From: Deltaproteobacteria bacterium
GTDB lineage: Bacteria > Desulfobacterota > Desulfobaccia > Desulfobaccales > 0-14-0-80-60-11
Length of the DNA: 64,000 nucleotides
NCBI GenBank assembly: GCA_030018495.1
Contig: JASEFS010000007.1
Coordinates: 1 to 64,000, forward strand
Direction: 5' to 3'
Shown: piece by piece, positions 1-64,000 of the stretch
How the letters are laid out: each line of letters starts with the position of its first letter
Position numbering within the stretch: position 1 is the first letter of the stretch
Made by a program: the position numbers and the translations under genes
The notes under the pieces: model-generated
The model's database searches: none
What the model was told of the DNA's origin: nothing
Seen by the model: the letters and a program-made list of their open reading frames with translations, nothing else

Positions 1-316
1 ACTTCTTGAAAAAGTTGTTGACCTCCCGCAGATACTTGTTGTGGGGGTCGACGTAAGTGTGGCGCAGCTCCTCCAGCCGCTTGTAAAGTTTCTTGGCCTG
101 GGCTCCCCATTCCGCGGCCAGGTCCCGCTCTTCGTCGTTCTGGACCACGGTCAGGGTCTTGGCCCGGGCCACCAGCAGCTTGACCTCCTGCTCAAACCGC
201 AGGACGTGGGCCAGCGCCCGCTGCGTGTCGAACTCTGCCGCCGGCAGGTCCGGCTCCACGATCTCCGGCTCCTGGGGCTGCGGTTCCAGGGCCGCGGCGA
301 AATCAATCTCGGTCAT
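1..316 (-). CDS. Phage-type coiled-coil protein, C-terminus outside window
   Basis: Reading the minus strand from an ATG at 316 gives an open frame that runs off the left edge. The start has acidic, proline-rich sequence, then a long charged helical region rich in Lys/Glu/Leu ending near the edge in a segment of the type ELRHTYVDPHNKYLREVNNFF. Proteins with this layout often sit beside phage single-strand annealing proteins and exonucleases, and the next gene is a nuclease, so a role in phage recombination is an inference only. It overlaps the upstream nuclease gene by 14 bases, suggesting co-translation. Function unknown. Confidence 0.6.
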   Translation of the reverse strand, partial: MTEIDFAAALEPQPQEPEIVEPDLPAAEFDTQRALAHVLRFEQEVKLLVARAKTLTVVQNDEERDLAAEWGAQAKKLYKRLEELRHTYVDPHNKYLREVNNFFKK

Positions 317-845
317 GGAAAAACCTCCAGCAATTCAAAGCTGACAGAAAGACGTTGAAGTCTTGAAGGACCGTCTTGGTATATTCCTCCAGGATGGGCG
401 GGCGGCCCGACGGCGACAGCCTGAGAACGCCCGCCCGCTCGATGTCGTGTCCGGCTTTGCGGGCGAGGTGGCGGTAGGCGGACACTTGCGCGCGCCAGGC
501 CGGGGAGGCGGCCCGGGGGGTCTTCAGGTCCCAGACCGACGGCCGGGCGTCCCCCCGGAGCGTGACGACCAGGTCCGGCTCCCCGGTGAAGCGCAGGACT
601 TGGCACACCAGCCGCTCTTCCACCAGCCAGACCCTTTCCACGTACGCGTCGAACCAGCCCTTGAACGACGCGAAGTAGCCGGCGCACTCCGGCGCCACCT
701 CGTCCACCCAAAGCCCCCGCGCGTACAACGCGCAGACCCGGTGCACTTCGTCGCCCCGCTCCGCGGCCGCGTCCAGAACCCCGGGCGAGACCCGGGAGAA
801 GTCGGCGAACGGGGCCAGCACCGTCGTCACGCTCGGGAAATTCAC
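303..845 (-). CDS. PD-(D/E)XK nuclease of the RecB/Cas4-like type
   Basis: The 180-aa product carries a GEPDLVVTL segment followed about 15 residues later by VWDLKTP, then QVSAYRHLA. This is the order of the D, (D/E)XK and QxxxY motifs of RecB/Cas4-like nucleases (PDDEXK_1 family). In phages such small nucleases pair with annealing proteins for recombination or end processing. It overlaps the downstream gene by 14 bases and follows the 857-1306 gene by 11 bases, so it is part of a minus-strand early operon. Family assignment is fairly sure; the biological substrate is unknown. Confidence 0.7.
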   Translation of the reverse strand: MNFPSVTTVLAPFADFSRVSPGVLDAAAERGDEVHRVCALYARGLWVDEVAPECAGYFASFKGWFDAYVERVWLVEERLVCQVLRFTGEPDLVVTLRGDARPSVWDLKTPRAASPAWRAQVSAYRHLARKAGHDIERAGVLRLSPSGRPPILEEYTKTVLQDFNVFLSALNCWRFFHDRD

Positions 846-856
846 GGGCCTTCACC

Positions 857-1306
857 TTATGAAGCGAACAGGTTCCTCAGCAGGCCCAAAAGTTGCTCTT
901 CCTCCTGCGCCTCCGGTTTTTTCCTGCCTGCCAAAGCCGCGGTGCCGTCCAGTTGGACGAGTTTCAGCATGCGGTACTGCGGCCAGGCTGCGTGCATCGC
1001 TCCCCAGAAAACGCTCTTCAGCCCCCTGGCCAGCTTGAGAAGGCCGTTGATGTCGCCCAGGCGGAGGGCGAACTGGTTTTCTTCCACATACTTGAGCAGG
1101 CGGGAGGCGAGCCGATGGGTTTCCCACAGGTCCGGGTAGGTGTTCGGCAGCCACCGGCAGAGGATGTCGTCGCCGGGTTTGCTCTCCGCAGGGAGGTCGG
1201 GCTCGGGCAGGTCGGACTCGCTCAGCCCGAGGTGCCGAAGCAGCTTTTCGAAATATTCGCGGTTAACCTTGCCTTGCTCCGTTTGGCCTTCAAAATGATC
1301 CGTCAT
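857..1306 (-). CDS. Hypothetical phage protein (149 aa)
   Basis: Start chosen at the ATG at 1306, preceded by a strong AAGGAGG six bases upstream. The protein is acidic at the N-terminus and then predicted helical, with clusters of Leu and charged residues; no catalytic motif is visible. Its place between the nuclease gene and small hypotheticals, all on the minus strand with tight spacing, marks it as part of a phage early operon. Function not recognised. Confidence 0.6.
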   Translation of the reverse strand: MTDHFEGQTEQGKVNREYFEKLLRHLGLSESDLPEPDLPAESKPGDDILCRWLPNTYPDLWETHRLASRLLKYVEENQFALRLGDINGLLKLARGLKSVFWGAMHAAWPQYRMLKLVQLDGTAALAGRKKPEAQEEEQLLGLLRNLFAS

Positions 1307-1331
1307 ACTGCCTCCTTTTGAGTGGTTTGGT

Positions 1332-1511
1332 TTACTTCTCCGGCTTCACTTCCTTGACGGTGATGCCCGTCAGGTTGTCCTCGATGATGGCGTTTTCCGG
1401 GGTCAGGGGGAGCTTCCCGGCCAGAAAGTCCGCCTTCAGCTGGGCGGGGTCGGGGTAGGTGAAGGGGCCGTAAATCGACTTGAACTTCACTTCCACGGCA
1501 AAGTCGGGCAT
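1332..1511 (-). CDS. Small hypothetical protein (59 aa)
   Basis: A short minus-strand frame from the ATG at 1511 with a GGAGG ribosome site about seven bases upstream. The product begins MPDFAVEVKFKS and ends in a charged KEVKPEK tail; it contains a TYPDPAQLKADF segment. It is too short for a domain call. Tight spacing to both neighbours (20 and 17 bases) and matching codon use support it as real. Confidence 0.55.
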   Translation of the reverse strand: MPDFAVEVKFKSIYGPFTYPDPAQLKADFLAGKLPLTPENAIIEDNLTGITVKEVKPEK

Positions 1512-1528
1512 GGTTTGCCTCCTTTCGG

Positions 1529-2140
1529 TTATTGGGCGGCAGCGTAGGGCAGGCCCTGCTGCCGTTCGTCCTCGATTACCTTGACCGGGGTGATGCCCCG
1601 GTCGATGAGCCTTTGGAGTTGCTCCGGGGTTTCATCGCCCCGCACCACGTATTCCACCCGCTCCGGACGGAAAATGTAGAAGACACCGGGGGCGTATTCG
1701 GTCTCGGGGTTGGAGATGAACACGGCCTTGCGGTGGGCCAGCAGCACCCAGGTCTCGCCGGGAACGAATCCCATGGGCAAAGCCGGGATGCGCCGGGAGA
1801 CGCCCATCTCCCTCGCCTCCCGGTTGAAGTCCGCCGGCGTGGGGTAGAACTTCTCCCCCACCCACAGGAGGCCGGCCCGCCCTAATTTCCTGGGCGCGGC
1901 CAGGGGACAGGAAGTCACCGTATCGCTGGTGCAGGGGTTGGCATAGGGAAACAGGCCCCCGACATCCACCCAGGTCCAGCCCCGGGCCGGCTTGATGCCG
2001 GCGCTGCAGGTCGGGCAAACGGTCAGGGGCAGGGGCAGCCGGCAGCACTCCGCCGCCGGGCCGTCCGAAACCAGGTACAGGCCGCCGGGCTTGCGGAAGC
2101 CGCAGCCCCGCCGCTTTTCATGGCGAGTTTCCACTTTCAT
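1529..2140 (-). CDS. Hypothetical cysteine-containing phage protein (203 aa)
   Basis: The frame is open to 2281, but the ATG at 2140 with GGAGG six bases upstream is the better start; the longer form would overlap the 2164-2361 gene. The N-terminal third contains several cysteines including a VCPTCSAG knuckle, suggesting metal binding. The C-terminal half looks like a mixed alpha/beta domain. No known family recognised. Confidence 0.6.
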   Translation of the reverse strand: MKVETRHEKRRGCGFRKPGGLYLVSDGPAAECCRLPLPLTVCPTCSAGIKPARGWTWVDVGGLFPYANPCTSDTVTSCPLAAPRKLGRAGLLWVGEKFYPTPADFNREAREMGVSRRIPALPMGFVPGETWVLLAHRKAVFISNPETEYAPGVFYIFRPERVEYVVRGDETPEQLQRLIDRGITPVKVIEDERQQGLPYAAAQ

Positions 2141-2163
2141 CTTTTCCTCCGGGTTTTTGGTGC

Positions 2164-2361
2164 TCAGCCGGTCTGGGCCGGAAGGTCGAAAGCGTTGATC
2201 TCCTGCACAACGCCTTCGGCACAATCCGGGCAAATTGTGTGGGAGGCGGGCTCCCGCCCCTCCGCCATGGTTTTCTGGCACCAGGCGCAGATCCGCTTGA
2301 TGCCGTCGCCGGGCACCATTTCTTTTTCTCCGCGTTCGTTCCAGGTCTTTTCCAGCCTCAT
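2164..2361 (-). CDS. Small zinc-ribbon protein (65 aa)
   Basis: The sequence has CAWCQK and, about 15 residues later, CPDCAEG: two CxxC knuckles typical of a small zinc ribbon. Two starts are possible, the ATG at 2361 (GGAGG ten bases upstream) and the ATG at 2319 (GGAG eight bases upstream). Such proteins are common in phage early operons and may bind DNA, RNA or a host protein; no specific role can be given. Confidence 0.6.
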   Translation of the reverse strand: MRLEKTWNERGEKEMVPGDGIKRICAWCQKTMAEGREPASHTICPDCAEGVVQEINAFDLPAQTG

Positions 2362-2388
2362 GGCTGAAAGCCTCCGAGGCGCGGCAAG

Positions 2389-2691
2389 CTAAAGCTCATG
2401 CAGCGCCTTCAACACCTTTTCCAGGACGGTGGATGTCCCCTCCAGCCGGACCGCCAGCCCGTGAATCCAGTCTGCCCTCTCCCTGATCAGCGGAACAGGG
2501 GAAGAAAGGGTCGGCCTGTCAATCTGCCTCTCATCTGCTGGCGGCGGCGGCTCCGGAGGCAAGCGAAGCATCGATTGGACCGCCTCCGAAAGCTCCTCCA
2601 GCCTGGCGACCAGCCGATCGATGCGGCCGATCGCCGCAGGCAGAAGTTGGGACGGTTCTGCCGCTTCTCCCATTGCTCTCAGTCGTTCCAT
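2389..2691 (-). CDS. Coiled-coil hypothetical protein (100 aa)
   Basis: Start chosen at the ATG at 2691 because AAGGAGG lies four bases upstream; the frame continues to 2730 without a ribosome site. Two helical segments with regular Leu/Glu spacing are separated by a Pro-rich linker (PPEPPPPADE). The shape suggests a structural or adaptor protein. Function unknown. Confidence 0.55.
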   Translation of the reverse strand: MERLRAMGEAAEPSQLLPAAIGRIDRLVARLEELSEAVQSMLRLPPEPPPPADERQIDRPTLSSPVPLIRERADWIHGLAVRLEGTSTVLEKVLKALHEL

Positions 2692-2758
2692 AAAAACCTC
2701 CTTCATGGTTGGATTACTGTTTCCGGCCAAGCCGGTTAAGGCCTGGCACCGCAGCCCT

Positions 2759-2977
2759 TCAGCCGCAAAAGGGGCAGCTGGCGTCTTTCTGGTTTTTTGG
2801 AAAGAACACGAGTCCGCATTTTGTGCATTCCTTGGGGTAGCCGCCCAGGTTGGCGTCCTTGCCTTGCGGCCGCTTTTCTTTCCCCATGGCTCCTTCCCGG
2901 TTGAGGAGACTCCAGGGTTCCCTCAGGCATCCATGAAACACGTGCTTGGCAAGCTTGAAATAGGCGATTACGTCCAT
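2759..2977 (-). CDS. Small protein with C-terminal zinc ribbon (72 aa)
   Basis: Start at the ATG at 2977 with GGAGG seven bases upstream. The C-terminus carries CTKCGLVFF ... CPFCG, a paired CxxC zinc ribbon; the N-terminal part is basic. It is the first gene of the minus-strand operon and lies just behind a terminator-like hairpin at 2993-3041. Function unknown. Confidence 0.55.
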   Translation of the reverse strand: MDVIAYFKLAKHVFHGCLREPWSLLNREGAMGKEKRPQGKDANLGGYPKECTKCGLVFFPKNQKDASCPFCG

Positions 2978-2992
2978 GGCAAAACCTCCGAA

Positions 2993-3041
2993 CAAAAAGC
3001 ACCCCTCTCCCAAGCCGTCTCCCGTGCTGGAAGAGGGGTGC
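2993..3041 (-). terminator. Terminator-like hairpin in operon leader
   Basis: A perfect 10-bp inverted repeat (GCACCCCTCT at 2999-3008, AGAGGGGTGC at 3032-3041) is followed on the minus strand by a T5 run. It sits immediately before the ribosome site of the first gene of the minus-strand operon, so it ends an upstream transcript or attenuates the operon. Confidence 0.6.
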
Positions 3042-3314
3042 GTCCCACATCGCCCCCGGCCAAACCGCGGGCCAGCCATGGGAAACCGGCCCGTTCTTCG
3101 CTCCGCCGAAAAATGGACGAGGCCGGGGAAGGGTTAGGCCCCCTGCAGGCGGGATGGCCTCGCCGGGCCTCCGGCGGAGCTACTCTATCGGGGAGGGGCG
3201 CCCCCGGGAGGATATGAGGCCCGCGAAAATGCGGTGGGAAAGAAAAAAATCCCCGCCCAGGATTGACCTGAACAGGGACACTTTGGGGACGGTTTACGGA
3301 CGGTGTACGGACGC
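3042..3314. other. Non-coding gap with short direct repeats
   Basis: No convincing gene is present. The stretch includes a GC-rich hairpin (CGCCGG/CCGGCG around 3161-3176) and, at about 3287-3313, three near-tandem copies of a GGACGGTNTAC-type unit. It separates the phage-type operon from tRNA-Pro and may hold the promoter of that operon or the edge of the element. Confidence 0.4.
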
Positions 3315-3345
3315 AAAAAAAGCCGCACTTTACTAAAGCGCGGCT
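3315..3345 (-). terminator. Rho-independent terminator of tRNA-Pro
   Basis: Read on the minus strand, AGCCGC and GCGGCT (3321-3326 and 3340-3345) form a stem extended by CTTT/AAAG around a 3-nt loop, followed by seven T residues. It lies about 20 bases beyond the tRNA-Pro 3' end and so ends that transcript. Confidence 0.75.
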
Positions 3346-3365
3346 AATGAATACAATGAGTTGGC

Positions 3366-3442
3366 TGGTCGGGACGACTGGATTTGAACCAGCGACCCCA
3401 GCGTCCCGAACGCTGTGCTCTACCAGGCTGAGCCACGTCCCG
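3366..3442 (-). tRNA. tRNA-Pro (anticodon CGG)
   Basis: Minus-strand cloverleaf of 77 nt. The acceptor strands CGGGACG and CGTCCCG pair perfectly, the anticodon stem CAGCG/CGCTG encloses loop TTCGGGA, giving anticodon CGG (Pro). The T-arm GCTGGTTCAAATCCAGT is normal and CCA is encoded. Phage-type genes begin about 400 bp beyond its 3' end, so it could be the integration target of the left-hand element, although no att repeat is visible in the window. Confidence 0.95.
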
Positions 3443-3538
3443 ACACATCATAATTTACCCAAAAGGGATGATTTGGGCAATATTAAATTGGCGGAATCCG
3501 CAGGTTAACATGCCGACCTCCCCCGCCGTCATTTATTT

Positions 3539-5194
3539 ATGATACCAAAAACCCAAAACCGAAAACCAAAAACCATTCTAGCCTTGTTGCTGGCATGGCT
3601 CATTCTGGCAGGGTTTGGCTGCAAGTCTCCTGAGGCAGAGAAGACCTATGGTGGTCCCGACACCGGGCCGGCTTATGGGGACATATTTATGGACGCCAGC
3701 ATCGGCGACGCCAGCACGCTTTTGCCGCCGTTGGCCAGCGACTCCGCCTCCCACAGCGTGGCCTCCTTGATTTACAACGGCCTGGTAAAATACGATGCCG
3801 ACCTCAACCTGGTAGGCGACTTGGCCGAGAGTTGGGAGATTTCACCGGACGGCCTGACCATCACTTTCAAATTGAAAAAAGAGGTCAAGTGGCACGACGG
3901 CCGGCCTTTTACAGCCAAAGATTGTCTTTTTACCTATCAGGTGATGGTTGATCCCAAGACCCCCACCGCATATTCCGGGGATTACCTCCAGGTGAAGAAG
4001 GCAGAAGCGCTGGATGACTTTACCTTTCAAGTGACTTATCCCAAGCCCTTCGCTCCGGCCCTGGGGACCTGGGGGCTGGCCATGCTGCCCCGGCACCTTC
4101 TGGAGGGCAAGGACATCACCCAATCGCCTTTGGGGCGGCATCCCATCGGCACCGGCCCCTTTAAATTCAAGGAGTGGCACACGGGCGACCGCATCGTGCT
4201 CACCTATAATCCCGACTATTTCGAGGGCCGGCCCTATCTTAACGGCTACATCTACCGGGTTATTCCGGATCAGGCCACCATGTTCATGGAGCTGAAGGCC
4301 GGCAACATCGACCGCATGGGCCTGAATCCCCTGCAATACATCAGGCAGACGGCTTATCCCAAGTTCCAGCGGCTGTTCAATAAATACAAATACGTTTCCT
4401 TTTCTTATGTGTATTTGGGCTACAACCTGGAAGACCGCCGTTTTGCCGACAAACGGGTGCGCCAGGCCCTGACCCATGCCATCAACAAGCAGGAAATCGT
4501 GGAGGGGGTGCTCATGGGGCTGGGGCAGGAGGCCACGGGGCCGTACAAGCCGGGCACGTGGTTTTACAATCCGGATGTGCCCAAATTTCCCTATGACCCC
4601 GACAAGGCCCGGGCTTTGCTGGCCGAAGCGGGGTGGCGGCCGAACCCGGAGGGCATCCTGGAAAAAGACGGGCGCCCCTTTGAATTCACCATTCTCACCA
4701 ACCAGGGGAACGAAATCAGGGCCCGGAGCGCGGAGATTATCCAGCGGCGTCTGCGGGATGTGGGCATTGTAGTGAAGATCCGCATCGTGGAATGGGCCGC
4801 GTTCATCAAGGAATTCATCAACAAGGGGCGCTTTGAGGCGGTGCTGCTGGGCTGGACCACCGGCCAGGATCCGGATTTATACGATATCTGGCATTCCTCC
4901 AAGACCAAGGAGGGAGAGCTCAACTTTATCCATTACAACAATCCGCTGGTGGACCGGCTGCTGGAGGAGGGCCGCCACACCTTTGACCGGGAAAAGCGCA
5001 AAAAAGCTTACTTCAGATTGCAGGAGGTATTAGCCGAGGATCAGCCCTATACCTTTTTGTTTGTGCCCGATGCCCTGCCGGTCATACACAAGCGCTTCCG
5101 GGGCATCAAGCCGGCTCCCGCAGGCATAGACTACAATTTCTACAAATGGTACGTGCCCAAAGGCGAACAGAAATATGTGATCTCGCCCTACTAA
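3539..5194 (+). CDS. Peptide ABC transporter substrate-binding lipoprotein (SBP_bac_5)
   Basis: The 551-aa product begins with a basic N-region and a hydrophobic stretch ending in a lipobox (LAGFGC), so it should be lipid-anchored outside the inner membrane. The rest matches the family-5 extracellular solute-binding fold (DppA/OppA type) along its length: a VASLIYNGLVKYD segment near residue 80, LAESWEISPDGLTITF, VKWHDGRPFTAKD, and HPIGTGPFKFKEW near residue 200. No permease or ATPase genes are adjacent, so its transporter is encoded elsewhere. Substrate probably peptides, though the family also binds nickel, heme and sugars. Confidence 0.88.
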   Translation: MIPKTQNRKPKTILALLLAWLILAGFGCKSPEAEKTYGGPDTGPAYGDIFMDASIGDASTLLPPLASDSASHSVASLIYNGLVKYDADLNLVGDLAESWEISPDGLTITFKLKKEVKWHDGRPFTAKDCLFTYQVMVDPKTPTAYSGDYLQVKKAEALDDFTFQVTYPKPFAPALGTWGLAMLPRHLLEGKDITQSPLGRHPIGTGPFKFKEWHTGDRIVLTYNPDYFEGRPYLNGYIYRVIPDQATMFMELKAGNIDRMGLNPLQYIRQTAYPKFQRLFNKYKYVSFSYVYLGYNLEDRRFADKRVRQALTHAINKQEIVEGVLMGLGQEATGPYKPGTWFYNPDVPKFPYDPDKARALLAEAGWRPNPEGILEKDGRPFEFTILTNQGNEIRARSAEIIQRRLRDVGIVVKIRIVEWAAFIKEFINKGRFEAVLLGWTTGQDPDLYDIWHSSKTKEGELNFIHYNNPLVDRLLEEGRHTFDREKRKKAYFRLQEVLAEDQPYTFLFVPDALPVIHKRFRGIKPAPAGIDYNFYKWYVPKGEQKYVISPY

Positions 5195-5247
5195 AAAAGA
5201 GGCGGGCCCGGAGGCCCACGGAGGAGCGCCTACCGACCTTTACGATT

Positions 5248-5580
5248 TCAGGTCTTCAGATCCAAATCTTCCACCAGCCGGTCAGCGAACGCCAGGATGA
5301 AGTCCCGCTGCTGGCGGGTGGCATAATCGATACAGGAGCAGCGCAGGGTCTTTTCGCTGCGTATGAGGAATTCAAAACGCACAAAGTCGTCCCCCAGCTC
5401 CACGGCAAAACGGAACGGGGCGCAGTCCCGGTGCTCAAACTGCTCGGGGCTGAGTAAATCCTCGCTGAAATCCACCCACCAGACGTCGGACAAACCGGAG
5501 GAATGGGCATGTTCCCCCAAATAGTCCCGGATGCGGGGGATGTCCTGGCGTCTGATTTCATCCAACATATATTGTCTCAT
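5248..5580 (-). CDS. Conserved hypothetical protein (110 aa)
   Basis: A compact 110-aa alpha/beta protein with no signal peptide. Notable segments are WWVDFSEDLLSP and FRFAVELGDDFVRFEFLIR, suggesting a beta-sheet core. It is transcribed convergently with the upstream lipoprotein gene and is followed by a 120-bp gap. No family recognised. Confidence 0.6.
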   Translation of the reverse strand: MRQYMLDEIRRQDIPRIRDYLGEHAHSSGLSDVWWVDFSEDLLSPEQFEHRDCAPFRFAVELGDDFVRFEFLIRSEKTLRCSCIDYATRQQRDFILAFADRLVEDLDLKT

Positions 5581-5698
5581 ATCAACTCTCTATTGTCGGC
5601 TTTTCGGCTAAGTTCTCGGCGTTAATATAAGCTGCGCCGCGACCTTTTTAGGTCGGGGTGCGGGGTCCCTCTTTTTTTACCCTAATTTAAATATTTCC

Positions 5699-6526
5699 TC
5701 AAGACGGCTTGGTGCGCCGGGGGATGGGCAGGTATTCCACCGTGGGAGTAGTGCGGGTGGGCTGGGGGAAATAACTCATGAGTTCCAGAATTTCCGTGGG
5801 CATGTCGGAAGTCACCGGCAGGCCCAATGATTTTGCCACTTCAAAGGTTATGGGAAAGTCGTGGGTCCAGTTGCCTTCGGACAGGAAGCCGGCCACTTCC
5901 CTGGCCTTGTCTTCGGGAAAATTGACGCTCAAAAGATCCTGGATGCTGTTCCGCACTTCGACAATGGCCATTTCGGCCTGGTCTGCCAGGATCAAGGTTT
6001 TGTCCTCCAGATGCTCCCGAGGCTTTTTCGAGACGGTCCTGAGCAGCGAGGCCGCGGGAAATTGGCCGATCTGGGGGTCCACCGGGCCCAGCACCGCGTG
6101 CTCGCACATGACGATCTCATCGGCTGCCAGGGCGATAAGGGTGCCGCCGCTCATGGCGTAATGTGGCACAAACACCGTAACCTTGCCCTGATGGCGGCTC
6201 AAGGCCCGGGCGATTTGCAGAGAAGGCAGCACCAATCCGCCGGGGGTATGGAGGATGAGATCCAGCGGCACTTCCGGGCCCGTGAGGTGAACAGCCCGGA
6301 TGACTTCTTCCGAGTCGTTGACGTCGATAAACCGGAAGATGGGAAAACCCAAAAGCCCCATGGTCTCCTGGCGATGCACCAAAAGAATGACCCGGGAGGA
6401 CCGCTTTTGCTCAAGTTTGGCGATCAGGCGCTTGCGGGAGAACTCCAGGGCCTTCTGCTTGAGGAAAGGCTGGAGCATAATGATTATGAGCAGAAACCAG
6501 AACAGGTCGGTGGCACCCATGTTCAA
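5699..6526 (-). CDS. Membrane-anchored SDH-family serine protease (Clp-fold)
   Basis: The 275-aa product has an N-terminal hydrophobic helix (about residues 7-20) and a ClpP/crotonase-like core. LILHTPGGLVLPSLQIARAL, HYAMSGGTLIALAADEIVM and HAVLGPVDPQIG match the SDH-type Clp-fold protease family (PF01972). The Ser in AMSGG is the likely nucleophile. It probably cleaves membrane proteins at the cytoplasmic membrane. Its start overlaps the end of the next upstream gene by 4 bases, so the two are co-translated. Confidence 0.8.
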   Translation of the reverse strand: MNMGATDLFWFLLIIIMLQPFLKQKALEFSRKRLIAKLEQKRSSRVILLVHRQETMGLLGFPIFRFIDVNDSEEVIRAVHLTGPEVPLDLILHTPGGLVLPSLQIARALSRHQGKVTVFVPHYAMSGGTLIALAADEIVMCEHAVLGPVDPQIGQFPAASLLRTVSKKPREHLEDKTLILADQAEMAIVEVRNSIQDLLSVNFPEDKAREVAGFLSEGNWTHDFPITFEVAKSLGLPVTSDMPTEILELMSYFPQPTRTTPTVEYLPIPRRTKPS

Positions 6527-6855
6527 TCCTCAACCGCCGGCGACCGGCTCAAGCCTGCGTCCACCGCGGCGAACGCCCAGACGGCCACAAGCAGCATGAA
6601 CGGCAGCCAAAACAAGGGGCGGGAAACCACGGAAAAAAGCAGCGGGCGGATAACCTCCCAGGTAAGGGGTTCGGGATAAAAAGCCGCGATGTATTCCTGA
6701 GAAAAATGAATCAATCCGGAAAGAAGGACAACACCCAACATGAGGTTGGCCAGCAAAATGAGAATAACCCCTTTCCGCCGGTCCTGCTTGTAGAGCTGAC
6801 CGAGGCCGGGAAAAACCAGGGCGGAAAGGAGAAAAGCCTTAATAGTAAAAGACAT
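6523..6855 (-). CDS. Small membrane protein, TM2/DUF5683-like
   Basis: A 110-aa protein with about three hydrophobic segments. It opens with ALVFPGLGQLYKQDRRKG, the PGLGQ-Y signature of small TM2-like/DUF5683 membrane proteins. It is the first gene of a two-gene unit with the SDH-family protease, coupled by a 4-base overlap, so it may help position the protease in the membrane; that link is inference. Confidence 0.65.
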   Translation of the reverse strand: MSFTIKAFLLSALVFPGLGQLYKQDRRKGVILILLANLMLGVVLLSGLIHFSQEYIAAFYPEPLTWEVIRPLLFSVVSRPLFWLPFMLLVAVWAFAAVDAGLSRSPAVED

Positions 6856-6926
6856 GGGCTAAATATATCCAAATGATGCTGGAGGGTCAATGGAGAACAG
6901 AATGAATTTCGGACGGGGCGAGTTTG

Positions 6927-6954
6927 TTGATTTTTTGGGCAAATGAGGTATGTT
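6927..6954 (+). promoter_or_regulatory. Putative sigma-70 promoter of the ileS operon
   Basis: TTGATT at 6927-6932 and TATGTT at 6949-6954 are spaced by 16 bases and lie about 30 bases ahead of the ileS start. Each matches the consensus at four of six positions. Confidence 0.4.
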
Positions 6955-6983
6955 AAAGCGTTGAGCCATGAGGGAGGCCGCGG

Positions 6984-9773
6984 ATGGACTATAAGAAAAC
7001 GCTCAATTTACCCCGAACCGATTTTCCCATGAAAGCGGAACTGCCCCGGCGGGAGCCAGAGATACTCAAGCTCTGGCAGGAGATGGAACTGTATGACCGC
7101 ATCAGGGAAAAAAGCCGGGGCAAGCCCCGCTTCATCCTGCACGACGGGCCGCCCTACGCCAACGGACATATTCATTTGGGGCACGCACTCAATAAAATTC
7201 TCAAGGATATTATCATCAAATCCCGGCAGATGATGGGCTTCGATTGCCCCTACGTACCCGGCTGGGACTGCCACGGCCTGCCCATTGAACATCAAGTGGA
7301 CAAGGAACTCAAGGCCGAGGGCGTGAAATTGTCCCAGGTCGAGGTGCGCCAGCGCTGTCGCGCCTATGCCCAAAAATTCATCGGCATCCAGCGGGAGGAA
7401 TTTGAGCGTCTGGGGGTCCTGGGCGATTGGCAGCAACCCTACCTGACCATGAACCCGGCTTACGTGGCCACCATTATTCGGGAATACGGCAAGTTCTTCC
7501 TGAGCGGCTCCATCTACCGCAGCAAAAAGCCCATTCACTGGTGCGCCACCTGCCGCACGGCCCTGGCCGAAGCCGAAGTGGAATACGAAGAGCATGAAAC
7601 CCCTTCCATCTATGTAAAGTTCCCCTTAAAAAACTCCAAGGGAGTCCCCGGCCTGGAGCCGGGCGCAAGGCCGCACTTCCTGGTGGTTTGGACCACTACG
7701 CCCTGGACGCTGCCCGCCAACCTGGCCATTGCCGTGCATCCCGATCTGGAGTATGCCGCGGTGCGGGTCGGCCCGGAAATCCTCATCGTGGCCGCGGACC
7801 TGGCCGCCGGATTGTTGGCGCAGTGGAACTTGAAAGGGGAGGTGCTGCGCCGGTGGCGCGGACAGGCCTTGGAGGGGATGATTTGCCGCCACCCCTGGCT
7901 GGATCGTGATTCGCAGGTAATTTTGGCGAATTACGTCACCCTGGCCGCGGGCACGGGCCTGGTGCACATTGCTCCGGGCCACGGTCAGGAAGACTACGAC
8001 AGCGGTTTGAAGTACGGCCTCTCCCCGTACTCCCCGGTTGATGACGAGGGGCGCTTTACGGCGGAAGTGCCGGAGTTCGAGGGCAAGGAGGTATGGGAAG
8101 CCAACCCCGGCATCATCAACCTGTTAAGCCGCAAAGGCATGCTCATCCAGGCCGAGAAGGCGACGCACAGCTATCCTCATTGCTGGCGGTGCAAAAACCC
8201 CATCATTTTTCGGGCCACAGAGCAATGGTTCATTTCCATGGAAAAAAACGGCCTGCGCCGCCAAGCCCTGAAGGCCATCGAGAAAGTTTCCTGGATCCCC
8301 CGCTGGGGGCGGGAGCGCATCTACCAGATGATCGAGCAGCGGCCTGACTGGTGTATTTCCCGGCAGCGGGCCTGGGGGGTGCCCATCGTCGCGTTTCACT
8401 GTCGGAATTGCGGCGAAGTGCTGCTGAATAAAGAAATTCTGGATGGCATTGTAGAGCGTGCGGCCACCGAAGGGGCGGATTTTTGGTTCACCGACGCCGC
8501 CGCCCGAATTCTGCCGCCGGGCGCTGCCTGCCCCAAATGCGGCAGCAGCAGTTTTGCTAAAGAGACAGACATCCTGGACGTTTGGTTCGATTCCGGCGTG
8601 AGCTTTGCGGCCGTATTGGAACCCAACCCCAGCCTGGGGTTTCCGGCCGACCTGTACCTGGAGGGTTCGGACCAGCACCGGGGCTGGTTTCACAGCAGCC
8701 TCCTGACTTCGGTGGGCACCCGGGGCGAGGCGCCGTACCGCGGGGTTTTGACGCATGGTTTCGTGGTGGACGGTGAAGGCCGCAAAATGTCGAAGTCTCT
8801 TGGAAACGTCATAGCCCCGCAGGAGGTCATGAGCGAATACGGCGCCGAAATCCTGCGTTTGTGGGTGACGGCCGAAGACTACCGGGACGACGTGCGCCTG
8901 TCTCCCAACATTTTAAAGCAACTGGCGGATGCTTACCGGCGCTTTCGCAACACCGCCCGCTTCATGCTGGGGAATCTGTACGATTTCACTCCGGAAGAGC
9001 ATTTTATCCCACCGGCCGAGCGTGAGGAACTGGACCGCCTGGCCCTGTCCTGGACCGCCCAACTTATGGCCCGGGTAAAGAAGGCCTATCTGGATTACGA
9101 ATTCCACCTGGTCTTCCACCGGTTGCACCAGTTTTGCGCGGTGGAGATGAGCGCCATTTACCTGGATATCCTGAAAGACCGTCTTTATATTTCCCCCCCT
9201 GAGGCTCCGGCCCGCCGCAGCGCCCAAAACACTCTTTTTGAGATTTTGCGGGACCTCATGGGCATGCTGGCGCCCATCCTGTCATTTACCGCGGAAGAGG
9301 TTTGGAGCTACCTGCCCGGCCGGGACCGCCAGAGAAGCGTGCATTTGTCCAGCTTTCCGGAGCCCGCACCCGGGTTTCCGGATGAGGGTCTGCTGGCCAA
9401 ATACGAGTTCCTGCTGAAAGTGCGGGATGAGATCAACCGGGGTCTGGAAGAGGCCCGCAAGGGGAAGGTCTTGTCCACCTCCCAAGAAGCCGCGGTCATC
9501 CTGGCCACCGCAGACAATGATCTTTACAACAAGCTCAGCTCTCAGGAGGCGGAGATAAAGCAACTGGCTCAGGTTCCCCACCTGCAAATCGAACGGGTTG
9601 AGCAAGCGGCGCTCCAGGGCCTTGAGGCGTTGGAGGTTCCCGGCGTGTTTGTCCGGGTAGGCAAGGCTCCGGGGAAAAAGTGCATCCGCTGCTGGTTTCA
9701 CCTGCCCAGCGTGGGTGAAGATGCCGAGCATCCCCAGGTATGCGCCCGCTGCCGCAAGGCCCTGGGGGTTTGA
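6984..9773 (+). CDS. ileS: Isoleucyl-tRNA synthetase
   Basis: The 929-aa class-I synthetase charges tRNA-Ile with isoleucine in the cytoplasm. The HIGH-type motif appears as HLGHALN near residue 65 and KMSKSLGN near residue 605. The editing (CP1) domain includes [16 protein letters not shown]. The C-terminus ends in a zinc finger (CIRCW...CARCR), the bacterial form of IleRS. Length is normal. The start has GGAGG nine bases upstream. It heads a run with lspA and lgt, an arrangement (ileS-lspA) common in proteobacteria. Confidence 0.97.
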
Positions 9774-9778
9774 AATTC

Positions 9779-10279
9779 ATGGGTCGCAAAACCGCCATCC
9801 TCATCCCGGTCCTGGTGTTAGGAATAGCCCTGGACCAACTGACCAAATTCCTTGTCGTCCAATATCTGGCTTTAGGGGCCAGGATTCAGGTCATCCAAGG
9901 GTTTTTCAACCTGGTGCATGTCCGCAACCGGGGGGCGGCGTTCAGCCTGCTGTCCAATCTGTCCTCAGACTTCGCCTGGCTGTTTTTCGCGACCACCACC
10001 ACCTTGGTGCTCCTGGTGGTGGGGTATATGTGGTGGCGCCTGCCGGAACGCGACTGGCCCGCCGCCTTGGGCTTCAGCCTTATTATGGCCGGGGCCCTGG
10101 GAAACATGATTGACCGGTTGCGCCTGGGAGAGGTCATAGATTTCCTGGATTTTTACCTGGGGCGGCACCACTGGCCCGCCTTTAATGTGGCGGACAGCCT
10201 GGTGTGCCTGGGAGTCGGCGTTTTGATCCTGGCGCTCCTTACCGAAGGAAAGGAAGAAGATGTATCCCATCCTGTTTGA
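9779..10279 (+). CDS. lspA: Lipoprotein signal peptidase (signal peptidase II)
   Basis: The 166-aa inner-membrane aspartic protease removes signal peptides from diacylglyceryl-modified prolipoproteins. Four hydrophobic segments are seen with the family motifs DQLTKFLV, NRGAAFSLL, GNMIDRLRLGEVIDFLDF and FNVADS; the two catalytic Asp are in NMIDR and NVADS. The frame is open to 9740, but the ATG at 9779 follows the ileS stop and gives a normal N-terminus. It overlaps lgt by 20 bases, so the two consecutive lipoprotein-processing enzymes are coupled. Confidence 0.95.
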   Translation: MGRKTAILIPVLVLGIALDQLTKFLVVQYLALGARIQVIQGFFNLVHVRNRGAAFSLLSNLSSDFAWLFFATTTTLVLLVVGYMWWRLPERDWPAALGFSLIMAGALGNMIDRLRLGEVIDFLDFYLGRHHWPAFNVADSLVCLGVGVLILALLTEGKEEDVSHPV

Positions 10280-11039
10280 ACTGGGGCCGGTGAGGATTTT
10301 CACCTACGGATTTTTTCTGGCCCTGGGGTTTGTGACCGCCATCTTCCTGGCCGGGCGCGAGGCCCGGCGGGTCGGGCTGCCCGCCGGACGCTTCTATGAC
10401 CTGTGCTTCTACATTATCCTGGCCGCGCTGGTGGGCTCCCGGCTCCTTTACGTGCTCACGGAACTGCCCTATTTTCTGCAAAATCCGCTGCAAATCTTTG
10501 TCCTCTGGAAAGGCGGCCTGATATTCCATGGCGGCCTGGTGCTGGCCCTGGCTGTGGCCTTTTTCTACATGCACCGTCAGAAAATGCCGTGGCGGGTCAC
10601 CTTCGATTCCCTGGCGGTGGGGATGCCCGTGGGCCAGAGTCTCGGGAGGGTAGGATGTTTTATGGCCGGGTGTTGCTACGGCAAGCCCAGCGACCTGCCC
10701 TGGGCCGTAACCTTTACGCACCCGGACACCCTTTGTCCGATTCAACAAGCTTTGCATCCCAGCCAACTTTATGAAGCCTTGCTGCTTCTCCCGGTTTTCG
10801 GGACGGTTTACTGGCTGCGGACCCGCAAGCGCTTTGACGGCCAACTGGCGCTGACCTACCTGAGTCTCGCCGGCACGGTTCGCTTTATCGTGGAATTCTT
10901 TCGCCATCCCGCGGATTACCGTGGTCCGGAACTTTTTTGGGGGATGCCGTCCACCCAGGTGTTCGCTTTGGCCATTGCCCTGGTCTGCGGAGCCCTGCTG
11001 CTGTGGTTTTGGCGGCAAAGCGAACCCGCGGCAGTGTGA
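10260..11039 (+). CDS. lgt: Phosphatidylglycerol-prolipoprotein diacylglyceryl transferase
   Basis: The 259-aa integral membrane enzyme attaches diacylglycerol to the lipobox cysteine of prolipoproteins, the step before LspA. The signature GQSLGRVGCFMAGCCYG is present near residues 125-140, preceded by GGLIFHGGL (catalytic His) and followed by HPSQLYEA. Multiple hydrophobic segments match the seven-helix fold. It starts inside lspA, so translation is likely coupled. Confidence 0.96.
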   Translation: MYPILFELGPVRIFTYGFFLALGFVTAIFLAGREARRVGLPAGRFYDLCFYIILAALVGSRLLYVLTELPYFLQNPLQIFVLWKGGLIFHGGLVLALAVAFFYMHRQKMPWRVTFDSLAVGMPVGQSLGRVGCFMAGCCYGKPSDLPWAVTFTHPDTLCPIQQALHPSQLYEALLLLPVFGTVYWLRTRKRFDGQLALTYLSLAGTVRFIVEFFRHPADYRGPELFWGMPSTQVFALAIALVCGALLLWFWRQSEPAAV

Positions 11040-11104
11040 GCTGAGAAAATCGGCGACGCGCTCCTTTCCCTAAAACTCACTTTGACTTTCACTAAGGGGT
11101 AAAC

Positions 11105-11914
11105 ATGCATTTGTATCGCTGGCTTACCGCGCTTGTGCTCGTACCGCTTCTGCTGTTGATCATTTTTAAAGGGGGCCGCGAGCTCTTCCTTCTGACGGTA
11201 TTGCTGGTGAGTGCCTTGGGCCAGTGGGAATTTCAAACGATGCACCATCCTGAAGGGGGCCTGCCCCGGCATGCCAAGCCCATAATATTGGGAGCTTTGC
11301 TGGTGGTCAGCTTCTGCACTACGCCTGCCGCCCCTTCGGTTCCTTTATTCGTGCTGGTCTGGAGTTTTTTCATCCTCCTGTTTTTCTATTTGGCCGCCTA
11401 CGGACAGATTCCCGAATTTAGTCGGTCCCTCGCCGTAGATGCTCTGGGGCTGTTGTATATACCGCTCCTATTGGGACACTTGGTATGGCTGAGATATTTG
11501 CCCCAGGGAGAATGGTGGACCGCGTGGCTATTGGCGGTGGTGTTCGCCGCGGACACCGGAGCTTTCTACACCGGCCTGACCTTGGGCCGCAAGAAGCTTT
11601 ACCCGGAAGTAAGTCCCGGCAAGACCTGGGAGGGAACCCTGGGAGGATGGGCGGCTGCCCTGCTGGCCGGGGTCATGTTCGGCCGGTGGCTGTTGCCCGG
11701 CCAGAGCCTCATCATCCTGGGCGGGCTGGCCCTGGTTGTGGGGATAATCGGCGTTTTGGGCGATCTCTTTGAGTCCATGCTGAAGCGCCAGGCCCAGGTA
11801 AAGGATTCCGGCCAGATTCTGCCGGGTCATGGAGGCATGTTGGACCGCCTGGACAGCCTGCTTTTCGCCATCCCCGCGGTGGTCTATGCCCGCCTGTACC
11901 TGGCGCACATGTAA
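11105..11914 (+). CDS. cdsA: Phosphatidate cytidylyltransferase
   Basis: A 269-aa integral membrane enzyme that makes CDP-diacylglycerol from phosphatidate and CTP. The C-terminal signature SPGKTWEG...GDLFESMLKRQ..KDSGQILPGHGGMLDRLDSL is fully present. About seven hydrophobic segments precede it. It follows lgt by 65 bases and a GGGG-type ribosome site precedes the ATG. Normal length. Confidence 0.96.
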   Translation: MHLYRWLTALVLVPLLLLIIFKGGRELFLLTVLLVSALGQWEFQTMHHPEGGLPRHAKPIILGALLVVSFCTTPAAPSVPLFVLVWSFFILLFFYLAAYGQIPEFSRSLAVDALGLLYIPLLLGHLVWLRYLPQGEWWTAWLLAVVFAADTGAFYTGLTLGRKKLYPEVSPGKTWEGTLGGWAAALLAGVMFGRWLLPGQSLIILGGLALVVGIIGVLGDLFESMLKRQAQVKDSGQILPGHGGMLDRLDSLLFAIPAVVYARLYLAHM

Positions 11915-11952
11915 AACGATGCAAAGCGTGCGACTCTGCTGCGGGATTCCTC

Positions 11953-11980
11953 TTGACATCAGGGATTTGGCCTTCATAAT
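11953..11980 (+). promoter_or_regulatory. Sigma-70 promoter of tRNA-Ala
   Basis: A perfect -35 TTGACA (11953-11958) and a CATAAT -10 box (11975-11980) are separated by 16 bases, about 15 bases ahead of the tRNA. Confidence 0.75.
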
Positions 11981-11995
11981 AAAAGCAAATCTTGT

Positions 11996-12071
11996 GGGGA
12001 TGTAGCTCAGCTGGAAGAGCGCCTGCTTCGCATGCAGGAGGTCAGGGGTTCAAATCCCCTCATCTCCACCA
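11996..12071 (+). tRNA. tRNA-Ala (anticodon CGC), prophage integration target
   Basis: A 76-nt cloverleaf. GGGGATG pairs with CATCTCC (one G-U), the anticodon stem CCTGC/GCAGG holds loop TTCGCAT giving anticodon CGC (Ala), and the T-arm GGGGTTCAAATCCCC is perfect. CCA is encoded. The integrase gene begins its 3' end 15 bases beyond, pointing at the tRNA, the classical layout for integration into a tRNA 3' end. Confidence 0.96.
12038..12071 (+). other. Probable left attachment site within the tRNA-Ala 3' end
   Basis: Tyrosine integrases next to a tRNA typically recombine in its T-arm and acceptor 3' strand, regenerating the gene. Here integrase lies directly beyond. The matching right-end copy is not in the window, so the exact core cannot be defined; the coordinates mark the usual target segment. 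Confidence 0.5.
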
Positions 12072-12079
12072 ATGAATTC

Positions 12080-12105
12080 GGCCACTTAGGTGGCCTTTTC
12101 TTTTT
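12080..12105 (+). terminator. Rho-independent terminator of tRNA-Ala, overlapping the integrase 3' end
   Basis: GGCCAC (12080-12085) and GTGGCC (12090-12095) close a 4-nt loop and are followed by TTTTCTTTTT. The integrase stop codon lies in the loop, so after integration the tRNA acquires a terminator supplied by the element. Confidence 0.7.
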
Positions 12106-13132
12106 CCAAACCCGGTTCACTGAGTAGGTCACTGAGTAGGTTGCCGTTTTCCAGCCTTTTGGCTGCGTCTCTCAGGCTCTCATCGGGCTTGCGGAGATAA
12201 ACCTCGGTGGTGCGCAGGGATTTGTGCCGCAGGAAGCGGGAAAGGGTGGGAAGAGAGATTTTTTCCTTATCGGCCAGGAGGGTGGCCACGTGGTGCCTGA
12301 TGGCATGGAACCCGATGGGGCGGATGCCGGCCCGCTGGCAGACCCCCTGAATCAACCTCTTACGATCCTGAAAAGGCTTGCCGGTCTTGGGGTTGGGGAA
12401 AACCCACTCAGGGTGCTTGTCTTTTTTATTCCAGAGATCCCGCAGAACCTGGTAGAGGTCCTCGTTCATAAAGAGCCAGTCGAACTCCATGGCCCCGTCT
12501 TTTCTCTTCCGGGTCCACAGCCTGATCCGGCGCTCGGAGAAGTTGACGTCATCCCACCTGAGTCGCATCACCTCCCCCACCCGGGCCATGGTGTGGTAAA
12601 GCACCAGGAAAAATGGCCGGTGGGGGCCCGCGGCCAACAACAGACGGGTCATCTCCTCCTGGGTGAGACTGACCCGGTTCGGCTCATCCACCGGCATCTT
12701 GGTCACATGGAAGAACGGGTTTTCCTTTAATAACCCCCGCTTCCAGGCCCAGGTAAACAAGGCGCACAGGTCCTTCCGGTGAAAGTTATAGTTGTAGTTG
12801 CTTTTCCGGGTCTGGAGGTACGATTCGATCAGGTGCGGGGTGATGTGGGACAGGGGCAGATTCCCCGAAAATTCCAGGAAATGCCGGTAGACATAGGACT
12901 TGTATTTCCAGGTCTTAGCCGCGAACTTTCTTTGGGCCTGCTCCAGGTATTCCGTCGCCAGACTTAAGAAGTCCCATTCTTTGGGCGCGGGCGACGAGCT
13001 CCGGGTCAACTCGGCCCGCTTCTTTTCCATAGCGGCCCGGGCCTCCACCTTGGTCTTGGCATGGCCGGAATACCTTTTCCCCAGCACCTGCATCTGCCAA
13101 CGCCATCCCCACTTGGTTTTCCACAGCGGCAC
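12086..13132 (-). CDS. int: Tyrosine-family site-specific integrase
   Basis: The 348-aa recombinase inserts and excises the element at tRNA-Ala. An N-terminal arm-binding segment ([20 protein letters not shown]) is followed by a core-binding SAM-like domain and the catalytic domain. Catalytic residues appear as the Arg in [17 protein letters not shown] (His-x-x-Arg) and the Tyr in TTEVYLRK. Length is typical of phage integrases. Its 5' end overlaps the upstream HTH gene by about 218 bases in another frame, which is unusual (see findings). Confidence 0.93.
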
Positions 13133-13292
13133 GGACTATGTCCTCCCTGAATCTCAGGCATTTCAGACCCCCTGGATAGATGGGGCCGAAACGGTGTCTA
13201 TGTCTATAGACCGTATTCACGGATATCTTCAAGAGGTCTGCCACCTCTCGAGGGGTCAACAGGGAAAGGGAATCATTCAATCTCAAGGGCAT
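12915..13292 (-). CDS. Excisionase-type HTH protein overlapping integrase
   Basis: Start at the ATG at 13292 (CAGGAG upstream). Residues about 8-55 form a MerR/excisionase-like HTH ([19 protein letters not shown] ... [12 protein letters not shown]). The frame then continues 218 bases into the integrase gene, giving a low-complexity Gly/Arg-rich tail unlikely to be a folded domain. It may be a recombination directionality factor or an integrase N-terminal domain joined by frameshift. The domain call is good; the true C-terminus is uncertain. Confidence 0.55.
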
Positions 13293-13565
13293 TCTCCTGA
13301 TGTATGACGGGTGGAACTCATACCGGAACCGTTTGCCGGAAAATTCCTGGAAAGAATGATACCCCCATATGGCATATCTGTCAAGCTTATTTTCCGTATG
13401 TGTGTATTTCCAGAAACTTTCTGCAGGGGGACATCGGGAAAGCACACTATAGTGCAAATTAATCAAAGAAAATTGCATTTATCTTGATATCCTGTAATTA
13501 AATCACTGGCGGGATGGGATGGGCATGGAAGCCTTATTAAATGTGGCGAAATGTTCACCAACCGA
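13293..13565. promoter_or_regulatory. AT-rich intergenic region with palindromes
   Basis: No gene is supported. It contains a perfect 10-bp palindrome CACTATAGTG (13445-13454) followed by a TGCAA...TTGCA inverted repeat. These resemble operator sites and probably serve the minus-strand HTH-integrase transcription unit, which starts just downstream. Confidence 0.4.
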
Positions 13566-14771
13566 TTAATAGAAAATAGCATCCAAAAATGCGGCGCGTC
13601 GCTTCCATATCGCAGCTTGCGTTTTGTTTGTAGGCTCTTTAGAGTTAAACCAGGGGGACGAATGGATCAGTTTGATCAATTGTATGTACCCCTCTGACCC
13701 GTCAAATCGGCTTTGTGGGACGCCGAGCGTTTTGGAGAGATTCTTTCTAACGGAAACTGCTGCGACGGTGCAATAGAGGTCGGGCCGAACAATGCAGAGA
13801 AGACGGCCCCAAACCTTCATAGTCGGTCCCAAAGAGATTAACTGATCAAGATGCGACTTTAGTTTTGCCCACGGAATGGGTGGATTAAGCTTAGATATGG
13901 CATTTACCGCCTCGACTATGCTTTTCCACTGCTTATGAGTTCCATTTGCCAACAGACTTCGGAACTGACCTGATGCGGCGACATGCCCGAGCCATCCATA
14001 TTGCTTGATGCCGCCAATGATGCGTCTTTTTTCGATGTCTTGAAAATACTGCGTTGTCCACGGGATTGGTACTTCCCGAGCTGCAGCGTCAAGCACATCG
14101 TGGTAACCTTCACCCTCTCGTTCGTGCTGCTTCAACCCCGCAACAACCTTCTTGTAATAAATGTCCCAATCCGCTTGGCGAAGCCAGCTAGCGGTAGAAA
14201 TACCTTCTTCCGCCCCAGAAGGAGTATGTATTCCCTGTTCCTGTTGTTTTTGTGCGGTTGTCTTGTAGCGCTGACGGTAGCCCTTGAGCCATCTCGTTGT
14301 GGGTTGAAAGGAAAAAGTTGGAGTGTGCCATTTAGCAAGAGTTTCCTCGAGTGAATCTATATCCTTAGCCGTTTCAGTGGATGCAGTACCCTCGATCAAG
14401 CAATTGGTTTCGCAGTTTGTGTAGAAGCCGCCATAAGTGAGATTAGAACTTCCGATGAAGAGAGCGTAGTGATGTTGATCACGAAAAAGGTAGACTTTCG
14501 GGTGGAAAAGTTCAGCATCATCTCTAAAAATACGGATATCGGCATCAATATTAATGAACCACTCTATTGCATCGGGATGAGTATGGTTAAAAGCGATGCC
14601 TACAATTGCCTTGACAGACCCGCCGAAATCTTCAAGTAACTTATAGGGAAGTGTTTGATTTGGATTCCCACACCAGGCTACAGCGATGTTCAGGGTTTTA
14701 TACTCCCGGCAGCATCGGGCAAATTCAGCAGCGAAAGAGTTTGCCGAATCGAAAACGAATGATTTGCGCAT
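13566..14771 (-). CDS. Phospholipase-D-fold nuclease-like protein (probable cargo gene)
   Basis: The 401-aa protein contains HPKVYLF followed by FIGSSNLTYGGF, the HxK...GSxN pattern of the PLD superfamily, which includes nucleases such as those in some restriction and DISARM-type systems. Only one HxK motif is clear, so activity would need a dimer. The C-terminal half has no recognised domain. Base composition is clearly lower in GC than flanking phage genes and it sits between integrase and repressor, the usual place for a phage-carried accessory gene. A defence or superinfection role is plausible but unproved. Confidence 0.65.
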   Translation of the reverse strand: MRKSFVFDSANSFAAEFARCCREYKTLNIAVAWCGNPNQTLPYKLLEDFGGSVKAIVGIAFNHTHPDAIEWFINIDADIRIFRDDAELFHPKVYLFRDQHHYALFIGSSNLTYGGFYTNCETNCLIEGTASTETAKDIDSLEETLAKWHTPTFSFQPTTRWLKGYRQRYKTTAQKQQEQGIHTPSGAEEGISTASWLRQADWDIYYKKVVAGLKQHEREGEGYHDVLDAAAREVPIPWTTQYFQDIEKRRIIGGIKQYGWLGHVAASGQFRSLLANGTHKQWKSIVEAVNAISKLNPPIPWAKLKSHLDQLISLGPTMKVWGRLLCIVRPDLYCTVAAVSVRKNLSKTLGVPQSRFDGSEGYIQLIKLIHSSPWFNSKEPTNKTQAAIWKRRAAFLDAIFY

Positions 14772-14815
14772 GTTATTTTTCCTTCAATCCTTTTGCTACA
14801 GGCCTACCCCCTTCA

Positions 14816-15544
14816 CTATGGTTCCCGCACCCAACTGGTCCAGGACCAGATCACCCGGCCGATGACAATGTTCGGCATCCGGACTTTTTCCATGGCTATG
14901 GGCGGATAGTCCGGGTTGTCCGACACCAGCACCCAGTGGCCGTCGGTTTGGGAAACCCGCTTGACCGCGCAGCCCCCTTCCTCGTCCAATCTTACCGCGT
15001 AAATGGCCCTCGGTAAAACATTCGTTTCCGTGGGGTCGATGATGACGATGGAGCCCCGGCGGATGGTAGGCTCCATTGAATTAGCATCCTTGCCTAAACG
15101 CACCGCTCGCAGGTTGTGGTGTTGACGGGCCCCGATCTCCGGTTTATAGACCCAGACCAAGTCATCCACATGATCCCCGGGAATGGCCCCGGCATGTCCG
15201 GCGGCAATGCGGCCCTCCACCAGGGGTACGGCCAGATAATATTCCGGGCGCAGACCTTCAGGGACCTCGGGCTCGGTCCCCGCCAGGGCGATGATGGGCT
15301 GGACAGGCTGAAATGCCGGCGGCTCCTCCCCGGTCAGGAGCCAGTCGATGGATTTCCCGAAAATCTCTTTGATCACCATCAAGCTGTCCACCGATGGCCT
15401 GGATTCCCCTGATTTCCATCGGGTTATGGCCCGCTGCACGCCCACCATCCGGTTAAACTGCTGCTGGTCCTTGATGCCCTTCTCCTCCAGGAGCTTCTGA
15501 ACCTGCTCCAAGAAAATCTCTTTGGAAAACATCTTCTTAGCCAT
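14816..15544 (-). CDS. CI-like repressor with S24/LexA-type peptidase domain
   Basis: Start at the ATG at 15544 (GAGG nine bases upstream); a second ATG at 15553 is too close to the ribosome site. An N-terminal HTH (QQFNRMVGVQRAITRWKSGESRP) is followed by a C-terminal self-cleaving domain. A likely Ala-Gly cleavage site lies in GRIAAGHAG, the catalytic Ser in DANSMEPTI, and the Lys in CAVKRV. It should hold the lysogenic state and be inactivated by the RecA-mediated SOS response. It is divergent from the Cro-like gene. Confidence 0.9.
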   Translation of the reverse strand: MAKKMFSKEIFLEQVQKLLEEKGIKDQQQFNRMVGVQRAITRWKSGESRPSVDSLMVIKEIFGKSIDWLLTGEEPPAFQPVQPIIALAGTEPEVPEGLRPEYYLAVPLVEGRIAAGHAGAIPGDHVDDLVWVYKPEIGARQHHNLRAVRLGKDANSMEPTIRRGSIVIIDPTETNVLPRAIYAVRLDEEGGCAVKRVSQTDGHWVLVSDNPDYPPIAMEKVRMPNIVIGRVIWSWTSWVREP

Positions 15545-15649
15545 TATACCCATCCTCGGCTAATTTTTCTGCTTGACAATAGCCGCATGCGTTGATTATC
15601 TTTCCCCTGGATTTAATTACCACATACGGAAAGGATTATCCAGGAAAAA
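15545..15649. promoter_or_regulatory. Divergent repressor/Cro operator-promoter region
   Basis: The gap between the two regulators holds a rightward promoter with TTGACA at 15573-15578 and TATCTT at 15597-15602. GATTATC occurs twice (about 15594-15600 and 15634-15640) and a GCATGC palindrome lies at 15585-15590; these are operator candidates. Confidence 0.5.
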
Positions 15650-15856
15650 ATGAAGAACTTTGAACAAACCTGGCGGATTAAGCGGCTCTTGGCTGAAAAA
15701 GGCGAAACCATCTCTTCTCTCTCCCGCAAGCTCGACCGGCCCGTCGGCTCCGTGGCCAACAACATATACGGATACAGAGCCAACCTCCGGCTGCAGGGAG
15801 AGATTGCGACGTTCCTGGGTCACCCGGTGAAGGAACTCTTTGAGGAGATGGGCTAG
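15650..15856 (+). CDS. Cro-like small HTH regulator
   Basis: A 68-aa protein with HTH residues ISSLSRKLDRPVGSVANNIYG, starting after AGGAAAAAA. It is divergent from the CI-like repressor and heads the rightward early operon, so it most likely plays the Cro role. The helical pattern also resembles Ner/Nlp-type phage regulators. Confidence 0.7.
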   Translation: MKNFEQTWRIKRLLAEKGETISSLSRKLDRPVGSVANNIYGYRANLRLQGEIATFLGHPVKELFEEMG

Positions 15857-15921
15857 GCAGGTAGGAGACAACTACGCCAAAGGCGCCATGGAAGGAAATG
15901 CTAAAGCCAGAGAAAAAGTAA

Positions 15922-17031
15922 ATGAGATGGTTCGAACACCAGGCGGACGCCGCGGACAACAAGAAAATCCGGAAAATCGAGGCCTGGGGAGCCCGGCTTC
16001 ATTCGGAATACGGTGCCATGGCTGCGGTGGGCTGGTATTTCCGGTTGCTGGAGGTGATCGCCGGTCATGGGCAGTTCTTCCGCCTGCCCGATGATTACGG
16101 GGTGGACCTCGTGGCCCAGGACCTGCGCACCACCGAAGAGAACGCCATCCATTTTCTGGATTTCCTGGCGGCAATCAAAGCCATCGACCAGGAGGCCTGG
16201 AAGACTCGGGTGGTTTTCTGTCCCAAGCTGGCGGCTCGGGCAGCCCGCTACACCGACGAACTCATCAAAAGCCGGGCTGAAGAAATCTCCCAAAACGGTA
16301 AACCTGTCAGTTATGAGCTGTTTAAGATCATCGAAGCCCTGGCCGTGCATCCCGACAAACGCAAACGGACCTATTATGCCAGCCTTCTGCACAGAATATG
16401 TGCAGAGACAATGCAGGCTCCCGAACAAATTAACCAGGATTCTGCACAGAATATGCCCAGTATATCTGCAGAGGCTGGGCAGAATAGGGGAAGTAGCTGC
16501 ACGGAAAACTGCCCACCATCACCATCACCATCACAATCACATAGTAAACAGCCTAGCGGCTGTGTCGTCGAACCGGCTGCGCCGGTTGACGACGCGTTCA
16601 TTTCTTCGGAGCCGGTTGGAAATATTGCCGAGGGTGGGGAAGAGAAAAGTGCTGCTGTAACAAGGCCTAAGTTTGGGCCTTCAAGTCTCGTGAAGCTCTG
16701 GAATGACTTGGGCTGCCGGCCCACGGTGTCGGAGCTCACCGAAGACCGCCGGAAAAAGGCCGGCCTGCGCCTGCGCAAGCAGGGAGACCCCGATTGGTGG
16801 AGAAGGCTCTTCGAGAAGGCCAAGGCGCTGAACAAGGCCTGGCTGACCTTCGACTTCCTGATGAAAAACGACACAAACAGTTTGAAAGTGTTGGAGGGCA
16901 ATTATGACCGAGACTTCGACAATCGGGGCAACGGACGCGGAGCAAGGCCGGGTCAATCAGGGCAACGGACGCCCCGGGGCTATGACCAGCGGCGGGACCA
17001 GTACGTCGTCGAAGTCCCCGATCCGGACTGA
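15922..17031 (+). CDS. Phage replication protein with DUF4373 (Lin1244/Lin1753-like) N-terminus
   Basis: The 369-aa protein begins MRWFEHQADAADNKKIRKI, matching the start of the DUF4373 domain found at the N-terminus of DnaD-like phage replication initiators. A long Ser/Pro/Gln-rich disordered linker (about residues 165-250) follows, then a C-terminal helical domain with WLTFDFLMKN, the terminal motif shared by DnaT/DnaD-like replication proteins. It overlaps the DnaC-like gene, the usual partner that loads helicase. Role: recruit the replisome to the phage origin. Confidence 0.7.
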   Translation: MRWFEHQADAADNKKIRKIEAWGARLHSEYGAMAAVGWYFRLLEVIAGHGQFFRLPDDYGVDLVAQDLRTTEENAIHFLDFLAAIKAIDQEAWKTRVVFCPKLAARAARYTDELIKSRAEEISQNGKPVSYELFKIIEALAVHPDKRKRTYYASLLHRICAETMQAPEQINQDSAQNMPSISAEAGQNRGSSCTENCPPSPSPSQSHSKQPSGCVVEPAAPVDDAFISSEPVGNIAEGGEEKSAAVTRPKFGPSSLVKLWNDLGCRPTVSELTEDRRKKAGLRLRKQGDPDWWRRLFEKAKALNKAWLTFDFLMKNDTNSLKVLEGNYDRDFDNRGNGRGARPGQSGQRTPRGYDQRRDQYVVEVPDPD

Positions 17032-17761
17032 GTTGGAGGTCGATGGCGAAGGGCGAGCTCGCTGCCCGGACTGCGGGGAATTCGCGGTCGAGACCATGGT
17101 GAGCCCTTTAACTGGCAGCCTGATCAGGCGGGGGCCTTGTTGTGAAAGTTGCCAGGAGAAGCGGGACGAGGCGGAAAAGGCCAAAGCCCAAGAGCGGGCC
17201 CTGGCCAAGGCCCGGTTCCGCAGGGAGAACATCGAGTCGCTGGTGGCCAGGGCCGGGGTGAGCAAACGCTACCTGGGCTGCTCGCTCGACAACTACCGGG
17301 GCAAGGTCCCGGAGCGCCGCCCGGCTTTTATCACCGGCCCGCCGGGGATAGGAAAGACCCACCTGGCGGTGGCCTATCTCCGGGAGAACCTCCTGGTCCA
17401 CGGGGAAGAACACTGCCGGTTTTTGCGGACGGTGGACCTGCTGAAGTCGATTCGCGATTCCTTCGATGACCGCAGCGGCGACTCGGAAAAGCGGCTACTG
17501 GACTATTACGGCGCCCGGGTACCCTTCCTGGTGCTGGACGACCTGGGGGCCGAGAAGGTGAGCGACTTCGTGCTCCAGACCCTTTATGACCTGCTGGACC
17601 GGCGCTACGGGGAGTGCCTGGAGACCCTGATCACCAGCAACCTGACCCTGGAAGAGCTGGCGGTGCACTACCTGGGCCACGGCGACCGCCTGGCCTCCCG
17701 AATCGCCGGCATGGGACCGACCCTGATTCTGCGGGGCAAAGACCGGCGCTGGCAGGGTTAG
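16904..17761 (+). CDS. DnaC-like helicase loader ATPase
   Basis: The 285-aa protein has an N-terminal zinc ribbon (CPDCGEF ... CCESC, about residues 54-82) and a C-terminal AAA+ domain. Walker A is GPPGIGKTH near residue 143 and Walker B is FLVLDDLGAEK near residue 208; ITSNLT marks sensor 1. This is the DnaC/IstB-type loader that places the replicative helicase on phage DNA. The start at 16904 has GGAGGG eight bases upstream and overlaps the preceding gene by 128 bases in another frame. Confidence 0.85.
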   Translation: MTETSTIGATDAEQGRVNQGNGRPGAMTSGGTSTSSKSPIRTELEVDGEGRARCPDCGEFAVETMVSPLTGSLIRRGPCCESCQEKRDEAEKAKAQERALAKARFRRENIESLVARAGVSKRYLGCSLDNYRGKVPERRPAFITGPPGIGKTHLAVAYLRENLLVHGEEHCRFLRTVDLLKSIRDSFDDRSGDSEKRLLDYYGARVPFLVLDDLGAEKVSDFVLQTLYDLLDRRYGECLETLITSNLTLEELAVHYLGHGDRLASRIAGMGPTLILRGKDRRWQG

Positions 17762-17777
17762 CTGATAGGAGGACATT

Positions 17778-17933
17778 ATGTTCGAGGCTTTCAAAACCGC
17801 GTTTGCCGCCGGTTGGGGTCTGATCGCCGCAGCCTTGTCCTTCGTCCTGATCGTGGGGCTGGGGGATACCGTGAGCGGGATCGTCAGGACGGTCAGAATG
17901 CGGCAGAGGATCAAGCGGCGGTTGGCGGATTAA
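17778..17933 (+). CDS. Small single-span membrane protein (51 aa)
   Basis: From the ATG at 17778 (AGGAGG seven bases upstream). A hydrophobic helix covers about residues 7-30 and a strongly basic tail (RMRQRIKRRLAD) follows. It lies directly before the spanin-like pair, so a holin-type function is possible, though one membrane span and size alone do not prove it. Confidence 0.55.
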   Translation: MFEAFKTAFAAGWGLIAAALSFVLIVGLGDTVSGIVRTVRMRQRIKRRLAD

Positions 17934-17944
17934 GGAGAGGCGGC

Positions 17945-18226
17945 ATGGACTGGTTAATGAGCCTGTTATTTTCAAAGATCGGGGCAATCCTGGCCGGCGC
18001 CCTGGGGGTCCTGGCCGTTTGGCTGCGGGTGATTTTGCTGAAGCGCCGGGCCGAGAACGCGGAAGCCCGGGCCCGGACCGCGGAGGCCCAGGTGGAAATC
18101 CAGAAAGTGGAGGCCGAGTATGCACCCAAAATCGACCGGGTGGAAGAGGCTGGCAGGTCTGGGGACGCTGCTGCTGTGGCTGACCTTATCAACCGGGTGT
18201 TCGGCGACAAAGCCAAGTCTGAGTAA
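17945..18226 (+). CDS. Rz-like inner-membrane spanin (i-spanin)
   Basis: A 93-aa protein with an N-terminal membrane helix (about residues 5-30) followed by an Ala/Glu/Arg-rich coiled coil. Start at the ATG at 17945 with GGAG upstream. The overlapping lipoprotein gene in another reading frame is the typical Rz/Rz1 layout, in which the two subunits bridge inner and outer membranes and fuse them during lysis of Gram-negative hosts. Confidence 0.65.
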   Translation: MDWLMSLLFSKIGAILAGALGVLAVWLRVILLKRRAENAEARARTAEAQVEIQKVEAEYAPKIDRVEEAGRSGDAAAVADLINRVFGDKAKSE

Positions 18227-18401
18227 ACCGGCCTGGCCAGAGTCGGGAACCCGGAAGGCCGAGGCCCTGGCCCACCCCAAGACCGGGGAGTCCGGCGTAT
18301 GGGAACCGGCCTGGAGCGCGGCCAATGGCGTCAAATACACCCTGGAACTGGAAAAGCGCAACCGGGAATGCGACCTGATCATCGACGCCTTGGGTAAGTG
18401 A
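18120..18401 (+). CDS. Rz1-like outer-membrane lipoprotein spanin (o-spanin)
   Basis: A 93-aa lipoprotein with signal LGTLLLWLTLSTGCSA, the lipobox being LSTGC. Its first 107 bases overlap the Rz-like gene in a different frame, as in classical overlapping Rz1 genes. The mature part is short, Pro/Trp-containing, and ends in a helical ELEKRNREC segment. It overlaps the RusA gene by four bases. Confidence 0.65.
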   Translation: MHPKSTGWKRLAGLGTLLLWLTLSTGCSATKPSLSKPAWPESGTRKAEALAHPKTGESGVWEPAWSAANGVKYTLELEKRNRECDLIIDALGK

Positions 18402-18784
18402 GAAAAATGGAAGCCCGTTTGGTAATTCCCGGCCAGCCGGCCACCAAGAAGAACTCCCAGGTGGCCCGTTGCGTCAACGGCAAGCCGGTGGTCCTCCAGT
18501 CCAAGGCCTACCGGGCTTACGAGAAGATGGCCTTGAGGGCATTACTCGCTTGCCGCCGGGCGGAATTCACAGGGCCGGTGATCGTGACCGTGCACTACTG
18601 GCTCAAGGACAACCGCCGGCCGGACCTGAACAACCTCATGGCGGCCACCGCCGACATCCTAGAGAAGGCCGGGGTGATTGTGGACGACCGGGAGATCGTT
18701 TCCTGGGACGGCTCCCGCATCATGGGCACCAGCCCCAATCCCAGGGCGGAGATCACCATCAAGGAAGCGGACCGGAGGTTTTAG
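18398..18784 (+). CDS. rusA: RusA-family Holliday junction resolvase
   Basis: The 128-aa endonuclease resolves four-way junctions made during phage recombination and replication. Diagnostic segments are VHYWLKDNRRPDLNNLMAA with the metal-binding Asp residues, and GVIVDDREIVSWDGS. Start is a GTG at 18398 overlapping the stop of the previous gene (GTGA); an ATG at 18407 is an alternative. Confidence 0.9.
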   Translation: MRKMEARLVIPGQPATKKNSQVARCVNGKPVVLQSKAYRAYEKMALRALLACRRAEFTGPVIVTVHYWLKDNRRPDLNNLMAATADILEKAGVIVDDREIVSWDGSRIMGTSPNPRAEITIKEADRRF

Positions 18785-18787
18785 GGA

Positions 18788-18988
18788 ATGGACATGAAGC
18801 TGGAGTTCTACGTGGGCATCCACGACATTGCAGAATTCCTGGGACTGCACTGGAAGACCTGCGCCCGCTACCTCCGGGAGGGGAAGATCACCGCGGCCCG
18901 GAAAGACAGCCTGGGCCGCTGGGTTCTCTCGAACCTGGACTACTACCGGAGCCTGAAGGATGTCAGGGAAGCCGAACCCGAAGCCTGA
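18788..18988 (+). CDS. Small MerR/excisionase-like HTH protein (66 aa)
   Basis: The segment VGIHDIAEFLGLHWKTCARYLREGKITAARK is a winged-HTH of the HTH_17 type; a RWVLSNLDYYRS tail completes it. It could act as excisionase or regulator. It overlaps the following gene by 29 bases. Confidence 0.65.
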   Translation: MDMKLEFYVGIHDIAEFLGLHWKTCARYLREGKITAARKDSLGRWVLSNLDYYRSLKDVREAEPEA

Positions 18989-19487
18989 GCCCAAGGTCTA
19001 CGCCGGGGTCAAGTGGGGGCTGCTTCAGCCCACGGTGATCCTGGTGGCCGAATACGCCCCGCCACCGGCGGACCACATTCAGATTTTCCGGGAGCTTTAC
19101 CGCAAGGAGCTTTACCTGGACGAGTTCCTGGCAGTGGCCAGGGAGTGGCGGGAGGAGTTGAAGATCAGGAAGTTTTTCTGCGACCCAGCGGAGCCCGAAT
19201 TCATCGTCCGCATGAGAAAAGCCCGGCTGCCGGCGACAGCTGCGCCCAAGGAGCAGGACCTGGCCCGGAACCTGATCAAGCAACGCCTGGCCAACACCCG
19301 GGAAGGGAGGCCCAGCGGTCTCACCATTTCAAAAGAATGCCGGAACACCATCCCGGAGTTTTTGAAATACCACCAGCCGGAAGGAAAAACTCGGCCGCAG
19401 GAAGCGGATACCCACGGGATCAAGGCCCTGCACTTCCTGGTGCTGGGTCTGAGCCTGGAGGCGACGCCGAGAGTAAGGTGGATTTGA
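18960..19487 (+). CDS. Degenerate terminase-nuclease-like (RNase H fold) protein
   Basis: The 175-aa product follows the order of a terminase large-subunit nuclease domain: KVYAGVKWGLLQPTVILV (strand 1), a YLDEF helix region, FFCDPAEPEFIVRMRKA (second Asp), and a C-terminal ADTHGIKALHFLVLGL. The first catalytic Asp of GxDxG is replaced by Lys (GVKWG), so full nuclease activity is unlikely. It stands alone, without an ATPase domain, about 4 kb from a second nuclease-only terminase protein at 23162-23671. Role unknown; homology is inferred from motif order and not from an alignment. Confidence 0.5.
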   Translation: MSGKPNPKPEPKVYAGVKWGLLQPTVILVAEYAPPPADHIQIFRELYRKELYLDEFLAVAREWREELKIRKFFCDPAEPEFIVRMRKARLPATAAPKEQDLARNLIKQRLANTREGRPSGLTISKECRNTIPEFLKYHQPEGKTRPQEADTHGIKALHFLVLGLSLEATPRVRWI

Positions 19488-19503
19488 AAAAGAGGAGGAA
19501 TAG

Positions 19504-20331
19504 ATGGCCGTGATAGCGTTTCCCAATTTCAAAGGCGCCGAGGAAGTGAGCGCCGAAACCATCACCATAACGCCGGAGCACGCCTTGGAAATCCTGGAAA
19601 AATACAAGGCGGCGAACCGGCCCCTGTCGCAGGTGCACGTCAACCGGCTGGCCGAGACCATGAAGAAGGGTGAGTGGCTGCTGAACGGCGAGCCCATCAT
19701 CTTCGACAAGGAGGGCAACCTGATTGACGGTCAGCACCGGATGTGGGCTTCTGCCATGTCGGGAGTGACCATCACAACCCTGGTGGTCTACGGGGTGGAC
19801 AACGAGGTTTTCAAAACCCTGGACATGGGCCGGAAACGGTCCACCAGCGATATCGCCGCCCTGCTCAACTACCGGGACCACAAGGTGGTGGGCGCAGCGG
19901 TGTATTACCTCTGGAAATACCTAAACCAGGCCCTGCACAGGTTTTTGCCCCGTCCCAATAACCTGGTCCTCTACGATCTGCTGGAGGAGCACCGGCACAT
20001 CGAATACAGCGTGCCCTTCGGGAAGAGGGTGAAGCACCTGGTGCCGCCCAGCATGGGCGCATTCTGCCATTACGTCTTCTCCCTACTCGACCAGCAGGAC
20101 GCCGACCGCTTCTTCGAGGTATTCGAAACCGGCGAGAACCTGACCAAGACCAGCCCCATTTACTGGCTCAGGGAGCGCCTCATCCGGATGCGGTCCAGCA
20201 AGGCGAAGCTGCCGGATTACGAGGTCATCGCCTTGGCCTTCAAGGCCTGGAACTATTTCCGGCAGGGGAAAGGGGTGGCCCACCTGCGGTGGTCCAGGGG
20301 GCAGAATGAAGCCTTTCCGAATCCAGTTTGA
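19504..20331 (+). CDS. ParB/sulfiredoxin-fold protein
   Basis: In this 275-aa protein the segment HVNRLAETMKKGEWLLNGEPIIFDKEG..LIDGQHRMWA matches the ParB/Srx N-terminal fold with the GQHR motif. No HTH follows, unlike true ParB. Similar proteins are common in phages and next to DNA-modification genes. It opens a block with a Mom-like protein and a second ParB-fold protein. Confidence 0.65.
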   Translation: MAVIAFPNFKGAEEVSAETITITPEHALEILEKYKAANRPLSQVHVNRLAETMKKGEWLLNGEPIIFDKEGNLIDGQHRMWASAMSGVTITTLVVYGVDNEVFKTLDMGRKRSTSDIAALLNYRDHKVVGAAVYYLWKYLNQALHRFLPRPNNLVLYDLLEEHRHIEYSVPFGKRVKHLVPPSMGAFCHYVFSLLDQQDADRFFEVFETGENLTKTSPIYWLRERLIRMRSSKAKLPDYEVIALAFKAWNYFRQGKGVAHLRWSRGQNEAFPNPV

Positions 20332-20355
20332 GAAGGAAAAAGAGGGTCTGCTGCC

Positions 20356-20751
20356 ATGATTTTCACCAGCAACTTCAAAATCGCCGGACACTTTCCCCAA
20401 GCCGTGGCCATCTCCCGGGGGTTGCCCCGGGGTTGGCGGGGAAGGGTTTACCGGCCCCTGGCTCCCTCCTGGGCGCTGGTGAAAATCTCCGATCCGCAAC
20501 AGTTCATCAGGCTTTACCGGACCCAAGTCCTGGACCGACTAAATGCCGGGCAGGTGCTGAGCGACCTGGGGGGTGATGACTTTGTGCTCCTCTGTTGGGA
20601 GCCGCCCGGAGAGTTTTGTCACCGCCAGGTGGTGGCAGCCTGGCTGAAGGCCCAAGTGGGGGTGGTTGTGGAAGAGTTCAATCTCAGGCTCCGCCGGCAC
20701 AAGGACTGGCTTCGGCTGATGGAGGTTTCATGTCCTTCATCGGTTCCATAA
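20356..20751 (+). CDS. DUF488-like protein (131 aa)
   Basis: FVLLCWEPPGEFCHRQVVAAWL matches the C-terminal signature of DUF488 (LLC.E....CHR..V...L). A second family member lies at 33739-34098 in the same element and shares the F-TS-F opening and LLCWE..G.FCHR core. The biochemical function of the family is unknown. Its end overlaps the Mom-like gene by 22 bases. Confidence 0.65.
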   Translation: MIFTSNFKIAGHFPQAVAISRGLPRGWRGRVYRPLAPSWALVKISDPQQFIRLYRTQVLDRLNAGQVLSDLGGDDFVLLCWEPPGEFCHRQVVAAWLKAQVGVVVEEFNLRLRRHKDWLRLMEVSCPSSVP

Positions 20752-22028
20752 ACGCCGAGACCCGCAAGTGGCTTGGGAACAACGGCCAGGCCTTCGATGG
20801 TCGGCAGGTCTGGGTGGGCTGCTCCGGGGCCTTCACGGTGGAGCAGATTCTGTCCCGGTATGCTGCCAAGGCGAAAATCCGGGGGAACGACGTGAGCCTT
20901 TATTCTTCGGTGCTGGGGGCCTACCTGGCCGGGCAGCCCTTCAATCTTGCGGTCAAGGAAGAGAAATTCGAATGGCTCGCCCCCTACCTGATTGATGTGG
21001 AGGCCAAAGCTGCGGCGGTCATGGTGCTGTTCGAAGTGCTGAAATACGAGAAGGCGGACAACCTGTTCAAACAGCGGCATTGGGCCCACTACCTGAACAA
21101 CTTCGAGGGTTTCCACCAGGCTACCGTCGCCAAGCTCCGGGCGAGGAAGAAAGAGGTCCGGCTGGAGTCCTATACCACGAAAGACATCTTCGACCTCATG
21201 GACGAAATGCCGGAGGACGCAGTGGCCATCGCCTTCCTCCCCACCTACGCCGGGGGCTACGAGCGGATGTTTAAGCGCCTGGAAGAGATCTTCGACTGGG
21301 ACCGGCCCAGCTATGGTCTGATTGACGCCGAGCGCAAGGCGGCCATCCTGAAGAAGATGAAGCAGCGGGATTTTCTCTTCCTGGACGACAAGGAGTGGCC
21401 GGACCTGCCCCTGGTGGCCGCAGTGCGGAAAGCGCGCATGAAGCCAGTCCATATCTACTCGAACATGGAGGCACTGCGCCGGGGGGTGCTCAAGCAGCAG
21501 CGTCATGCCGAGTTTGTGCCCTTTCCAAGGCTGTCGGAAGAGGACGAGATCACCCCGAAGTCCAAGCTGACCATCACCCCCACCATCAACCGGGTGGTGA
21601 ACTATTACCGGGACGTGTACCTCTCCAAGGGAGTGGGGATTCCGGCGGATGGCGAGGTCCCCCTGGTGGCCGCGGTGGACGGCAAGCTCTTCGGGTTTTT
21701 GATCTACTCCCGGATGCAGGGAGGCGGCGATGTGTACCTCTTGGCCGACTTCGTGGTCAACTCCTGCCGCTACCGGCGGCTGGCAAAGCTCCTGCTCCTG
21801 GTGACCCAGAGCCGGGAAGTGCGGCGGTTGCTGGAAGAGAAATTCCTCCTGGAGATACCCAAGTGCCGCACCATGGTGTTCACCGACAAGCCGGTGTCCA
21901 TGAAATACCGGGGCCTCTACCAGTTGGCCCGCCGGGACCCGGGCAAGCTGGTCTACGAAACCGACATGGGCATCCTGGATTTAAGCGAGGTCATCCCCTT
22001 ATGGCTGAAGAAGTTCGAGAAGTCTTGA
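20730..22028 (+). CDS. Mom-like antirestriction DNA-modification protein
   Basis: Start at the ATG at 20730; the open frame extends upstream to 20595 without support. The 432-aa N-terminal part (VWVGCSGAFTVEQILSRY ... GNDVSLYSS) resembles the phage family annotated as putative antirestriction adenine methyltransferase. The C-terminal part (about residues 310-410: LVAAVDGKLFGFLIYS ... NSCRYRRLAKLLLLV ... FTDKPVSMKYRGLYQL) reads like a GNAT acyltransferase of the phage Mu Mom type, which adds carbamoylmethyl to adenine. It likely modifies phage DNA against host restriction. Exact chemistry is not shown by sequence. Confidence 0.55.
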   Translation: MSFIGSINAETRKWLGNNGQAFDGRQVWVGCSGAFTVEQILSRYAAKAKIRGNDVSLYSSVLGAYLAGQPFNLAVKEEKFEWLAPYLIDVEAKAAAVMVLFEVLKYEKADNLFKQRHWAHYLNNFEGFHQATVAKLRARKKEVRLESYTTKDIFDLMDEMPEDAVAIAFLPTYAGGYERMFKRLEEIFDWDRPSYGLIDAERKAAILKKMKQRDFLFLDDKEWPDLPLVAAVRKARMKPVHIYSNMEALRRGVLKQQRHAEFVPFPRLSEEDEITPKSKLTITPTINRVVNYYRDVYLSKGVGIPADGEVPLVAAVDGKLFGFLIYSRMQGGGDVYLLADFVVNSCRYRRLAKLLLLVTQSREVRRLLEEKFLLEIPKCRTMVFTDKPVSMKYRGLYQLARRDPGKLVYETDMGILDLSEVIPLWLKKFEKS

Positions 22029-22798
22029 ACCTGCTCAACGAGAAGCTCTCGGGCCTTTTTCCCTACCGGCTGGAGTTGGCCGATCCCGGGGAGCTCAAGC
22101 TCCTGGAAAAGAACGCCCGCTACATGAAGGCCGAGCAGTTCCAGACCCTGGTGGAAAACGTCAAGAAGGACGGGAACCTATCCTCATTGCCCCTCTGTTA
22201 TCGGGAGAAGGACGGCAAGCTCCGGGTGCTCTCCGGCAACCACCGGGTCATGGCCGCCCGGCAGGCCGGGGTGGAGCAGGTCCTGGTGCTGGTGATCGCA
22301 GATGAAAAGGACATGGACGAGCGCTTGGCCATTCAGCTTTCCCATAATGCCATCGCCGGCCAAGACGACCTGGTGATCCTGAAGGAGCTGTGGGAGAGCA
22401 TCAAGGACGTGCAGGCCCGGATGTACGCCGGGTTGGACTCGGACACCCTTAAGGCTCTCCAGGGCATCCAGTTTGCGGCCATTACCGAGCAGCGCCTGCG
22501 CTACAAGCTGACCAGCTTCCTTTTCCTGCCCGAGGAACTGGAGGACCTGGATCAGCTATTGAAGGAAACTGCCGCGGCCTTTGCCGGGGATGCGGTGTAC
22601 CTGGCCTCCCTCAACACCTACGACGCCTTCTTCGACCTCATCGTGCGGATCAAAAAACGCTGCCAGATCAAGAACTCCGCCGCCGCCTTCCTGAAGCTGA
22701 TGGAACTGGCCCGCATCGGCCTGGAGCAGTTGATCAAGGAAGAAGCCCTGCAATCCTCAGAATTGAATGGAGAGGAGGCTCATCATGAGGTGGCTTGA
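22001..22798 (+). CDS. ParB-fold protein paired with the Mom-like gene
   Basis: Starts at the ATG at 22001 inside the end of the Mom-like gene (28-base overlap), so it is probably co-translated. In the 265-aa product MKAEQFQTLVENVKKDG and GKLRVLSGNHRVMAARQAGV match the ParB/Srx N-terminal domain; the long helical C-terminal region has no clear HTH. Being coupled to a DNA modifier, it may direct or power the modification, a functional inference. Confidence 0.65.
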   Translation: MAEEVREVLNLLNEKLSGLFPYRLELADPGELKLLEKNARYMKAEQFQTLVENVKKDGNLSSLPLCYREKDGKLRVLSGNHRVMAARQAGVEQVLVLVIADEKDMDERLAIQLSHNAIAGQDDLVILKELWESIKDVQARMYAGLDSDTLKALQGIQFAAITEQRLRYKLTSFLFLPEELEDLDQLLKETAAAFAGDAVYLASLNTYDAFFDLIVRIKKRCQIKNSAAAFLKLMELARIGLEQLIKEEALQSSELNGEEAHHEVA

Positions 22799-23165
22799 AG
22801 TCCTTTTGCCCTACCGGGCGGCGGATAATTTCCAGGGAGCAGCCCTGGTGGCCCAGGACAAACATCTCCTGCGCCTGGCGGCAACCTGGTCCCTGGTGCC
22901 GCGAACCCTTCCCGATCCTCCCGGCCCTGGCAAGGAAGTGGACCTGGAAGAGGTCTGGCGGCAGACTAGTATCAACTTTCAGGGGTGGGTGGCGTTGAGC
23001 CAATTGCCTCACTTGGTGGTGATGGAGGGGTTCAAAGCACTCAAAGGAACACAGGTAATCCTGCCCGACGGCACCTTGAACCACGCGGTGGAGACCCTTC
23101 TTCAGAAAGAGGCGGCGGGGCAGTTCATGGCCAAGTTGAATATCAAGCCAGGAGATTTGAAATGA
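22785..23165 (+). CDS. Hypothetical phage protein upstream of terminase nuclease
   Basis: Start at the ATG at 22785, eight bases after GAGGAGG. The 126-aa protein has no recognised motif; it carries LLPYRAADNFQGAAL near the N-terminus and a basic, helical C-terminus. It overlaps the terminase nuclease gene by four bases (ATGA), so it is translated with it. Confidence 0.55.
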   Translation: MRWLEVLLPYRAADNFQGAALVAQDKHLLRLAATWSLVPRTLPDPPGPGKEVDLEEVWRQTSINFQGWVALSQLPHLVVMEGFKALKGTQVILPDGTLNHAVETLLQKEAAGQFMAKLNIKPGDLK

Positions 23166-23671
23166 GCCGCAACCTGGCCGTGTTCGACTATCGCCCCGAG
23201 GGTGAGCTTTACCTGGGCATCGACTTCGGGTACAAGAACCCCTTTGCCTGCCTGTGGATTCAGCCCATCGACCAGGGCGAGCGGGTGCTGGTGTTGGATG
23301 AATACTACCAGCGCTACCGAACCACCGCGGAGAACGGCCGGGCGCTCCTGGGAATCCACCTGGCCTCCGGCTATGGCCGCCTCACCGATACCTACGCCGA
23401 TCCTTCGGACCCCGAGAAACGGGCGGTGCTGTCGGAGATCCTGGGGATAGAGGTTAAGGCGCCCCGCCGCAGCGTGGAGGTGGGCCAGGAGCTGGTGCGG
23501 CGTTGGCTGAAGGTGAGGCCCGACGGCCTGCCTGGCCTCCTGATCCATCACCGCTGCAAGGAATTGATCTCAGAGCTCAAGGGCTACATGGTCCACGAAC
23601 CCGGCAGGGGCCGGCACCATGCCCTGGACGCTTTGCGGTATTTCTTTGCCGGCTGGCCCGGGGCAGACTGA
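23162..23671 (+). CDS. Terminase large subunit, nuclease domain as separate protein
   Basis: A 169-aa stand-alone RNase-H-fold nuclease domain of TerL. Catalytic acidic residues appear in LGIDFGYKNPFACLW, TYADPSDPEKRA and GRHHALDALRY, the normal order and spacing. The N-terminus (after MSRNLAVFDYRP) begins exactly where the ATPase-domain protein at 24548-25465 stops, so the two proteins together make one complete TerL. The ATGA overlap with the upstream gene shows it is translated from its own start. It should cut phage concatemers during packaging. Confidence 0.85.
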   Translation: MSRNLAVFDYRPEGELYLGIDFGYKNPFACLWIQPIDQGERVLVLDEYYQRYRTTAENGRALLGIHLASGYGRLTDTYADPSDPEKRAVLSEILGIEVKAPRRSVEVGQELVRRWLKVRPDGLPGLLIHHRCKELISELKGYMVHEPGRGRHHALDALRYFFAGWPGAD

Positions 23672-23700
23672 AAAAAATTTTGCAGGAAAAGGGAAAGGAC

Positions 23701-24180
23701 TTGGACAAGAAACAGTCCAAACGGGAGCAGAAAATCGCTCGTGCCATGGAGGTTCAGGGCCACTACATCGGCGGCATGCGGCCCGGAGATATTGCCGATC
23801 TCATGGGCGTTTCCGAGCGAACGGTGTGGAACGACCTGAAGCTGGCCAGGCAGCTTAACCGGGAAGAAGTTCAGGCCTTCGATCACGAGGAACTCCTGGG
23901 GAAACGACTGAAAGTTTTCCGACTGATCCGGACCAATGCCCTGCGGGATTACCAGCTTTGCAAGGAAGGCGGCAACGCCAAGGCTGCCTTTCTGAACATT
24001 GCGCTCCGGGCGGAAGAGAAAATCACCCAGTTGCTCCAGGACGTGGGGGCCATCGTCAAGGTGCCGGAGCGGGTGTCCATTGAAGAGGGGAACCCCTTCA
24101 GCGACACGGAATTCCGTCAGAAATACATCGCTCTGATGAAAGAGGCCAAGGCGAAGGGAATAAAAATCTACGGATTGTGA
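23701..24180 (+). CDS. Terminase small subunit-like HTH protein
   Basis: The 159-aa product carries an HTH (MRPGDIADLMGVSERTVWNDLKLA, about residues 26-50) followed by a helical oligomerisation region, the usual TerS design. Start is uncertain: TTG at 23701 is chosen (AAAGGG eight bases upstream); TTG at 23680 and ATG at 23746 are alternatives. It lies between the TerL nuclease and ATPase genes and should recognise the packaging start site. Confidence 0.6.
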   Translation: MDKKQSKREQKIARAMEVQGHYIGGMRPGDIADLMGVSERTVWNDLKLARQLNREEVQAFDHEELLGKRLKVFRLIRTNALRDYQLCKEGGNAKAAFLNIALRAEEKITQLLQDVGAIVKVPERVSIEEGNPFSDTEFRQKYIALMKEAKAKGIKIYGL

Positions 24181-24547
24181 GAAAAAACAGCTAATTACAA
24201 ATATGGAAAATAATTTTTTACAAAAAGGTCAACTCCCCACTGACCCCCTGGAAAAGGGCCGGGCTTCCCACCACCCCCCTTATTCCCCCACCTGTTTCCC
24301 ACCGTTTTCAGACCTGGGGGCGAGCAAGGGTAACCTTTTTATATTTCAATATAATTCCGGGGACGCAAACGGGTGTAACGAAGCGAACAACGACTCCTTT
24401 ACCATTTATATGCACTACTGTTTTGCCGGTATTTACCCCTTAAAAGTGGCGTAGGCGGGATACCCCTGGCGGGGCTATTTCGGGGCTTTGGCATACCGGG
24501 TGCTACCGTACCCTTGTGCTTGCCTTGTTTCGTCTCCCGGGACTTTG
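24181..24547. other. Intergenic region before the terminase ATPase gene
   Basis: About 370 bp without a convincing gene. The first part, right after the TerS-like stop, carries a GGATTGTGAGA motif (24172-24182) that recurs twice near 25590 and 25610 beyond the ATPase gene. A C-rich stretch (24235-24310) follows, then AT-rich DNA. Possible packaging-site or RNA region; nothing firm. Confidence 0.35.
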
Positions 24548-25465
24548 ATGGTTGCATCTGTGCTCACCTCCAATAGCCACCTTACCGGTCGGGAGATCCT
24601 CCAGTGGGTGGAGCACCATCGGGCCGTGGGTTTTGCCGGTCCAGAGGAACTCCTGGACTTCATCGACATCTTCTGGGACATCCGGGTGCCCCGGGTTAAG
24701 GTCTGTCCGGAGCACACCCCGCCAGCGGAATACGTGGTGGCCTCCTTTTTTGAAGAGGTCCTGGACTGCGTCTGCTGGGCCAACCGCAGCGGTGGCAAGA
24801 CTTTGAACGGCGCCCTGGTGACTTGGCTGGATTCGGTGTTCAAGGGCAACTGCGAGACCAAGATTTTGGGCGGCTCGGGGGAGCAGAGCCTCCGCATGTA
24901 CGAGCATATCAAGAGTTTTGTCACTCCACCCTTCCAGCACTTGGTGGAGGGGGAGGCCCTGCGCACCCGGACCCACCTGGTGAACGGCTCCAACATCCAG
25001 ATATTAACAGCCTCCACCAAGTCCGTCCGTGGCCCCCATCCTCAGAAGCTGAAGCTGGACGAGGTGGACGAGTTTGAGGACCGGATATATGAGGCCGCAC
25101 TCCTGATCCCCAAATCGGCCAAGGGCATCCGGGCCTCAGTGCAGATTTACTCCACCATGCACAAGGCCTACGGCCTGATGAACCGGGTGATCACCGAGGC
25201 GGCGGAGAGCGGTTACCGGGTCTTCAAGTGGTGCGTTTTTGACGTCATGGAAAAATGCGTGGGCCGGGACTGCGAGACCTGCGAACTCTGGGAGGACTGT
25301 GAAGGGAGAGCCAAGGAAGCTGATGGCTTTTACCCGGTGGAGGACGCCATTTCCGCAAAACGCAAGGTGTCCAGAGAGACCTGGGAATCGGAGATGCTGT
25401 GCCGCATGCCCAGCCAGGAGGGACTGATCTATAAGGAATTCGACTTGTCGATACACGTTATTTAA
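24548..25465 (+). CDS. Terminase large subunit, ATPase domain as separate protein
   Basis: The 305-aa product has the packaging ATPase motifs: Walker A-like CWANRSGGKT near residue 80, Walker B KLKLDEVDEF near residue 165, and the coupling segment SVQIYSTMHKAYG. A Cys cluster (CVGRDCETCELWEDC) follows. It ends at SIHVI-stop, the point where other TerL proteins enter the nuclease domain; that domain is encoded upstream at 23162-23671. Start is uncertain: ATG at 24548 or TTG at 24488, neither with a strong ribosome site. Confidence 0.85.
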   Translation: MVASVLTSNSHLTGREILQWVEHHRAVGFAGPEELLDFIDIFWDIRVPRVKVCPEHTPPAEYVVASFFEEVLDCVCWANRSGGKTLNGALVTWLDSVFKGNCETKILGGSGEQSLRMYEHIKSFVTPPFQHLVEGEALRTRTHLVNGSNIQILTASTKSVRGPHPQKLKLDEVDEFEDRIYEAALLIPKSAKGIRASVQIYSTMHKAYGLMNRVITEAAESGYRVFKWCVFDVMEKCVGRDCETCELWEDCEGRAKEADGFYPVEDAISAKRKVSRETWESEMLCRMPSQEGLIYKEFDLSIHVI

Positions 25466-25740
25466 ACTAAAGCGATAACGTTACTTTCCTCATAACCAAA
25501 TAATAATAACAAGACCAATAACAATTGGGAGCGGTGAAGTTTGTCCTAAAATAAAAGTAACGCTTATAACAATGTTCAACAATACTTAGGATTGTGAGAT
25601 TAAACTTACGATTGTGAGAAAATACATGTTGCTATAGGTGCGTAATATTATAGGAATAAACTAAAACACGATAACAAATAATGAATAACTTAATACTACA
25701 TAACAGTAAGGGTGGTGATGCTTATTTGCTAATCAAATAA
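25466..25740. repeat. AT-rich non-coding segment with direct repeats
   Basis: Strikingly AT-rich against its surroundings. AACTAAA followed by CGATAAC occurs twice (about 25464-25480 and 25661-25676), and (G)GATTGTGAGA occurs twice (about 25590 and 25610), matching a copy at the TerS-like gene end. It may be a packaging or replication start site, or the variable 5' part of the structured RNA that follows. Confidence 0.5.
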
Positions 25741-26394
25741 CAGCAGGGCCGGGTGGGAGGCCAAACGGGAATGCGGCTCCCACAGGTTACATGTTAACCG
25801 AAAAAACCCAGGTAACGGAAGCAGACCTGGCCCAATCAGAGAGGAAATAGCAATCCTGGCAGCCTTACGAGGTGGGCGAAATTGCAAGTTCCCCCGATCA
25901 CCTGAATGCGGGTGACGGCGAAGGGGTCCCGGCGAACTAGATCGAATCTGGGTAGGCGGGTAGGCGGCGCCACCGAAAGCGACCAGCAACTGAGCGGCTT
26001 GATGATGAATCTAAACGCTCACAGTTTTTTGGATTTACTGAGAAGAATCCTGGTGTTCAGGCACCTAAAACCCTGAGTCGTAAAACCGAGCCGGAGACGA
26101 GGCGAAAATCGGGAACGCCGGTTAGTGAGTACCTGAGGCGCAGGCCGGCCAGCGGGTGGTGCGAGCGACGGGACCGCTGGAAGGAAGGCGAAAGCGAGAG
26201 GCGCAAGCGATGATTAGCAGCCGGGTTGGGAAGCGATGAAGCCGTTGACCCTGGATGGCTTGTGGGTGGGCCGATAACGAACCCTGGGCGGGTTGCCCTC
26301 AAGGACCCAGATCAAGGCGTTGAAGGAGGGGGCGGGAGCCAAGGTTCCTGTCTCCCATTGAGCGCCTTGCTCGAATTCCAAACGGGAGGACAGG
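25741..26394 (+). ncRNA. Candidate large structured phage RNA, class unassigned
   Basis: About 650 nt without coding signal but full of stable hairpins: GTGGGAG/CTCCCAC (25753-25759 with 25777-25783), GGTTA/TAACC (25785-25799), CCAGGT/ACCTGG (25808-25813 with 25825-25830), CCAGCGG/CCGCTGG (26149-26155 with 26174-26180), AAGCC/GGCTT (26239-26261), and small stems capped by GAAA (26190-26193) and GCAA (26203-26206) tetraloops. Size, GNRA loops and phage setting recall GOLLD or ROOL RNAs, but I cannot confirm membership. A 3'-terminal stem covers the ribosome site of the next gene. Confidence 0.6.
26347..26394 (+). promoter_or_regulatory. Ribosome-site-sequestering stem
   Basis: CCTGTCTCCC (26347-26356) pairs with GGGAGGACAGG (26384-26394) through ten base pairs and one bulged G. 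The GGGAGGA ribosome site of the 26395 gene lies inside the stem, so its translation should depend on opening this structure. Confidence 0.6.
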
Positions 26395-26577
26395 ATGATG
26401 ACAAAGACGGATTTGAAGAGGCAACCGGTGAGCAGCCTCAAGCGGATTGCCAACTACATGGGCATTATAGTTCCCCGGGATTTCTCCCGGGACGACATCT
26501 TCGAAACCATCTGCGACCGGCTGGGCAGCCCGGAAGAAAACCGGGTCGGCTGGTGGCTCCTGGACCAATGGAAGTAG
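26395..26577 (+). CDS. Small SAP/Rho-N-like protein (60 aa)
   Basis: Two adjacent ATGs (26395, 26398) follow GGGAGGA. The segment VSSLKRIANYMGIIVPRDFSRDDIFETI has the helix-turn-helix pattern of SAP/Rho-N-terminal domains that bind nucleic acid. It is the first gene after the structured RNA and its ribosome site is paired in the 3' stem of that RNA, so binding of its own leader is conceivable. Confidence 0.55.
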   Translation: MMTKTDLKRQPVSSLKRIANYMGIIVPRDFSRDDIFETICDRLGSPEENRVGWWLLDQWK

Positions 26578-26589
26578 GAGGGAGAAGAA

Positions 26590-26781
26590 ATGGCGGAGCA
26601 AGTCACGAATTGTCTGAGCGAAAGTTGCATCGGCTGCCGGCATCTTCATCTGCACCTGGGCCAATACCGCTGCTTCAAGGCCAGGCACGCAGCCGAAGGC
26701 GAGTTCATCTGCTGGCCCAAAGTCGGGACCCAGTACCCCCGGCCGATTCGAAACCGGGAGAGATGCTACGAAGCAAATTAG
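26590..26781 (+). CDS. Cysteine-rich small protein (63 aa)
   Basis: GGAGGGAGAAG precedes the ATG. The product has cysteines arranged CLSESCIGCRHLHLHLGQYRCF with two histidines and further Cys at the end, suggesting a zinc or iron site. Thirteen bases after the previous gene, in the same operon. Function unknown. Confidence 0.55.
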   Translation: MAEQVTNCLSESCIGCRHLHLHLGQYRCFKARHAAEGEFICWPKVGTQYPRPIRNRERCYEAN

Positions 26782-26789
26782 GGGGGACT

Positions 26790-27005
26790 ATGGACCTGGA
26801 GGAAATGCGGGAAGATCTGGAAATGATCCGGAAGGCCCTGGAGTTGATCGAAAACCGGGCCTTTTCCATCATGCAAAACCTGGATGCCCATGGTGGAGGA
26901 GTCCCCATGGAATTCATCGGGCAGTTTAGAAGAGCCCATGAGGAGCTGTCCGACATGGTAAATCACCTGGCCGACCTGACCGGGTTGGAAAAAGAAGAAC
27001 ATTAA
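26790..27005 (+). CDS. Small helical hypothetical protein (71 aa)
   Basis: Start at the ATG at 26790 after a GGGGGG tract. The product is acidic and almost fully helical (LEEMREDLEMIRKALELIE ... AHEELSDMVNHLADL), a likely coiled coil. It is the last gene before a terminator at 27044-27076. Confidence 0.5.
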   Translation: MDLEEMREDLEMIRKALELIENRAFSIMQNLDAHGGGVPMEFIGQFRRAHEELSDMVNHLADLTGLEKEEH

Positions 27006-27043
27006 CCCGCCTCGGACCCATGCCTCGAATCCTACCCCCACGG

Positions 27044-27076
27044 GGGCCCGGGCTACCGGGCCCTCGCCCTTTTTTT
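27044..27076 (+). terminator. Rho-independent terminator
   Basis: GGGCCCGG (27044-27051) pairs with CCGGGCCC (27056-27063) around a GCTA loop; a run of seven T follows six bases later. Confidence 0.65.
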
Positions 27077-27080
27077 GCCG

Positions 27081-27122
27081 TGCCTCCTTTAAGGGTAAAA
27101 CCCTTTCAAATTGGAGGCAGCT
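27081..27122 (+). promoter_or_regulatory. Leader hairpin with GGTAAAACC loop motif
   Basis: AAGGG-TAAAA-CCCTT (27091-27105) lies inside an outer GCCTCC/GGAGGC stem (27082-27087 with 27113-27118) that covers the ribosome site of the 27123 gene. A matching leader precedes 27954. Confidence 0.5.
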
Positions 27123-27356
27123 ATGCACCAAAAGGCTATTGACAAGCTGGAGCGGATCAAAGCCCAGATGCTGGGTCTGTTGGAAGAGGCGGTGGAGGTC
27201 CTGATGGACCATCCCGGCATTGCCCACCGGTCCTATGAGACCTGGGTAGCCAGGATCGAGACGGCCCTGACGGACCAGAGCGAATTTTGCCTGTCCTGCG
27301 ACTACACCCTGGAGGACGCCATCGAGGCTTTGAAGAATGAGAGGTGGGCGGCATGA
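27123..27356 (+). CDS. Small hypothetical protein (77 aa)
   Basis: Starts at the ATG at 27123 with GGAGG six bases upstream. Helical, with a CLSCDYTLEDAIEALKNE segment near the end. The stop overlaps the next start (ATGA), so the pair is co-translated. No family recognised. Confidence 0.5.
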   Translation: MHQKAIDKLERIKAQMLGLLEEAVEVLMDHPGIAHRSYETWVARIETALTDQSEFCLSCDYTLEDAIEALKNERWAA

Positions 27357-27595
27357 AATCAAGGTTTCCCGAGCACCTCATCGTGGCCGCAGCGGAGGTC
27401 ATGGGGCCAGTCACCCGGGAACTGACCTGGAGAACCCGGGCAGCCCTGGAGCGGGGCGAGACCCCTCCACTGGTGGGCGCCCTGACCTGGGCTGATATGG
27501 CTCGTTGGATTGAAAATGCCAAGGGCAAAAAAAGAGGAGAGGGCAACCATGAAAATCTCACCGGCTCAAATCAAGAGGATAATCAGGGGCGTTAA
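27353..27595 (+). CDS. Small hypothetical protein (80 aa)
   Basis: Begins in the ATGA overlap with the preceding gene. The product has a helical N-terminal two thirds (HLIVAAAEVMGPVTRELTWR) and a charged, Asn-rich tail that overlaps the next gene by 47 bases, so its last residues may not matter functionally. Function unknown. Confidence 0.5.
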   Translation: MKSRFPEHLIVAAAEVMGPVTRELTWRTRAALERGETPPLVGALTWADMARWIENAKGKKRGEGNHENLTGSNQEDNQGR

Positions 27596-27872
27596 AGGAC
27601 TTGTCCCCCAGGCTACTGATATTGAAGTTGGCGTAAGGGCAGGCACCGAGAACAGTCTTCTTTGGGGAGAAGAGGATGACCTTGAATATACCACGGCATT
27701 GACCCCTCCGGCTTTCGAGGTCAAGGAAACGGAAACTGGCGAGGTGGTCTTAGACCTTTATGTCTATACGGAAAACGACGGGCTTTACTGCAACCTTGAC
27801 GCCCACCTGGAAAGGGGGAGCAAGAGGATAAGGGTCTATGACCCCTTCTCTAAAAAAGAGGTCTTTGTCTGA
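27549..27872 (+). CDS. Hypothetical protein (107 aa)
   Basis: Start at the ATG at 27549 preceded by GAGAGGGC. The product has a short basic helical opening followed by alternating hydrophobic strands (EVVLDLYVYTENDGLYCNL), a small beta-rich domain. Last gene before a strong terminator. No family recognised. Confidence 0.5.
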   Translation: MKISPAQIKRIIRGVKGLVPQATDIEVGVRAGTENSLLWGEEDDLEYTTALTPPAFEVKETETGEVVLDLYVYTENDGLYCNLDAHLERGSKRIRVYDPFSKKEVFV

Positions 27873-27880
27873 ACAACCCC

Positions 27881-27908
27881 GGGGGCCTGCGTGCCCCCGA
27901 TTTTTTTT
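27881..27908 (+). terminator. Rho-independent terminator
   Basis: GGGGGC (27881-27886) pairs with GCCCCC (27893-27898), followed within two bases by eight T residues. Confidence 0.85.
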
Positions 27909-27913
27909 GCCGT

Positions 27914-27953
27914 GACTCCTCTAAGGTAAAAACCATTTTATGGAGGCAAGGCG
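27914..27953 (+). promoter_or_regulatory. Second leader copy with GGTAAAAACC motif
   Basis: The order terminator T-run, GCCGTG, CTCCT, AAGGTAAAAACCATT, GGAGGCA repeats the leader at 27081-27122. The inner AAGGT/ACC(A)TT stem is weaker here, and CTCC/GGAG can again cover the ribosome site of the 27954 gene. Confidence 0.5.
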
Positions 27954-28160
27954 ATGAAAGAGAAAGAGATCGTTTGGCAGGGAGAAAAAGACCGGCTGTT
28001 GCAGGTGTGCCGCCCCTGTCCCTGTGGCTGCGATGACCGGGGCGGTCGCCCTGGGGTCGGATATCTCACCGGGTCGGACGAAGAGGGCAACGGCTTCACG
28101 GTCTGGATTGAATCCGAGGAAGTTTTCCAGCGACTGGAAAAACTGCTGGCCCTGGAATAA
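27954..28160 (+). CDS. Small Cys-containing protein (68 aa)
   Basis: Strong GGAGG upstream. VCRPCPCGCDD supplies four closely spaced cysteines, possibly a metal site, followed by a small beta-rich region with GFTVWIESEEVF. It precedes the AAA+ gene by 12 bases. Function unknown. Confidence 0.55.
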   Translation: MKEKEIVWQGEKDRLLQVCRPCPCGCDDRGGRPGVGYLTGSDEEGNGFTVWIESEEVFQRLEKLLALE

Positions 28161-28172
28161 AGGAGGCGAGCG

Positions 28173-29615
28173 ATGATTACCGACTATTTGAAAGCCGGAT
28201 ATCCGGTCCTGCTGGTCAGGACCCATGAGCCGGAGCGGTTCATCGGCTCTGCTTCCCAGCAGGCCAACGGCCGGACATCTTTGCAGTGGGATGTGGTCAG
28301 GGGTTACCGGGAAATGGGCAATGGAGCTGAGTGGCAGGAGTGCGACCCCTTTGACCTGCCCAACATGGCGGCCAAAGGAACGGAAAAAGCGGTCTGGTTT
28401 CTCCGCAACTTCCACTTTTGGCTGAATGAGCCACCGGTTATTCAAGCCATCCAGAACAACCTGCCAGTGTACAAGACCAAGGGCATCACCCTGGTCATCA
28501 TCTCCGCGGACGTCAGGCTTCCTCTGGAACTGGAGCGGGAGGTGGTGGTGCTTGACTTCCCCCTTCCCACCCGGGAAGAACTGAAAACCATCCTGGGCGG
28601 CCTGGTCGAAAGCACAGGGATCGAGCCGGAAGACACAGAGGTGGTCTTGGATGCAGCCCAGGGGCTCACCTGGGAGGAAGCGGAAAACGCCCTAGCCCTG
28701 GCCCTGGTGCGGCAGAAGCAGTTTGACCCTCATACCATCTGCACCCTGAAGGCCCAGATGGTGGAGAAGTCGGCGGCCCTTCATTTCTCCCAGTTCACCG
28801 AGACCTTCGCCACCCTGGGGGGCCTGGAGAACTTGAAGGATTGGACGCTGAATCGCTTCAAGAATCGGAAGCCCGGCCTACCTTTCCGGGGCATTCTGCT
28901 CCTGGGAGTCCCTGGGACCGGGAAGAGCCACTTCGCCAAGGCCCTGGGGAACGAGGTGAGCTGGCCGGTGCTGTCTTTAGACATGGGCCGGGTCTTCGGG
29001 TCGCTCGTGGGCGAAAGCGAAGCCAAGATGCGGGAGGCCCTGAAGGTGGTGGATGCCATGGCGCCCTGCGTGCTGTTCATAGATGAGATCGAGAAGGGGC
29101 TGGCAGGGGTGGGTGGTTCCTCCTCCGACGGGGGCACGACCCAACGGGTGGGCGGCACTTTCCTTACCTGGCTGAATGACCATACCAGCCAGGTCTTCGT
29201 CATCGCCACCTGCAACGATTATTCGAAAATCCCGCCGGAATACACCCGAATAGGCAGGTGGGACGCCATATTTTTCGTGGACAACCCGGGGACCAGGGAG
29301 CAACTGGACATCCTGGACATTTACCTCAACCAGTTCATGGGTAAGACCATCGGGACTCTGATGGCCGAGAGTGACGGCCGGGTCAAAATCCCTGACCTGG
29401 ATGGATACAGCGGCGCGGAAATCCGCCAGGTGGCCATCGAGGCGGCCTATAACGGCGGGGACCTGGAAGCCTCGGCCCGGTTCGTCATCCCCATAAGTAA
29501 ATCACAAAAACAGCAGATGGACGCCCTGCGGGAATGGGCCAGGGCAAGGACCATACCGGCCAGCAAAGCGCTGGCCATGGAGGAAGTGAAGGCAAAAAGG
29601 AGGGTGCAGCTATGA
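28173..29615 (+). CDS. Ycf46-like AAA+ ATPase
   Basis: The 480-aa protein has an N-terminal domain resembling a degenerate ATPase (TLVIISADVRLPLELE near residue 110) and a C-terminal AAA+ module with Walker A GVPGTGKSH near residue 247, Walker B CVLFIDEIEK near residue 300, sensor 1 IATCND and an arginine-finger region YTRIGRWD. This two-part layout is that of Ycf46, a cyanobacterial/plastid AAA protein of uncertain role. The next two genes are DUF1257 (Ycf35) and DUF2997 members, strengthening the call. Overlaps the following gene by four bases. Confidence 0.75.
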   Translation: MITDYLKAGYPVLLVRTHEPERFIGSASQQANGRTSLQWDVVRGYREMGNGAEWQECDPFDLPNMAAKGTEKAVWFLRNFHFWLNEPPVIQAIQNNLPVYKTKGITLVIISADVRLPLELEREVVVLDFPLPTREELKTILGGLVESTGIEPEDTEVVLDAAQGLTWEEAENALALALVRQKQFDPHTICTLKAQMVEKSAALHFSQFTETFATLGGLENLKDWTLNRFKNRKPGLPFRGILLLGVPGTGKSHFAKALGNEVSWPVLSLDMGRVFGSLVGESEAKMREALKVVDAMAPCVLFIDEIEKGLAGVGGSSSDGGTTQRVGGTFLTWLNDHTSQVFVIATCNDYSKIPPEYTRIGRWDAIFFVDNPGTREQLDILDIYLNQFMGKTIGTLMAESDGRVKIPDLDGYSGAEIRQVAIEAAYNGGDLEASARFVIPISKSQKQQMDALREWARARTIPASKALAMEEVKAKRRVQL

Positions 29616-29839
29616 TGCTGGTGACCGTATCGTCTGAAACCAGCGTTATTGAGACCCGGGAGGGCTTCAAGTTGGCCCTCCCGAAGTTTTTGTGGACCAT
29701 CCTGGAGGCAAGGGCCAAATCTTTGCACCAGGGAGACCTCGAGGCCACCGTCATGGAACTGGTGGCGGACGAGTTGCTCAGGTGGTTCAGCGAGGCGAGC
29801 CGGAAGGTGATCCCGGTTCCGGCTCCCTCCCTTAACTGA
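29612..29839 (+). CDS. Small hypothetical protein (75 aa)
   Basis: Starts at the ATG at 29612, overlapping the AAA+ gene stop (ATGA), with AGGAGG ten bases upstream. Helical core FLWTILEARAKSLHQGDLEATVMELVADELLRW. It lies between the AAA+ and DUF1257 genes, so it may belong to their complex. No family recognised. Confidence 0.5.
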   Translation: MMLVTVSSETSVIETREGFKLALPKFLWTILEARAKSLHQGDLEATVMELVADELLRWFSEASRKVIPVPAPSLN

Positions 29840-29866
29840 AGGAGACATTCATCATAGGAGGCGGTG

Positions 29867-30274
29867 ATGTCCCACTATAGCGAAGTCGCAATCGAGTTGA
29901 CCGACGAGGGCTGCCTGGTGGCGGCCCTTGGACGTTTAGGGTTCAAGGGCAAGGTGGAGGTCCACCAGGAAGCCCAGGCCCTTTACGGTTACCAGGGCGA
30001 CGTGCGGCCCCCGAAGGCCCATGTAATTATCCGGCGGGAGCACGTGGGCCAAGCGGCCAACGACCTGGGGTTCGAGCGGCAGCCTGACGGCAAGTGCCGG
30101 GTCTGGGTGTCGGAGTACGACCAAAAATACAACAAGTATGACGACGCCTGGATGGGCAGGCTCAAGCAGGCTTACGGGGTGGAAAAGGCCCGGTCCGAAG
30201 CTAGGAAGAAGGGCTACCGGGTCAGCGAACAGAAACTGGACGACGGCCGCATCCGGCTGGTGCTGAGGAGGTAA
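29867..30274 (+). CDS. DUF1257 (Ycf35-like) protein
   Basis: The 135-aa product starting MSHYSEVAIELTDEGCLVAALGRLGF matches the DUF1257 family (MSH-S-I opening, LGF, then AHVIIRREHVG). Homologues include plastid Ycf35. Biochemical role unknown. AGGAGG lies upstream; a GTG at 29864 is an alternative start. Located between the Ycf46-like ATPase and DUF2997 gene. Confidence 0.75.
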   Translation: MSHYSEVAIELTDEGCLVAALGRLGFKGKVEVHQEAQALYGYQGDVRPPKAHVIIRREHVGQAANDLGFERQPDGKCRVWVSEYDQKYNKYDDAWMGRLKQAYGVEKARSEARKKGYRVSEQKLDDGRIRLVLRR

Positions 30275-30277
30275 GCC

Positions 30278-30472
30278 ATGAGCGAAGAGATCGTGCTGGA
30301 ATTTTGGGAAGACGGCCAAGTGAACCTGGAGGGCAAGGGCTTCAAAGGCCAGGCGTGTTTCAAGGAAATGCAGTTCCTGAAGGACGCCCTGGGTGTGGAA
30401 ACCTCATTCACTAAGAAGCAGGATTTCTATCAAACGGAGGTCAGGAGAGATGGCAAGGTCAAAGCAAGGTAA
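30278..30472 (+). CDS. DUF2997-like protein (64 aa)
   Basis: EIVLEFWEDGQVNLEGKGFKGQACFKE fits the short DUF2997 family (a beta-hairpin with DG and GF-G-C motifs), whose members commonly neighbour DUF1257 genes. It starts three bases after the DUF1257 stop with GAGGAGG upstream. Function unknown. Confidence 0.7.
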   Translation: MSEEIVLEFWEDGQVNLEGKGFKGQACFKEMQFLKDALGVETSFTKKQDFYQTEVRRDGKVKAR

Positions 30473-30626
30473 AGATCAGGTGGGAGAAGAGCACACCCTG
30501 GTATTCACGGAAGACGGCAAGGCGGCCACCTGGTGGTGGACCCCGGAAATTCAAAAGCTGCTCCTGGTCCTGGGATCGCCCATCCCGGAACTGGATGACC
30601 TGATAACCAATCCCTGGTGCGGGTGA
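30450..30626 (+). CDS. Small hypothetical protein (58 aa)
   Basis: Start at the ATG at 30450 with AGGAG upstream, overlapping the DUF2997 gene by 23 bases. A LVFTEDGKAATWWWTPEIQKLL segment is notable for three consecutive Trp. No family recognised. Confidence 0.5.
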   Translation: MARSKQGKDQVGEEHTLVFTEDGKAATWWWTPEIQKLLLVLGSPIPELDDLITNPWCG

Positions 30627-30637
30627 GGAGGATAACA

Positions 30638-30892
30638 ATGGCGAAAGTGGTGATCTTCATGGAAGGCGGCATCGCCCAGAGCGTCCTGGCCGATGGCGAG
30701 GACGTGGAGGTGATCATCCTGGACGGAGACATTGACGGCATCGAGGATGACAACCCCAGGCTCAAGAAGTTCGAGGATGACACCTATTACGTGGCCGAGG
30801 GGGTAGACCTGGTGGACCCGGAATATGTGAACGAGGTTTTCCGGGTGGTGGGCGGCGATCCCGAACTGCAACCTAACATCACCAAAGGGTAA
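30638..30892 (+). CDS. Small acidic hypothetical protein (84 aa)
   Basis: Starts at the ATG at 30638 after GGAGG. Strongly acidic (VIILDGDIDGIEDD) with beta-rich opening AKVVIFMEGGIAQSVLADGE. Its stop codon is part of a GGGTAAAAACCT motif shared with the end of the ParB gene. No family recognised. Confidence 0.5.
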   Translation: MAKVVIFMEGGIAQSVLADGEDVEVIILDGDIDGIEDDNPRLKKFEDDTYYVAEGVDLVDPEYVNEVFRVVGGDPELQPNITKG

Positions 30893-31008
30893 AAACCTCA
30901 TTCTCTGACCCAGCCCAGGGGCTTAAGTCCCTGGTTTGGGATGAGGGAGCGATGTTTCCCCCAAAAGGCCGGTCATTGACCGGCCTTAATCATTTAAGGA
31001 GGTACGTG
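30893..31008 (+). other. Intergenic double-hairpin region
   Basis: CCAGGG/CCCTGG (30915-30920 with 30929-30934) and a perfect ten-pair stem AAGGCCGGTC/GACCGGCCTT (30965-30974 with 30978-30987). Neither has a clean T-tract, so they may be processing or weak termination sites. An ATG at 30952 is in frame with the next gene but lies before the second hairpin. Confidence 0.5.
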
Positions 31009-31917
31009 ATGAAAAGCAACGGCAATGGTTTCGAAGAGATGGTGGCCATTCAGTTGGCCGTGCGCTCCTGGCCGGGGCAGGCCAAACTGAGCGCCGAGGA
31101 CCTGGGATTGAAAGACGGCGAGGTCCCGGAAATCTTTTACCTGGGGAACAAGAAGCTCTACCCCCAGGAGTGGCGGCAACTCTTCTCCCAGCTTTCCAGC
31201 CGGGCCCGGAATTACCTGAACGATAACTCCTACCCCTTCGTGGTGGAATACGTCCGGGCCATCCCCAAGCGGAACCTGGCCCGGGTAGTGGAGCGGCTGG
31301 AGGAGTTGAAGGCTGAGTACCTGGTTCGGGCCGACGAGTTTGTGGCCCACTACGAGGCCATCCAGGATCAGTGGCGGGAGAAATACCCGGACATCTGGCC
31401 GCGCCTGCAACCCCACTATCCCACCAAAAATCAGCTTAAAAGGAAGTTTGACTTTTTCTGGAGCGTCTTTGACATCAAGGGTGCGGAGATCAAGGAAGGG
31501 AGCGCCCCGGAAGTCATCGAGGCCTACGACCGGGCCAGAGCGGAACTCCAGGCGAGGTATGAGGAGATGGTGGAAGAGGCCGTGGTCTATCTCCGCAAGA
31601 AGGTCCTAGAGGTGGTAACCAATCTGTCGGCCCGCCTGAAGGACGGCAGGATTGTCAGGAACGACACCCTGGAAAGCGTGCGCCGGGTGGGAAGCTGGTT
31701 CAAGGACCTCAATATCTTCGGCGACACCAGGGTGGAAGAGGCTCTGGGAAAACTGCGGGCTTCCCTCAATGGCACTGACTACGAGGCCTTGAAGGACAAC
31801 GAGGCCCTGAAGCAGCAGTTGGCGGGCCTGGCGGACCAGGTGGCCGCGGTGGCGGGTAAGCTGGATGACGTGAGCACCATCTCCGGCAACTACAAGCGAC
31901 TCATCGACCTGAGCTAA
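31009..31917 (+). CDS. DUF3150-like coiled-coil phage protein (302 aa)
   Basis: Start at the ATG at 31009, seven bases after AAGGAGG. The N-terminal half (LSAEDLGL ... YLGNKKLYPQEWRQLFSQL ... PFVVEYVRAIP) and the following long helices with W-REKYPDIWPRL resemble phage DUF3150 proteins; the C-terminus is a coiled coil. Members occur beside AAA+ ATPases in phage operons, as here. The family assignment is by impression of motif order and not certain. Confidence 0.5.
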   Translation: MKSNGNGFEEMVAIQLAVRSWPGQAKLSAEDLGLKDGEVPEIFYLGNKKLYPQEWRQLFSQLSSRARNYLNDNSYPFVVEYVRAIPKRNLARVVERLEELKAEYLVRADEFVAHYEAIQDQWREKYPDIWPRLQPHYPTKNQLKRKFDFFWSVFDIKGAEIKEGSAPEVIEAYDRARAELQARYEEMVEEAVVYLRKKVLEVVTNLSARLKDGRIVRNDTLESVRRVGSWFKDLNIFGDTRVEEALGKLRASLNGTDYEALKDNEALKQQLAGLADQVAAVAGKLDDVSTISGNYKRLIDLS

Positions 31918-31931
31918 GGAGGGCCCAGCTT

Positions 31932-32315
31932 ATGCCATTCACCCAGGGGTAAATCGCGGCATACCTGGAGTTTCCCGGAGTCTGCCCGTTCTGCGGGGAC
32001 GGAGACCTTGAGGCCGGGCCACCCGAAGACCTGGGCGGCACGGAACTCATGCTCAGGCAGTCCTGCCAGACCTGCGGCAAGACCTGGCGGGAGTATTTCA
32101 AGCTCCACGACATCGAGGAGGAGGACGCGGAAGGCTGCGCCCTTCCCAACGAGGAAACACAAGAGGACGGCCCCGTTGAGGCCGCGGCCTCAGAAATGCT
32201 TGCGGCATTGGAGTCGGTTTGGCGCCTCCTGGTGGAAGGGAAAGGCGATGTTGACCCCGTCCTGGACCAGGTGGCAGGCGCGATTTGCAAGGCTAAAGGC
32301 AGGAAGGGGGGCTGA
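31932..32315 (+). pseudogene. Zinc-ribbon protein gene with in-frame TAA at codon 7
   Basis: AAGGAGG and an ATG at 31932 start MPFTQG, then a TAA stop interrupts the frame. The same frame continues without a break as IAAYLEFPGVCPFCG ... CQTCGKTW, a two-knuckle zinc ribbon, to 32315. An intact relative probably had Gln or a similar codon at the stop. Translation might restart at the ATG at 32049, but that loses half the ribbon. Either a nonsense mutation or stop readthrough. Confidence 0.6.
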
Positions 32316-32367
32316 CCGGAATCGCCCGGCCCCCCAATAATAAAACCCCATAAGGAGGAAGTCAGTC

Positions 32368-33501
32368 ATGCAGGTAAGAGTGGAAAGAGAGTTGTTGGTG
32401 AAGGCGGTGCATCGCACCCTGGGCGTGGTGGACCGCCGGGGCATGATGCCCATTTTGAGCCATGTGCTCATGCAGGCAGAAAACGGCGGGATCACCATCT
32501 CCGCCACTGACCTGGAGCTCAGCTACCGGGGCTTCTGCCCGGCGGAAGTGCAGGAGCCGGGGGCCCTGGCCCTGCCGGCCCATTACCTCCACAACCTGGT
32601 AAAGGGCCTGCCGGGGATCATGGTGGACCTCAACGGCACCGGCAACAGCAAACTCCAGGTGCAGGCGGATGAGTCCTACTACCGGTTCGTGGGGCTGCCC
32701 CCGGATCAGTTCCCCCCGGTGCCGGAGGTGGCCGATGAATCGCTGGTGGAGATGGAAGCCCCCATGCTCAAGGAGATGATCGACAAGACCGTCTTCTCCA
32801 CCTCCGGGGACGACTACCAGTACGCTTTGCAGAGCATCTACCTGGAGCGGGTGGAGAAGGAGGAAACCCCTTATCTCCGCATGGTGTCCACCGACGGCCA
32901 CCGGCTCACCATGATCGACCGGCCTCTTCCCCAGGATAATGATATCACCTTCGAGAAAGGTGTCCTGATTCCCCGGAAAGGGGCGCTGGAGCTTGCCCGG
33001 ACCCTGGACGGCGAGGCCACGGTGGGACTGAGCCTGACGGACAAGGAACTGGCGATGAAGGCCAACGGCAAGTTCCTGGCGGTGCGCCTGCTGGACCGGA
33101 AGTTCCCCGAGTACCAGCGCATCATCCCGGAAGGGTTCGAGTACGGCTTCACCCTGGAGCGCAAAGCCTTCATGGAGATCCTCAGGCGCATTTCGCTGCT
33201 CTCTTCGGATCGATTCAAGGGGGTGGTCCTGGAGATCGGCCCGGAGTCCCTGGAAGCCACCTTTGCCAACCCGGACGTGGGGGAAGGGCGAGAAAGCCTG
33301 CCCCTGACCCTGGTCTGGGGCGATGCGGCGCAGCTTCCCCTGAAGGTAGGCTTCAACGCCCAGTATCTCCTGGAACCCCTGAACGCCATGAAAAGCGAGA
33401 AGGTAATCCTGGAAATCAACGAACCGGGGCGGCCCTGCCGGCTCCGGGGGGAGGGCGACCTGGATTATTTCAGCATGGTCATGCCCATGGAGCTGAGCTG
33501 A
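32368..33501 (+). CDS. dnaN: DNA polymerase III beta subunit (sliding clamp)
   Basis: The 377-aa protein spans all three clamp domains. Typical segments are the opening VRVERELLVKAVHRT, ISATDLELSYRG, MVSTDGHRLTMIDRP near residue 170, FPEYQRIIP, and a C-terminal DYFSMVMPM ending close to the bacterial (V)MPM(R/K) pattern. It tethers DNA polymerase and other partners to DNA. Length is normal for bacterial DnaN. Carrying a full bacterial-type clamp is unusual for a temperate phage. GGAGG lies eight bases upstream. Confidence 0.93.
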   Translation: MQVRVERELLVKAVHRTLGVVDRRGMMPILSHVLMQAENGGITISATDLELSYRGFCPAEVQEPGALALPAHYLHNLVKGLPGIMVDLNGTGNSKLQVQADESYYRFVGLPPDQFPPVPEVADESLVEMEAPMLKEMIDKTVFSTSGDDYQYALQSIYLERVEKEETPYLRMVSTDGHRLTMIDRPLPQDNDITFEKGVLIPRKGALELARTLDGEATVGLSLTDKELAMKANGKFLAVRLLDRKFPEYQRIIPEGFEYGFTLERKAFMEILRRISLLSSDRFKGVVLEIGPESLEATFANPDVGEGRESLPLTLVWGDAAQLPLKVGFNAQYLLEPLNAMKSEKVILEINEPGRPCRLRGEGDLDYFSMVMPMELS

Positions 33502-33511
33502 GGAGGTAGCC

Positions 33512-33772
33512 ATGAATAAAAGGGCTACCATCTACTTCAACACTGGCGAGGCCAACGGCCGGCGCACCACCTTCAACGGCGGGGTGGAGATCTTGAGATA
33601 TGGCGAGGTCACCGACCTCTACATCCGGGGGCCCAAGGGCGGCCTCAGGCACATCGTGAGCCTGCCCTGGCATGAAGCCGTGCACCTGGGCGAAGAGTTG
33701 CTGCGCCTGCATGAAGATAAATCCAAAACGGAGGGTGAATGTTCACCAGCAGCTTCTGGCGGTTCTACCTGA
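33512..33772 (+). CDS. Small hypothetical protein (86 aa)
   Basis: GAGGAGG precedes the ATG, ten bases after dnaN. The beta-rich product (ATIYFNTGEANGRRTTFNGG ... VTDLYIRGPKGG) shows no catalytic motif and overlaps the DUF488-like gene by 34 bases. Function unknown. Confidence 0.55.
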   Translation: MNKRATIYFNTGEANGRRTTFNGGVEILRYGEVTDLYIRGPKGGLRHIVSLPWHEAVHLGEELLRLHEDKSKTEGECSPAASGGST

Positions 33773-34098
33773 AGGATTACTCCCGGCTGGTCTCCATCGC
33801 TTTGAAGACCCCGGAGTGGTTCCGGGGACGAAGGTACCCGGCCCTGGCGCCCCGGGAGGACATGCTGCACCTGGGCGAAGCTGACTACCGGCGGGAGTAC
33901 CGGAGAATCCTGGACCTGCTCGATCCCCGGCGGGTTTATGAGGAGCTGGGGAGCGAGTCAATCTTGTTGTGCTGGGAGGGTGCAGGACAGTTCTGCCACC
34001 GGCGCCTGGTGGCGGAGTGGCTGGAGGAGCACCTGGGGGTGGTCATCCCGGAGTTGCCCCACCACTACAACCCCGACCAGCTAAGTCTCTTTGACTAA
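33739..34098 (+). CDS. DUF488-like protein, second copy (119 aa)
   Basis: ILLCWEGAGQFCHRRLVAEWLEEHLGVVIPE carries the DUF488 signature. It is a paralogue of the 20356-20751 product: both open F-TS-F and share the RRY/RVYP-LAP segment before the CHR motif. A C-terminal DQLSLFD tail resembles a sliding-clamp-binding peptide (Q-x-x-L-F), and dnaN is the gene but one upstream; clamp binding is inference. Confidence 0.65.
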   Translation: MFTSSFWRFYLKDYSRLVSIALKTPEWFRGRRYPALAPREDMLHLGEADYRREYRRILDLLDPRRVYEELGSESILLCWEGAGQFCHRRLVAEWLEEHLGVVIPELPHHYNPDQLSLFD

Positions 34099-34111
34099 GG
34101 AGGTAAGTGCG

Positions 34112-34315
34112 ATGCCTTTCTTTATCACCAAGTATGCCCGCAAGACCTGGAGCGTGTACCTGGTGGAGGCCGAGGACCCCGAGAAGATTTCTTCGGATGA
34201 AGGGGAATACCTCGGCTTTTTCGATGACGACGGCGACGGCTATGAGACGGCCGGCCCCTTTGCCACCCGGGAAGAAGCGTTGGCAAGCCCGGACGCCTGG
34301 GTGGAAGGGAGATAG
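34112..34315 (+). CDS. Small acidic hypothetical protein (67 aa)
   Basis: Starts at the ATG at 34112 with AAGGAGG ten bases upstream. FFDDDGDGYETAGPFATREEALA ends in a motif seen in small phage proteins of unknown role. Ten bases before the ParB gene. Confidence 0.5.
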   Translation: MPFFITKYARKTWSVYLVEAEDPEKISSDEGEYLGFFDDDGDGYETAGPFATREEALASPDAWVEGR

Positions 34316-34324
34316 GAGGAGGCT

Positions 34325-35422
34325 ATGGCGAAAGCGAAGGCAAAAGCAACCGGGGACTGCGCCACCTGTCCCTTTTGGAAGAGGAAGGCCAGCCCCATCA
34401 AGGGGAAGCTGATCCCGGGGGGTACCGGGAAATGCACCCAGCCCGAGGGACTGTGCGAGAACCGCAAACCCAAGGACCCCGTTAAGGGTCCTGCAAAAAA
34501 AGCGAAAAAAGAAAAGGGCCTGCGTCACCAGGCCCCCGAGACCACCCTTCAGGACTCGCCTGAGGCGAGCAATGAAGTTTCTCTGTCCCTTATATACCCC
34601 AATCCGGACCAGCCCCGCAAGTTCTTTCCGCGGGAGGCCCTGGAAGAGCTGGCCCTGTCCATTAAGGAGCAGGGGTTGATTGAGCCCCTGGTGGTGGCGC
34701 CCAGGGATGGCAGGTTCATGCTCATCGCCGGGGAGCGACGCTGGCGGGCGGCTCACCTGGCCGGGTTGGAAAATGTTCCGGTCAGGGTGTTGGAAGCCGA
34801 TGACCAGCAGGTGGCGGAAATGGCCCTGGTGGAGAACATCCAGCGCCAGGACCTGACCCCCCTGGAGGAGGCCCGGGCCTTTCAGTCCATGATCGACTCC
34901 GGCTACACCCATGAGGAACTGGCCCAGAAGCTGGGCTTCAAACAGGTGTGGCGGGTGGATGAAAGGTTGAGCCTGCTGAAGCTGGCCCCCAAGCTCCAGG
35001 AGGCCCTGGTGCAGGGGATCATCTCTCCCTCACAGGCCTTCGAAATGAGCCGGCTGGCGAACCCCGATGACCAGGAACTGGTCTTCCAGAAGATCAGGGC
35101 CGGGGAGCTTCCCACCTATAACCACCTGCGGCGGTTCGTCACCGCCATGGTAGACGCCAAGAAGCAGACCGCCCTGTTTGCCCTGCCCAAGAAGGAAGAC
35201 CTGGAAGTGGTCTCCCGCTGGGAGAAGGTCCTGGACGCGGTCACAAGTCTTATCGTGAAATCCTTTTCCCCGGATGATTGCCGGGTGCTGGCCAAGGTGT
35301 ACCAGGGGAACACCCACGTCAACCTGGAAAAAATCGAGATGATCATAAAACACCTGAACCTGGTGAAGAAGGCCATGCTGGAGAGCGCCTCCCGGCAGGA
35401 GGTGAGCCAGCTCATCGGGTAA
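34325..35422 (+). CDS. ParB/Spo0J-type partition-like protein
   Basis: The 365-aa protein has an N-terminal Cys-rich extension (CATCPFWKRK ... CTQPEGLCENRK), then a full ParB core: LIYPNPDQPRKFF, GERRWRAAHLAGL (CTP-binding region), ALVENIQRQDLTPLEEA and an HTH (THEELAQKLGFKQVWRVDERL). No ParA gene is seen nearby, so it may regulate, coat DNA or support a plasmid-like state with ParA elsewhere. A terminator follows. Confidence 0.85.
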   Translation: MAKAKAKATGDCATCPFWKRKASPIKGKLIPGGTGKCTQPEGLCENRKPKDPVKGPAKKAKKEKGLRHQAPETTLQDSPEASNEVSLSLIYPNPDQPRKFFPREALEELALSIKEQGLIEPLVVAPRDGRFMLIAGERRWRAAHLAGLENVPVRVLEADDQQVAEMALVENIQRQDLTPLEEARAFQSMIDSGYTHEELAQKLGFKQVWRVDERLSLLKLAPKLQEALVQGIISPSQAFEMSRLANPDDQELVFQKIRAGELPTYNHLRRFVTAMVDAKKQTALFALPKKEDLEVVSRWEKVLDAVTSLIVKSFSPDDCRVLAKVYQGNTHVNLEKIEMIIKHLNLVKKAMLESASRQEVSQLIG

Positions 35423-35446
35423 AAACCTTAACCATCAACAATCCCA

Positions 35447-35478
35447 GGGGCCGCCAATTCGGCGGCCCCAAATTTTTT
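35447..35478 (+). terminator. Rho-independent terminator after ParB
   Basis: GGGGCCGCC (35447-35455) and GGCGGCCCC (35461-35469) form a nine-pair stem with a five-base loop, followed by AAATTTTTT. Confidence 0.85.
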
Positions 35479-35496
35479 GAGGAGAGAGGAGGAATA

Positions 35497-35697
35497 ATGC
35501 GGGGGATGAAAAAGGCAAAACAAACCACCATTACCTGTTTCTGCGGCGAGGCCACCGTGCTGGGGGTGCAGGAGAAGGACCTCATCACTGGGACCAGGCT
35601 CTTCAGCAAGTGTGCCTGCGGGATGAACTGGACTATTTCTCTGAGATACCACCGGAGGGCGGCGGATGGAAAAGGACGACTGGCTGTGGCCTCTTAG
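35497..35697 (+). CDS. Small Cys-containing protein (66 aa)
   Basis: ATG at 35497 follows GAGGAGG. Cysteines in ITCFCGE and FSKCACGMNW form a possible zinc ribbon. Overlaps the next small gene by 32 bases. Function unknown. Confidence 0.5.
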   Translation: MRGMKKAKQTTITCFCGEATVLGVQEKDLITGTRLFSKCACGMNWTISLRYHRRAADGKGRLAVAS

Positions 35698-35806
35698 AGG
35701 GGGCACCTGGAAGGAGCGGCTCCTGGCCCTGGCGGACCTCCTGGAACTGCTGCTCCTGGCAACGGCTTTTTACTGCTGCGCCTGGGCCTTGGCGCCCTAT
35801 TTTTAA
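35666..35806 (+). CDS. Small membrane protein (46 aa)
   Basis: From the ATG at 35666 (GGAGGGCGGCGG upstream). After a charged start, residues about 19-44 are hydrophobic (ALADLLELLLLATAFYCCAW), a single membrane span. Too short for a family call. Confidence 0.45.
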   Translation: MEKDDWLWPLRGGTWKERLLALADLLELLLLATAFYCCAWALAPYF

Positions 35807-35830
35807 AACACTTTTTAAGGAGAAATTCTC

Positions 35831-36967
35831 ATGGCTGTAAAAGGTTTAACGCCCCAGTTGGCGGAACGTGGGAAAATCAAGATCGGGGAGCGGGGAGAGA
35901 TGAAAACTTCCCAGGGCGGCAAGCAGTTTGCCCAACCCCGAAAGCTCGATCATTTTCTCATCACCACCATGCAGCGGGACGCGGCCGGGCGGCTGATGCC
36001 GGACGCGGCCCTCATGGCCCGGCTCAAGCCCGAAGGCGGCAAGATCACCGAGATTCCGGTGCGCCTGCTCTATGACGATATCGATCTGAACTTCCCGACC
36101 CGCTTTGCTTCTTATAGGGGAACCCGCTGCTGGTGCTCCGGAGACGGGGAGGTAGCCCACCGTCTCACCGGCGAGAACGGCAAGTACCAGGAGGTCACCT
36201 GCCCCTGCGAGCGGGTTGACCCGCTATATGCCGCTCCGGACAAGTGTAAAATCCTGGGCACCCTGCAGGCGCTGATCGAGGGGGTGGACCGGATCGGCGG
36301 CGTCTGGAAATATCGCACCACCAGTTGGAATACAGTGAATGCGATCCTCTCTTCCCTGGCCTTGGTCAAAACCGTCACCGGTGGACCCCTGGCGGGTATC
36401 CCCCTGCACCTGGTCCTCTCCCCCAAGACAGTCACCGTACCCACCACCGGGCAGAGCATGCTGGTTTACGTGGTGAGCCTGGAGTTCCGGGGCACCGAGT
36501 CCCAACTGGCAGAACTGGGCTATGACATCGCCCGCAAAAGGATGGAGCACCGGGTCAAGATGGAGCAGATCGAGGCCGAGGCCCGAACCCGGTTGCTACC
36601 GCCCCAGCAGGAGCCTCTCCAGGAGCAGGAGGAGACGGCCCAGGAGTTTTACCCTGAGGGGGTGGAAGGCGGCCCGGTCAATCCAGCGCCTGACCTCCCT
36701 GCTCCTTCCGTGCAGGAAGAACCCAAATCCAAGGGAAACGGCAAAAGGGGAAAGAAAGCCAAAACCCCGGAACTGAGGCCTTGTCATTACCACCCCGATC
36801 GCCCGGCCACCTGGCAGGACGAAGCAGGGATGCCGCGCTGCGAGGGTTGTGAACCTCCCTCAATTCAGGAAGGGAAAGGCGAGTTGGCTACTGATCCCAC
36901 CGCCCCACCACCCCCTCCGTCCGGAGAGGGCCAGGAAGCGTCTTCCCAGCCCAAGACCCTTTTCTAA
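35831..36967 (+). CDS. Gp3-like phage protein (recombination-directionality-factor family)
   Basis: The 378-aa product opens with GKIKIGERGEMKTSQGGKQFAQPRKLDHFLITTM, matching the start of the Gp3-like family that includes the phiC31 recombination directionality factor. Cysteines at CWCSGDG and CPCER follow, then a conserved core (AGIPLHLVLSPKTV) and a Pro/Glu-rich tail ending in a second small Cys/His site (CHYHPDRPATW..CEGC). The integrase here is of the tyrosine class, so the phiC31 role cannot simply be transferred. Confidence 0.6.
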   Translation: MAVKGLTPQLAERGKIKIGERGEMKTSQGGKQFAQPRKLDHFLITTMQRDAAGRLMPDAALMARLKPEGGKITEIPVRLLYDDIDLNFPTRFASYRGTRCWCSGDGEVAHRLTGENGKYQEVTCPCERVDPLYAAPDKCKILGTLQALIEGVDRIGGVWKYRTTSWNTVNAILSSLALVKTVTGGPLAGIPLHLVLSPKTVTVPTTGQSMLVYVVSLEFRGTESQLAELGYDIARKRMEHRVKMEQIEAEARTRLLPPQQEPLQEQEETAQEFYPEGVEGGPVNPAPDLPAPSVQEEPKSKGNGKRGKKAKTPELRPCHYHPDRPATWQDEAGMPRCEGCEPPSIQEGKGELATDPTAPPPPPSGEGQEASSQPKTLF

Positions 36968-37064
36968 ACCCATACAAACCTTGCCCGCCCCCAAATCGGC
37001 CCCCTGCGGACGTCTCAGAGGGTCGGTTTGGGAAGCGCACTATGCTAACATTCAGGAGGACGAG

Positions 37065-38168
37065 ATGAAAAAATCCCAATATTCGTTTTCCCGGCTGGAC
37101 CTCTACGAGAGGTGTCCATGGGCTTACAAGACCGTCTACCTGGACCGCATCCCTCGGGCAAAGAACGAAGCCCGGGAAACCGGCCAACTCCTGCATGGCC
37201 TGGTGGCAGACTATCTGAATCGGCTGATCGCCACAGGCCATCCCACCGACTGGGACTGGGCCAGAGGTGCGACTCCCAAGGAGGCCTTATCTGATGCCAT
37301 AGAGATGTGGAACCGGTTCTACGAAACCTTCGCCATGCCAGAGGGCCTTGGGTCTCCTGGGGTGGAGAACCGGCTGGCCTTTGATGCAAGCTGGCAACCC
37401 TGCGAATTCTTCTCAGAGGAGGCTTACTTTCGCATGGTAATAGACTTCCACTTCCGCCAGGACAGCCTGGGCGTCATCGTGGACTGGAAAACCAATCGGG
37501 AAGTGCCCCAGACAGTGGCCAAAGACCTTCAACTACGCACCTATGGATGGGGCTTGAAGCAAGCCCTCTATCCCGAAATCCAGGAGGTGCTCCTGCGTTT
37601 GCATTTTCTGCGTTATGGCAAAGAGCGGGAGGTGATGCTGATATCCCACGACCTGGCCGAAGTGCCGGACGAACTAGAGGCCCGGATCGCGACCATTGAG
37701 GTGGACAAGAACTATGACCCTACCCCTGGTTCCTTCTGTGGCCTTTGTGGAATCACTCCCTACTGCCCGGTGATGTCTAAGGCCCTGGCTCCTATAGAGG
37801 TCCTGGCCCCGGCCACCAGGGAACAGGCCGAAAAGGCCGCCTCCCTTCTCCTGACCCTACAAAAGATGGAGAAAGAACTGGCCGCCCGCTTGAAGGAATG
37901 GGTCAAGGAGAACGGCCCAGTCCAGGTGGGGGACTTGGTCTATGGTCCCATGGAGGTGGTGTCTTACGATCTGAACACCAAGGCCGTGGTGGAGTTCCTT
38001 CTCAACGAGGGTCTGGAGCGGGAAGCCGTCTGGCCTCTACTGGGCATCACCAAGACCGGTCTGGAGAGGGGCATGAAGAAGCTCCAACGGCCAGACCTGC
38101 TAAAGCGAATCTTGTCCCTGAGCAACCATAAAACGACCGAGAGAATCGATTTTCGCCGGAACCCCTGA
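37065..38168 (+). CDS. Cas4/RecB-like PD-(D/E)XK nuclease
   Basis: Start at the ATG at 37065 (AGGAGG upstream). The 367-aa protein opens SQYSFSRLDLYERCPWAYK, the S-x-L-x-x-Y-x-x-CP entry of RecB/AddB/Cas4-like nucleases; FRMVIDFHF and IVDWKTN give the catalytic Asp and DWK, and DLQLRTYGWGL the QxxxY-like motif; a C-terminal CGLCGITPYCP with the first Cys could bind an iron-sulfur cluster. Likely acts in phage recombination or end processing. Confidence 0.8.
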   Translation: MKKSQYSFSRLDLYERCPWAYKTVYLDRIPRAKNEARETGQLLHGLVADYLNRLIATGHPTDWDWARGATPKEALSDAIEMWNRFYETFAMPEGLGSPGVENRLAFDASWQPCEFFSEEAYFRMVIDFHFRQDSLGVIVDWKTNREVPQTVAKDLQLRTYGWGLKQALYPEIQEVLLRLHFLRYGKEREVMLISHDLAEVPDELEARIATIEVDKNYDPTPGSFCGLCGITPYCPVMSKALAPIEVLAPATREQAEKAASLLLTLQKMEKELAARLKEWVKENGPVQVGDLVYGPMEVVSYDLNTKAVVEFLLNEGLEREAVWPLLGITKTGLERGMKKLQRPDLLKRILSLSNHKTTERIDFRRNP

Positions 38169-38201
38169 AAGAGCCACGTTGATAGAGTTTTTGGTTTTTG
38201 A

Positions 38202-38231
38202 AAAGGGGCATCTGTCCGAGATGCCCCTTTC
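38202..38231. terminator. Strong intergenic hairpin
   Basis: AAAGGGGCATCT and AGATGCCCCTTT form a 12-pair stem closing a five-base loop just after the nuclease gene. No T-run follows on either strand, so termination is likely but may not be intrinsic. Confidence 0.5.
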
Positions 38232-38318
38232 GGTTGACTTGCCCATCCTTACATCCTTACAATAGGCTACTGCGGGTCTTAGCGCCCACCCACTCATGGG
38301 AAGGGAGACTTGGAGAAT

Positions 38319-38888
38319 ATGGGAAAGAGGAAAATACCCCCAGACAAAACAATCACAGGGCTGGGAGGGCTGACCGTGGGCGATTTTTGGTCTTGGGCCT
38401 ATTCCGACATTATGGGCAACCTGAACAGATCGGTTTTTGCTGAATTTGTGGTGGCTACCGCCTTGGGCCTTCACGATAAGTGCAGAATAGAATGGGATGC
38501 TTACGACTTGGAATACCGGGGAAAGAGGATTGAGGTGAAGTGCGCCGCCCATATCCAAAGCTGGCAACAAAGCACCCCTTCCCTTATCAGGTTTGACATA
38601 GCCAAGAAGAAATCATGGTCTGCGGAGACTAACGCTTCGTTAGACATGGCCGTCCGCTCCTCGGATTGCTATGTTTTCTGCTATTACCCCGAAACCGACC
38701 ATCAAAAAGCCGATATTCTCGATGTTCCCTCATGGCTCTTCTTCGTGGTTCCTACTGAATGGATTGACCAAAAATTCCAGAACCAAAAGAGCGTGGGCAT
38801 AAAGCAGATTCAAGCCCTTTGCGAGCCGGTTAAAATCACGAAGTTAAAAGAGGCTATTGATATGGTTTTACATGCCCGCCCCGTTTGA
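38319..38888 (+). CDS. Hypothetical protein with nuclease-like DxnEVK motif (189 aa)
   Basis: Start at the ATG at 38319 (GGAGA upstream). The segment WDAYDLEYRGKRIEVKCAAHIQSW has the D...E-x-K spacing of PD-(D/E)XK nucleases. It lies alone, flanked by terminator-like hairpins, at the left edge of the BREX island with somewhat lower GC than the phage genes. Restriction-type function is plausible but unproved. Confidence 0.55.
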   Translation: MGKRKIPPDKTITGLGGLTVGDFWSWAYSDIMGNLNRSVFAEFVVATALGLHDKCRIEWDAYDLEYRGKRIEVKCAAHIQSWQQSTPSLIRFDIAKKKSWSAETNASLDMAVRSSDCYVFCYYPETDHQKADILDVPSWLFFVVPTEWIDQKFQNQKSVGIKQIQALCEPVKITKLKEAIDMVLHARPV

Positions 38889-38912
38889 AATAAGATATTA
38901 AACCAACACCTT

Positions 38913-38949
38913 GCGCCAGGACCTCTTCGGGGGTTCCGGCGCTTTTTTT
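38913..38949 (+). terminator. Rho-independent terminator
   Basis: GCGCC (38913-38917) pairs with GGCGC (38938-38942), extended by inner pairs to a TTCG-type loop, followed by seven T. It insulates the BREX island from upstream phage transcription. Confidence 0.75.
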
Positions 38950-39054
38950 AATTTGCGGCCTTATCATCAAGCCTGTGAAAGGAGCCTGATAGAATTTCAT
39001 GAGCTAACCAAGCCGGATAAATTGGAGACTCGGTTGATAGTGATTGGAAAATGA

Positions 39055-39084
39055 TTGACAGCAACTAACATTAACTGGTAATGA
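39055..39084 (+). promoter_or_regulatory. Putative promoter of the BREX operon
   Basis: Perfect TTGACA at 39055-39060 followed 18 bases later by TAATGA (39079-39084), in an AT-rich stretch. Imperfect GGTAACTATAGGATTAACTA-type repeats follow and could bind the HTH protein encoded first. Confidence 0.45.
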
Positions 39085-39141
39085 TAGGTAACTATAGGAT
39101 TAACTAGTTGTCTTTTCCCTGCAGCCTAAGAGGTGCTTCTG

Positions 39142-39348
39142 ATGGACGAATATCCTGGTGGGGTCCTAACCATCGAGGAGTTGTCCGCCTACCTAAAAAT
39201 CCCAAAGTCAACATTATATAAGCTTGTTAGGGAAGGCAAGATTCCTTCCCAAAAGGTGGGCAGGCATTGGCGCTTCCGAAAAATGGCCATCGACCGATGG
39301 CTCGAGGAGACGAGAATACAACAACCACATTCGGAGGCGGATCGGTAA
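39142..39348 (+). CDS. HTH (excisionase-type) regulator at the head of the BREX operon
   Basis: The 68-aa protein has LTIEELSAYLKIPKSTLYKLVREGKIPSQKVGRHWRF, a textbook HTH_17 domain. It overlaps brxF by one base and sits at the front of the island, so it probably regulates the BREX operon. Start at the ATG at 39142. Confidence 0.8.
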   Translation: MDEYPGGVLTIEELSAYLKIPKSTLYKLVREGKIPSQKVGRHWRFRKMAIDRWLEETRIQQPHSEADR

Positions 39349-39815
39349 TGGCAGATCCCCTTGCAGACTTGGTGATAGAAAAGCTCAGCCATGTGGCCGG
39401 GCTTTATCACCGCCTCTTGATAATAGTGGCGCCGGTTGGAGCAGGAAAAACCAAGGCTCTGCGTGAAGTGAGCAAGAGCATCGGTTCACCTATGATCAAC
39501 ATTAATCTGGAGCTTTCTCGCCGCATGCTTGACCTAACCGAGCGTCAGCGGGCACTGCAACTTCCTCGGTTGCTTTCTGAGATTGTGAATACTTCTGAAA
39601 GGGATGTGAGCATACTCGATAACATCGAAATCCTTTTCGATATATCGCTCAGACAAGACCCACTTCGGATTCTGCAGAGTCTTTCTCGCCATAAGAAGGT
39701 GATCGTGGCCTGGAGCGGTTCCTTCGATAATGAATACATGACTTACGCGACGCCGGATCACCCGGAGTACAAGCGGTATTTGGTCCGAGATTTCCTGGTC
39801 GTAAGCCCGAAGTAA
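39348..39815 (+). CDS. brxF: BREX-3 protein BrxF, small P-loop ATPase
   Basis: The 155-aa protein has a Walker A APVGAGKTKAL near residue 30 and a Walker B-like region VSILDNIEILFD near residue 90. Position directly before a BrxC-type giant ATPase is the diagnostic start of BREX type 3. Its function within BREX is unresolved; it presumably hydrolyses ATP within the complex. Confidence 0.8.
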   Translation: MADPLADLVIEKLSHVAGLYHRLLIIVAPVGAGKTKALREVSKSIGSPMININLELSRRMLDLTERQRALQLPRLLSEIVNTSERDVSILDNIEILFDISLRQDPLRILQSLSRHKKVIVAWSGSFDNEYMTYATPDHPEYKRYLVRDFLVVSPK

Positions 39816-39856
39816 CGGTATGATGGCAAAGGGAAGATTGTAAGGGGATGGAGACT

Positions 39857-42800
39857 ATGAAATATAGAGACCTGATCCGGTTCGAGCCTATTGAGTCCGT
39901 AGTTCAGTTGCGGGACGCCGATGAAGCGGCTGCCGCCCGACAGCTTGTTGAGACCTATGTCATCTCAGAAGAGATGGCCGAGAAGCTGATAAGCCTTGTC
40001 ATCCCACAACTTCAGTTTGACCAGCCCATGGACAATAAAGGACTTCTGGTCGTTGGGAATTATGGAACCGGGAAATCCCACCTCATGTCGGTGATCTCCG
40101 CTTTAGCCGAAAACGGGGAGCTATCCTCCTATCTGAATGACCGAAATGTGGCCGCTGCAGCAGGTAAAATCGGTGGCTGCTTTAAAGTGGTGCGCACGGA
40201 ATTGGAAGGAATAAAGATGTCCCTCCGGGATTTTATTTGTGGGCATCTTGAGGAAGTTTTCCGTGATTGGGGAGTGGAATTTCAATTTCCCCCGCACGAA
40301 CAAACGCTCAGCCATAAGACCTTGTTCGAAGAGATGATGACAGCATTTCATGAGCAGTTTCCTGATCATGGCCTTCTTTTTGTTGTGGATGAGCTTCTTG
40401 ACTATCTCAACAGCCGTAAGGACCAAGAACTTATTCTGGATTTAAACTTCCTCAGAGTAATCGGCGAGATATGCAAAGATTTGCGTTTCCGGTTCATCGC
40501 CGGTGTCCAAGAAGCCATTTTTGATAGTCCCCGTTTCGCCTTTGTGGCCGACAGCATCCGCCGGGTGAAGGACCGATTTGAGCAAATTCTCATCGCCCGG
40601 AGGGACGTCAAGTTCGTAGTAGCCGAGCGACTACTCAAGAAGACCGGTGAGCAGCAGACTAAAATCCGTGACCACCTCACTCCCTTTGCCAAATTCTATG
40701 GACGTATGAATGAACGTATGGATGAGTTTGTCCGCCTCTTCCCTGTTCATCCAGACTACATTGATGTCTTCGAGCAGATAAGAATTGCCGAAAAACGCGA
40801 AGTCCTTAGAACTCTTTCTCTCGCCATGAAGAAACTGCTTGATAAAGATGTCCCGGATGACCGCCCCGGGCTGATTGCTTACGACAGCTACTGGGCGAAC
40901 TTGCGTGAAAACCCATCTTTTCGTGCTGTTCCAGACATCAGGGCGGTGATCGACTGCAGCCAAGTACTGGAGTCCCGCCTCCAGCAGGCCTTTACCAGGC
41001 CGGCATATAAGCCTATGGCGCTCACAATAATCCATGCCTTATCTGTCCACCGGTTAACCACCGGCGATATATACGCCACCTTGGGTGCGACGGCCGAGGA
41101 ACTGCGTGACGGATTATGCCTGTATCAGCCTGGTATCGAGGACTTGGGCGGCAACCCGGCAGATGATCTGCTTTCCCAGGTGGAGGTTGTTCTTCGAGAA
41201 ATTCATAAAACGGTGAGCGGCCAGTTCATTTCGTCCAACCCGGACAACCGACAATACTATCTCGACCTGAAGAAGACCGATGACTTTGATGCACTCATTG
41301 AAAAGCGTGCTGAGACCCTCGACGACTCGCAGCTTGACCGCTACTACTACGAGGCCCTGAAGCGGGTAATGGAGTGCATCGACCAGACCTATGTCACCGG
41401 CTACAAGATCTGGCAGCACGAACTCGAATGGTTGGAGCGGAAGGCGGCGCGCCAAGGCTACCTGTTTTTCGGGGCGCCAAATGAAAGGTCCACCGCAGTG
41501 CCACCACGCGACTTCTACCTTTACTTTATCCAGCCCTTCGACGCGCCTCACTTCAAGGATGAAAAAAAGCCTGATGAGCTTTTCTTACGCCTGACGAATA
41601 CTGATGAAGCCTTCCGCAGCGCTCTGCGGAACTATGCTGCGGCCCTCGACCTATCTTCCACTGCCTCTGGGCATGCCAAATCTACTTACGAGTCCAAGGC
41701 CTCGAGCTTCCTGCGGGATCTAGTGCTATGGCTACAGAAAAGTATGACCACGGCTTTTGAGGTTACCTATCAGGGGAGGAACAAGTCCCTAACCGAGTGG
41801 GCCAAGGGTAAGTCGATCCGAGAGTTGTCTGGCATTGCCTCCTACGAACGCATCAATTTCCGCGATTTGGTGAACACCATAGCCGGCATCTGCCTTGGGG
41901 CCCATTTCCAGGACCAAGCTCCCGAGTACCCTTTCTTTTCGGTGCTCATTACCGGAGCCAACAGAGCCCAAGCAGCCCAGGACGCCCTGCGGGCCATCGC
42001 TGGGCAGAACCGGACAAAGCAGGCAACCGCAGTGTTAGATGCCCTTGAACTCCTTGACGGAGACCGGCTTGATCCGTACCGGTCGAAGTACGCCAAACAC
42101 ATTCTTGACTTCGTGAACAAGAAGGGACACGGCCAGGTGGTCAACCGCTCCGAGTTGATTCAAGAAGTCCTCGGAGTGGAATACCTTGCCCCGCAGACCA
42201 TGCGACTTGAGCCTGAATGGGCGGTGGTCGTCCTAGCCGCGCTGGTTTACTCCGGCGAGATAGTGCTGGCTATTCCGGGTAAAAAGTTTGATGCCACTGG
42301 TCTTACTCAACTGGCTGGAACAGGAATCGATGAACTGACTCAGTTCAAACACATCGAACGGCCTAAGGACTGGAACTTGCCGGCACTCAAGGCTTTATTC
42401 GAGTTGCTCGGGCTGACGCCGGGCCTGGCCCAATTGGTCACCCAAGGGAAGGAAGAGCCGGTTCAGGAGCTCCAAAAGGCCATAGTAGCGGTGGTGGAAA
42501 GGCTTGTGCTTGCCCAGCAGAACCTACTAACCGGGGTTTTTTTCTGGGGTCGCAATTTGCTGACCGCAGAAGAAATTCAGGGGTTACGTTCCCAGATGGA
42601 TGAGACCAAAAACTTTTTGGAGTTGCTTCAGGCCTACAACTCTCCGGGTAAACTAAAGAATTTCCGCTACGATGTTCAGGAAGTGACCAGTCATCGGGCT
42701 GGGCTCCAGGCTTTAGAAGAGATTGAGTCCTTGCAAGAACTGGTTACTGACCTCGGAGCCACAGCTTCCTATCTCTCTACAGCTGAGGCGGTCTTGCCCA

Positions 42801-43585
42801 TCGGGCATGAATGGATCGATCAAGTGAAGAGAGTGCGAGATGAGGTTCTCGGCCAAATCAGCGACTCTGCCAAGCGAAGCGTAGCAAATTTCCGGCAACA
42901 GACCCAACGTCAGCTTATCGATCTTAAGAAGGCCTATTTACAGTTTTATCTTAGCTTACATACCAAGGCTCGTCTTGGTGTAAACGAAGACAAATTCAAG
43001 GCTCAGCTCATGGTGGATGAGCGTTTGAGGGTTTTGCAGAAGCTTTCCACCATCGACCTTATGCCTCGCCAGCACCTGACCGATTTTCAGAACCGTCTGG
43101 CAGGCCTGAAAAGCTGCTTTGCCCTTACTGAGCCAGAACTTGGCGCCTCACCTGTTTGCCCGCACTGCAGTTATAAACCCGCTGCAGAAGCACTAACGGC
43201 CCCGGCTGGCAAAGTTCTAAACAGCCTGGATGCTGAATTGGACAAGTTGATAGACAACTGGACCCAGACGCTGCTCGCCAATCTGGAGGACCCCACCACT
43301 AAAAGCAATTTGGACCTTCTCAAGCCTGAACCCCGAAAGCTGGTGGATGACTTCATTAAGAGGAGATCATTGCCTGATAAACTGGACCAAGAATTCATCC
43401 AGGCCTTGCAGGAAGTTCTCTCCGGGCTTCTCAAGGTGTCGGTCAAGACCACCGATCTCCGGGCCGCACTGCTCACAGGTGGCTCCCCGGTGACGCCAAC
43501 GGAGATGAGAAAGCGGTTTGAAGAATACTTGGATCAACTCACCAAGGGTAAGGAACCTGAAAAAGTACGGATTGTTTTGGAATGA
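39857..43585 (+). CDS. brxC: BREX protein BrxC/PglY-type large ATPase
   Basis: The 1242-aa protein has Walker [15 protein letters not shown] near residue 60 and a Walker B region [12 protein letters not shown] near residue 175; the rest is long helical repeat with a zinc-knuckle CPHCSYKP near residue 1110. This matches the DUF6079-type BrxC of BREX loci at full length. The ATG at 39857 has GGAG five bases upstream, better than the ATG at 39848. Overlaps the HD gene by four bases. Needed for BREX methylation and phage exclusion in studied systems. Confidence 0.88.
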
Positions 43586-44919
43586 GAGTGATGGGTAAGA
43601 CTTACGAAATTCGAGACCCGATACACGGTTTTATCGAGCTGAATGAATGGGAGCGGGATATCGTTAATCATCCCGTATTTCAGAGGCTACGCCGGATTCG
43701 TCAGCTTGGCCTCACTGACATGGTATATCCAGGCGCCATGCATACCCGTTTCGAACATTCACTCGGTGTCATGCACGTTGCCACAAAAATGTTCGACCAG
43801 ATCGTAAAGCGCCGGCAAGATTTTTTAGAAACAGAGCTTTCTTTCACTGCAGGTGGCCTTGAGAGAGATCGTGTCCTTGTTCGGCTATCATGCCTATTGC
43901 ACGATGCAGGCCATGCTCCATTTTCTCATGCGGCTGAAGGATTGATGGATAAGGATCCGACAACGAACAAGTCTTATAAACATGAAAACTATTCAGCGGC
44001 AGCTGTGGCGTTCTTGATGCAGGATGTGATTGAGAATCACCCGTTAAATCAGAACTACAAAATAACAGCCCAAGAGATTGCTGATTTCCTCAACGGCCGG
44101 GTGGCTCTTGGCCGAGTCCTTCTTTGGCGGAGCCTCGTTTCAAGTCAATTAGACGCCGACCGTGCCGACTACCTGCTCCGTGATTCACATCACATCGGAG
44201 TAGCTTATGGGAGATACGACCTTAACCGCCTATTGGTAACTTTAACCATTGCTTTAGATCCTGAAACCGAATCCCCTGTTTTAGCGATCGAGGATGGAGG
44301 TGTACATGCGGCTGAGGCTCTGATTCTTGCAAGGTACTTCATGTTTACTCAGGTATATTTCCAACATACGAGACGTGCATACGATCACCATTCCGTCCAG
44401 GCTATTAAACATCTCTTGATGGAGGCGCAAAGAGGCGGCGATCTCGCCAACAAAGAAGCCTTTCCTTCGCCAACCTCACGAGAAAATATGGAGCAGTATT
44501 TGAAATGGGATGACTGGCGCGTTCTTGGGATGATTCATCGTGGCCTCGCCAGTGAACATGGTGATATACTATTAAATCGTCAACACCACCGCCGGGTTTT
44601 CGAAACCCCTGAAGTCCCGAATACTTCTGACCTTGAGTTCGCAGAACAAGTTTTCGCAGGATTAGATGACCTTGTAAGTTTCGTGGATAAAGCTGAAAGC
44701 TCTTGGTACAAGTTCGAGTCGGCTGATATCCCGATTTTACTCAGACCAGGCCAGGGTGACGAGGAGCTCACCAAGCTTTCCAGACTGTCCACGGTTGTCA
44801 GTGGTCTGAAAGCCGTCAGCAGAACTCGTGTCTATGTCGCCATTGAAAACAAAGAGGAGGCACTTGAGAGAGTTCGTGTTCTCCGCCAGCAAAAAGAGCA
44901 AAAGGAGGCTCAAGCATGA
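43582..44919 (+). CDS. HD-domain (SAMHD1/YwfO-like) phosphohydrolase
   Basis: The 445-aa protein begins [20 protein letters not shown] and carries [32 protein letters not shown] and [14 protein letters not shown], the H...HD...D metal-binding residues of HD phosphohydrolases related to dNTPases. Such enzymes can remove dNTPs, a recognised antiviral tactic. Overlaps brxC and the next gene by four bases each, so it is co-translated with BREX although not a BREX-3 core gene. The HD-YwgA pairing also exists in Bacillus (ywfO-ywgA). Confidence 0.85.
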
Positions 44920-45491
44920 AAGTCAGTCTGGACATTCCGTGGCAAAGGTATGCGCTCATTGCTGAGCTTGCCCAGCGTTGCGAAGGAAAATGCCCTCAAT
45001 TCGGCAAAACTGTGCTGCAAAAAATGGTGTATCTGCTGCAAGAGGTTTTTCATATTGATTGTGGCTATGATTTTGATATCTACGCCTATGGTCCTTTCAC
45101 CCCTCAGCTCTTGCAAGACCTGGATCTTGTGGAGCACACTGGCGCCGTAAAAATTCATCCTGTTGCGTCCATGACGGGCGGATATGAGATCAGTCCCGGT
45201 GGACAGGCGGCTGCACTTATTCAAAAGGGATCAGACTTTCTCAACAAGGGGGAGGTGAAAAAGGCCATTGAAACCCTGGTTGATGAATTTGGACGCTTTT
45301 GGGCCAAGGACTTGGAGCTTCGCTCAACGATTATCTTCGTACAACGAGATTCTCAAAAGCAGGGAAAACTTCTTTCAGCCGATGACATTGTAGAAATTGT
45401 TAAACAAATAAAGCCCAAATTTACCAATGCGGAAATCCGTGACGCCGTCGAGGAGTTGAAGTCGAAAAAATATTTGGAGCCGGTTGCCTAA
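44916..45491 (+). CDS. YwgA-like protein
   Basis: The 191-aa protein has KTVLQKMVYLLQEVFHIDCGYDF-IYAYGPFTPQLLQDL, the signature of YwgA-family (SocA/Panacea-related) proteins. It overlaps the HD phosphohydrolase gene (ATGA); the pair probably acts as a unit in which YwgA controls or adapts the enzyme. Function of YwgA itself is not established. Confidence 0.65.
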   Translation: MKVSLDIPWQRYALIAELAQRCEGKCPQFGKTVLQKMVYLLQEVFHIDCGYDFDIYAYGPFTPQLLQDLDLVEHTGAVKIHPVASMTGGYEISPGGQAAALIQKGSDFLNKGEVKKAIETLVDEFGRFWAKDLELRSTIIFVQRDSQKQGKLLSADDIVEIVKQIKPKFTNAEIRDAVEELKSKKYLEPVA

Positions 45492-45532
45492 AATATATAC
45501 ACCGGGATCTTTGCTGGGGAAAGGAGATAAAA

Positions 45533-45781
45533 ATGAGCAAAGGTAGAGATCGTACAGTTTCTCGCCGCCCTGATGGCACTTGGGAAAACAAGCGAAATGA
45601 TGCCAAGAAAGCATCCAGCCTGCATCAGACCCAGAAAGAAGCAGAACAGGCGGCCAGAGAGATGCTGCGGAAACAAGGTGGAGGAGAGCTGACGACAAAA
45701 GGCCGCGACGGCAAGATAAGGAGCAAGGATACCATAGCGCCCGGCAATGATCCCAATCCGCCCAAGGATACGGAGCATTAG
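45533..45781 (+). CDS. DUF2188 protein (82 aa)
   Basis: RTVSRRPDGTWENKRNDAKKASSLHQTQKEAEQAAREML is the DUF2188 motif, a small basic two-strand-plus-helix fold of unknown role. AAAGGAG precedes the ATG. It lies between the HD/YwgA pair and pglX. Confidence 0.75.
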   Translation: MSKGRDRTVSRRPDGTWENKRNDAKKASSLHQTQKEAEQAAREMLRKQGGGELTTKGRDGKIRSKDTIAPGNDPNPPKDTEH

Positions 45782-45818
45782 CCGAATCGGGGTGAGTCCC
45801 AGAGTCAAGGCGGATGAC

Positions 45819-48650
45819 ATGACAAGTCAAAAGAAAAGCACCGGTCCTTCTGAAAAATTGTTCGCCGAGCCGCAGGCGCACATGTTTGAAAAGTTTTATG
45901 AAGAGAGGATAAAAGAAGGGCAGCACCCCGTGGAATGCCTGGGGATGACATTCCCAGACGATAAGACCCGGCGGCAATATTTCCTTGAAAAATTGCGGGA
46001 GAAGCTGAAGGACCCAAAGTTTCGCAAGATCGAGGGCTTTCCAATCGGGTCGGATGAAGATATCCTTGCTCTGTCCGACCCGCCCTACTACACCGCCTGT
46101 CCTAACCCTTTCATCGAAGATTTTATCAAGCATTACGGCAAGTCCTATGACCCGGCCACCGACACCTATCGCCGGGAGCCCTTTGCCGCGGATGTGAGCG
46201 AAGGGAAGAACGATCCTATTTACAACGCCCATTCCTACCACACCAAAGTGCCCCACAAGGCCATCATGCGGTACATCCTGCATTATACGGAACCAGGAGA
46301 TATTGTTTTTGATGGGTTTTGTGGGACAGGCATGACTGGGGTTGCAGCCCAAATGTGTGCGGACAGAGCTGCTATAGAAGAGCTTAATCTTAGAGTGCAA
46401 AAAGACGGAGTAGTTTCAGATTCGGGTAATTCACAAATCGGTAAAATTGGTTTGCGATATTCTATCCTTTGTGACCTTTCGCCAATCGCATCCTTTGTGG
46501 CTGCTCGATATAACGATTTCCAGCCTCCAACCTTTTCCTCAAGTGCGATGACAAAAATAATCGAAACACTGAAGTCAGAATTTGGTGATTACTACGATAC
46601 AACAGCCCCAGACTCTGGCTTCCCTGGGATCGCTCAATTCTATGTTTGGTCAGAGGTATTTGCCTGTCCTCATTGCGCTTTTTCGGCACCCTTATATGTC
46701 TTTGCTGTTGATATCGCTACTTACAAACTGAAATCCGACTTCTCATGTCCTTCGTGTAATGCGCAACTGACAAAGGAGAATCTGGACAGAGTTTGGACGA
46801 CTTCGATCGATCCCACAAATAATAAGCCTCGAAAAGAAGCACGATGCGAACTCGTTGAAGTCTCTGCTCGGATCAAAAATCGCACGCAGAGGTTCGCTCC
46901 TACGAAATACGATCATGAGAAGCTCGAGAAAATTGTCCGAAAAGGGCTGGCATGGGTACCTTCTGATGAGTTCCCCCATGGCCGGCAAACTCGGAAAGTA
47001 AAATCCGGCTCTGGAATATCGACGATCTCGCAGATGTTTACACCGCGATCATTGGCTATTATAAGCCAGGCGTGGGAATTGATCCTCAAAGATGATATTG
47101 GTAAACGGAGGTTTAATGGACTTTTTCTTTTGTCTTCTGTTCTAACTCTTCTCTCTAGGCGTGAACGTTATAGAGATGGCACTGGGAAAGGGGCCCAGTC
47201 AGGCACACTTTATGTTCCATCACTTCAAATCGAAAAGAATGCGTTTGATGTTATTGAAAGGAAACGGAAATCATTTGAGACCCTTGGACTTAACACTTTT
47301 GCGGGGCACTCAATCGTCACTTGCCAATCTCATGCTGATCTTTTTAATATCCAGGATAACTCTGTTGATTACATATTTACTGATCCACCATTTGGAGAAT
47401 CATTGCAATATGCTGAACTTAACTTTTTTCACGAAGCATGGCTTAGAGTATATACTCAGTTGAAACAGGACTGTGTGTTGAATTATGTACATGGCAAGGA
47501 CCTTCCATTCTATCAAGCCCTCATGATCGGTGCTTTCACCCAGGCTTATAGAATTCTAAAACCTGGAAGATGGATAACCGTTGAGTTTCACAACTCACAG
47601 AATAGTGTATGGATGGCAATACAAGAGGCTCTTTGGAGAGCGGGGTTTACCGTCGCTGACGTTCGTATTCTCGATAAAAAGCAGGGAACATTTAATGTAG
47701 TAAATAGGGCCGGAGCAGTAAAACAAGATCTTGTTATATCAGCATACAAACCTAACGGTGGTCTCGAAGAAAGATTCAAGCTCACGGCTGGGGCTGAAGA
47801 AGGGGTCTGGGACTTCATCCGAGCACATTTGAAGCAACTCCCGGTCTTCGTCACCAAGGACGGCCGGGCCGAGGTCATCGCCGAGCGGCAGAACTACCTG
47901 CTCTTTGACCGCATGGTAGCCTTCCACGTGCAGCGGGGCGTCACCGTGCCCCTGTCCGCCGCGGAGTTCTATCAGGGGCTGGCCCAGCGCTTTCCGGAGC
48001 GGGATGGCATGTATTTTCTCCCTGAGCAGGTGGCGGAGTACGACAAGAAGCGCCTGACGGTAAAGGAGATCATGCAGCTTGAGCTTTTCGTCATCGACGA
48101 ATCATCCGCCATCCAGTGGCTCCGGCAGCAGCTTCTCGCTAAGCCCCAGACCTTCCAGGACCTGCACCCCCAATTCCTCAAGGAAATCGGCGGCTGGCAG
48201 AAGCACGAAAAGCCCTTGGAGCTCTCGGAACTCCTGGCCGACAATTTTCTCCGCTACGAAGGCCAGGGTGAAGTCCCCGGCCAAATCCACAGCTATCTCT
48301 CTTCCAACTTCAAGGAACTGCGCAACCTTCCCAAAGACGACCCGGCCCTGCGGGCCAAGGCCAAGGACCGCTGGTATGTCCCCGATCCCAATAAGGCCAC
48401 CGACCTGGAAAAACTGCGGGAACGGCGACTCCTGAAGGAATTCCAGGAATACCGGGAATCCCCCCAGAAGAAACTCAAGGTCTTCCGGCTGGAAGCAGTG
48501 CGGGCTGGCTTCAAGAAGGCCTGGCAGGAACGGGACTACTCCACCATCATCGAAGTGGCCCGCAAAATCCCGGAAACCATCCTCCACGAAGACCCCAAGC
48601 TCTTGATGTATTACGACCAGGCTCTAACCCGTATGGAAGCAAAAGGATGA
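45819..48650 (+). CDS. pglXI: BREX-3 adenine-specific DNA methyltransferase PglXI
   Basis: The 943-aa protein has SDPPYYTACPNPF near residue 90, IVFDGFCGTGMTGVAA (SAM-binding motif) near residue 170 and FTDPPFGESLQYAEL near residue 520. Zinc knuckles CPHCAF and CPSC lie between. It marks self DNA for BREX. The start at 45819 follows the in-frame stretch from 45747, which lacks support. Base composition changes sharply inside the gene: the segment from about 46300 to 47770 is much AT-richer than both ends, indicating a replaced specificity/catalytic region. Confidence 0.85.
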   Translation: MTSQKKSTGPSEKLFAEPQAHMFEKFYEERIKEGQHPVECLGMTFPDDKTRRQYFLEKLREKLKDPKFRKIEGFPIGSDEDILALSDPPYYTACPNPFIEDFIKHYGKSYDPATDTYRREPFAADVSEGKNDPIYNAHSYHTKVPHKAIMRYILHYTEPGDIVFDGFCGTGMTGVAAQMCADRAAIEELNLRVQKDGVVSDSGNSQIGKIGLRYSILCDLSPIASFVAARYNDFQPPTFSSSAMTKIIETLKSEFGDYYDTTAPDSGFPGIAQFYVWSEVFACPHCAFSAPLYVFAVDIATYKLKSDFSCPSCNAQLTKENLDRVWTTSIDPTNNKPRKEARCELVEVSARIKNRTQRFAPTKYDHEKLEKIVRKGLAWVPSDEFPHGRQTRKVKSGSGISTISQMFTPRSLAIISQAWELILKDDIGKRRFNGLFLLSSVLTLLSRRERYRDGTGKGAQSGTLYVPSLQIEKNAFDVIERKRKSFETLGLNTFAGHSIVTCQSHADLFNIQDNSVDYIFTDPPFGESLQYAELNFFHEAWLRVYTQLKQDCVLNYVHGKDLPFYQALMIGAFTQAYRILKPGRWITVEFHNSQNSVWMAIQEALWRAGFTVADVRILDKKQGTFNVVNRAGAVKQDLVISAYKPNGGLEERFKLTAGAEEGVWDFIRAHLKQLPVFVTKDGRAEVIAERQNYLLFDRMVAFHVQRGVTVPLSAAEFYQGLAQRFPERDGMYFLPEQVAEYDKKRLTVKEIMQLELFVIDESSAIQWLRQQLLAKPQTFQDLHPQFLKEIGGWQKHEKPLELSELLADNFLRYEGQGEVPGQIHSYLSSNFKELRNLPKDDPALRAKAKDRWYVPDPNKATDLEKLRERRLLKEFQEYRESPQKKLKVFRLEAVRAGFKKAWQERDYSTIIEVARKIPETILHEDPKLLMYYDQALTRMEAKG

Positions 48651-50731
48651 AACAGCAGGCCTTGACCCTGTTACGCCAGGCTTTGGCTCAGCCGGAAGCA
48701 ACTTTTCGCGCGGGTCAATGGGAAGCTATCTCCGCCCTTGTCCAGGATAATTCTCAGCTATTAGTGGTGCAGCGCACCGGCTGGGGAAAAAGTGTGGTGT
48801 ATTTTCTGGCCACCCGGTTGCTGCGGGACCAGGGTAAGGGCCCGACTCTCTTAATTTCCCCTTTGCTGGCCTTGATGCGCAACCAGGTGGAGATGGCGGA
48901 GCGCCTGGGGGTCAGAGCGGCAACCATCAATTCCACCAACCGGGAGGAATGGAAGGAAATCCAGGCTCGTCTCCTGGGAGGCGACGTGGATATCCTGCTG
49001 GTGTCGCCTGAGAGACTGGCCAATGACGAGTTCCGTGAACAGGTGCTCATGCCCCTGGCCGGCGCCATCGGCCTGTTTGTGGTGGATGAGGCCCACTGCA
49101 TCTCTGACTGGGGACATGATTTTCGCCCGGACTATCGCCGGATTACCCGGATATTGCAGGCATTGCCGCCCAATATCCCGGTCTTGGCAACCACCGCCAC
49201 CGCCAATGACCGGGTGGTTAATGATGTTCAAACACAACTGGGGCCGCGGTTGATCTTGCTCCGTGGTCCTCTTGGCCGGGCCAGTTTGCGCTTGCAGAAT
49301 ATTCATCTCCCCAGCCAGGCGGCCAGGATGGCCTGGCTGGCCGAGCATTTGCCGGCTCTCCCCGGCTCCGGCATTATTTACACACTAACCATTCGGGATG
49401 CTCAGCGGCTGGCCACCTGGTTACAATCGGAAGGGATCCAGGCTTTTGCTTACTGGGGAGGATTGGATAACGACAGCCGGGTGGATTTGGAACAGAAGCT
49501 GCTCGACAACCGCATCAAAGCTTTGGTAGCCACCAGCGCCCTGGGAATGGGCTTCGACAAACCGGACCTGGGCTTTGTTATCCACTTCCAGCGCCCGGGG
49601 TCAGTGGTGCATTATTACCAGCAGGTGGGCCGGGCCGGCCGCGCTCTGGATGAGGCTTACGGCATCATGTTAAGCGGCGCCGAGGACGAGGATATCACCG
49701 ACTATTTCATAAGAACCGCGTTCCCTCCCGAAGGGCATACCCGGGAAGTATTAGCGGCTTTGAACGACGCAGAAGATGGACTTAGCTTGCCCAAACTGGA
49801 AGGGTGCTTGAATTTAAGACGGGGCCAGATAGAAAAGGTGTTAAAAGTTCTCGCAGTAGAAACCCCGGCCCCCATAGTGAAGCGGGGCTCACGCTGGTAT
49901 GCCACGGCAATTACCTATACTCCTGACGATGCCAAGATAACTCGCCTTACCGAAATTCGCCGACAAGAACAGGCGAGGATGCGCGAATATCTGAGCAGCT
50001 CATCTTGTCTTATGGCCTTCTTAGGACAGGAACTTGATGATCCCGAGGCGGAAGCCTGTGGGCGATGTTCGCCATGTGTGGGGCAACCCTTATTACCCGA
50101 AGGTTATTCCTTGGGGACAGCCAACCGGGCTGTAGAATTCTTGCGACGCAATTATCAGGTGATTGAGCCCCGCAAGCAGTGGCCAGGCGATGCCTTAATA
50201 GCCCAAGGATGGCAAGGGACCATCCCTGCCAGTTTGCGGACTGAAGAAGGACGCGCTCTCTGTCTCTGGGGAGACGCCGGCTGGGGAGAATTGGTGAAAC
50301 AGGGCAAACAGGTGCAGGGGCGTTTCGCCGACGAGTTGGTTGCTGGAGTAGTGGATATGGTAAAAAATCGCTGGCAACCCACACCGTTTCCGACTTGGGT
50401 GACTTGCGTGCCCTCCTTGAATCACCCCACTCTGGTGCCCGACTTTGCACTGCGGGTGGCTGAGGCGCTGGCCTTACCTTTTATACCCTGTGTAGAAAAA
50501 TTGCGGTCTACCCGCCCACAGAAGCAGATGCAAAACAGTTATCAGCAGGCTAATAACCTGGCTGGTGCTTATACCGTGAGAAAAGAGCAGATACAAAAAG
50601 GTCCGGTTTTCCTAGTAGATGACATGGTCGACTCCCGCTGGACGATGACAGTCATCGCTGCCCTCTTGCGAGAGGCTGGGGCAGGTCTCGTCTTCCCTTT
50701 GGCACTGGCACTGACCACAGCGGCGGAGTGA
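48647..50731 (+). CDS. RecQ-type helicase fused to a phosphoribosyltransferase domain
   Basis: Residues about 15-340 are a RecQ/DEAH helicase: QRTGWGKSVVYFL (Walker A), VVDEAHCISDWGHDFRPDYRR, ATTATA, and the motif VI region QQVGRAGRALDEA. A zinc site follows (CLMAFL ... CGRCSPC). The C-terminal 150 residues resemble a PRTase, with a PRPP-binding loop VFLVDDMVDSRWTMTVIA. The start overlaps the pglX stop by four bases. Paired with a DprA-like gene three bases downstream. A nucleotide-sensing or DNA-degrading defence role is inferred. Confidence 0.85.
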   Translation: MKQQALTLLRQALAQPEATFRAGQWEAISALVQDNSQLLVVQRTGWGKSVVYFLATRLLRDQGKGPTLLISPLLALMRNQVEMAERLGVRAATINSTNREEWKEIQARLLGGDVDILLVSPERLANDEFREQVLMPLAGAIGLFVVDEAHCISDWGHDFRPDYRRITRILQALPPNIPVLATTATANDRVVNDVQTQLGPRLILLRGPLGRASLRLQNIHLPSQAARMAWLAEHLPALPGSGIIYTLTIRDAQRLATWLQSEGIQAFAYWGGLDNDSRVDLEQKLLDNRIKALVATSALGMGFDKPDLGFVIHFQRPGSVVHYYQQVGRAGRALDEAYGIMLSGAEDEDITDYFIRTAFPPEGHTREVLAALNDAEDGLSLPKLEGCLNLRRGQIEKVLKVLAVETPAPIVKRGSRWYATAITYTPDDAKITRLTEIRRQEQARMREYLSSSSCLMAFLGQELDDPEAEACGRCSPCVGQPLLPEGYSLGTANRAVEFLRRNYQVIEPRKQWPGDALIAQGWQGTIPASLRTEEGRALCLWGDAGWGELVKQGKQVQGRFADELVAGVVDMVKNRWQPTPFPTWVTCVPSLNHPTLVPDFALRVAEALALPFIPCVEKLRSTRPQKQMQNSYQQANNLAGAYTVRKEQIQKGPVFLVDDMVDSRWTMTVIAALLREAGAGLVFPLALALTTAAE

Positions 50732-50734
50732 AAA

Positions 50735-52042
50735 ATGTCAAGAGAAAGCCATATCCTCAGCCCGGACACCCAGGCGGTTCTATTGCTCTGTGCCAACTTT
50801 GAGGCGAAATCCGATTCAGGGGTAAAACCGCTGACGTTAGCACAATACAACCGTCTGGCAAGTTGGCTCCGTAATCAACATCTTCGCCCTGGTGATTTGC
50901 TCCACCAAGAAGGAGTGGAAAAATTACGCCAGTCAATGGATCAACTTAAAGAGGCGGAAGAGGCTTTAAAGCTTTTGGCGAGGGGCGTGGCCATGGCTTT
51001 GGCGGTGGAGAAATGGACCAATCAAGGAATCTGGGTCCTGAGCCGCAGTGATATGGAATACCCGAGACGTTTTAAGGATCGCTTGAAACAAAATTCTCCG
51101 CCTATACTTTTTGGTGCTGGTATCAAGAATCTGTTAGCAAGAGGAGGGCTGGCCGTAATCGGATCACGGCACGCCGATGAAAAGGCCTTAGAATTCACCC
51201 GTAAGATTGGCCAGCGCTGCGCCCTAGAGAATATTCAGGTCATTTCAGGCGGCGCTAAAGGTGTGGATCAAGAGGCGATGCTGGCGGCTTTGGCCCAGGG
51301 GGGTGAGGTTATTGGCATTCTTTCGGATAACCTAGGGAGGGCAACGGTCTCGGGCAAGTACCGCCAAGCAATCCGTGATGGCCAATTAGTGCTTCTCTCT
51401 GCCTGTGCTCCCGAGACCCGCTTTCAGGTAGGTAATGCCATGGCCCGGAATAAGCTAATTTATGCCTTATCAGATTGGGCCCTGGTGGTCAGCACTGAGA
51501 CTGAAAAAGGAGGCACCTGGACGGGCGCCTTGGAGAATCTTAAGTATAACTGGGTCCCACTATTGGTGCGAGATGGTGCAGATGTTTCGTCCAGTAACAA
51601 GAGGCTCATTAAAGAAGGTGCCAATCCCTTAAATCAGGGGAAGGTCCTTCAACATATAGGAGGATTGAAAGACCTCCTTCAGCAGGCATCAATCCAGAAA
51701 GAATCGGCGGTTCCCGAAGAATCAGGATTAGGCGCACATGCTGGAAGGGCAGTAGATGCATCACAAAGACACCACCTCCTCAATGAGTTTGGGAAAGGAG
51801 CCTTACATCAAGTCGATGCCGATTATTTCTGGGATCACCAGGTCTGGCCAGCAATCTCTAATATACTGCGATCCCAAAGCAGGCTGACTGTCAGTCAACT
51901 TGCGAAGGACTTGGGGATTGAAAAGTCACAAGCCAAGGCGTGGCTCAAACGAGCCTCGGAGGAACAAAAGGTTAAGAAATTAACAAGACCGGAACGATAC
52001 GTAGCTCCTGAATTTGGGCAGAGGTCATTACTCGATGAGTAA
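50735..52042 (+). CDS. DprA/SLOG-like protein with C-terminal winged helix
   Basis: The 435-aa protein has a DprA-type Rossmann core: LARGGLAVIGSRHA, VISGGAKGVDQEAMLAAL, and VGNAMARNKLIYALSDWALVV with GGTWTGALE. A C-terminal winged-helix (SRLTVSQLAKDLGIEKSQAKAWL) follows. DprA belongs to the SLOG fold group, proposed to bind nucleotide-type ligands or single-stranded DNA. It is genetically coupled to the RecQ-PRTase gene, suggesting one two-protein system. Confidence 0.85.
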   Translation: MSRESHILSPDTQAVLLLCANFEAKSDSGVKPLTLAQYNRLASWLRNQHLRPGDLLHQEGVEKLRQSMDQLKEAEEALKLLARGVAMALAVEKWTNQGIWVLSRSDMEYPRRFKDRLKQNSPPILFGAGIKNLLARGGLAVIGSRHADEKALEFTRKIGQRCALENIQVISGGAKGVDQEAMLAALAQGGEVIGILSDNLGRATVSGKYRQAIRDGQLVLLSACAPETRFQVGNAMARNKLIYALSDWALVVSTETEKGGTWTGALENLKYNWVPLLVRDGADVSSSNKRLIKEGANPLNQGKVLQHIGGLKDLLQQASIQKESAVPEESGLGAHAGRAVDASQRHHLLNEFGKGALHQVDADYFWDHQVWPAISNILRSQSRLTVSQLAKDLGIEKSQAKAWLKRASEEQKVKKLTRPERYVAPEFGQRSLLDE

Positions 52043-52094
52043 TGACTTATCCTGTCCGGGCCGATAAAAGGAGGGCAAACCTCCTCCTACGTTC

Positions 52095-52193
52095 ATCGAG
52101 ATGGCCTGATAGACGATGCAAATCTTCCTCCAGGAAGCCCCCGATCTCCAAATGTGTTACGACAGGGCACTCACAAGATGCGGCGAAGTTTAA
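52095..52193 (+). pseudogene. Relic of a pglX 3' end
   Basis: In one frame this stretch reads IEMA-stop-stop-TMQIFLQEAPDLQMCYDRALTRCGEV, closely echoing the PglX C-terminus IIEVARKIPETILHEDPKLLMYYDQALTRM. DNA similarity continues upstream (ATCGA-TGGCC). The interrupting stops show it is not expressed. It lies after the RecQ-DprA pair, just before the DUF262 gene. Confidence 0.7.
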
Positions 52194-52220
52194 CCCCCAT
52201 TAGCCAAGGAGTGTTAATTC

Positions 52221-53981
52221 ATGCATGCCCATGACCGCTTTCTTCCGGAGTGGTTCAACCGCATCCGCTCTCGGCAGATCACCCTGCCTCGGTTTCAACG
52301 CTTCGTGGCGTGGAGCCATAATGAAGTCTCTGGGTTACTGACCACGGTTATCCGGGGACTCCCTTCTGGCTCCACACTTATCTTAGAAGTCGGTGATGAT
52401 GAGAAGTTTAAGAGCCGCACCATGGTAGATGCACCCGAGTCCGGCGAGAAAGTCACCGAGCAGCTCCTGGACGGCCAGCAACGGCTAACAGCCTTGTGGC
52501 GCAGCCTTCAGGATAAATATCCTGATCGTACCTACCTGATTGGGTTTGAGGAAGACCCCAGCAACTCCGGTGATAAGCTTCCGTATGTGTATGGCCAGGC
52601 CCGTTGGACTAAAAACGGTACAATTTATCCTATGTGGGTGGATGATCCCCATGAGTGCTGGAAAAGAGGATTTATTCCCATAAAGCTGTTGCGGCCAGAG
52701 GATATTCTCCCGGAAATTCGCCAATGGATTAATGAGGCGGTCAAAGGAGATCATGAACAAAAGGATGCGCTCTTCGATGAGGTCATCGCTCTACGCGACC
52801 GAGTGAAGGCGTTCAACCTGCCTTATCTGGCTTTGCCAGCCAAGACGCAAAAGGAAGTCGCCCTGGATGTTTTTATCAAGATGAACACCAGCTCGGTACG
52901 ACTATCGACTTATGACATTGTCGTGGCCCTCGTGGAAGAAGAAACGGGCAAGTCGCTGCATGATCACGTAGAGGCCTTGGCGGCGGCGGTCCCCAGGGCG
53001 GCTGATTATGGTGATCTGCCGGGATTGGTGCTCGATGTAGTGGCTCTGAGGCAGGACCGTATTCCCAGTCAGGCAGGCTACCGGGGAATTGATTACACCA
53101 AAATGATTGAAGAATGGGATAAAGTAGTCCAGGGCATCCGGGGTATGGTCAGTTTCCTGGAAGACGAAAGCATTTTCGATGCCCAGAGATTACCAAGTTA
53201 TCCCGCCATCCCGCTAATTGCAGCGCTATGGGAGATTCTTCCCACTCAGCCGGACAAACTTGGGAACGCCAGGCATGCGCTGCGGAAGTTTCTCTGGCGG
53301 GCCTTTCTAACCTCTCGTTACGAGCAATCTTCGACAACCAATGCTTTGCAGGATTACCGGGGTCTAAAGCAAATAATTTTGGGAGCCGGAGATGAAAGCA
53401 CTGTCCCGATTTTTAATGAGTCGTCTTACCCTTTGCCTGGCAAGGAGTTGATACTTCAAGCTGATTGGCCTAGACGAAAGACGATTTTAGGGCGAGGCCT
53501 GCTGGCCCTACAACTTAAAGCCGGAGCAGAAGATCTTGCAGACGGAGCCAAGGCCACTGTGGGAAGCATTACCTCCAAAGAACATCCGAGGGAGTATCAT
53601 CATCTTTTTCCCGAATCACTCCTGGAAAATGCTGAAATTCCTGGAGAGCAGATATATCGGGCGATGAATTGCGCTCTCATCACCTGGCGTACCAACAGGG
53701 CAATTTCTGGGAAGGATCCTGTCACCTATCTGAAAGAGCGCGCAGATAATGCTGCCCTGGGAGAAGAGGATTTACGTCGCCGTCTGAAAACTCACTTGAT
53801 TCCTTATAAGCAGATAGCTGTGGGCTATGATGGTATTACTGCTGATGAAAGGAAGAACAAAATCAAGGCTGATTATGGGGCTTTCTTAGAGGCCAGAGCA
53901 GCATTGTTGGCCAAGGCAGCACAAGTCATATGTGAAGGACGGCCATTGGACCTGAATATACTGGTTGATGGAACTAATTGA
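52221..53981 (+). CDS. DUF262/DUF1524 protein, GmrSD/BrxU-like nuclease
   Basis: The 586-aa protein begins with a DUF262 (ParB-like) domain: LPRFQRFVAWSHNEVSGLL, IRGLPSGSTL and QLLDGQQRLTALWRSL near residue 80. The C-terminal region has EYHHLFPESLL, the His-Me (HNH-type) DUF1524 signature. This two-domain layout is that of GmrSD type IV enzymes and of BrxU, which cut modified DNA and can accompany BREX. Overlaps brxHII by 14 bases, so it is integrated in the operon. Confidence 0.82.
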   Translation: MHAHDRFLPEWFNRIRSRQITLPRFQRFVAWSHNEVSGLLTTVIRGLPSGSTLILEVGDDEKFKSRTMVDAPESGEKVTEQLLDGQQRLTALWRSLQDKYPDRTYLIGFEEDPSNSGDKLPYVYGQARWTKNGTIYPMWVDDPHECWKRGFIPIKLLRPEDILPEIRQWINEAVKGDHEQKDALFDEVIALRDRVKAFNLPYLALPAKTQKEVALDVFIKMNTSSVRLSTYDIVVALVEEETGKSLHDHVEALAAAVPRAADYGDLPGLVLDVVALRQDRIPSQAGYRGIDYTKMIEEWDKVVQGIRGMVSFLEDESIFDAQRLPSYPAIPLIAALWEILPTQPDKLGNARHALRKFLWRAFLTSRYEQSSTTNALQDYRGLKQIILGAGDESTVPIFNESSYPLPGKELILQADWPRRKTILGRGLLALQLKAGAEDLADGAKATVGSITSKEHPREYHHLFPESLLENAEIPGEQIYRAMNCALITWRTNRAISGKDPVTYLKERADNAALGEEDLRRRLKTHLIPYKQIAVGYDGITADERKNKIKADYGAFLEARAALLAKAAQVICEGRPLDLNILVDGTN

Positions 53982-56820
53982 GAACAACAAATGGCGCTAC
54001 TGCCCGGATTTTGGGCAGCTGTGCCTCATAATTGAGTCCCAAACACTCTGGGGCGAGCAAACTTGCCGCGTCTGGCTGCCAAGCCAAGATACGATAGTAC
54101 GCCTGCCGGTTTCTCGGCTCAAGTCCTTGGAAGAAGTTGGCATCTGCACCGCCGATGGAATAGTTTATGTGGTCGCAGCAGCTCGGGTGTCTGAGGCACT
54201 GACTCAGGACGTGCTGCTCGCTCCCATCGAATCTTCCGTTATCCCGCTTCCACATCAGATTAGGGCCCTGTCCCACGCCATTGCCAACGACCGCGTGCGC
54301 TATCTACTGGCGGACGAGGTCGGGCTTGGCAAGACCATTGAGGCAGGGCTCATCATGCGGGAGCTCAAGTTGCGCGGATTAGTGCAGCGGACGCTGGTAA
54401 TAGCCCCTAGGGGGTTAGTAACCCAGTGGGTTAGCGAAATGCGCTTCCACTTCGGAGAGACATTTCAGCTCGTGCTACCTGAAGACCTGAGGACTATGAA
54501 ACGCATGGCGCCGATTTCGGGCTCGGGTAACGAGAGACCCGGTACCCGCTTTCAAGAACTTCAGAAGGCCAATGCTTGGCAGATGTTCTCCCAGGTGGTT
54601 GTGCCAATGGATTCCGTAAAACCCCTGGACAAACGCCGTGGGTGGACGGCAACGCAGGTAGAGGAATATAACCGGGACCGTTTCGAGGACTTGATTTCCG
54701 CCGGATGGGACCTTGTTATAGTGGACGAGGCTCATCGTCTGGGTGGGAGCACCGATCAGGTGGCCCGCTTCAAACTGGGGCAGGGGTTATCGGAGGCGGC
54801 CCCCTATTTCCTGCTTCTATCGGCCACTCCTCATCAGGGCAAGACCGACGCTTTTCATCGGCTGTTGTCCCTGATAGACGCCCAAGCTTTCCCAGAGATC
54901 AGTAGCGTTACTCGTGAGCGGGTCAAGCCGTATGTGATCAGGACGGAAAAACGCCATGCTATCGACGTCGAAGGAAACCCTTTATTCAAACCTCGGCGCA
55001 CCCAGCTTGCTCCGGTCTCCTGGGAAGAGCGACACCGTGATCAGCAGCTCCTTTATGAAGCCGTCACGGGATATGTCCGCGAGGGATATAACCAAGCCAT
55101 ACGCGAGAAACGGAGCTACATTGGGTTCTTGATGATCCTGATGCAGCGCCTAGTGGTTTCAAGCACGAGAGCCATACGAACGACGCTCCAAAAAAGACTT
55201 CAGGCGCTAGCTGCCCCCCCGGAGCAACTGTCTCTATTTCCCCTCTATTCTGAAGACGAATGGGCCGATCTGGATGCCCAGGAGCAGATGGAAGCGTTGC
55301 TCCGCACCCATCTCAAGGCCCTCAAGAACGAGCGAGCCGAGGTAAAGCTGCTCCTGGAAGCTGCCGCTCACTGCGAACAAGCCGGGGCTGATGTGAAGGC
55401 TGAGGCTTTGCTTGATTGGATTTACCGCCTACAGTCAGAGGAAGGTGACCCGGACCTAAAAGTGCTCCTGTTCACCGAGTTCGTCCCCACCCAGCAAATG
55501 CTGCTGCAGTTCCTCACCGAGCGAGGCTTCAAGGTCGTTTGTCTTAACGGTTCCATGGATTTGGAAGAGCGTAAAAAGGCCCAGGAAGCTTTTGCCCGCG
55601 AGGCTCGCATCCTCATTTCTACGGATGCCGGCGGAGAGGGCTTGAACCTGCAATTCTGCCATGTCGTGATCAACTACGACATTCCCTGGAACCCCATGCG
55701 GCTGGAGCAGCGCATCGGCCGCGTAGACCGTATCGGTCAGACTCATACGGTGCGAGCAGTCAACTTCGTTTTCCAGGGCTCGGTAGAACACCGTGTTCAT
55801 GAAGTCCTGGAACAAAAACTGGCAGTTATTTTTGAGGAATTCGGCATCGACAAAACCGCCGATGTTCTCGACTCGGCCCAGGCCGGTCGGATGTTCGATG
55901 ACCTCTATGTGGAGGCTATTCTTCATCCTGACAAGGTTGAGGACTCCGTGGATAGCCTAGTCACACGAATTCAGGAACAGGTACGAGAAGCCCGGGAAAC
56001 TGCATCGGTGCTCGGTATCTCGGAAGATTTGGACCCAAGTGAAGCAGAGCGGTTTATGAGCCACCCCTTGCCCCATTGGGTTGAGCGCATGACTGTGAGT
56101 TTTCTTTTGGCCCATGGCGGCAAGGCTGAGAAAAAAGATCGATGCTGGAATCTCACTTGGCCGAATGGCGAGATGTATTCCGGCGTGGTTTTTACGGGAA
56201 AAGAAGCCGAGGGTAACCATACCGCCCGCCACCTAACGCTAGAAGATCCAAGGGTCCGCAGTCTGGCGATGAGGATCCCACGCTTCATCCCGGGGCAACC
56301 TGTTCCAAATGTATTGGTTCCAGGCATCTCTCGGGAAATCACAGGATTCTGGTCTCTCTGGCGAATCGCCATCGTCACTTCTGAGTGGAATCGCCATCGC
56401 ATTATGCCTTTCTTCCTGGGCGATAACGGCAAGGTCTTAATACCAACGGCCCGGCATATCTGGGATCAACTCCTGATAGCCAGCCCAGTATTTCACAGAA
56501 CGCTCGATATGGGGTTTTCTCAAGACGCTTTCGAACAAATGCGGCAGGCAGCCGAGGAACATGGACAACCGATTTACGCAACGCTTGTTCAACAACATCG
56601 TGCCAGCATCGACCGAGAGCGAGAGAAGGCAGAGTACGCCTTTACAGCGCGGCGCAAAGCCATTGAGCGAATCGGCCTTTCACAGGTCCGAAGCTACCGC
56701 CTGAACCTTCTGGCCGAGGAAGAGCGCAGCTTTCAAGAAAAGCTTGAGCACAAGTCTAAAGTATATCCCGAGATGTTGCCTTTACTTATGATTCGTGTGG
56801 AAGGCGGCAGTCATGAGTAG
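53968..56820 (+). CDS. brxHII: BREX-3 SNF2-type helicase BrxHII
   Basis: The 950-aa helicase has LADEVGLGKTIEAGLIM (Walker A) near residue 110, VIVDEAHRLGG near residue 250, LLLSATPHQGK, STDAGGEGLNLQFC and QRIGRVDRIGQTH (motif VI) near residue 590. The C-terminal 300 residues are helical. It is the characteristic helicase between pglX and pglZ in BREX type 3. Start at the ATG at 53968. Confidence 0.85.
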   Translation: MELIENNKWRYCPDFGQLCLIIESQTLWGEQTCRVWLPSQDTIVRLPVSRLKSLEEVGICTADGIVYVVAAARVSEALTQDVLLAPIESSVIPLPHQIRALSHAIANDRVRYLLADEVGLGKTIEAGLIMRELKLRGLVQRTLVIAPRGLVTQWVSEMRFHFGETFQLVLPEDLRTMKRMAPISGSGNERPGTRFQELQKANAWQMFSQVVVPMDSVKPLDKRRGWTATQVEEYNRDRFEDLISAGWDLVIVDEAHRLGGSTDQVARFKLGQGLSEAAPYFLLLSATPHQGKTDAFHRLLSLIDAQAFPEISSVTRERVKPYVIRTEKRHAIDVEGNPLFKPRRTQLAPVSWEERHRDQQLLYEAVTGYVREGYNQAIREKRSYIGFLMILMQRLVVSSTRAIRTTLQKRLQALAAPPEQLSLFPLYSEDEWADLDAQEQMEALLRTHLKALKNERAEVKLLLEAAAHCEQAGADVKAEALLDWIYRLQSEEGDPDLKVLLFTEFVPTQQMLLQFLTERGFKVVCLNGSMDLEERKKAQEAFAREARILISTDAGGEGLNLQFCHVVINYDIPWNPMRLEQRIGRVDRIGQTHTVRAVNFVFQGSVEHRVHEVLEQKLAVIFEEFGIDKTADVLDSAQAGRMFDDLYVEAILHPDKVEDSVDSLVTRIQEQVREARETASVLGISEDLDPSEAERFMSHPLPHWVERMTVSFLLAHGGKAEKKDRCWNLTWPNGEMYSGVVFTGKEAEGNHTARHLTLEDPRVRSLAMRIPRFIPGQPVPNVLVPGISREITGFWSLWRIAIVTSEWNRHRIMPFFLGDNGKVLIPTARHIWDQLLIASPVFHRTLDMGFSQDAFEQMRQAAEEHGQPIYATLVQQHRASIDREREKAEYAFTARRKAIERIGLSQVRSYRLNLLAEEERSFQEKLEHKSKVYPEMLPLLMIRVEGGSHE

Positions 56821-58819
56821 TTGGCGCGATCAGATCCTGAAGGAATTTACCCCAAAGGTATCTAGGCTCACTCTAGTGGCGGATCCAGATAGTCTCTTGC
56901 TTGAGGAAAAGATTCTTGAAGGTATTCGGGAACAAGGCTTCGAACTAATTCCCTTCGAGGATCACGTCGCGTTCCGTTACGCTTATGAATCGAAGTTCCG
57001 CTCCCGATGGGACCGGGGCGAAGAGACAGACCTCGTGGTTGTATTGCGTTCCCAGGCCAGCGATCTCGGCTCCCTGCCTTATGACCTCCTGGAGAGCGGC
57101 CGCAGGCTCTCCTTTAATCTTGGGAAGATTTTCCCCAATCTCAGCTATCCTGTCCTTGCCGCTCTTGACCGCGGCGACCTTGATATCCTGTATGAGGCCC
57201 AGAAGAGGCATACACCTGGTCATCTAGGTGACAACGCCACAAAGGAATTTGTCCTCCGTCACCTCTTTGAAATCGCGCCGGAGCTTATCAAACAGCCAAC
57301 CGACCTGTTGCGGGTTCTCCTCCGACGCCATTACCGCGGTCTGCGAATTCCGGCTATTCTCGACGAAAGGTTCATCCAGCTCCTTCGCCAAGACAACACA
57401 TTTGAAGGCTGGCCGATTGAGACCCTTATCTCGGACCGAGAGGCCTTCTTCACATTCCTTCAGGAGCGCTGGCCGATCTTCCTCAATAGCAAAGTCACCA
57501 AAGAAGAAACTGGCGCTCGAGAAGACGAAAAGCCCTACGGCTTGGCCATCAAGGGGCCCGTCGATCTACCCTTCGATCACCATGACATCCGTGTCTACAT
57601 GGACAGTTTGTTCCTCGAGGGATTGCTCCACTCCGTATCCCACGAGCATGCGGATATCCTTACCAAGACTTGGGTCCGCATCGGCATTCGAACCGATCCA
57701 TCCGAAGACAGGTCTCGCCGTCTTAACATGCTCATCGAGAATCTGCAGGCATCCATCCCGTCCGAGGATGCCAGGCATGGGGATTGGCTCCACTTCGCCC
57801 GTGGGTGGGCGGAGCTGTCCCTGCAGGTCCATGAGCAGGTAGACGACACCAACCAAACAGCACCTCAAAGCCTAAAATACCTTCAGACCCAGGTGGATGC
57901 CGCGTTCACGTCGTGGTTAGCGAGGCGGTACGCTGGGCTTGTCAACTTGCCACCTGTTCCCCCAGTCATGCTCCATCACATTCCCCGGTTTCTATCGCGT
58001 CGGGTAGGAGAAAACCGGAACTGCAAGATGGCCTTACTCTTGGTGGATGGACTTTCTTTTGACCAATGGCTTGTTATGCGTGAGGGACTTGTTTCCCGGC
58101 GGCCACATCTCATCTTCCGGGAGAACGCAGTGTTTGCCTGGATACCGACGATCACTTCGGTATCCCGCCAAGCCGCCTTTGCTGGCCGACCTCCTTTCTT
58201 TTTTCCGAACAGCATCCAGATTACCGACAAGGAGTCGGCCCTTTGGATTCAGTTCTGGGCGGACCAAGGGCTTTCCCAGAACCAAGTCGTTTACGTCAGA
58301 GGTTTGGGCGACGGGGGCTTGAATAGTGTCGAAGAAGTCCTTTCTCATTCCCAAGTAAGAGTTGCCGGGTTGGTCATCGATAAGGTCGACAAGATCATGC
58401 ATGGTATGGAATTGGGCGCAACTGGTATGCATAATCAGGTACGTCAATGGGCTCAGCAGCCTTACATGGTTGCGCTTCTGGATTTACTTCTGGATCGGCA
58501 TTTCTGTGTTTTCCTTACTTCGGATCACGGCAATATTGAGGCTGAAGGCTGTGGACGTCCTGCTGAAGGGTTGGTCGCTGATCTGCGCGGTGAGCGGGTT
58601 CGCGTTTACTCTGATGCGCTATTGCGCAACAAAGTTCAGGAGCGATTCCCAAGCGCTATTAAATGGCCACCGGTCGGTCTTCCCGAAGATTACTTGCCGC
58701 TGATTGCTCCTGGCCGGTTGGCATTTGTCCGGGAGGGGGAGCAGATCGTCAGTCACGGCGGCCTTTCCATTGAGGAGCTCATTGTCCCACTCGTTCAAAT
58801 CGAGAGGAGGGATACATGA
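56813..58819 (+). CDS. pglZ: BREX protein PglZ, alkaline-phosphatase-superfamily
   Basis: The 668-aa protein has MALLLVDGLSFDQWLVM near residue 405 (metal site), ITSVSRQAAFAGRPP and LTSDHGNIEAEG near residue 570, the metal-binding order of the PglZ domain. Start at the ATG at 56813 overlapping brxHII by eight bases. PglZ is the invariant BREX component; nuclease or phosphodiesterase activity is reported for the family. Confidence 0.9.
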   Translation: MSSWRDQILKEFTPKVSRLTLVADPDSLLLEEKILEGIREQGFELIPFEDHVAFRYAYESKFRSRWDRGEETDLVVVLRSQASDLGSLPYDLLESGRRLSFNLGKIFPNLSYPVLAALDRGDLDILYEAQKRHTPGHLGDNATKEFVLRHLFEIAPELIKQPTDLLRVLLRRHYRGLRIPAILDERFIQLLRQDNTFEGWPIETLISDREAFFTFLQERWPIFLNSKVTKEETGAREDEKPYGLAIKGPVDLPFDHHDIRVYMDSLFLEGLLHSVSHEHADILTKTWVRIGIRTDPSEDRSRRLNMLIENLQASIPSEDARHGDWLHFARGWAELSLQVHEQVDDTNQTAPQSLKYLQTQVDAAFTSWLARRYAGLVNLPPVPPVMLHHIPRFLSRRVGENRNCKMALLLVDGLSFDQWLVMREGLVSRRPHLIFRENAVFAWIPTITSVSRQAAFAGRPPFFFPNSIQITDKESALWIQFWADQGLSQNQVVYVRGLGDGGLNSVEEVLSHSQVRVAGLVIDKVDKIMHGMELGATGMHNQVRQWAQQPYMVALLDLLLDRHFCVFLTSDHGNIEAEGCGRPAEGLVADLRGERVRVYSDALLRNKVQERFPSAIKWPPVGLPEDYLPLIAPGRLAFVREGEQIVSHGGLSIEELIVPLVQIERRDT

Positions 58820-59571
58820 GTCGTCTTGCGGAACAGGTAGGTTTCAGCCAACGCGTTCGTCTGGAGTGGCTCGAACATACTGCCAATCTTATCTTGGCAG
58901 GAAATGATAAAATTGCTATCAATGCCGCTCTGCAAGAGCTTCTGCAGGAAAAAGTATCGGTGGGAGGAGATGCCGAGCGCGGCACCCGAGAGAAGATCAT
59001 CACCATCCTGATGAAAATCTGGCTCAATGTGCCATTGAAACTCGAAGCCCTTCGTGGCGACGGATTAGAACTGCTGAAAGGCCTTCCTCGAACAAACCGG
59101 ATTGTGGTTCATTGGGGGATGGTGACCGCAGTCTATCCGTTTTGGTCGGTCGTGGCCATCAATGTCGGGCGCCTCCTAAAACTCCAGGGCTCTGTTGCGG
59201 CTGCCCAGATTCAACGACGATTGCGAGAGCAATATGGCGAGCGGGAGACAGTTTCAAGAGCGGCTCGTCGCGTGCTACGTTCCTATATAGACTGGGGTGT
59301 GCTCAAAGAGTCAGGCGTAAGAGGAATCTACCATGCGGGTCGGTCGATGGTCGTTGACGATCCCCGGCTGATCTCGTGGCTGATTGAAGCCTCCCTTCAT
59401 GCGCGGTCCAACGGGTCCGCCCCATTGAAGGACGTGATCGAGAGCCCCAGCTTATTCCCGTTCCTTCTAAAGCCAATCCAGGTTGATAACTTGCTGGCGG
59501 TATCTGCCAACCTCGATATCCTTCGTCATGGCCTAAATGATGATCTAGTGATGTTGAGGAATCTCACTTAG
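58816..59571 (+). CDS. brxA: BREX-3 protein BrxA-like
   Basis: The 251-aa protein follows pglZ by an ATGA overlap and closes the island, the expected place for the BrxA-type DNA-binding protein of BREX-3. HWGMVTAVYPFWSVVAINVGRLLK and a winged-helix-like SRAARRVLRSYIDWGVL are the notable segments. Assignment leans on position and general form. Confidence 0.7.
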   Translation: MSRLAEQVGFSQRVRLEWLEHTANLILAGNDKIAINAALQELLQEKVSVGGDAERGTREKIITILMKIWLNVPLKLEALRGDGLELLKGLPRTNRIVVHWGMVTAVYPFWSVVAINVGRLLKLQGSVAAAQIQRRLREQYGERETVSRAARRVLRSYIDWGVLKESGVRGIYHAGRSMVVDDPRLISWLIEASLHARSNGSAPLKDVIESPSLFPFLLKPIQVDNLLAVSANLDILRHGLNDDLVMLRNLT

Positions 59572-59806
59572 ATATTAGATTTTATTAATGTTTTATTATG
59601 GTTAGCTAAGCTATTTTATTCCCCGCACCCATGAAAGCGGGGAGTATCCTTAAAGCCGGGACCCGAACTCTGGGTCCCGCTTTTTTTTATAGCGGTAATA
59701 ACATACCCCAAATACTCCCCATTGGTTGTCAATTAGCGGAATTGCGTAATCCCCTTTAGGCCCAAGATAATTATGTCAATAAATCTGGCGGCACAAGGGG
59801 TGGGGT
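59572..59806 (+). terminator. Island-end terminator region
   Basis: A CCCCGC/GCGGGG hairpin (59621-59642) is followed by a strong intrinsic terminator: GGGACCC (59658-59664) pairs with GGGTCCC (59672-59678), then eight T (59681-59688). The remainder up to the portal gene is AT-rich and holds no gene; it presumably contains the late promoter. Confidence 0.75.
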
Positions 59807-61882
59807 TTGCTGGGGCTGATCAAGAGGGGGTTGGCGGCGTTGTGGGAAGGCTCTGTCAGTCAGGCGGTGAGACGTGAGGTTCCCTATTTCCCGGAAGCCA
59901 CCCGCTTGTTTTTCCTCTCGCCCCACCTGCTAACCGAGGTTTCGGAAGGCAGGCTGAACCAGCCTTACAAAGAGCACGTCTGGGTCTATGCCTGTATCAA
60001 TGCCGTCGCCCAGAGCCTCAGCGGTATTCCCCTCCTCTTTAAAACCGGCACCCGCAAGGACCCAAAGGTCGTGGAGTCACACCGGCTGGTGGACCTCTTT
60101 GAGGCCCCCAACCCCATGATGTCTGGGAACCAGCTCATCGAGGCGACTTTCGTTTATCTGGGCTTGACCGGCGAAGCCTTTTACATCGCCGAACGGATAA
60201 ATGAACGGGAGATTCCCAAGGAGCTCTGGGTCTTTCATCCTGGCCGGTTCCAGGAAGTGGTTGACGCCAAAACCGGCCTGATCACCGGGTGGCTCTACAG
60301 CAAGGGGGAGAAGAAGGTGCCCTTGGAACTCCATGAAGTGGTCTTTTTCCGCTACTTCAACCCTTACCACGATTACCGGGGTCTGGCCCCGCTGCAGGCG
60401 GCCAGGGCCGGAATCGAACAGGACTACTGGGCGGGACGTTACAACACTGCGTTCTTCAAGAACTCGGCCCAGCCTGGCGGGGTGCTGGAGACCTCCGGCA
60501 ACCTCAACGACGAGGAATACCAGAGGGTACTGGCCCAGTGGCAGGACCGGCACGGCGGGGCGTCCAAGGCCCACGCCATCGCCCTGCTTGAGGGGGGCCT
60601 CAGCTACAAGCAGACGGGCCTGTCCCAGAAGGACATGGACTTCCTGGAGCAACGCAAATGGAACCGGGAAGAGATCATGGCGGCCTTCAAGGTACCCAAG
60701 GGGGAGTTGGGCCTCTATGAGGACGTCAATTACGCCACCGCCAAGACCCAGCGGAAGCTCTTCTGGGAAAACACCCTGCTCCCCAAGATGGCCCTCTTCG
60801 AGTTCGTCCTCTGGAGCCAGCTTCTGCGCCCCCTGGGAGGCGGCCGCGTCTGGGCCGAGTTTGACTACGCGGGCATCGGCGCCTTGCAGGAGGACCGCAA
60901 AGACCTGGTGGAGTGCGCCCACAAGCTTTGGTCCATGGGGGTGCCGTTGAACACCGCCAACGAATACTTGGGGCTGGGCCTCCCGGCTGTTGAAGGGGGT
61001 GATACAGGCTATCTCCCCTTCAACCTGACGCCGGTGGGCCAGGCCGATAGTTCTCCTGATAAGTCCATCCCATACCCCCTCCCTGCCAACCGGGCCGGGG
61101 CGGCCGGTCCCATCCTTCCGCCGACCGCCCCTGTCCACCTCGTCCAGGGGTTTGACGGGGAGGCTTATTGGCAGACTTATCTGAGCCTGCACACTCCCCT
61201 GGAGAAGAAGTTCGAGGGCAAGGTCAGGCGCTTTTTCTTCGGGCAGAGGAAGCGCCAACTACGCCGGTTGGAGGAACACCTGGGGCGCGGTCTGGTCCGG
61301 GAGCTGGCGGTGGAATCTTTGTTGGTGGACCCGGAGGTGGAAAACGGCCTGCTTAAAAAGCTGGTCTGGCCCCTTTACCTGGACATCGGCACCGCTGCCG
61401 GGCAGGCCCTCTTGGCCGAGCTGGGAGCCGACCCTGATCTGTTCACCCTGGTAGACTCTCCGGCCATGGCCGCATTGGAAAACAAGCTCATCAAGGTGGT
61501 GGGGATCAACGACACGGTGCGGGAGCAACTGCGGGACACCCTGATCGAGGGGCTGGGGAAGATGGAAACCACCGCCGAACTCATGGACCGGGTGAGGAAG
61601 GTCTACAACTTCGCCCAGTCCCGGGCCCTGACCATCGCCAGGACGGAGACGGGCCAGGCGGCAGGGGCGGCCCGAGACGCGGCCATGGGCCAGATGCAGG
61701 TGGTAAAGCACCGTTGGGTAACCGCCGGGGACGAGCACGTCAGACAATCACACCAAATGCTGACCGGCCTGGTGGTGGAGCGGGGCCAGGCCTTTCCTAA
61801 CGGCTGCCGCTTCCCCTGCGACCCCGGCGGGCCGGCGGGGGAGATTATCAACTGCCGTTGCGTGGCCGCGCCGGTGGTGTGA
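59807..61882 (+). CDS. Portal protein fused to a MuF-like minor head domain
   Basis: Residues about 1-400 match HK97-family portals (HVWVYACINAVAQSLSGIPLL near residue 55, DYRGLAPLQAARAGIE, NSAQPGGVLE). Residues about 540-691 are a MuF-type minor head domain (ALTIARTETGQAAGAARDAA ... INCRCVAAPVV). Normally these are two proteins; here they form one 691-aa chain. Start is a TTG at 59807 after GGGGTGGGG. Forms the capsid vertex ring through which DNA is packaged. Confidence 0.88.
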   Translation: MLGLIKRGLAALWEGSVSQAVRREVPYFPEATRLFFLSPHLLTEVSEGRLNQPYKEHVWVYACINAVAQSLSGIPLLFKTGTRKDPKVVESHRLVDLFEAPNPMMSGNQLIEATFVYLGLTGEAFYIAERINEREIPKELWVFHPGRFQEVVDAKTGLITGWLYSKGEKKVPLELHEVVFFRYFNPYHDYRGLAPLQAARAGIEQDYWAGRYNTAFFKNSAQPGGVLETSGNLNDEEYQRVLAQWQDRHGGASKAHAIALLEGGLSYKQTGLSQKDMDFLEQRKWNREEIMAAFKVPKGELGLYEDVNYATAKTQRKLFWENTLLPKMALFEFVLWSQLLRPLGGGRVWAEFDYAGIGALQEDRKDLVECAHKLWSMGVPLNTANEYLGLGLPAVEGGDTGYLPFNLTPVGQADSSPDKSIPYPLPANRAGAAGPILPPTAPVHLVQGFDGEAYWQTYLSLHTPLEKKFEGKVRRFFFGQRKRQLRRLEEHLGRGLVRELAVESLLVDPEVENGLLKKLVWPLYLDIGTAAGQALLAELGADPDLFTLVDSPAMAALENKLIKVVGINDTVREQLRDTLIEGLGKMETTAELMDRVRKVYNFAQSRALTIARTETGQAAGAARDAAMGQMQVVKHRWVTAGDEHVRQSHQMLTGLVVERGQAFPNGCRFPCDPGGPAGEIINCRCVAAPVV

Positions 61883-61892
61883 GGAGATTGAT

Positions 61893-62771
61893 ATGGAGCT
61901 GATCCACAAGACCCTGGACTTTGAAGTGAAACAGGTGGGGAACCCCAAAGACCGGACCCTGGAGTTCGTGGGCTCCACCGCGGACGTGGACCGCTACGGC
62001 GACGTCATCGAGATGGAGGGCTGGGACCTGAGGAATTACAAGAAGAACCCTGTCTTCCTCTGGACCCACGACTACAAGCAGCCGCCTGTCGGCAAGGCCG
62101 TAAAAGTGGGGAAGACCGAGAAGGGCCTGCTTTTCCAGGTCAAGTTCCCGACCGCTGAGGAATACGATTTTGCCGACACCATTTACAAGCTCTACCTGGG
62201 TGGGTATCTCAGGGCCACTTCAGTGGGCTTCCGGGACCTGGAACGGGAACCCATCACCGACAAGGAGGGGAGGCAGACCGGTTTCCGTTACAAGAAGCAG
62301 GAACTCTATGAACTCTCTGCGGTCCCTGTTCCGGCCAACCCCAACGCTTTGATTATGGCGGTACAGAAGGGGGTGGTGAGTGCCCAGGAGGTGGAGCACC
62401 TCACCACCATCGCCAATGAGCCGGACCTGGAAGAAAAGACCGCTCAGCCCCCGGAGATCGACAAAGAAGAAATGAAACCGGACCTCCTGGCCCTGGCAGG
62501 CCTGGTGGAGGACCTCAAAGTCAAAATAGACGAACTGGCGGCCCGGGTTACCGAACTCCGGCCTACCCAGGATGACCCCGCCCGACTGAAGGGGATGATC
62601 CGGGAAGCGCTGGAAGAGTTCTTCCAATCCGGTGCCAAGCCCGCCGATTACTACTCCCTGGCGTTGAACCCCGGCTCTGAGCCTGAAGGGGGGAAGCCGG
62701 GCGGGAGTCCCGGCTTTTCACAACTCTTTACTTCGGTCAAGAACCTGCACCGACTCGTCAAAGGAGAATGA
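61893..62771 (+). CDS. HK97-type prohead protease with scaffold-like tail
   Basis: The 292-aa protein has the catalytic His in FLWTHDYKQPPVGKA and Ser in LRATSVGFRD, typical of the U35/HK97 prohead protease. From about residue 190 a charged helical extension follows (LAGLVEDLKVKIDELAARV), likely a scaffold removed during maturation. The stop overlaps the capsid gene start (ATGA). Confidence 0.88.
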   Translation: MELIHKTLDFEVKQVGNPKDRTLEFVGSTADVDRYGDVIEMEGWDLRNYKKNPVFLWTHDYKQPPVGKAVKVGKTEKGLLFQVKFPTAEEYDFADTIYKLYLGGYLRATSVGFRDLEREPITDKEGRQTGFRYKKQELYELSAVPVPANPNALIMAVQKGVVSAQEVEHLTTIANEPDLEEKTAQPPEIDKEEMKPDLLALAGLVEDLKVKIDELAARVTELRPTQDDPARLKGMIREALEEFFQSGAKPADYYSLALNPGSEPEGGKPGGSPGFSQLFTSVKNLHRLVKGE

Positions 62772-63988
62772 ATATGGGAGCTGAACTGGCACGCATTCAA
62801 GAGCTTTTGGAAGACGTTAACAAGTCCCTCTCCTACACCGGGGAGGACGGCAAGGTGATCCATATCTCGGAAGTCTTCAGGATGCTGCCCGATCTGGCCG
62901 CCAAGTACGCCGACCTGGCGGCCCGCTTCGAGGAGCTGGAAAAGCGCAGCCGGGAACGCAAATGGGCCAACGTGCACGGCCTGGAAGACGAAAAAGAGAA
63001 GTTCTCGCTGTTCAAGGCCATTTACGCCATCGGCACCGGCGACTGGTCCCAGGCCCAGTTCGAAGCCGACGTCTTTAGGCAGACCCGTGACATGGCCACC
63101 ACTCCGGACAGCTCGGGCGGGTATCTCGTGCCGGCCCAGGCCATCCCGGAACTCATCGAGATGCTCCGGGCCGAAGCGGTGATCTTCCAGATGGGGGCGA
63201 CCCTGCTGGACAACCTGGCGGGCTCGCCGGTGGAAATCCCCAAGCAGACCGGCGGGGCCACCGCCTACTGGGTGGGGGAAAACGAACCCCTCACCGGCAG
63301 CGACCCCACTTTGGGGCAGCTCCAGCTCACCCCCAAATCGGTGGGTTGCCTGGTGAAGCTCTCCAATCGGCTGCTCCGCATGTCCAACCCCTCGGCGGAG
63401 CAGATGGTCCGGGCCGACATCGCCCGGGTGGTGTCCCTGGCCATTGATCTCGCGGCCCTGCGGGGCAGCGGCGCCAGCGGCCAGCCCACCGGCATCGCCA
63501 ACACCGCGGGCATCAACACCAAGGCCTTCGGGACCAACAGCCCCAATTTCGACTACTTCTTCGACATGGAGTACGAGCTTGCGGTGGACAATGCCCTGAG
63601 GGGCAGGCTGGGGTTCGTGTTCCACCCCTGCGTGAAGCGGACCCTCTCCAAACTCAAGGTGGCCCAGTTCACCGGGGACACCGGGGGCGAATACATCGTC
63701 CGGCCCATGGATGCGGCCCAGCTCCAGGCCTTCATCGGCTACCCCTTCGCCATGAGCACGCAGATCCCGGTGAACCTGGGGGCGGGAACCAACGAGACGG
63801 AGATTTATCTCGGCAACTGGCAGGAGCTGATCGTGGGCCAGTGGGCCGGCATCTCGATCCTCCCCTCCAAAGAGGCAGGCGACGCCTTCGCCAAGAACCA
63901 GACCTGGATTCGGATCATCACCGACGTGGATATCGGCCTCCGGCACACCGAGAGCTTCTGCCTGGGCACCGGGGTGAAGAACAGCTAA
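62768..63988 (+). CDS. HK97-family major capsid protein
   Basis: The 406-aa protein has an N-terminal coiled-coil delta domain (residues about 1-75, ending FEELEKRSRERK) that the prohead protease would remove, then the HK97 fold: TTPDSSGGYLVPAQAIPELIEML, VEIPKQTGGATAYWVGENEP and GIANTAGIN. Length and order are typical of PF05065 proteins. Confidence 0.93.
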   Translation: MNMGAELARIQELLEDVNKSLSYTGEDGKVIHISEVFRMLPDLAAKYADLAARFEELEKRSRERKWANVHGLEDEKEKFSLFKAIYAIGTGDWSQAQFEADVFRQTRDMATTPDSSGGYLVPAQAIPELIEMLRAEAVIFQMGATLLDNLAGSPVEIPKQTGGATAYWVGENEPLTGSDPTLGQLQLTPKSVGCLVKLSNRLLRMSNPSAEQMVRADIARVVSLAIDLAALRGSGASGQPTGIANTAGINTKAFGTNSPNFDYFFDMEYELAVDNALRGRLGFVFHPCVKRTLSKLKVAQFTGDTGGEYIVRPMDAAQLQAFIGYPFAMSTQIPVNLGAGTNETEIYLGNWQELIVGQWAGISILPSKEAGDAFAKNQTWIRIITDVDIGLRHTESFCLGTGVKNS

Positions 63989-64000
63989 CCGGACGGGGAG

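What the first reader, a model, noticed from the sequence alone, without database searches (positions are those of the whole stretch)
23162..25465. Terminase large subunit split at the domain boundary and encoded in reversed order around TerS
The nuclease domain (three acidic motifs) is at 23162-23671, the ATPase domain (Walker A and B) at 24548-25465, with TerS between. The ATPase chain stops exactly where the nuclease chain begins in fused homologues. Each has its own start and the nuclease gene is translationally coupled to its upstream neighbour, so two separate proteins are expected.
Basis: seen in the sequence. Interest (0 to 1): 0.75.

Follow-up and report, generated by a model that had tools for sequence, protein, structure and literature searches.

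The report
Split phage packaging motor, reversed gene order
This prophage makes its DNA-packaging motor as two separate proteins, with the cutting part encoded before the pumping part and the DNA-recognition gene between them; the arrangement is conserved in many related phages, and some smaller integrated elements carry only the pumping half, which suggests the motor parts are interchangeable.

Summary
In an ~89 kb tRNA-Ala prophage of a Desulfobacterota-type host, a standalone TerL nuclease (23162-23671, intact acidic triad) lies upstream of a TerS-like HTH gene (23701-24180), which lies upstream of a standalone TerL ATPase (24548-25465, Walker A/B). Fused homologues (Phycisphaerae MAGs) hold both in one ORF: ATPase residues 32-305 match 34-331, nuclease residues 12-164 match 340-506, so the split is at the domain boundary. 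Both genes are under purifying selection and single-copy here; no fused TerL was found. The order nuclease-TerS-ATPase is conserved in about 25 loci. Split TerLs are known (phiPDS1; intron-split Jug phages); I found no report of the reversed order around TerS.

Four additions. (1) TerS-ATPase pairs occur without the nuclease in satellite-like islands (integrase, primase, helicase, no capsid genes). (2) A 326-nt, nearly gapless noncoding TerS-ATPase spacer is shared by phages and some islands: a candidate pac/cos site. (3) A ~930-nt conserved region with a structured RNA (covariation, pseudoknot), absent from Rfam, follows the ATPase. (4) A nuclease-like paralogue lacking two catalytic acids is conserved upstream. 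Function in trans, satellite status and the RNA's role are inferences.

The parts
23162..23671 (+). TerL nuclease domain as its own gene (NUC, 169 aa; acids D20, D80, D156)
   Evidence: dN/dS 0.10-0.21
23701..24180 (+). TerS-like HTH protein (TTG start chosen; 159 aa)
   Evidence: HTH/sigma r4-type Pfam hits, weak PHROG hits; TerS by position, inferred
24195..24509 (.). Conserved noncoding spacer between TerS and ATPase, candidate pac/cos site (inferred)
   Evidence: 326-nt, nearly gapless nhmmer match in more than 20 distinct loci incl. nuclease-less islands L076, L090; no covariation-supported fold
24548..25465 (+). TerL ATPase domain as its own gene (305 aa; Walker A, Walker B)
   Evidence: single copy in own genome
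25466..26394 (+). Conserved noncoding region containing a large structured RNA; best-supported part 25833-26394
   Evidence: 95% identity to L024, 89% to L026, core in many loci; covariation; not in Rfam
26022..26065 (+). H-type pseudoknot (26022-26024/26038-26040 and 26031-26035/26046-26050) plus hairpin 26052-26055/26062-26065 in the RNA
   Evidence: 91.3% of cells paired, 38 double-change cells vs 9.4 in shuffles
26300..26380 (+). 3' hairpin of the RNA
   Evidence: 94.5% of cells paired; model R1 hits 8 of 22 family genomes
18960..19487 (+). TerL nuclease-like paralogue lacking acids 1 and 3 (GVKWG, HGIKAL)
   Evidence: phrog_6672 E 6e-6; alignment; conserved in about a dozen loci; dN/dS 0.10-0.21
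22767..23165 (+). Conserved unknown gene upstream of NUC; stop overlaps NUC start (ATGA)
22001..22798 (+). ParB-like gene of the same cassette
   Evidence: PF02195 below cut-off; phrog_723 etc.
20730..22028 (+). Phage DAM-like/GNAT-like protein of the same cassette
   Evidence: PF22555, PF22559
12086..13132 (-). Integrase of the prophage
   Evidence: PF00589
12025..12073 (+). attL, 49 bp at the tRNA-Ala 3' end; identical copy at contig position 101433-101481 (attR)
59807..61882 (+). Portal protein with a Mu F-like domain
   Evidence: PF04860, PF04233
61893..63988 (+). Prohead protease (61893-62771) and HK97-type capsid protein (62768-63988)
   Evidence: PF04586, PF05065

Best explanation
The phage encodes a two-protein large terminase. 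The ATPase protein (24548-25465) is the motor and the nuclease protein (23162-23671) is the genome-cutting subunit; TerS, encoded between them, recognises the packaging site, which may be the conserved spacer next to its gene. The proteins would assemble at the portal by non-covalent contact in place of the linker of ordinary TerL. Shown: domain identities, split point, single copies, conserved order, purifying selection, no detected fused TerL or intron/intein, and TerS+ATPase pairs without the nuclease. Inferred: assembly in trans, catalysis, the TerS role and the site's role.
For: Fused homologues show the exact complement. NUC folds as a terminase nuclease with all three acids; the ATPase carries TerL motifs and its (weak) model resembles T4 gp17. 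Order NUC-TerS-ATPase conserved across about 25 phage or prophage loci. dN/dS about 0.05-0.2 in both. Only one ATPase and one NUC in the 3.46 Mb, 99.97% complete genome. Portal, protease and capsid genes are intact in the same att-bounded element. The ATPase ends at the same residue in relatives, regardless of what follows.
Against: No biochemical, expression or packaging data. The ATPase structure model is poor, and no ATPase-nuclease complex could be predicted. TerS is assigned by position. The prophage may be unable to package; the portal lies 34 kb from the ATPase behind a defence-like cargo block. Several elements carry the ATPase without this nuclease, so the pairing is not obligatory within one element.
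Confidence: 0.87

Rival explanations
1. The two parts are rejoined after transcription (trans-splicing by a split intron) or after translation (split intein), giving a normal TerL.
For: Split exactly at the junction; a conserved structured RNA region starts near the ATPase stop, and a short pairing between the ATPase 3' end and the start of that region is visible by eye in several loci.
Against: No group I/II intron in Rfam searches; ATPase ends at the same residue in loci without this region directly downstream; NUC has its own start and RBS and in the window overlaps the upstream gene; no intein-like extension on either protein; NUC-less genomes lack the RNA but keep the same ATPase end.
Confidence: 0.04
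2. The locus is a decayed or rearranged terminase of a defective prophage, replaced functionally by a helper phage.
For: Very large cargo regions; TerL parts far from the portal; an inactive nuclease-like paralogue is present.
Against: Same arrangement in about 25 loci with low dN/dS; catalytic residues conserved; structural genes intact.
Confidence: 0.07
3. The ATPase works with some other nuclease (host, or another phage nuclease such as the PD-(D/E)XK protein at 36849), and NUC has a different role.
For: Five genome loci and two whole genomes (G013, G019) carry the ATPase without NUC; a PDDEXK_1 protein is encoded at 36849-38168.
Against: NUC lies beside TerS/ATPase in the phage loci and is the same half that is fused in homologues.
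Confidence: 0.06

Closest known systems
Ordinary TerL (T4 gp17, D6E, SPP1 G2P types)
   Same: Same two domains, same catalytic motifs; NUC model matches D6E, SPP1, G20c, P22 and T4 structures
   Different: Two genes, reversed order, TerS between them
Fused TerL of Phycisphaerae MAGs (L092, L093)
   Same: 41% (ATPase) and 29% (nuclease) identity, same Cys-rich segment before the junction
   Different: One ORF
Parabacteroides phage phiPDS1 TerL in two CDS (PMC10773633)
   Same: The two TerL domains lie in two CDS
   Different: Authors considered a codon-table or assembly cause; no reversed order or intervening TerS described in the passage read
Jug phages with intron-split terL (PMC12363816)
   Same: terL in 2-3 fragments
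   Different: Group I introns, splicing shown by metatranscriptome reads; here no intron and non-collinear order
Phage satellites (PICI-like)
   Same: Nuclease-less islands L076/L090 carry integrase, primase, helicase and TerS; defence-like genes in L076; no capsid genes seen
   Different: They carry a TerL ATPase with TerS; helper dependence not shown
GOLLD and ROOL large ornate RNAs (PMC12286853, abstract)
   Same: Large structured bacterial RNA; prophage association of GOLLD/ROOL is from my own knowledge
   Different: No Rfam match; next to the terminase ATPase; function unknown

Membership tests
Terminase large subunit (TerL) | ASCE ATPase with Walker A/B and coupling motif | tested here: met
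   NRSGGKT, LKLDEVDE, STMH near-invariant in 26 relatives; T4 gp17 best fold match of a weak model
Terminase large subunit (TerL) | RNase H-fold nuclease with acidic triad | tested here: met
   D20, D80, D156; fold
Terminase large subunit (TerL) | Both domains in one polypeptide, ATPase first | tested here: not met
   Separate ORFs in reversed order
Terminase large subunit (TerL) | Packages DNA with TerS at the portal | not testable with these tools
   TerS-like gene adjacent; portal at 59807
Intron-split terL | Group I or II intron between collinear exons | tested here: not met
   No Rfam intron; exons not collinear
Phage satellite (islands L076, L090) | Integrase, replication genes and TerS, no structural genes | tested here: met
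   integrase, DUF3987, helicase; shared backbone; no hit to this phage's portal or capsid. L090 integrase is cut by the contig end; TerS by position
Phage satellite (islands L076, L090) | Mobilised by a helper phage | not testable with these tools
   No induction data
GOLLD/ROOL RNA families | Match to the Rfam covariance model | tested here: not met
TerS (23701-24180) | Recognisable TerS family profile | tested here: not met
   Only HTH/sigma-type and unrelated or unknown-function profiles

The most novel reading that the evidence does not exclude
A packaging machine built from exchangeable parts: a TerS, pac/cos site and ATPase cassette that moves between phages and nuclease-less satellites, a separate nuclease supplied by the phage, and a large structured RNA that takes part in packaging or virion formation. 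Satellites would bring their own motor and borrow nuclease, portal and capsid from the helper.
Probability: 0.2. Interest if true: 0.9.

Novelty: new variant of a known kind. Interest (0 to 1): 0.68.

Why it matters
How motor and nuclease are coordinated inside TerL is a long-standing question, usually studied with linked domains. A naturally unlinked, evolutionarily stable TerL would let the two activities be added, removed or swapped separately. Non-collinear split genes also escape annotation: neither part reaches a Pfam or NCBIfam family here. The nuclease-less islands suggest that satellites can carry the motor rather than only TerS. The adjacent structured RNA is a new candidate for the small set of large phage ncRNAs.

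Tried and rejected
Group I/II intron or intein as cause of the split: no Rfam match, no extensions, ATPase end independent of what follows. Full-length TerL elsewhere: none by HMM on the window and the element to 100 kb, nor by whole-genome search with either protein. The RNA as a known family: no Rfam match at gathering score (window and 13 loci) or at E up to 5 for the window stretch, apart from an insignificant sau-19 hit (E 4). The TerS-ATPase spacer as a second RNA: consensus folds on either strand had about 77-81% pairing and little double change, so it is treated as DNA. A domain V-like group II motif seen by eye near 26088 was dropped for lack of an Rfam hit. A 17-nt direct repeat (24173, 25590, 25610) was not explained. 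PDB sequence search with the ATPase profile found nothing. The tree tool's single-change count for NUC-less rows compared only with the fused rows and was not used; the drawn tree puts NUC-less rows in two supported places plus an unresolved one.

Full report
WHAT WAS CHECKED. The window is the first 64 kb of contig C59 (126 kb) of a 3.46 Mb, 63-contig genome. The nearest named relatives found by the ATPase are MAGs labelled Deltaproteobacteria, Syntrophales or Syntrophobacterales, so the host is probably Desulfobacterota. A tRNA-Ala(CGC) at 11996-12071 is followed by an integrase (12086-13132). A 49-bp stretch covering the tRNA 3' end (12025-12073) is repeated exactly at contig position 101433-101481, so the element is about 89 kb. 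It has a CI-like repressor, replication genes, portal, prohead protease, HK97-type capsid, head-tail adaptor and what look like tail genes.

THE SPLIT TERMINASE. NUC (23162-23671, 169 aa) matches PHROG terminase large subunit families. Its model has pLDDT 90 and its best PDB matches are terminases D6E, SPP1, G20c, P22 and T4 gp17. The three acids are conserved in relatives. The ATPase (24548-25465, 305 aa) has only weak PHROG hits and none in Pfam or NCBIfam, but its Walker A, Walker B and STMH motifs are near-invariant in 26 relatives. Its model is poor (pLDDT 57), yet the best four structure matches are T4 gp17. Fused homologues in Phycisphaerae MAGs settle the identity: in L092 one 552-codon frame holds ATPase (window residues 32-305 at 34-331, 41%) then nuclease (residues 12-164 at 340-506, 29%), with eight residues between. 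The split is therefore at the domain boundary with no domain lost or duplicated.

CONSERVATION. NUC-TerS-ATPase in that order occurs in viral contigs and in genomes of the same bacterial family. ATPase identity to the window is 63-95% and NUC 44-91%. The two do not always track: L026 is 61% in NUC and 90% in ATPase, while L078 is 81% and 71%, which suggests exchange between modules (inference). dN/dS is 0.05-0.21 for both. The genome has one copy of each, and the nuclease HMM found no fused TerL in the window or downstream to 100 kb.

A NUCLEASE-LIKE PARALOGUE. The ORF at 18960-19487 is a second terminase nuclease-like protein. Acid 1 is lysine (GVKWG) and acid 3 is lysine or glycine, so it should not cut. 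It is conserved in about a dozen loci, dN/dS 0.10-0.21. Its C-terminus resembles a different fused TerL (L052), so it may come from another terminase lineage.

ATPASE WITHOUT NUCLEASE. Loci L076, L077, L080, L082 and L090 have TerS and ATPase but no NUC nearby, and genomes G013 and G019 have the ATPase but no NUC anywhere. L076 and L090 share a backbone of integrase (only its C-terminal end on L090's contig), DUF3987 protein (88% identical), helicase (81%), TerS and ATPase. L076 then has an SNF2 helicase and BrxD-like ATPases similar to defence proteins. No match to this phage's portal or capsid was found there. L077 and L031 share a DnaG-type primase. This is the layout of phage satellites, but mobilisation is not shown. 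L080 and L082 look more like remnants. In the ATPase tree these rows lie in two supported places plus one unresolved one.

CONSERVED SPACER. The 370 nt between TerS and ATPase is noncoding, yet a 326-position profile matches almost without gaps in more than 20 distinct loci, including islands L076 and L090. Folding gave little covariation. A DNA site beside the TerS gene shared by phages and islands is what a pac or cos site would look like; this is inference, and promoter or operator function is not excluded.

STRUCTURED RNA. The 929 nt after the ATPase stop are conserved: 95% with L024, 89% with L026, about 70% with L040. The GC-rich 3' part shows clear covariation: an H-type pseudoknot plus hairpin (91.3% paired cells, 38 double-change cells against 9.4 in shuffles; sliding the partner collapses it) and a 3' hairpin. 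No Rfam family matches. Model R1 finds it in 8 of 22 family genomes, the same eight that hold NUC, and not in the nuclease-less islands tested. L045, L039 and L088 have two copies of the 3' hairpin. Its function is unknown; a phage ornate RNA like GOLLD/ROOL, or a role in packaging, are possibilities without direct evidence.

MECHANISM. Most likely the ATPase and nuclease proteins meet at the portal and act together as an unlinked TerL, with TerS choosing the DNA. Rejoining by splicing is unlikely: no intron or intein is seen, and the ATPase ends at the same residue, give or take a short tail, whether or not the conserved noncoding region follows.

NOVELTY. Split TerLs are known: phiPDS1 has the two domains in two CDS (PMC10773633), and Jug phages have intron-split terL with splicing evidence (PMC12363816). 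PHROGs also holds short terminase large subunit families (145-239 positions). I found no report of the reversed order around TerS, though only open-licence papers could be searched. I rate it a new variant of a known kind, made more interesting by its conservation and by the nuclease-less islands and the RNA.

Noticed in passing
window 25466-26394: About 930 nt of conserved noncoding sequence with a covariation-supported structured RNA, absent from Rfam; possibly a new large phage ncRNA.
   Followed up: partly
window 24195-24509: 326-nt, nearly gapless conserved noncoding spacer between TerS and ATPase, shared with nuclease-less islands; candidate pac/cos site.
   Followed up: partly
L076 (VGSW01000053.1), L090: Satellite-like islands with integrase, DUF3987 protein, helicase, TerS and TerL ATPase but no nuclease or capsid; L076 also carries SNF2/BrxD-like defence genes.
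   Followed up: partly
window 18960-19487: Terminase nuclease-like paralogue lacking two of three catalytic acids, conserved and under purifying selection.
   Followed up: partly
window 24173, 25590, 25610: 17-nt direct repeat GATTGTGAGAAAAAACA-like at the TerS stop and twice within the RNA region; L033 has an exact copy of the first.
   Followed up: no
window 39848-59571: Large lower-GC block with DUF6079 ATPase, N6/N4 methylase and helicase genes, probably a defence cargo, between early genes and portal.
   Followed up: no
contig C59 82634-101000 (L003, L004): Second cargo-like block of large genes before attR.
   Followed up: no
window 28173-29615: CDC48/FtsH-like AAA+ ATPase conserved downstream of the RNA in most related loci.
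   Followed up: no
L045 7389 and 7693; L039 3278 and 3647; L088 3332 and 3704: Two copies of the RNA 3' hairpin about 300-370 nt apart.
   Followed up: no

Follow-up and report, generated by a model that had tools for sequence, protein, structure and literature searches.

What is carried by the 929 bases, devoid of any credible gene, that separate a phage terminase ATPase gene (stop codon at 25465) from a 60-aa ORF (start codon at 26395) in the 64,000-nucleotide stretch of deltaproteobacterial DNA analysed here (the window)? A prediction made from sequence alone proposed a large structured non-coding RNA occupying 25466-26394 next to the terminase gene. It pointed to more than 900 bp without a credible gene, an abrupt change from an AT-rich 5' part and many perfect stems from 25741 onwards, and it likened the scale and setting to those of GOLLD and ROOL while seeing no sequence diagnostic of any class. 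A covariance-model search and an analysis of covariation in homologues were named as checks, and a decayed protein gene as a finding that would refute it. All parts of the element and its flanking signals described below lie on the plus strand.

Coding status and boundaries

Region 25466-26394 of the window encodes no protein. The ORFs of at least 60 aa within it are found only on the minus strand or in overlapping frames and are broken or absent in relatives, and the indels separating the RNA region of the window from that of L004 (88% identical) measure 2, 1, 2, 1, 3 and 4 nt. A decayed protein gene was rejected: the minus-strand ORFs are not maintained, and most indels separating close relatives have lengths not divisible by three. 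The claimed absence of a credible gene therefore held, on the ORF check in the window and relatives and on the indel pattern, and the refuting alternative is not supported. The abrupt change from an AT-rich 5' part held as well, with G+C content of ~31% at 25450-25749 and 55-66% from 25750 onward, the step lying near 25,740.

The plus strand of 25735-26394 folds more stably than 20 shuffled sequences (z -1.83; none of the 20 equally stable), whereas the minus strand is no more stable than its shuffles (z 0.08). Folding energy alone is therefore modest evidence. Many of the stems spotted by eye in 25466-26394 are not among the conserved ones. The decisive evidence for a structured RNA is covariation in relatives.

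The whole element is placed at 25660-26380, with its 5' end inferred from a putative promoter and its 3' end unmapped; it is conserved in ~36 loci and has no match in Rfam. Conserved structure spans ~25,705 to 26,369, and the RNA measures about 600-720 nt across members. Transcription likely starts near 25,660, although this is inferred from the putative promoter without transcript data, and 25466-25628 is likely to be DNA with regulatory repeats rather than part of the RNA body. The extent first proposed, 25466-26394, is thus corrected at both ends: the AT-rich 5' part looks like promoter or regulatory DNA, and 26395 belongs to the next start codon.

Relatives and distribution

The neighbouring terminase ATPase protein was used as a query to collect 31 loci, 20 of which contain the RNA region according to a nucleotide profile. 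A spaced pattern built from the most conserved part of the RNA recovered more copies in the IMG/VR collection and matches 4 of 22 genomes of the bacterium's family, where the reversed control pattern matches none; reversed-pattern controls likewise gave zero matches in 29 genomes. Five loci (L035, L041, L044, L046 and L048) were rejected as chance matches of the pattern scan, having no RNA by profile. Of 395 genomes in the phylum, 7 match a covariance model of the central domain (R1); six of these belong to the window's family and G171 to a different one. Nine more loci were added through a search with the downstream AAA+ protein. The total stands at ~36 loci with the RNA, ~28 of them clearly distinct in sequence, in one phage group in relatives of this bacterium. 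The profile matches fall on many contigs of phages as well as in prophages.

The terminase ATPase gene adjoins the RNA in most members, but L071 carries the RNA with no terminase gene beside it and in L009 the terminase lies 2.1 kb away, and we regard this neighbour as incidental to the RNA. Conversely, no R1 match was found in the closely related phages L007, L025, L026 and L030, which have the same ATPase gene followed by at least 2 kb of sequence; the element is therefore dispensable for this phage group.

Searches against known RNA families

When the whole window was compared with all 4,227 Rfam 15 families (cmscan, gathering thresholds), only two tRNAs were matched, both outside the RNA region. 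At E<=10 the RNA region gave one chance match only (19 bits against a cut-off of 80), and eight related loci gave nothing near threshold at E<=1. The GOLLD and ROOL covariance models are unmatched both in the window (gathering thresholds and E<=10) and in the eight related loci (E<=1), and no model of group I or group II introns matches the window or those loci. The window also has no Rfam match to phi29-type packaging RNA or to HEARO; the ORFs downstream of the RNA encode small proteins of 49-153 aa or an AAA+ ATPase, with no adjacent IscB/IsrB-type nuclease gene. No INPHARED phage matches the RNA at the DNA level, and these phages yielded a single, distant relative of TerL; no description of the RNA family was found in the literature searched.

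Conserved structure

Compensatory changes support at least eight helices in the RNA. Since 5' domains and linkers differ between members, RNAalifold recovers the structure of whole-length alignments only partly. Two alignments cover the central domain. The first (A3) comprises 16 sequences and a structure made of P_c, P_d with an inner hairpin, the pseudoknot PK1 and P_f. In it, 86.7% of cells are paired and 18 of 28 pairs have changed on both sides. Doubly changed paired cells number 50, compared with 17.5 in shuffles (equalled in 0 of 500) and no more than 8 when partners are slid. The other (A6) consists mostly of new sequences and gives 34 doubly changed cells against 13.9 (again 0 of 500). 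The two are not fully independent, however: both include the window, and the A6 rows for L017 and for L022-like and L014-like sequences have related rows in A3.

Upstream of P_c, comparative sequences support P_a (25928-25933/25955-25960) and, nested within it, P_b (25937-25942/25946-25951, loop CGA), together covering 25928-25960. The P_a pair 25930/25958 is C-G in 12 sequences and U-A in 7, and the P_b variants read from the sequences are CUAGAU/AUCUGG, CAGAU/AUCUG, ACCUGG/CCAGGU and ACCCGG/CCGGGU. Helix P_c (25966-25984), closed by the loop ACCGAAA, has changed on both sides at 4 of its 5 pairs in A3 and again at 4 of 5 in A6. It is followed by P_d (25991-25995/26017-26021) and its inner hairpin (25999-26003/26009-26013), which span 25991-26021 and are supported in both alignments; in A3 these are helices 2 and 3, with 91% and 75% of cells paired, respectively, and two-sided changes in both.

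PK1 (26022-26050) is an H-type pseudoknot in which stem 1 (26022-26025/26037-26040) is followed by a U-rich loop and stem 2 (26031-26035/26046-26050). All four stem-1 pairs have changed on both sides in A3, and stem 2 is 97.5% paired there. Variants of stem 1 are CAGU/ACUG, CGUG/CACG, CGGA/UCCG and AAGG/CCUU, and those of stem 2 are GGAUU/AAUCC, GAGUU/AACUC and GGGUU/AACCC. A strict pseudoknot descriptor is satisfied by 22 of 24 RNAs, with 28 pseudoknots in total compared with 0-3 in ten shuffled sets. In nine RNAs found later the same descriptor finds four pseudoknots (0-2 in shuffles), the remaining ones having related but less U-rich loops as read from the sequence; L081, also found later and outside the alignments, shows a new stem-2 variant, GACUUU/GAAGUC. 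One RNA, that of L071, lacks the pseudoknot. The adjoining hairpin P_f (26052-26065) has 82.8% of its cells paired in A3 but only 40.6% in A6, because the A6 alignment slips there. Long-range pairings suggested by a helix scan, such as that of the P_f loop with 26221-26226, were too inconsistent to be claimed.

Several of the same RNAs contain secondary, weaker R1 matches, the best in L072 (E=7e-5); in the window the corresponding match at 26198-26301 reaches only E=0.19. Together with sequence reading these matches place a second pseudoknot and hairpin module, PK2, at 26256-26298, present in some members only (UGGC-UUGU-GGGU..GCCG..ACCC in the window and GGCCU-UUU-GGGUU..AGGCC..AACCC in L021). 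With the secondary matches read as pseudoknot plus hairpin, the RNA appears to be built of repeatable modules. In L005 (3740-3930), L077 (930-1130) and L084 (4580-4780), P_d is replaced and two tandem pseudoknots are present, for example GGUUUUUCUUCUUUGACCCACAGAAGAA.

Towards the 3' end, comparative sequences support helix P_g (26149-26180), after which comes the conserved GGAAGGAAGG; variants of the helix include CCAGCGG/CCGCUGG, CCGGCCC/GGGCCGG and CCUGGAG/CUCCAGG. The terminal hairpin P_t (26313-26369) consists of an outer stem (26313-26324/26358-26369) and an inner stem (26328-26336/26347-26354) and is supported by covariation, with 91.1% of cells paired and 37 doubly changed cells against 12.4 in shuffles (0 of 500). 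Its arm UUGAGCGCC has two potential partners, one within the terminal stem and the other GCUCAA immediately after it, and this alternative is a possible switch. A reading of TTGAGC-N5-GCTCAA as a phage-wide DNA operator was rejected: the window holds one good copy only, and a scan of the collection returned two family members and unrelated chance matches.

The central claim of the original prediction, a large structured non-coding RNA, thus held, with ~36 loci and strong covariation that includes a pseudoknot. Two of the proposed checks were run; the covariance-model search against Rfam 15 matched no family, and compensatory changes were found in homologues. Its restraint over class also held, as GOLLD, ROOL, HEARO and introns are unmatched even at relaxed thresholds. 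The position next to the terminase gene is true in the window but is not a defining property (L071, L009). Conserved non-coding sequence with a covariation-supported multi-domain structure is what defines a large structured phage non-coding RNA in general, and this criterion is met. We consider it very likely that this is a genuine structured RNA family, one of large multi-domain prophage RNAs that is undescribed and absent from Rfam.

Upstream repeats and promoter-like sequences

Two direct repeats of GATTGTGAGA, 20 bp apart (copies at 25590 and 25610; 25590-25619), immediately precede the putative promoter. Both copies are retained in L002, L004, L011 and L018-20, and a single copy is present in L071. 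These repeats are inferred to be probable activator sites. A third copy occurs at 24173, at the end of the small-terminase gene and before an AT-rich stretch upstream of the ATPase half, and is possibly another site for the same regulator.

An alignment of five leaders points to 25629-25656, where the sequence reads as a putative sigma-70-like promoter (-35 TTGCTA at 25629-25634, -10 TAGGAA at 25651-25656). It is weaker in the window than in relatives such as L018 and L071 (TTTACA...TAAGAT), with spacing of 16-17 nt, and a consensus promoter scan requiring at least 9 of 12 matches did not report it in the window. Of the 33 leaders examined, 19 carry a different motif, TTAGGCAY-N5-KTGCA, placed ~50-140 nt ahead of the point where the profile match begins. 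Its invariant GG-N10-GC corresponds to the -24/-12 pattern of sigma-54 promoters, and the motif is inferred to be sigma-54-like. Such sequences occur elsewhere in these loci at only 0.018 per 345 nt, although the 19 leaders are homologous and count as one observation, not nineteen. L023 instead carries TTGACA-N17-TACCTT upstream. Finding promoter-like sequences of two or more unrelated types ahead of a single RNA suggests that the RNA has its own start, and that the transcription signal has been exchanged while the RNA stayed. In most members the promoter-like sequences are followed by a purine-rich AAAGGAGG-like motif, after which no conserved ORF starts.

Downstream genes and prophage context

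In the window the RNA is followed by a Shine-Dalgarno sequence, GGAGG (26385-26389), and the first accessory ORF (26395-26577, 60 aa), which together span 26385-26577; the start codon lies 29 nt past the end of the GCC arm. The distance from P_t to the next start codon, with a Shine-Dalgarno sequence, is 27-53 nt in nearly every locus examined, L088 having no recognised start. In L017 and L023, further genes are also preceded by a duplicate of P_t and the Shine-Dalgarno sequence. The stretch from the RNA to the first ORF holds no recognised terminator, the first in the window being an intrinsic terminator at 27041-27066 (11-pair stem and T run) that may end a transcript of the RNA and accessory genes. 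This layout of RNA and then gene fits an RNA gene heading an accessory operon and a leader alike.

The gene that follows the RNA varies by phage and may be the 60-aa ORF, another small ORF or the AAA+ ATPase gene itself (L084). The RNAs of L084 and L085 are 99% identical over their last 300 nt and have different next genes: the AAA+ gene comes directly after the RNA in L084, and in L085 a 67-aa ORF with its own ribosome-binding site intervenes. This argues against an RNA dedicated to one gene.

The wider locus shows further features. The large terminase is split and permuted, with the nuclease half at 23162-23671, a small-terminase-like gene at 23680-24180 and the ATPase half at 24488-25465; this order is kept across the phage group, and in the relatives L028, L031 and L032 from Planctomycetota MAGs the halves are adjacent and in the usual order. 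Two paralogous small phage genes, with 38-44% identity in cross-matches, lie some way off on either side of the RNA region (20356-20751 and 33739-34098), and copies of them also lie just upstream of the AAA+ gene in some relatives. A tyrosine integrase gene (12086-13132, minus strand) sits directly beside tRNA-Ala (11996-12071) and is followed by genes for a PLD-like protein and an S24 repressor-like protein, so that 11996-15553 is likely the left end of the prophage. A BREX-type defence island (BrxC, PglXI, BrxHI, PglZ, BrxA) occupies 39848-59571 between the replication and head genes, with PsyrT/PsyrA-like genes nested in it at 48647-52042, and portal, protease and capsid genes follow from 59807.

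Possible roles of the RNA

We lean, by a modest margin, towards an RNA that acts on its own in trans, in the manner of GOLLD and ROOL, while heading an accessory operon; its expression and assembly are inferred, and host takeover, protection of a cargo and ribosome binding are no more than candidate purposes. This preference rests on the RNA being kept while neighbouring genes and promoters change, and on its size and modular architecture. In such a model the RNA would be transcribed from its own promoter near its 5' end and would fold into a compact particle, with the pseudoknot probably braced by triple contacts of the U-rich loop. It would then work either through self-assembly of the kind known from GOLLD and ROOL or in complex with a protein of phage or host origin. 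A single transcript would cover the RNA, the small genes after it and the AAA+ ATPase gene, and the terminal hairpin would mark or protect the RNA 3' end, leaving the ribosome-binding site of the next gene free. A bolder version, which in our judgement is slightly more likely to prove wrong than right, is a new class of large phage RNA made of repeated triplex-type pseudoknot modules. During the phage cycle it would act in trans as a particle, either of RNA alone or of RNA and protein, and it would be kept as an accessory 'RNA gene' heading an operon that exchanges its protein cargo freely. Against stand-alone action stand the lack of transcript data, the leader-like placement of start codon and ribosome-binding site without a terminator, the copying of P_t with its Shine-Dalgarno sequence elsewhere (L017, L023) and the weak promoter of the window.

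The main rival is a giant cis-acting leader (5' UTR) controlling translation or transcription of the downstream accessory or AAA+ gene, which we rate well below an even chance. In its favour are the start codon placed 27-53 nt past P_t in nearly every locus examined with no terminator between, the duplication of P_t and Shine-Dalgarno sequence before other genes in L017 and L023, and the alternative pairing of the UUGAGCGCC arm as a possible switch. However, there is no conservation of the gene that comes next (the 60-aa ORF, a different small ORF or, in L084, the AAA+ gene), and ~650 nt with repeated pseudoknots would be unusually large for a leader. Nor does the inner arm favour the ribosome-binding region of its own locus: the mean duplex energy is -10.5 kcal/mol compared with -10.7 kcal/mol for non-cognate regions, and 1240 of 2000 permutations are equally strong. 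The idea that the P_t arm sequesters the Shine-Dalgarno sequence in the manner of a riboswitch was rejected; the duplex reaches -19.5 kcal/mol in the window, but there is no cognate preference across 19 sequences.

Other explanations fare worse than either the leader or the preferred stand-alone reading. The split TerL, together with an RNA that begins just past the ATPase half, could point to a self-splicing intron or its remnant in the terminase gene, which would explain the separate ATPase and nuclease genes. This can be set aside almost entirely, as no group I or group II model matches, the nuclease half lies upstream of the RNA and not downstream, the ATPase half has the same stop in L006, L007, L025 and L026, all without the RNA, and the RNA is not adjacent to the terminase in L009 and L071. 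That the terminase ATPase gene is adjacent in most members could also indicate a packaging RNA, or a pac or cos element used by the terminase; we find this very improbable, given that the adjacency is lost in L071 and L009, that the RNA is missing from relatives with the same terminase (L007, L025, L026, L030), and that neither phi29 pRNA nor any Rfam family resembles the RNA. A regulatory or anti-defence RNA acting in trans (as a sponge, decoy or guide) and directed at factors of the host or of competing phages, its structure mainly presenting binding sites, would suit the accessory position, the presence or absence between phages, the modular domain swapping and the adjoining accessory genes. 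It is nevertheless unlikely, because no conserved unstructured seed and no repeat or guide layout was seen and conservation falls mostly in the structured core.

Comparison with known large RNAs

Phages are known to contain only a few kinds of very large structured RNA. Recent cryo-EM studies of two of them, GOLLD and ROOL, did not settle how common nanocages are among large natural RNAs and what roles these RNAs have. With its defined core, its covariation, its RNA-less relatives and its natural variants, which differ in the number of pseudoknot modules (one or two) and in swapped 5' domains, a new family makes those questions directly testable. It also shows that RNA classes absent from Rfam exist in uncultured bacteria and their prophages.

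At the level of the module, a U-rich loop 1, an A-rich loop 3 and a stem 2 ending in U-A pairs form the layout of triplex-braced pseudoknots such as those of the SAM-II riboswitch and telomerase RNA. PK1 has all three features. However, it is one repeatable module of a large RNA, with no ligand or template function indicated and no sequence match. At the level of the whole molecule, OLE RNA is known for its position in an operon, and the window RNA resembles it as a large structured RNA of ~600 nt within an operon, but OLE is chromosomal in Firmicutes and has known protein partners, whereas the window RNA has no Rfam match.

The phage RNAs are closer. ROOL (Rumen-Originating, Ornate, Large) is an RNA of phages and prophages, ~650 nt long, with a complex multi-domain fold that includes pseudoknots and with unknown function (PMC12286853). 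The window RNA shares its phage or prophage location, its size of ~650 nt and its multi-domain pseudoknotted fold, but is not matched by the Rfam model; moreover, ROOL is often near tRNA islands, whereas the only tRNA genes of the window, tRNA-Pro (3366) and tRNA-Ala (11996), are more than 13 kb from the RNA. In GOLLD, also a large phage RNA, the 3' region is the better conserved and the 5' region the more variable (PMC12286853), and the window family, likewise from environmental phages, shows the same contrast. GOLLD is often longer than 800 nt and near tRNAs, and it differs from the window RNA, which lacks an Rfam match, in architecture, that of the window RNA being one of repeated modules that each combine a U-rich-loop pseudoknot with a hairpin.

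Follow-up and report, generated by a model that had tools for sequence, protein, structure and literature searches.

What role does a gene pair, consisting of a RecQ-type helicase fused to a phosphoribosyltransferase (PRTase) and a DprA-like protein, play within a BREX operon? The window, i.e., the whole 64,000-nucleotide stretch of DNA analysed, contains such a pair, PsyrTA, inserted between pglXI and brxH of a complete type-3 BREX operon. The prophage end and the operon surrounding the pair are as follows:

12025..12073, + strand: prophage attL, a 49-bp repeat that is the 3' end of tRNA-Ala (exact repeat at contig C59:101433-101481)
39267..39815, + strand: brxF (PADLOC BrxF, E 1.1e-65)
39848..43585, + strand: brxC (DUF6079; PADLOC BrxC, E 0; Pfam DUF6079)
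43582..44919, + strand: accessory protein with an HD domain, encoded between brxC and pglXI (Pfam HD, 7e-9; HD_assoc_2)
44916..45491, + strand: 191-aa accessory protein similar to the DarG C-terminal half (PADLOC DarG, E 1.6e-11, profile positions 165-328 of 329)
45747..48650, + strand: pglXI methyltransferase, directly upstream of psyrT (PADLOC PglXI, E 0)
52221..53981, + strand: DUF262/GmrSD_N protein, accessory adjoining psyrA (Pfam GmrSD_N, 5.6e-20)
53965..56820, + strand: brxH, SNF2 helicase (PADLOC BrxHI/BrxHII, E 0)
56795..58819, + strand: pglZ (PADLOC PglZ, E 0)
58816..59571, + strand: brxA, last core gene (PADLOC BrxA, E 1.8e-102)
59657..59679, + strand: terminator-like hairpin at the operon end (9-bp stem, then a T run; consensus match only)

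All six core genes (brxF, brxC, pglXI, brxH, pglZ, and brxA) are present in the order shared by annotated plasmid copies of type-3 BREX. By their coordinates, psyrT overlaps the upstream pglXI by 4 nt and is separated from psyrA by 3 nt, and the strongest terminator-like site on the + strand is the one downstream of brxA. The operon and its PsyrTA are carried by an ~89-kb prophage, whose attL adjoins an integrase gene (12086-13132); BREX is also found on short contigs of relatives (L164, L187, and L188). A tblastn search of a phage collection with PsyrT returned only partial RecQ-type matches, none covering 80% of the query. No relatives of the type-3 BrxC were found in phage records, nor were any found in viral contigs, where the scan, a pattern search with one sequence, had limited sensitivity.

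The pair itself comprises the following features:

48647..50731, + strand: psyrT/rqlH, 694 aa, RecQ-type helicase with C-terminal PRTase, the toxin (PADLOC PsyrT, E 1.5e-299, residues 2-692; 54% identity end to end with CFT073 RqlH)
50006..50077, + strand: Cys4-like site of the helicase (C454, C471, C474, and C477; Pfam RecQ_Zn_bind, E 0.087, weak)
50087..50728, + strand: C-terminal PRTase domain (residues 481-694, the last 214; AlphaFold model and fold matches)
50606..50650, + strand: PRPP-binding loop VFLVDDMVDSRWTMT, residues 654-668 (D658, D659, and W665 invariant and D662 near-invariant in alignment A2)
50735..52042, + strand: psyrA/rqlI, 435 aa, DprA/SLOG protein, the antitoxin or restrainer (PADLOC PsyrA, E 6.7e-134; ShosA, 8e-27; 38% identity with CFT073 RqlI)
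51890..52003, + strand: C-terminal winged helix-turn-helix of PsyrA (model helices 386-393 and 397-409, strands 414-423; weak Pfam HTH matches)

The sequence-only reading of this DNA knew of no characterised mechanism for the pair. That view is contradicted by the PADLOC matches and by published work on RqlH/RqlI (PMC4670107), which together rule out an uncharacterised pair. Its membership in the PsyrTA (= RqlH/RqlI) family is almost certain; the system has been described before, as has the kind of site that it occupies, and the claim of a new mechanism is corrected to a known toxin-antitoxin family. The domain architecture proposed from the letters alone, a RecQ-type helicase and PRTase followed by a DprA/SLOG protein with a winged helix, agrees with both profiles and models.

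The helicase part of PsyrT matches Pfam DEAD (E 3.7e-25), Helicase_C (5e-16), and NCBIfam recQ (1.9e-86). It is not a canonical RecQ, scoring 290.8 bits against the TIGR01389 cut-off of 640.2 and ending in a PRTase, and its score as DpdF is far under that of the PsyrT model. The four cysteines of the predicted Cys4-like site are indeed present, although the profile match is weak; the site is missing from some full-length homologues (L006 and L022) and is therefore not essential to the family, and it was dropped as a family-defining feature. By sequence, the Pfam Pribosyltran match is also weak (E 0.026), but an AlphaFold model of the C-terminal domain built from 51 homologues (pLDDT 95.4, pTM 0.90) matches solved PRTases, namely H. 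pylori ComF (Z 15.3), ShosT with PRPP and Mg (Z 11.5), and APRT and PurF (both Z ~10). On this model the C-terminus is a PRTase whose nearest relatives in fold are ComF and ShosT, and the PRPP loop that had been recognised there is borne out, its Asp-Asp being invariant in both homologue alignments, A1 and A2. The loop glycine is swapped for arginine or another residue in many PsyrT homologues, that of the window included, and catalysis may thus be altered. PsyrA matches Pfam DprA (E 4.5e-36), and its model is closest to DprA (3maj, Z 26.2) and ShosA (Z 25.0), with ThsA at ~10.5; as modelled, it is a DprA-like partner with a C-terminal winged helix.

What the two proteins might do can be approached through RqlH, in which D663A or deletion of the PRTase domain abolishes toxicity. 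Helicase-dead RqlH mutants (K49A/D148A) raise the SOS response and cause loss of viability, which is restored in the K49A and D663A combination; RqlI physically interacts with RqlH and restrains its toxicity (all PMC4670107). The PRTase domain is the genotoxic, SOS-inducing part, and the helicase and RqlI keep it in check (PMC4670107). K49, D148, and D663 of RqlH align with K48 (Walker A Lys), D147 (DEAH Asp), and D659 (PRPP-loop Asp) of PsyrT, all of them conserved, D659 thus being the counterpart of the residue whose mutation abolished toxicity. By analogy, the PRTase is very probably the toxic effector of PsyrT.

The loci examined numbered 109, and in 68 of them the helicase-PRTase gene has an adjacent DprA partner, far above chance; the coupling of the two genes into one system, as first read from the sequence, is upheld. 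Neither outcome that the sequence-only reading had named as refuting it, a C-terminus lacking PRTase fold support or rare co-occurrence of the genes, was seen. The 41 loci without a partner are mostly actinobacterial or haloarchaeal, and a few are contig ends; because many PsyrT/RqlH genes, chiefly the actinobacterial ones, have no partner, the helicase-PRTase does not act as a toxin in every case. The expectation that the pair also occurs outside BREX proved correct: it is found in Hma and type I restriction-modification (RM) operons and as a stand-alone locus. Embedded gene orders are hsdM-hsdS, psyrTA, hsdR in E. coli, V. furnissii, and Providencia; hmaB, psyrTA, hmaC; pglX, psyrTA, and further on pglZ in type-1 BREX; and, in the window, pglXI, psyrTA, and further on brxH. 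The tree requires six changes for six BREX rows, seven for 11 RM rows, and three for four Hma rows, and the embedding of related pairs probably reflects several independent insertions. Most paired copies examined lie outside any methylation system; genes of such systems flank the pair on both sides in nine of the 68 paired loci, plus the window. None of the 41 partner-less loci is embedded.

We consider PsyrTA to be, with fair probability, a toxin-antitoxin module serving as an abortive backup layer within the type-3 BREX operon, a judgement that excludes any BREX-specific link. An anti-phage abortive role as such is likely, whereas a specific link to BREX failure is doubtful. In the uninfected cell the PsyrT-PsyrA complex would be silent; phage DNA metabolism would occupy or disturb its DNA-binding parts (the helicase and the DprA domain), and the released PRTase might then consume PRPP and damage or starve DNA synthesis, such that the infected cell is stopped. 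Lying after the methyltransferase gene, psyrTA would be co-expressed with BREX, and phages that evade or inhibit BREX would therefore still face a suicide response. The tightness of the operon, i.e., the 4-nt overlap, the 3-nt gap, and the strongest terminator-like site after brxA, speaks for this explanation. In 16 of 17 type-3 BREX loci of the host phylum, non-core genes follow pglXI; these are mostly unrelated to one another and include Gabija, IetAS, SIR2-HerA, AbiU-like, and HamB-like genes, among others. That relatives carry other defence genes at this location suggests a backup "self-destruct" layer.

The same 16 loci fit a reading in which PsyrTA is mainly a genetic tenant, the pglXI-brxH junction being a landing site that co-expresses any defence module without a mechanistic link to BREX. 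Copies 85-87% identical to PsyrT sit outside BREX in relatives, as a tenant's would; however, the recurrence of PsyrTA within type-1 BREX, Hma, and type I RM, often directly 3' of the methyltransferase or specificity gene, is more targeted than random tenancy needs, and we give this reading about an even chance. It is compatible with the abortive-backup explanation, the sole difference between them being the BREX link. PrrC is an anticodon nuclease encoded in the hsdM-hsdS-prrC-hsdR locus and a guard of that restriction system, whose complex keeps it inactive until a phage anti-restriction factor releases it. If PsyrTA similarly guards methylation-based immunity, it would be silenced by, or would sense, modification or restriction proteins and be triggered when phage blocks them. 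The equivalent slot occupied in the four embedded orders, the repeated changes on the tree, and the lack of embedding among partner-less loci all speak for such a role, but both-side flanking is rare among paired loci, and in CFT073 the rqlHI genes form an isolated locus with gntU and yhgN as neighbours. The PrrC-like position between specificity and nuclease genes is seen in several PsyrTA homologues, and the window has only the analogous slot between pglXI and brxH. That PsyrTA might guard BREX is plausible; we hold the guard reading to be rather unlikely. Bolder, and unlikely, is the proposal that operons of BREX, Hma, and type I RM have, at the junction following their methyltransferase or specificity gene, a dedicated guard slot repeatedly entered by PsyrTA, which the intact self-marking machinery would silence and whose PRTase would fire once a phage disables that machinery.

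Two further readings were weighed. In the sequence-only reading, the PRTase could produce or use up a small nucleotide ligand sensed by the SLOG/DprA protein while the helicase acts on invading DNA. The PRTase fold with its PRPP loop, and the SLOG fold that PsyrA shares with the ligand-sensing ThsA, speak for this, and a 2017 paper had already put forward the similar idea of a PRTase making or sensing a nucleotide (PMC5512222). We found no support for the SLOG protein reading a diffusible ligand. DprA, which binds ssDNA, and ShosA, an antitoxin, are the nearest folds of PsyrA (Z 25-26), far above ThsA, and in the RqlHI genetics the PRTase is the toxic part and its partner the restraining one, the reverse of a ligand maker feeding a SLOG effector; this model is very improbable. 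It is likewise improbable that the pair is a competence-like accessory of DNA repair or recombination, an analogue of ComF plus DprA rather than a defence system. The nearest folds of both proteins and the common orphan RqlH of Actinobacteria would agree with such an accessory, but repeated embedding in defence operons, the prophage location, and the RqlHI toxicity data argue against it.

The comparison of loci raises the testable question of why differing methylation-based defence operons repeatedly take up suicide modules just past their self-marking gene, and the further one of whether such modules guard the host system. The PsyrTA family could also answer what the PRTase uses as a substrate besides PRPP.

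Among known systems, PsyrTA of Pseudomonas syringae was reportedly described by Sberro and colleagues in 2013, and its name is used in PADLOC, whose PsyrT and PsyrA models the window pair matches over their full length. The RqlH/RqlI pair that Russell & Mulvey (2015, PMC4670107) described in ExPEC E. coli has the same gene order and domains, with nearly full-length identity (54% and 38%), but in CFT073 it is a stand-alone two-gene locus, whereas the window pair lies inside a prophage BREX operon. The RqlH of M. smegmatis (Ordonez et al. 2012, as cited in PMC4670107 and PMC5512222) is described there as a RecQ-like 3'-5' helicase with a C-terminal PRTase; unlike the window pair, the actinobacterial homologues examined mostly have no DprA partner. 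ShosTA, as represented by PDB 8zva-8zvd, likewise joins a PRTase toxin to a DprA-like antitoxin (fold Z ~11.5 and 25.0), but the PRTases are only ~9% identical. Judging from the 8zvc chain (~424 aa) and its name, ShosT appears to have no RecQ helicase, and PsyrT, being helicase-fused, falls outside the ShosTA definition of a PRTase toxin without one. A P2-phage system of DprA plus PRTase protects E. coli against T7 and lambda (PMC9122126). Defence modules embedded in the operons of other systems have been published (PMC12255303, PMC12839542), and the main text of neither paper names PsyrTA. DarTG2 between hsdS and hsdR of type I RM in the RptR island (PMC12255303) is likewise a toxin-antitoxin module inside a methylation-system operon, and the embedded BREX backup effectors (PMC12839542) are likewise effector modules in such an operon, although in both cases the toxins differ from PsyrT. 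To these, the window adds a concrete case of PsyrTA embedded in a type-3 BREX operon within a prophage.

The two ORFs described in the sequence-only reading are both present at the same coordinates:

48647-50731, + strand, psyrT, 694 amino acids, with DEAD and Helicase_C domains (Pfam)
50735-52042, + strand, psyrA, 435 amino acids, with a DNA_processg_A match

The start of psyrT overlaps the 3' end of the methyltransferase gene by 4 nt, and psyrA starts 3 nt past psyrT. PsyrT is a full-length match to its PADLOC namesake (E 1.5e-299), as PsyrA is a match to PADLOC PsyrA (E 6.7e-134); CFT073 RqlH and RqlI are 54% and 38% identical to them, respectively. By alignment, RqlH residues K49, D148, and D663 are K48, D147, and D659 in PsyrT, the CFT073 protein (698 amino acids, the published length) being used for this mapping in place of that of F11. 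RqlH without RqlI is toxic and SOS-inducing, and toxicity is lost on deletion of the PRTase or by D663A in the PRPP loop; the helicase-dead K49A or D148A proteins cause a loss of viability, which adding D663A to K49A cures, and RqlI binds RqlH (Russell & Mulvey, PMC4670107). Identity, mapped residues, and RqlHI genetics together place the psyrT-psyrA pair in a toxin–antitoxin family that is already established. The earlier remark that no characterised mechanism was known for the pair overlooked its characterised relatives RqlH and RqlI (PMC4670107), and the idea of the PRTase as maker or sensor of a nucleotide is already in PMC5512222. The finding is real; its core is already explained.

By sequence only, Pfam matches the PRTase weakly (E 0.026), and the earlier call for a structure prediction was therefore right. 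The model of residues 481–694, for which the window and fetched loci supplied 51 sequences, has a mean pLDDT of 95.4 and a pTM of 0.90, and its fold is that of a PRTase: the top structural match is H. pylori ComF (Z 15.3, 176 residues at rmsd 5.7), and adenine PRTases and PurF (Z about 10) rank behind both ComF and ShosT (Z 11.6 and 11.5, phosphate or PRPP-Mg forms). In the PRPP loop, VFLVDDMVDSRWTMT (residues 654-668), the Asp-Asp pair is invariant across two alignments, with DE in one row of the wider set. Classical PRPP loops have Gly at a position that is Arg, Lys, Ala, or Thr in a large share of homologues, PsyrT of the window included; because this Gly is replaced, catalytic detail may differ from the classical enzymes. 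The PsyrA model (pLDDT 88.5), with a C-terminal winged helix, has the fold of DprA (3maj, Z 26.2; 3uqz, Z 25.6) and of the ShosA antitoxin (8zva, Z 25.0), ThsA and like SLOG ligand-sensors being far more distant (Z about 10.5).

The operon housing psyrTA is a complete type-3 BREX, in the order brxF–brxC–[HD protein, DarG-like protein]–pglXI–[psyrT–psyrA–DUF262]–brxH–pglZ–brxA, with a terminator-like hairpin 3' of brxA. The stretch between brxC and pglXI (43582-45491) encodes an HD-domain protein and a 191 amino acid protein resembling the C-terminal half of DarG. Of 17 type-3 BREX loci from the same phylum (L236-L252), 16 have non-core genes directly behind pglXI and one has none; three of these 16 lie on contigs that stop before the next core gene. 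Among the genes in this position are Gabija, IetAS (in four loci), SIR2–HerA, and genes for an AbiU-like protein, a SIR2/ThsA-like protein, and a HamB-like helicase; PsyrTA is thus one tenant among several of a variable slot between pglXI and brxH. A conserved slot protein of ~450 amino acids, 72-83% identical in three genomes, is a candidate new defence gene; its L245 copy, the one scanned, had no PADLOC match:

L236, 6623-7969
L245, 2957-4303
L251, 13813-15207

Embedding of psyrTA recurs among the loci surveyed (80 genomic, together with others from plasmids, viruses, and further genomes). Same-strand BREX, Hma/DUF499, or type I RM genes lie on both sides in 9 of the 68 loci with a partner gene, on one side in 11, and flank none of the 41 partner-less loci, where flanking labels come from blastp to reference proteins and the counts are sampling-dependent, with near-duplicates and truncated contigs. 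The window is a tenth two-sided case. The order hsdM–hsdS–[psyrTA]–hsdR is found in E. coli (three genomes looked at of the 53 with the allele, and a plasmid), Vibrio furnissii, and Providencia; Acinetobacter has pglX–[psyrTA–DUF262]–pglZ, and Pseudomonas and a Verrucomicrobium have hmaB–[psyrTA]–hmaC. Mapped on a tree of PsyrT, embedding takes 6 state changes for the six BREX rows, 7 for the eleven RM rows, and 3 for the four Hma rows. It therefore had several origins or was lost repeatedly; the tree cannot separate gain from loss. On the contigs examined, the pairs of the closest relatives (85–87% identity) have no adjacent BREX genes. A second recurrent arrangement, a WYL regulator followed by psyrTA heading a type I RM operon, is present in four loci from Pseudomonas and a viral contig (L213, L214, L215, and L006). 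Actinobacterial and haloarchaeal RqlH homologues (L074-L105) have no DprA partner and, judged against the reference set, no BREX, Hma, or RM neighbours, which suggests a different, perhaps housekeeping, role.

The whole BREX operon is enclosed by a ~89-kb prophage, whose integrase adjoins tRNA-Ala and whose genes include a CI-like repressor, ParB, portal, prohead protease, and capsid. Its ends are marked by an exact 49-bp repeat (C59 denotes contig coordinates running beyond the window):

12025–12073 of the window, one end
C59:101433–101481, other end

A search of 50,697 phage records turned up no relative of type-3 BrxC, and a prophage-borne type-3 BREX therefore looks unusual. Between its tail genes and attR, the same prophage also has SngABC (Shango) as a second defence system (L225 634-7924, equal to C59:82634-89924); genes for a UvrD-like helicase, a DruK-like PDDEXK protein, and a WYL regulator come next. 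In related prophages of the same class, the stretch upstream of the portal gene holds different cargo, compared with 36849-59807 in the window:

L182, AAA ATPase
L186, type I RM
L185, DUF499/DUF1156/PLD-helicase system
L180 and L184, heavy-metal efflux genes

The same PDDEXK nuclease gene bounds the other cargo flank in L182 and L186, the two loci in which that flank was seen.

In RqlHI, the PRTase is toxic and is restrained by the helicase and the partner (PMC4670107). Phage DNA metabolism could lift this restraint, and the outcome would be abortive infection. More speculatively, BREX or RM components might hold the module silent, their inhibition being the trigger; PrrC offers a possible analogy for such a guard of BREX or RM. 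Embedding of defence modules has been described before (PMC12255303, PMC12839542), reportedly also in a 2024 preprint by Payne et al. that is cited there. RecQ, PRTase, DprA, and PsyrT go unmentioned in the main text of the 2026 BREX survey, but priority for psyrTA embedded in BREX cannot be claimed from a comparison limited to that main text. The interest left lies in the substrate of the PRTase and in the embedding itself. In annotated plasmid type-3 BREX, pglXI is directly followed by the helicase gene; in the window psyrT, psyrA, and the DUF262 gene lie between the two.
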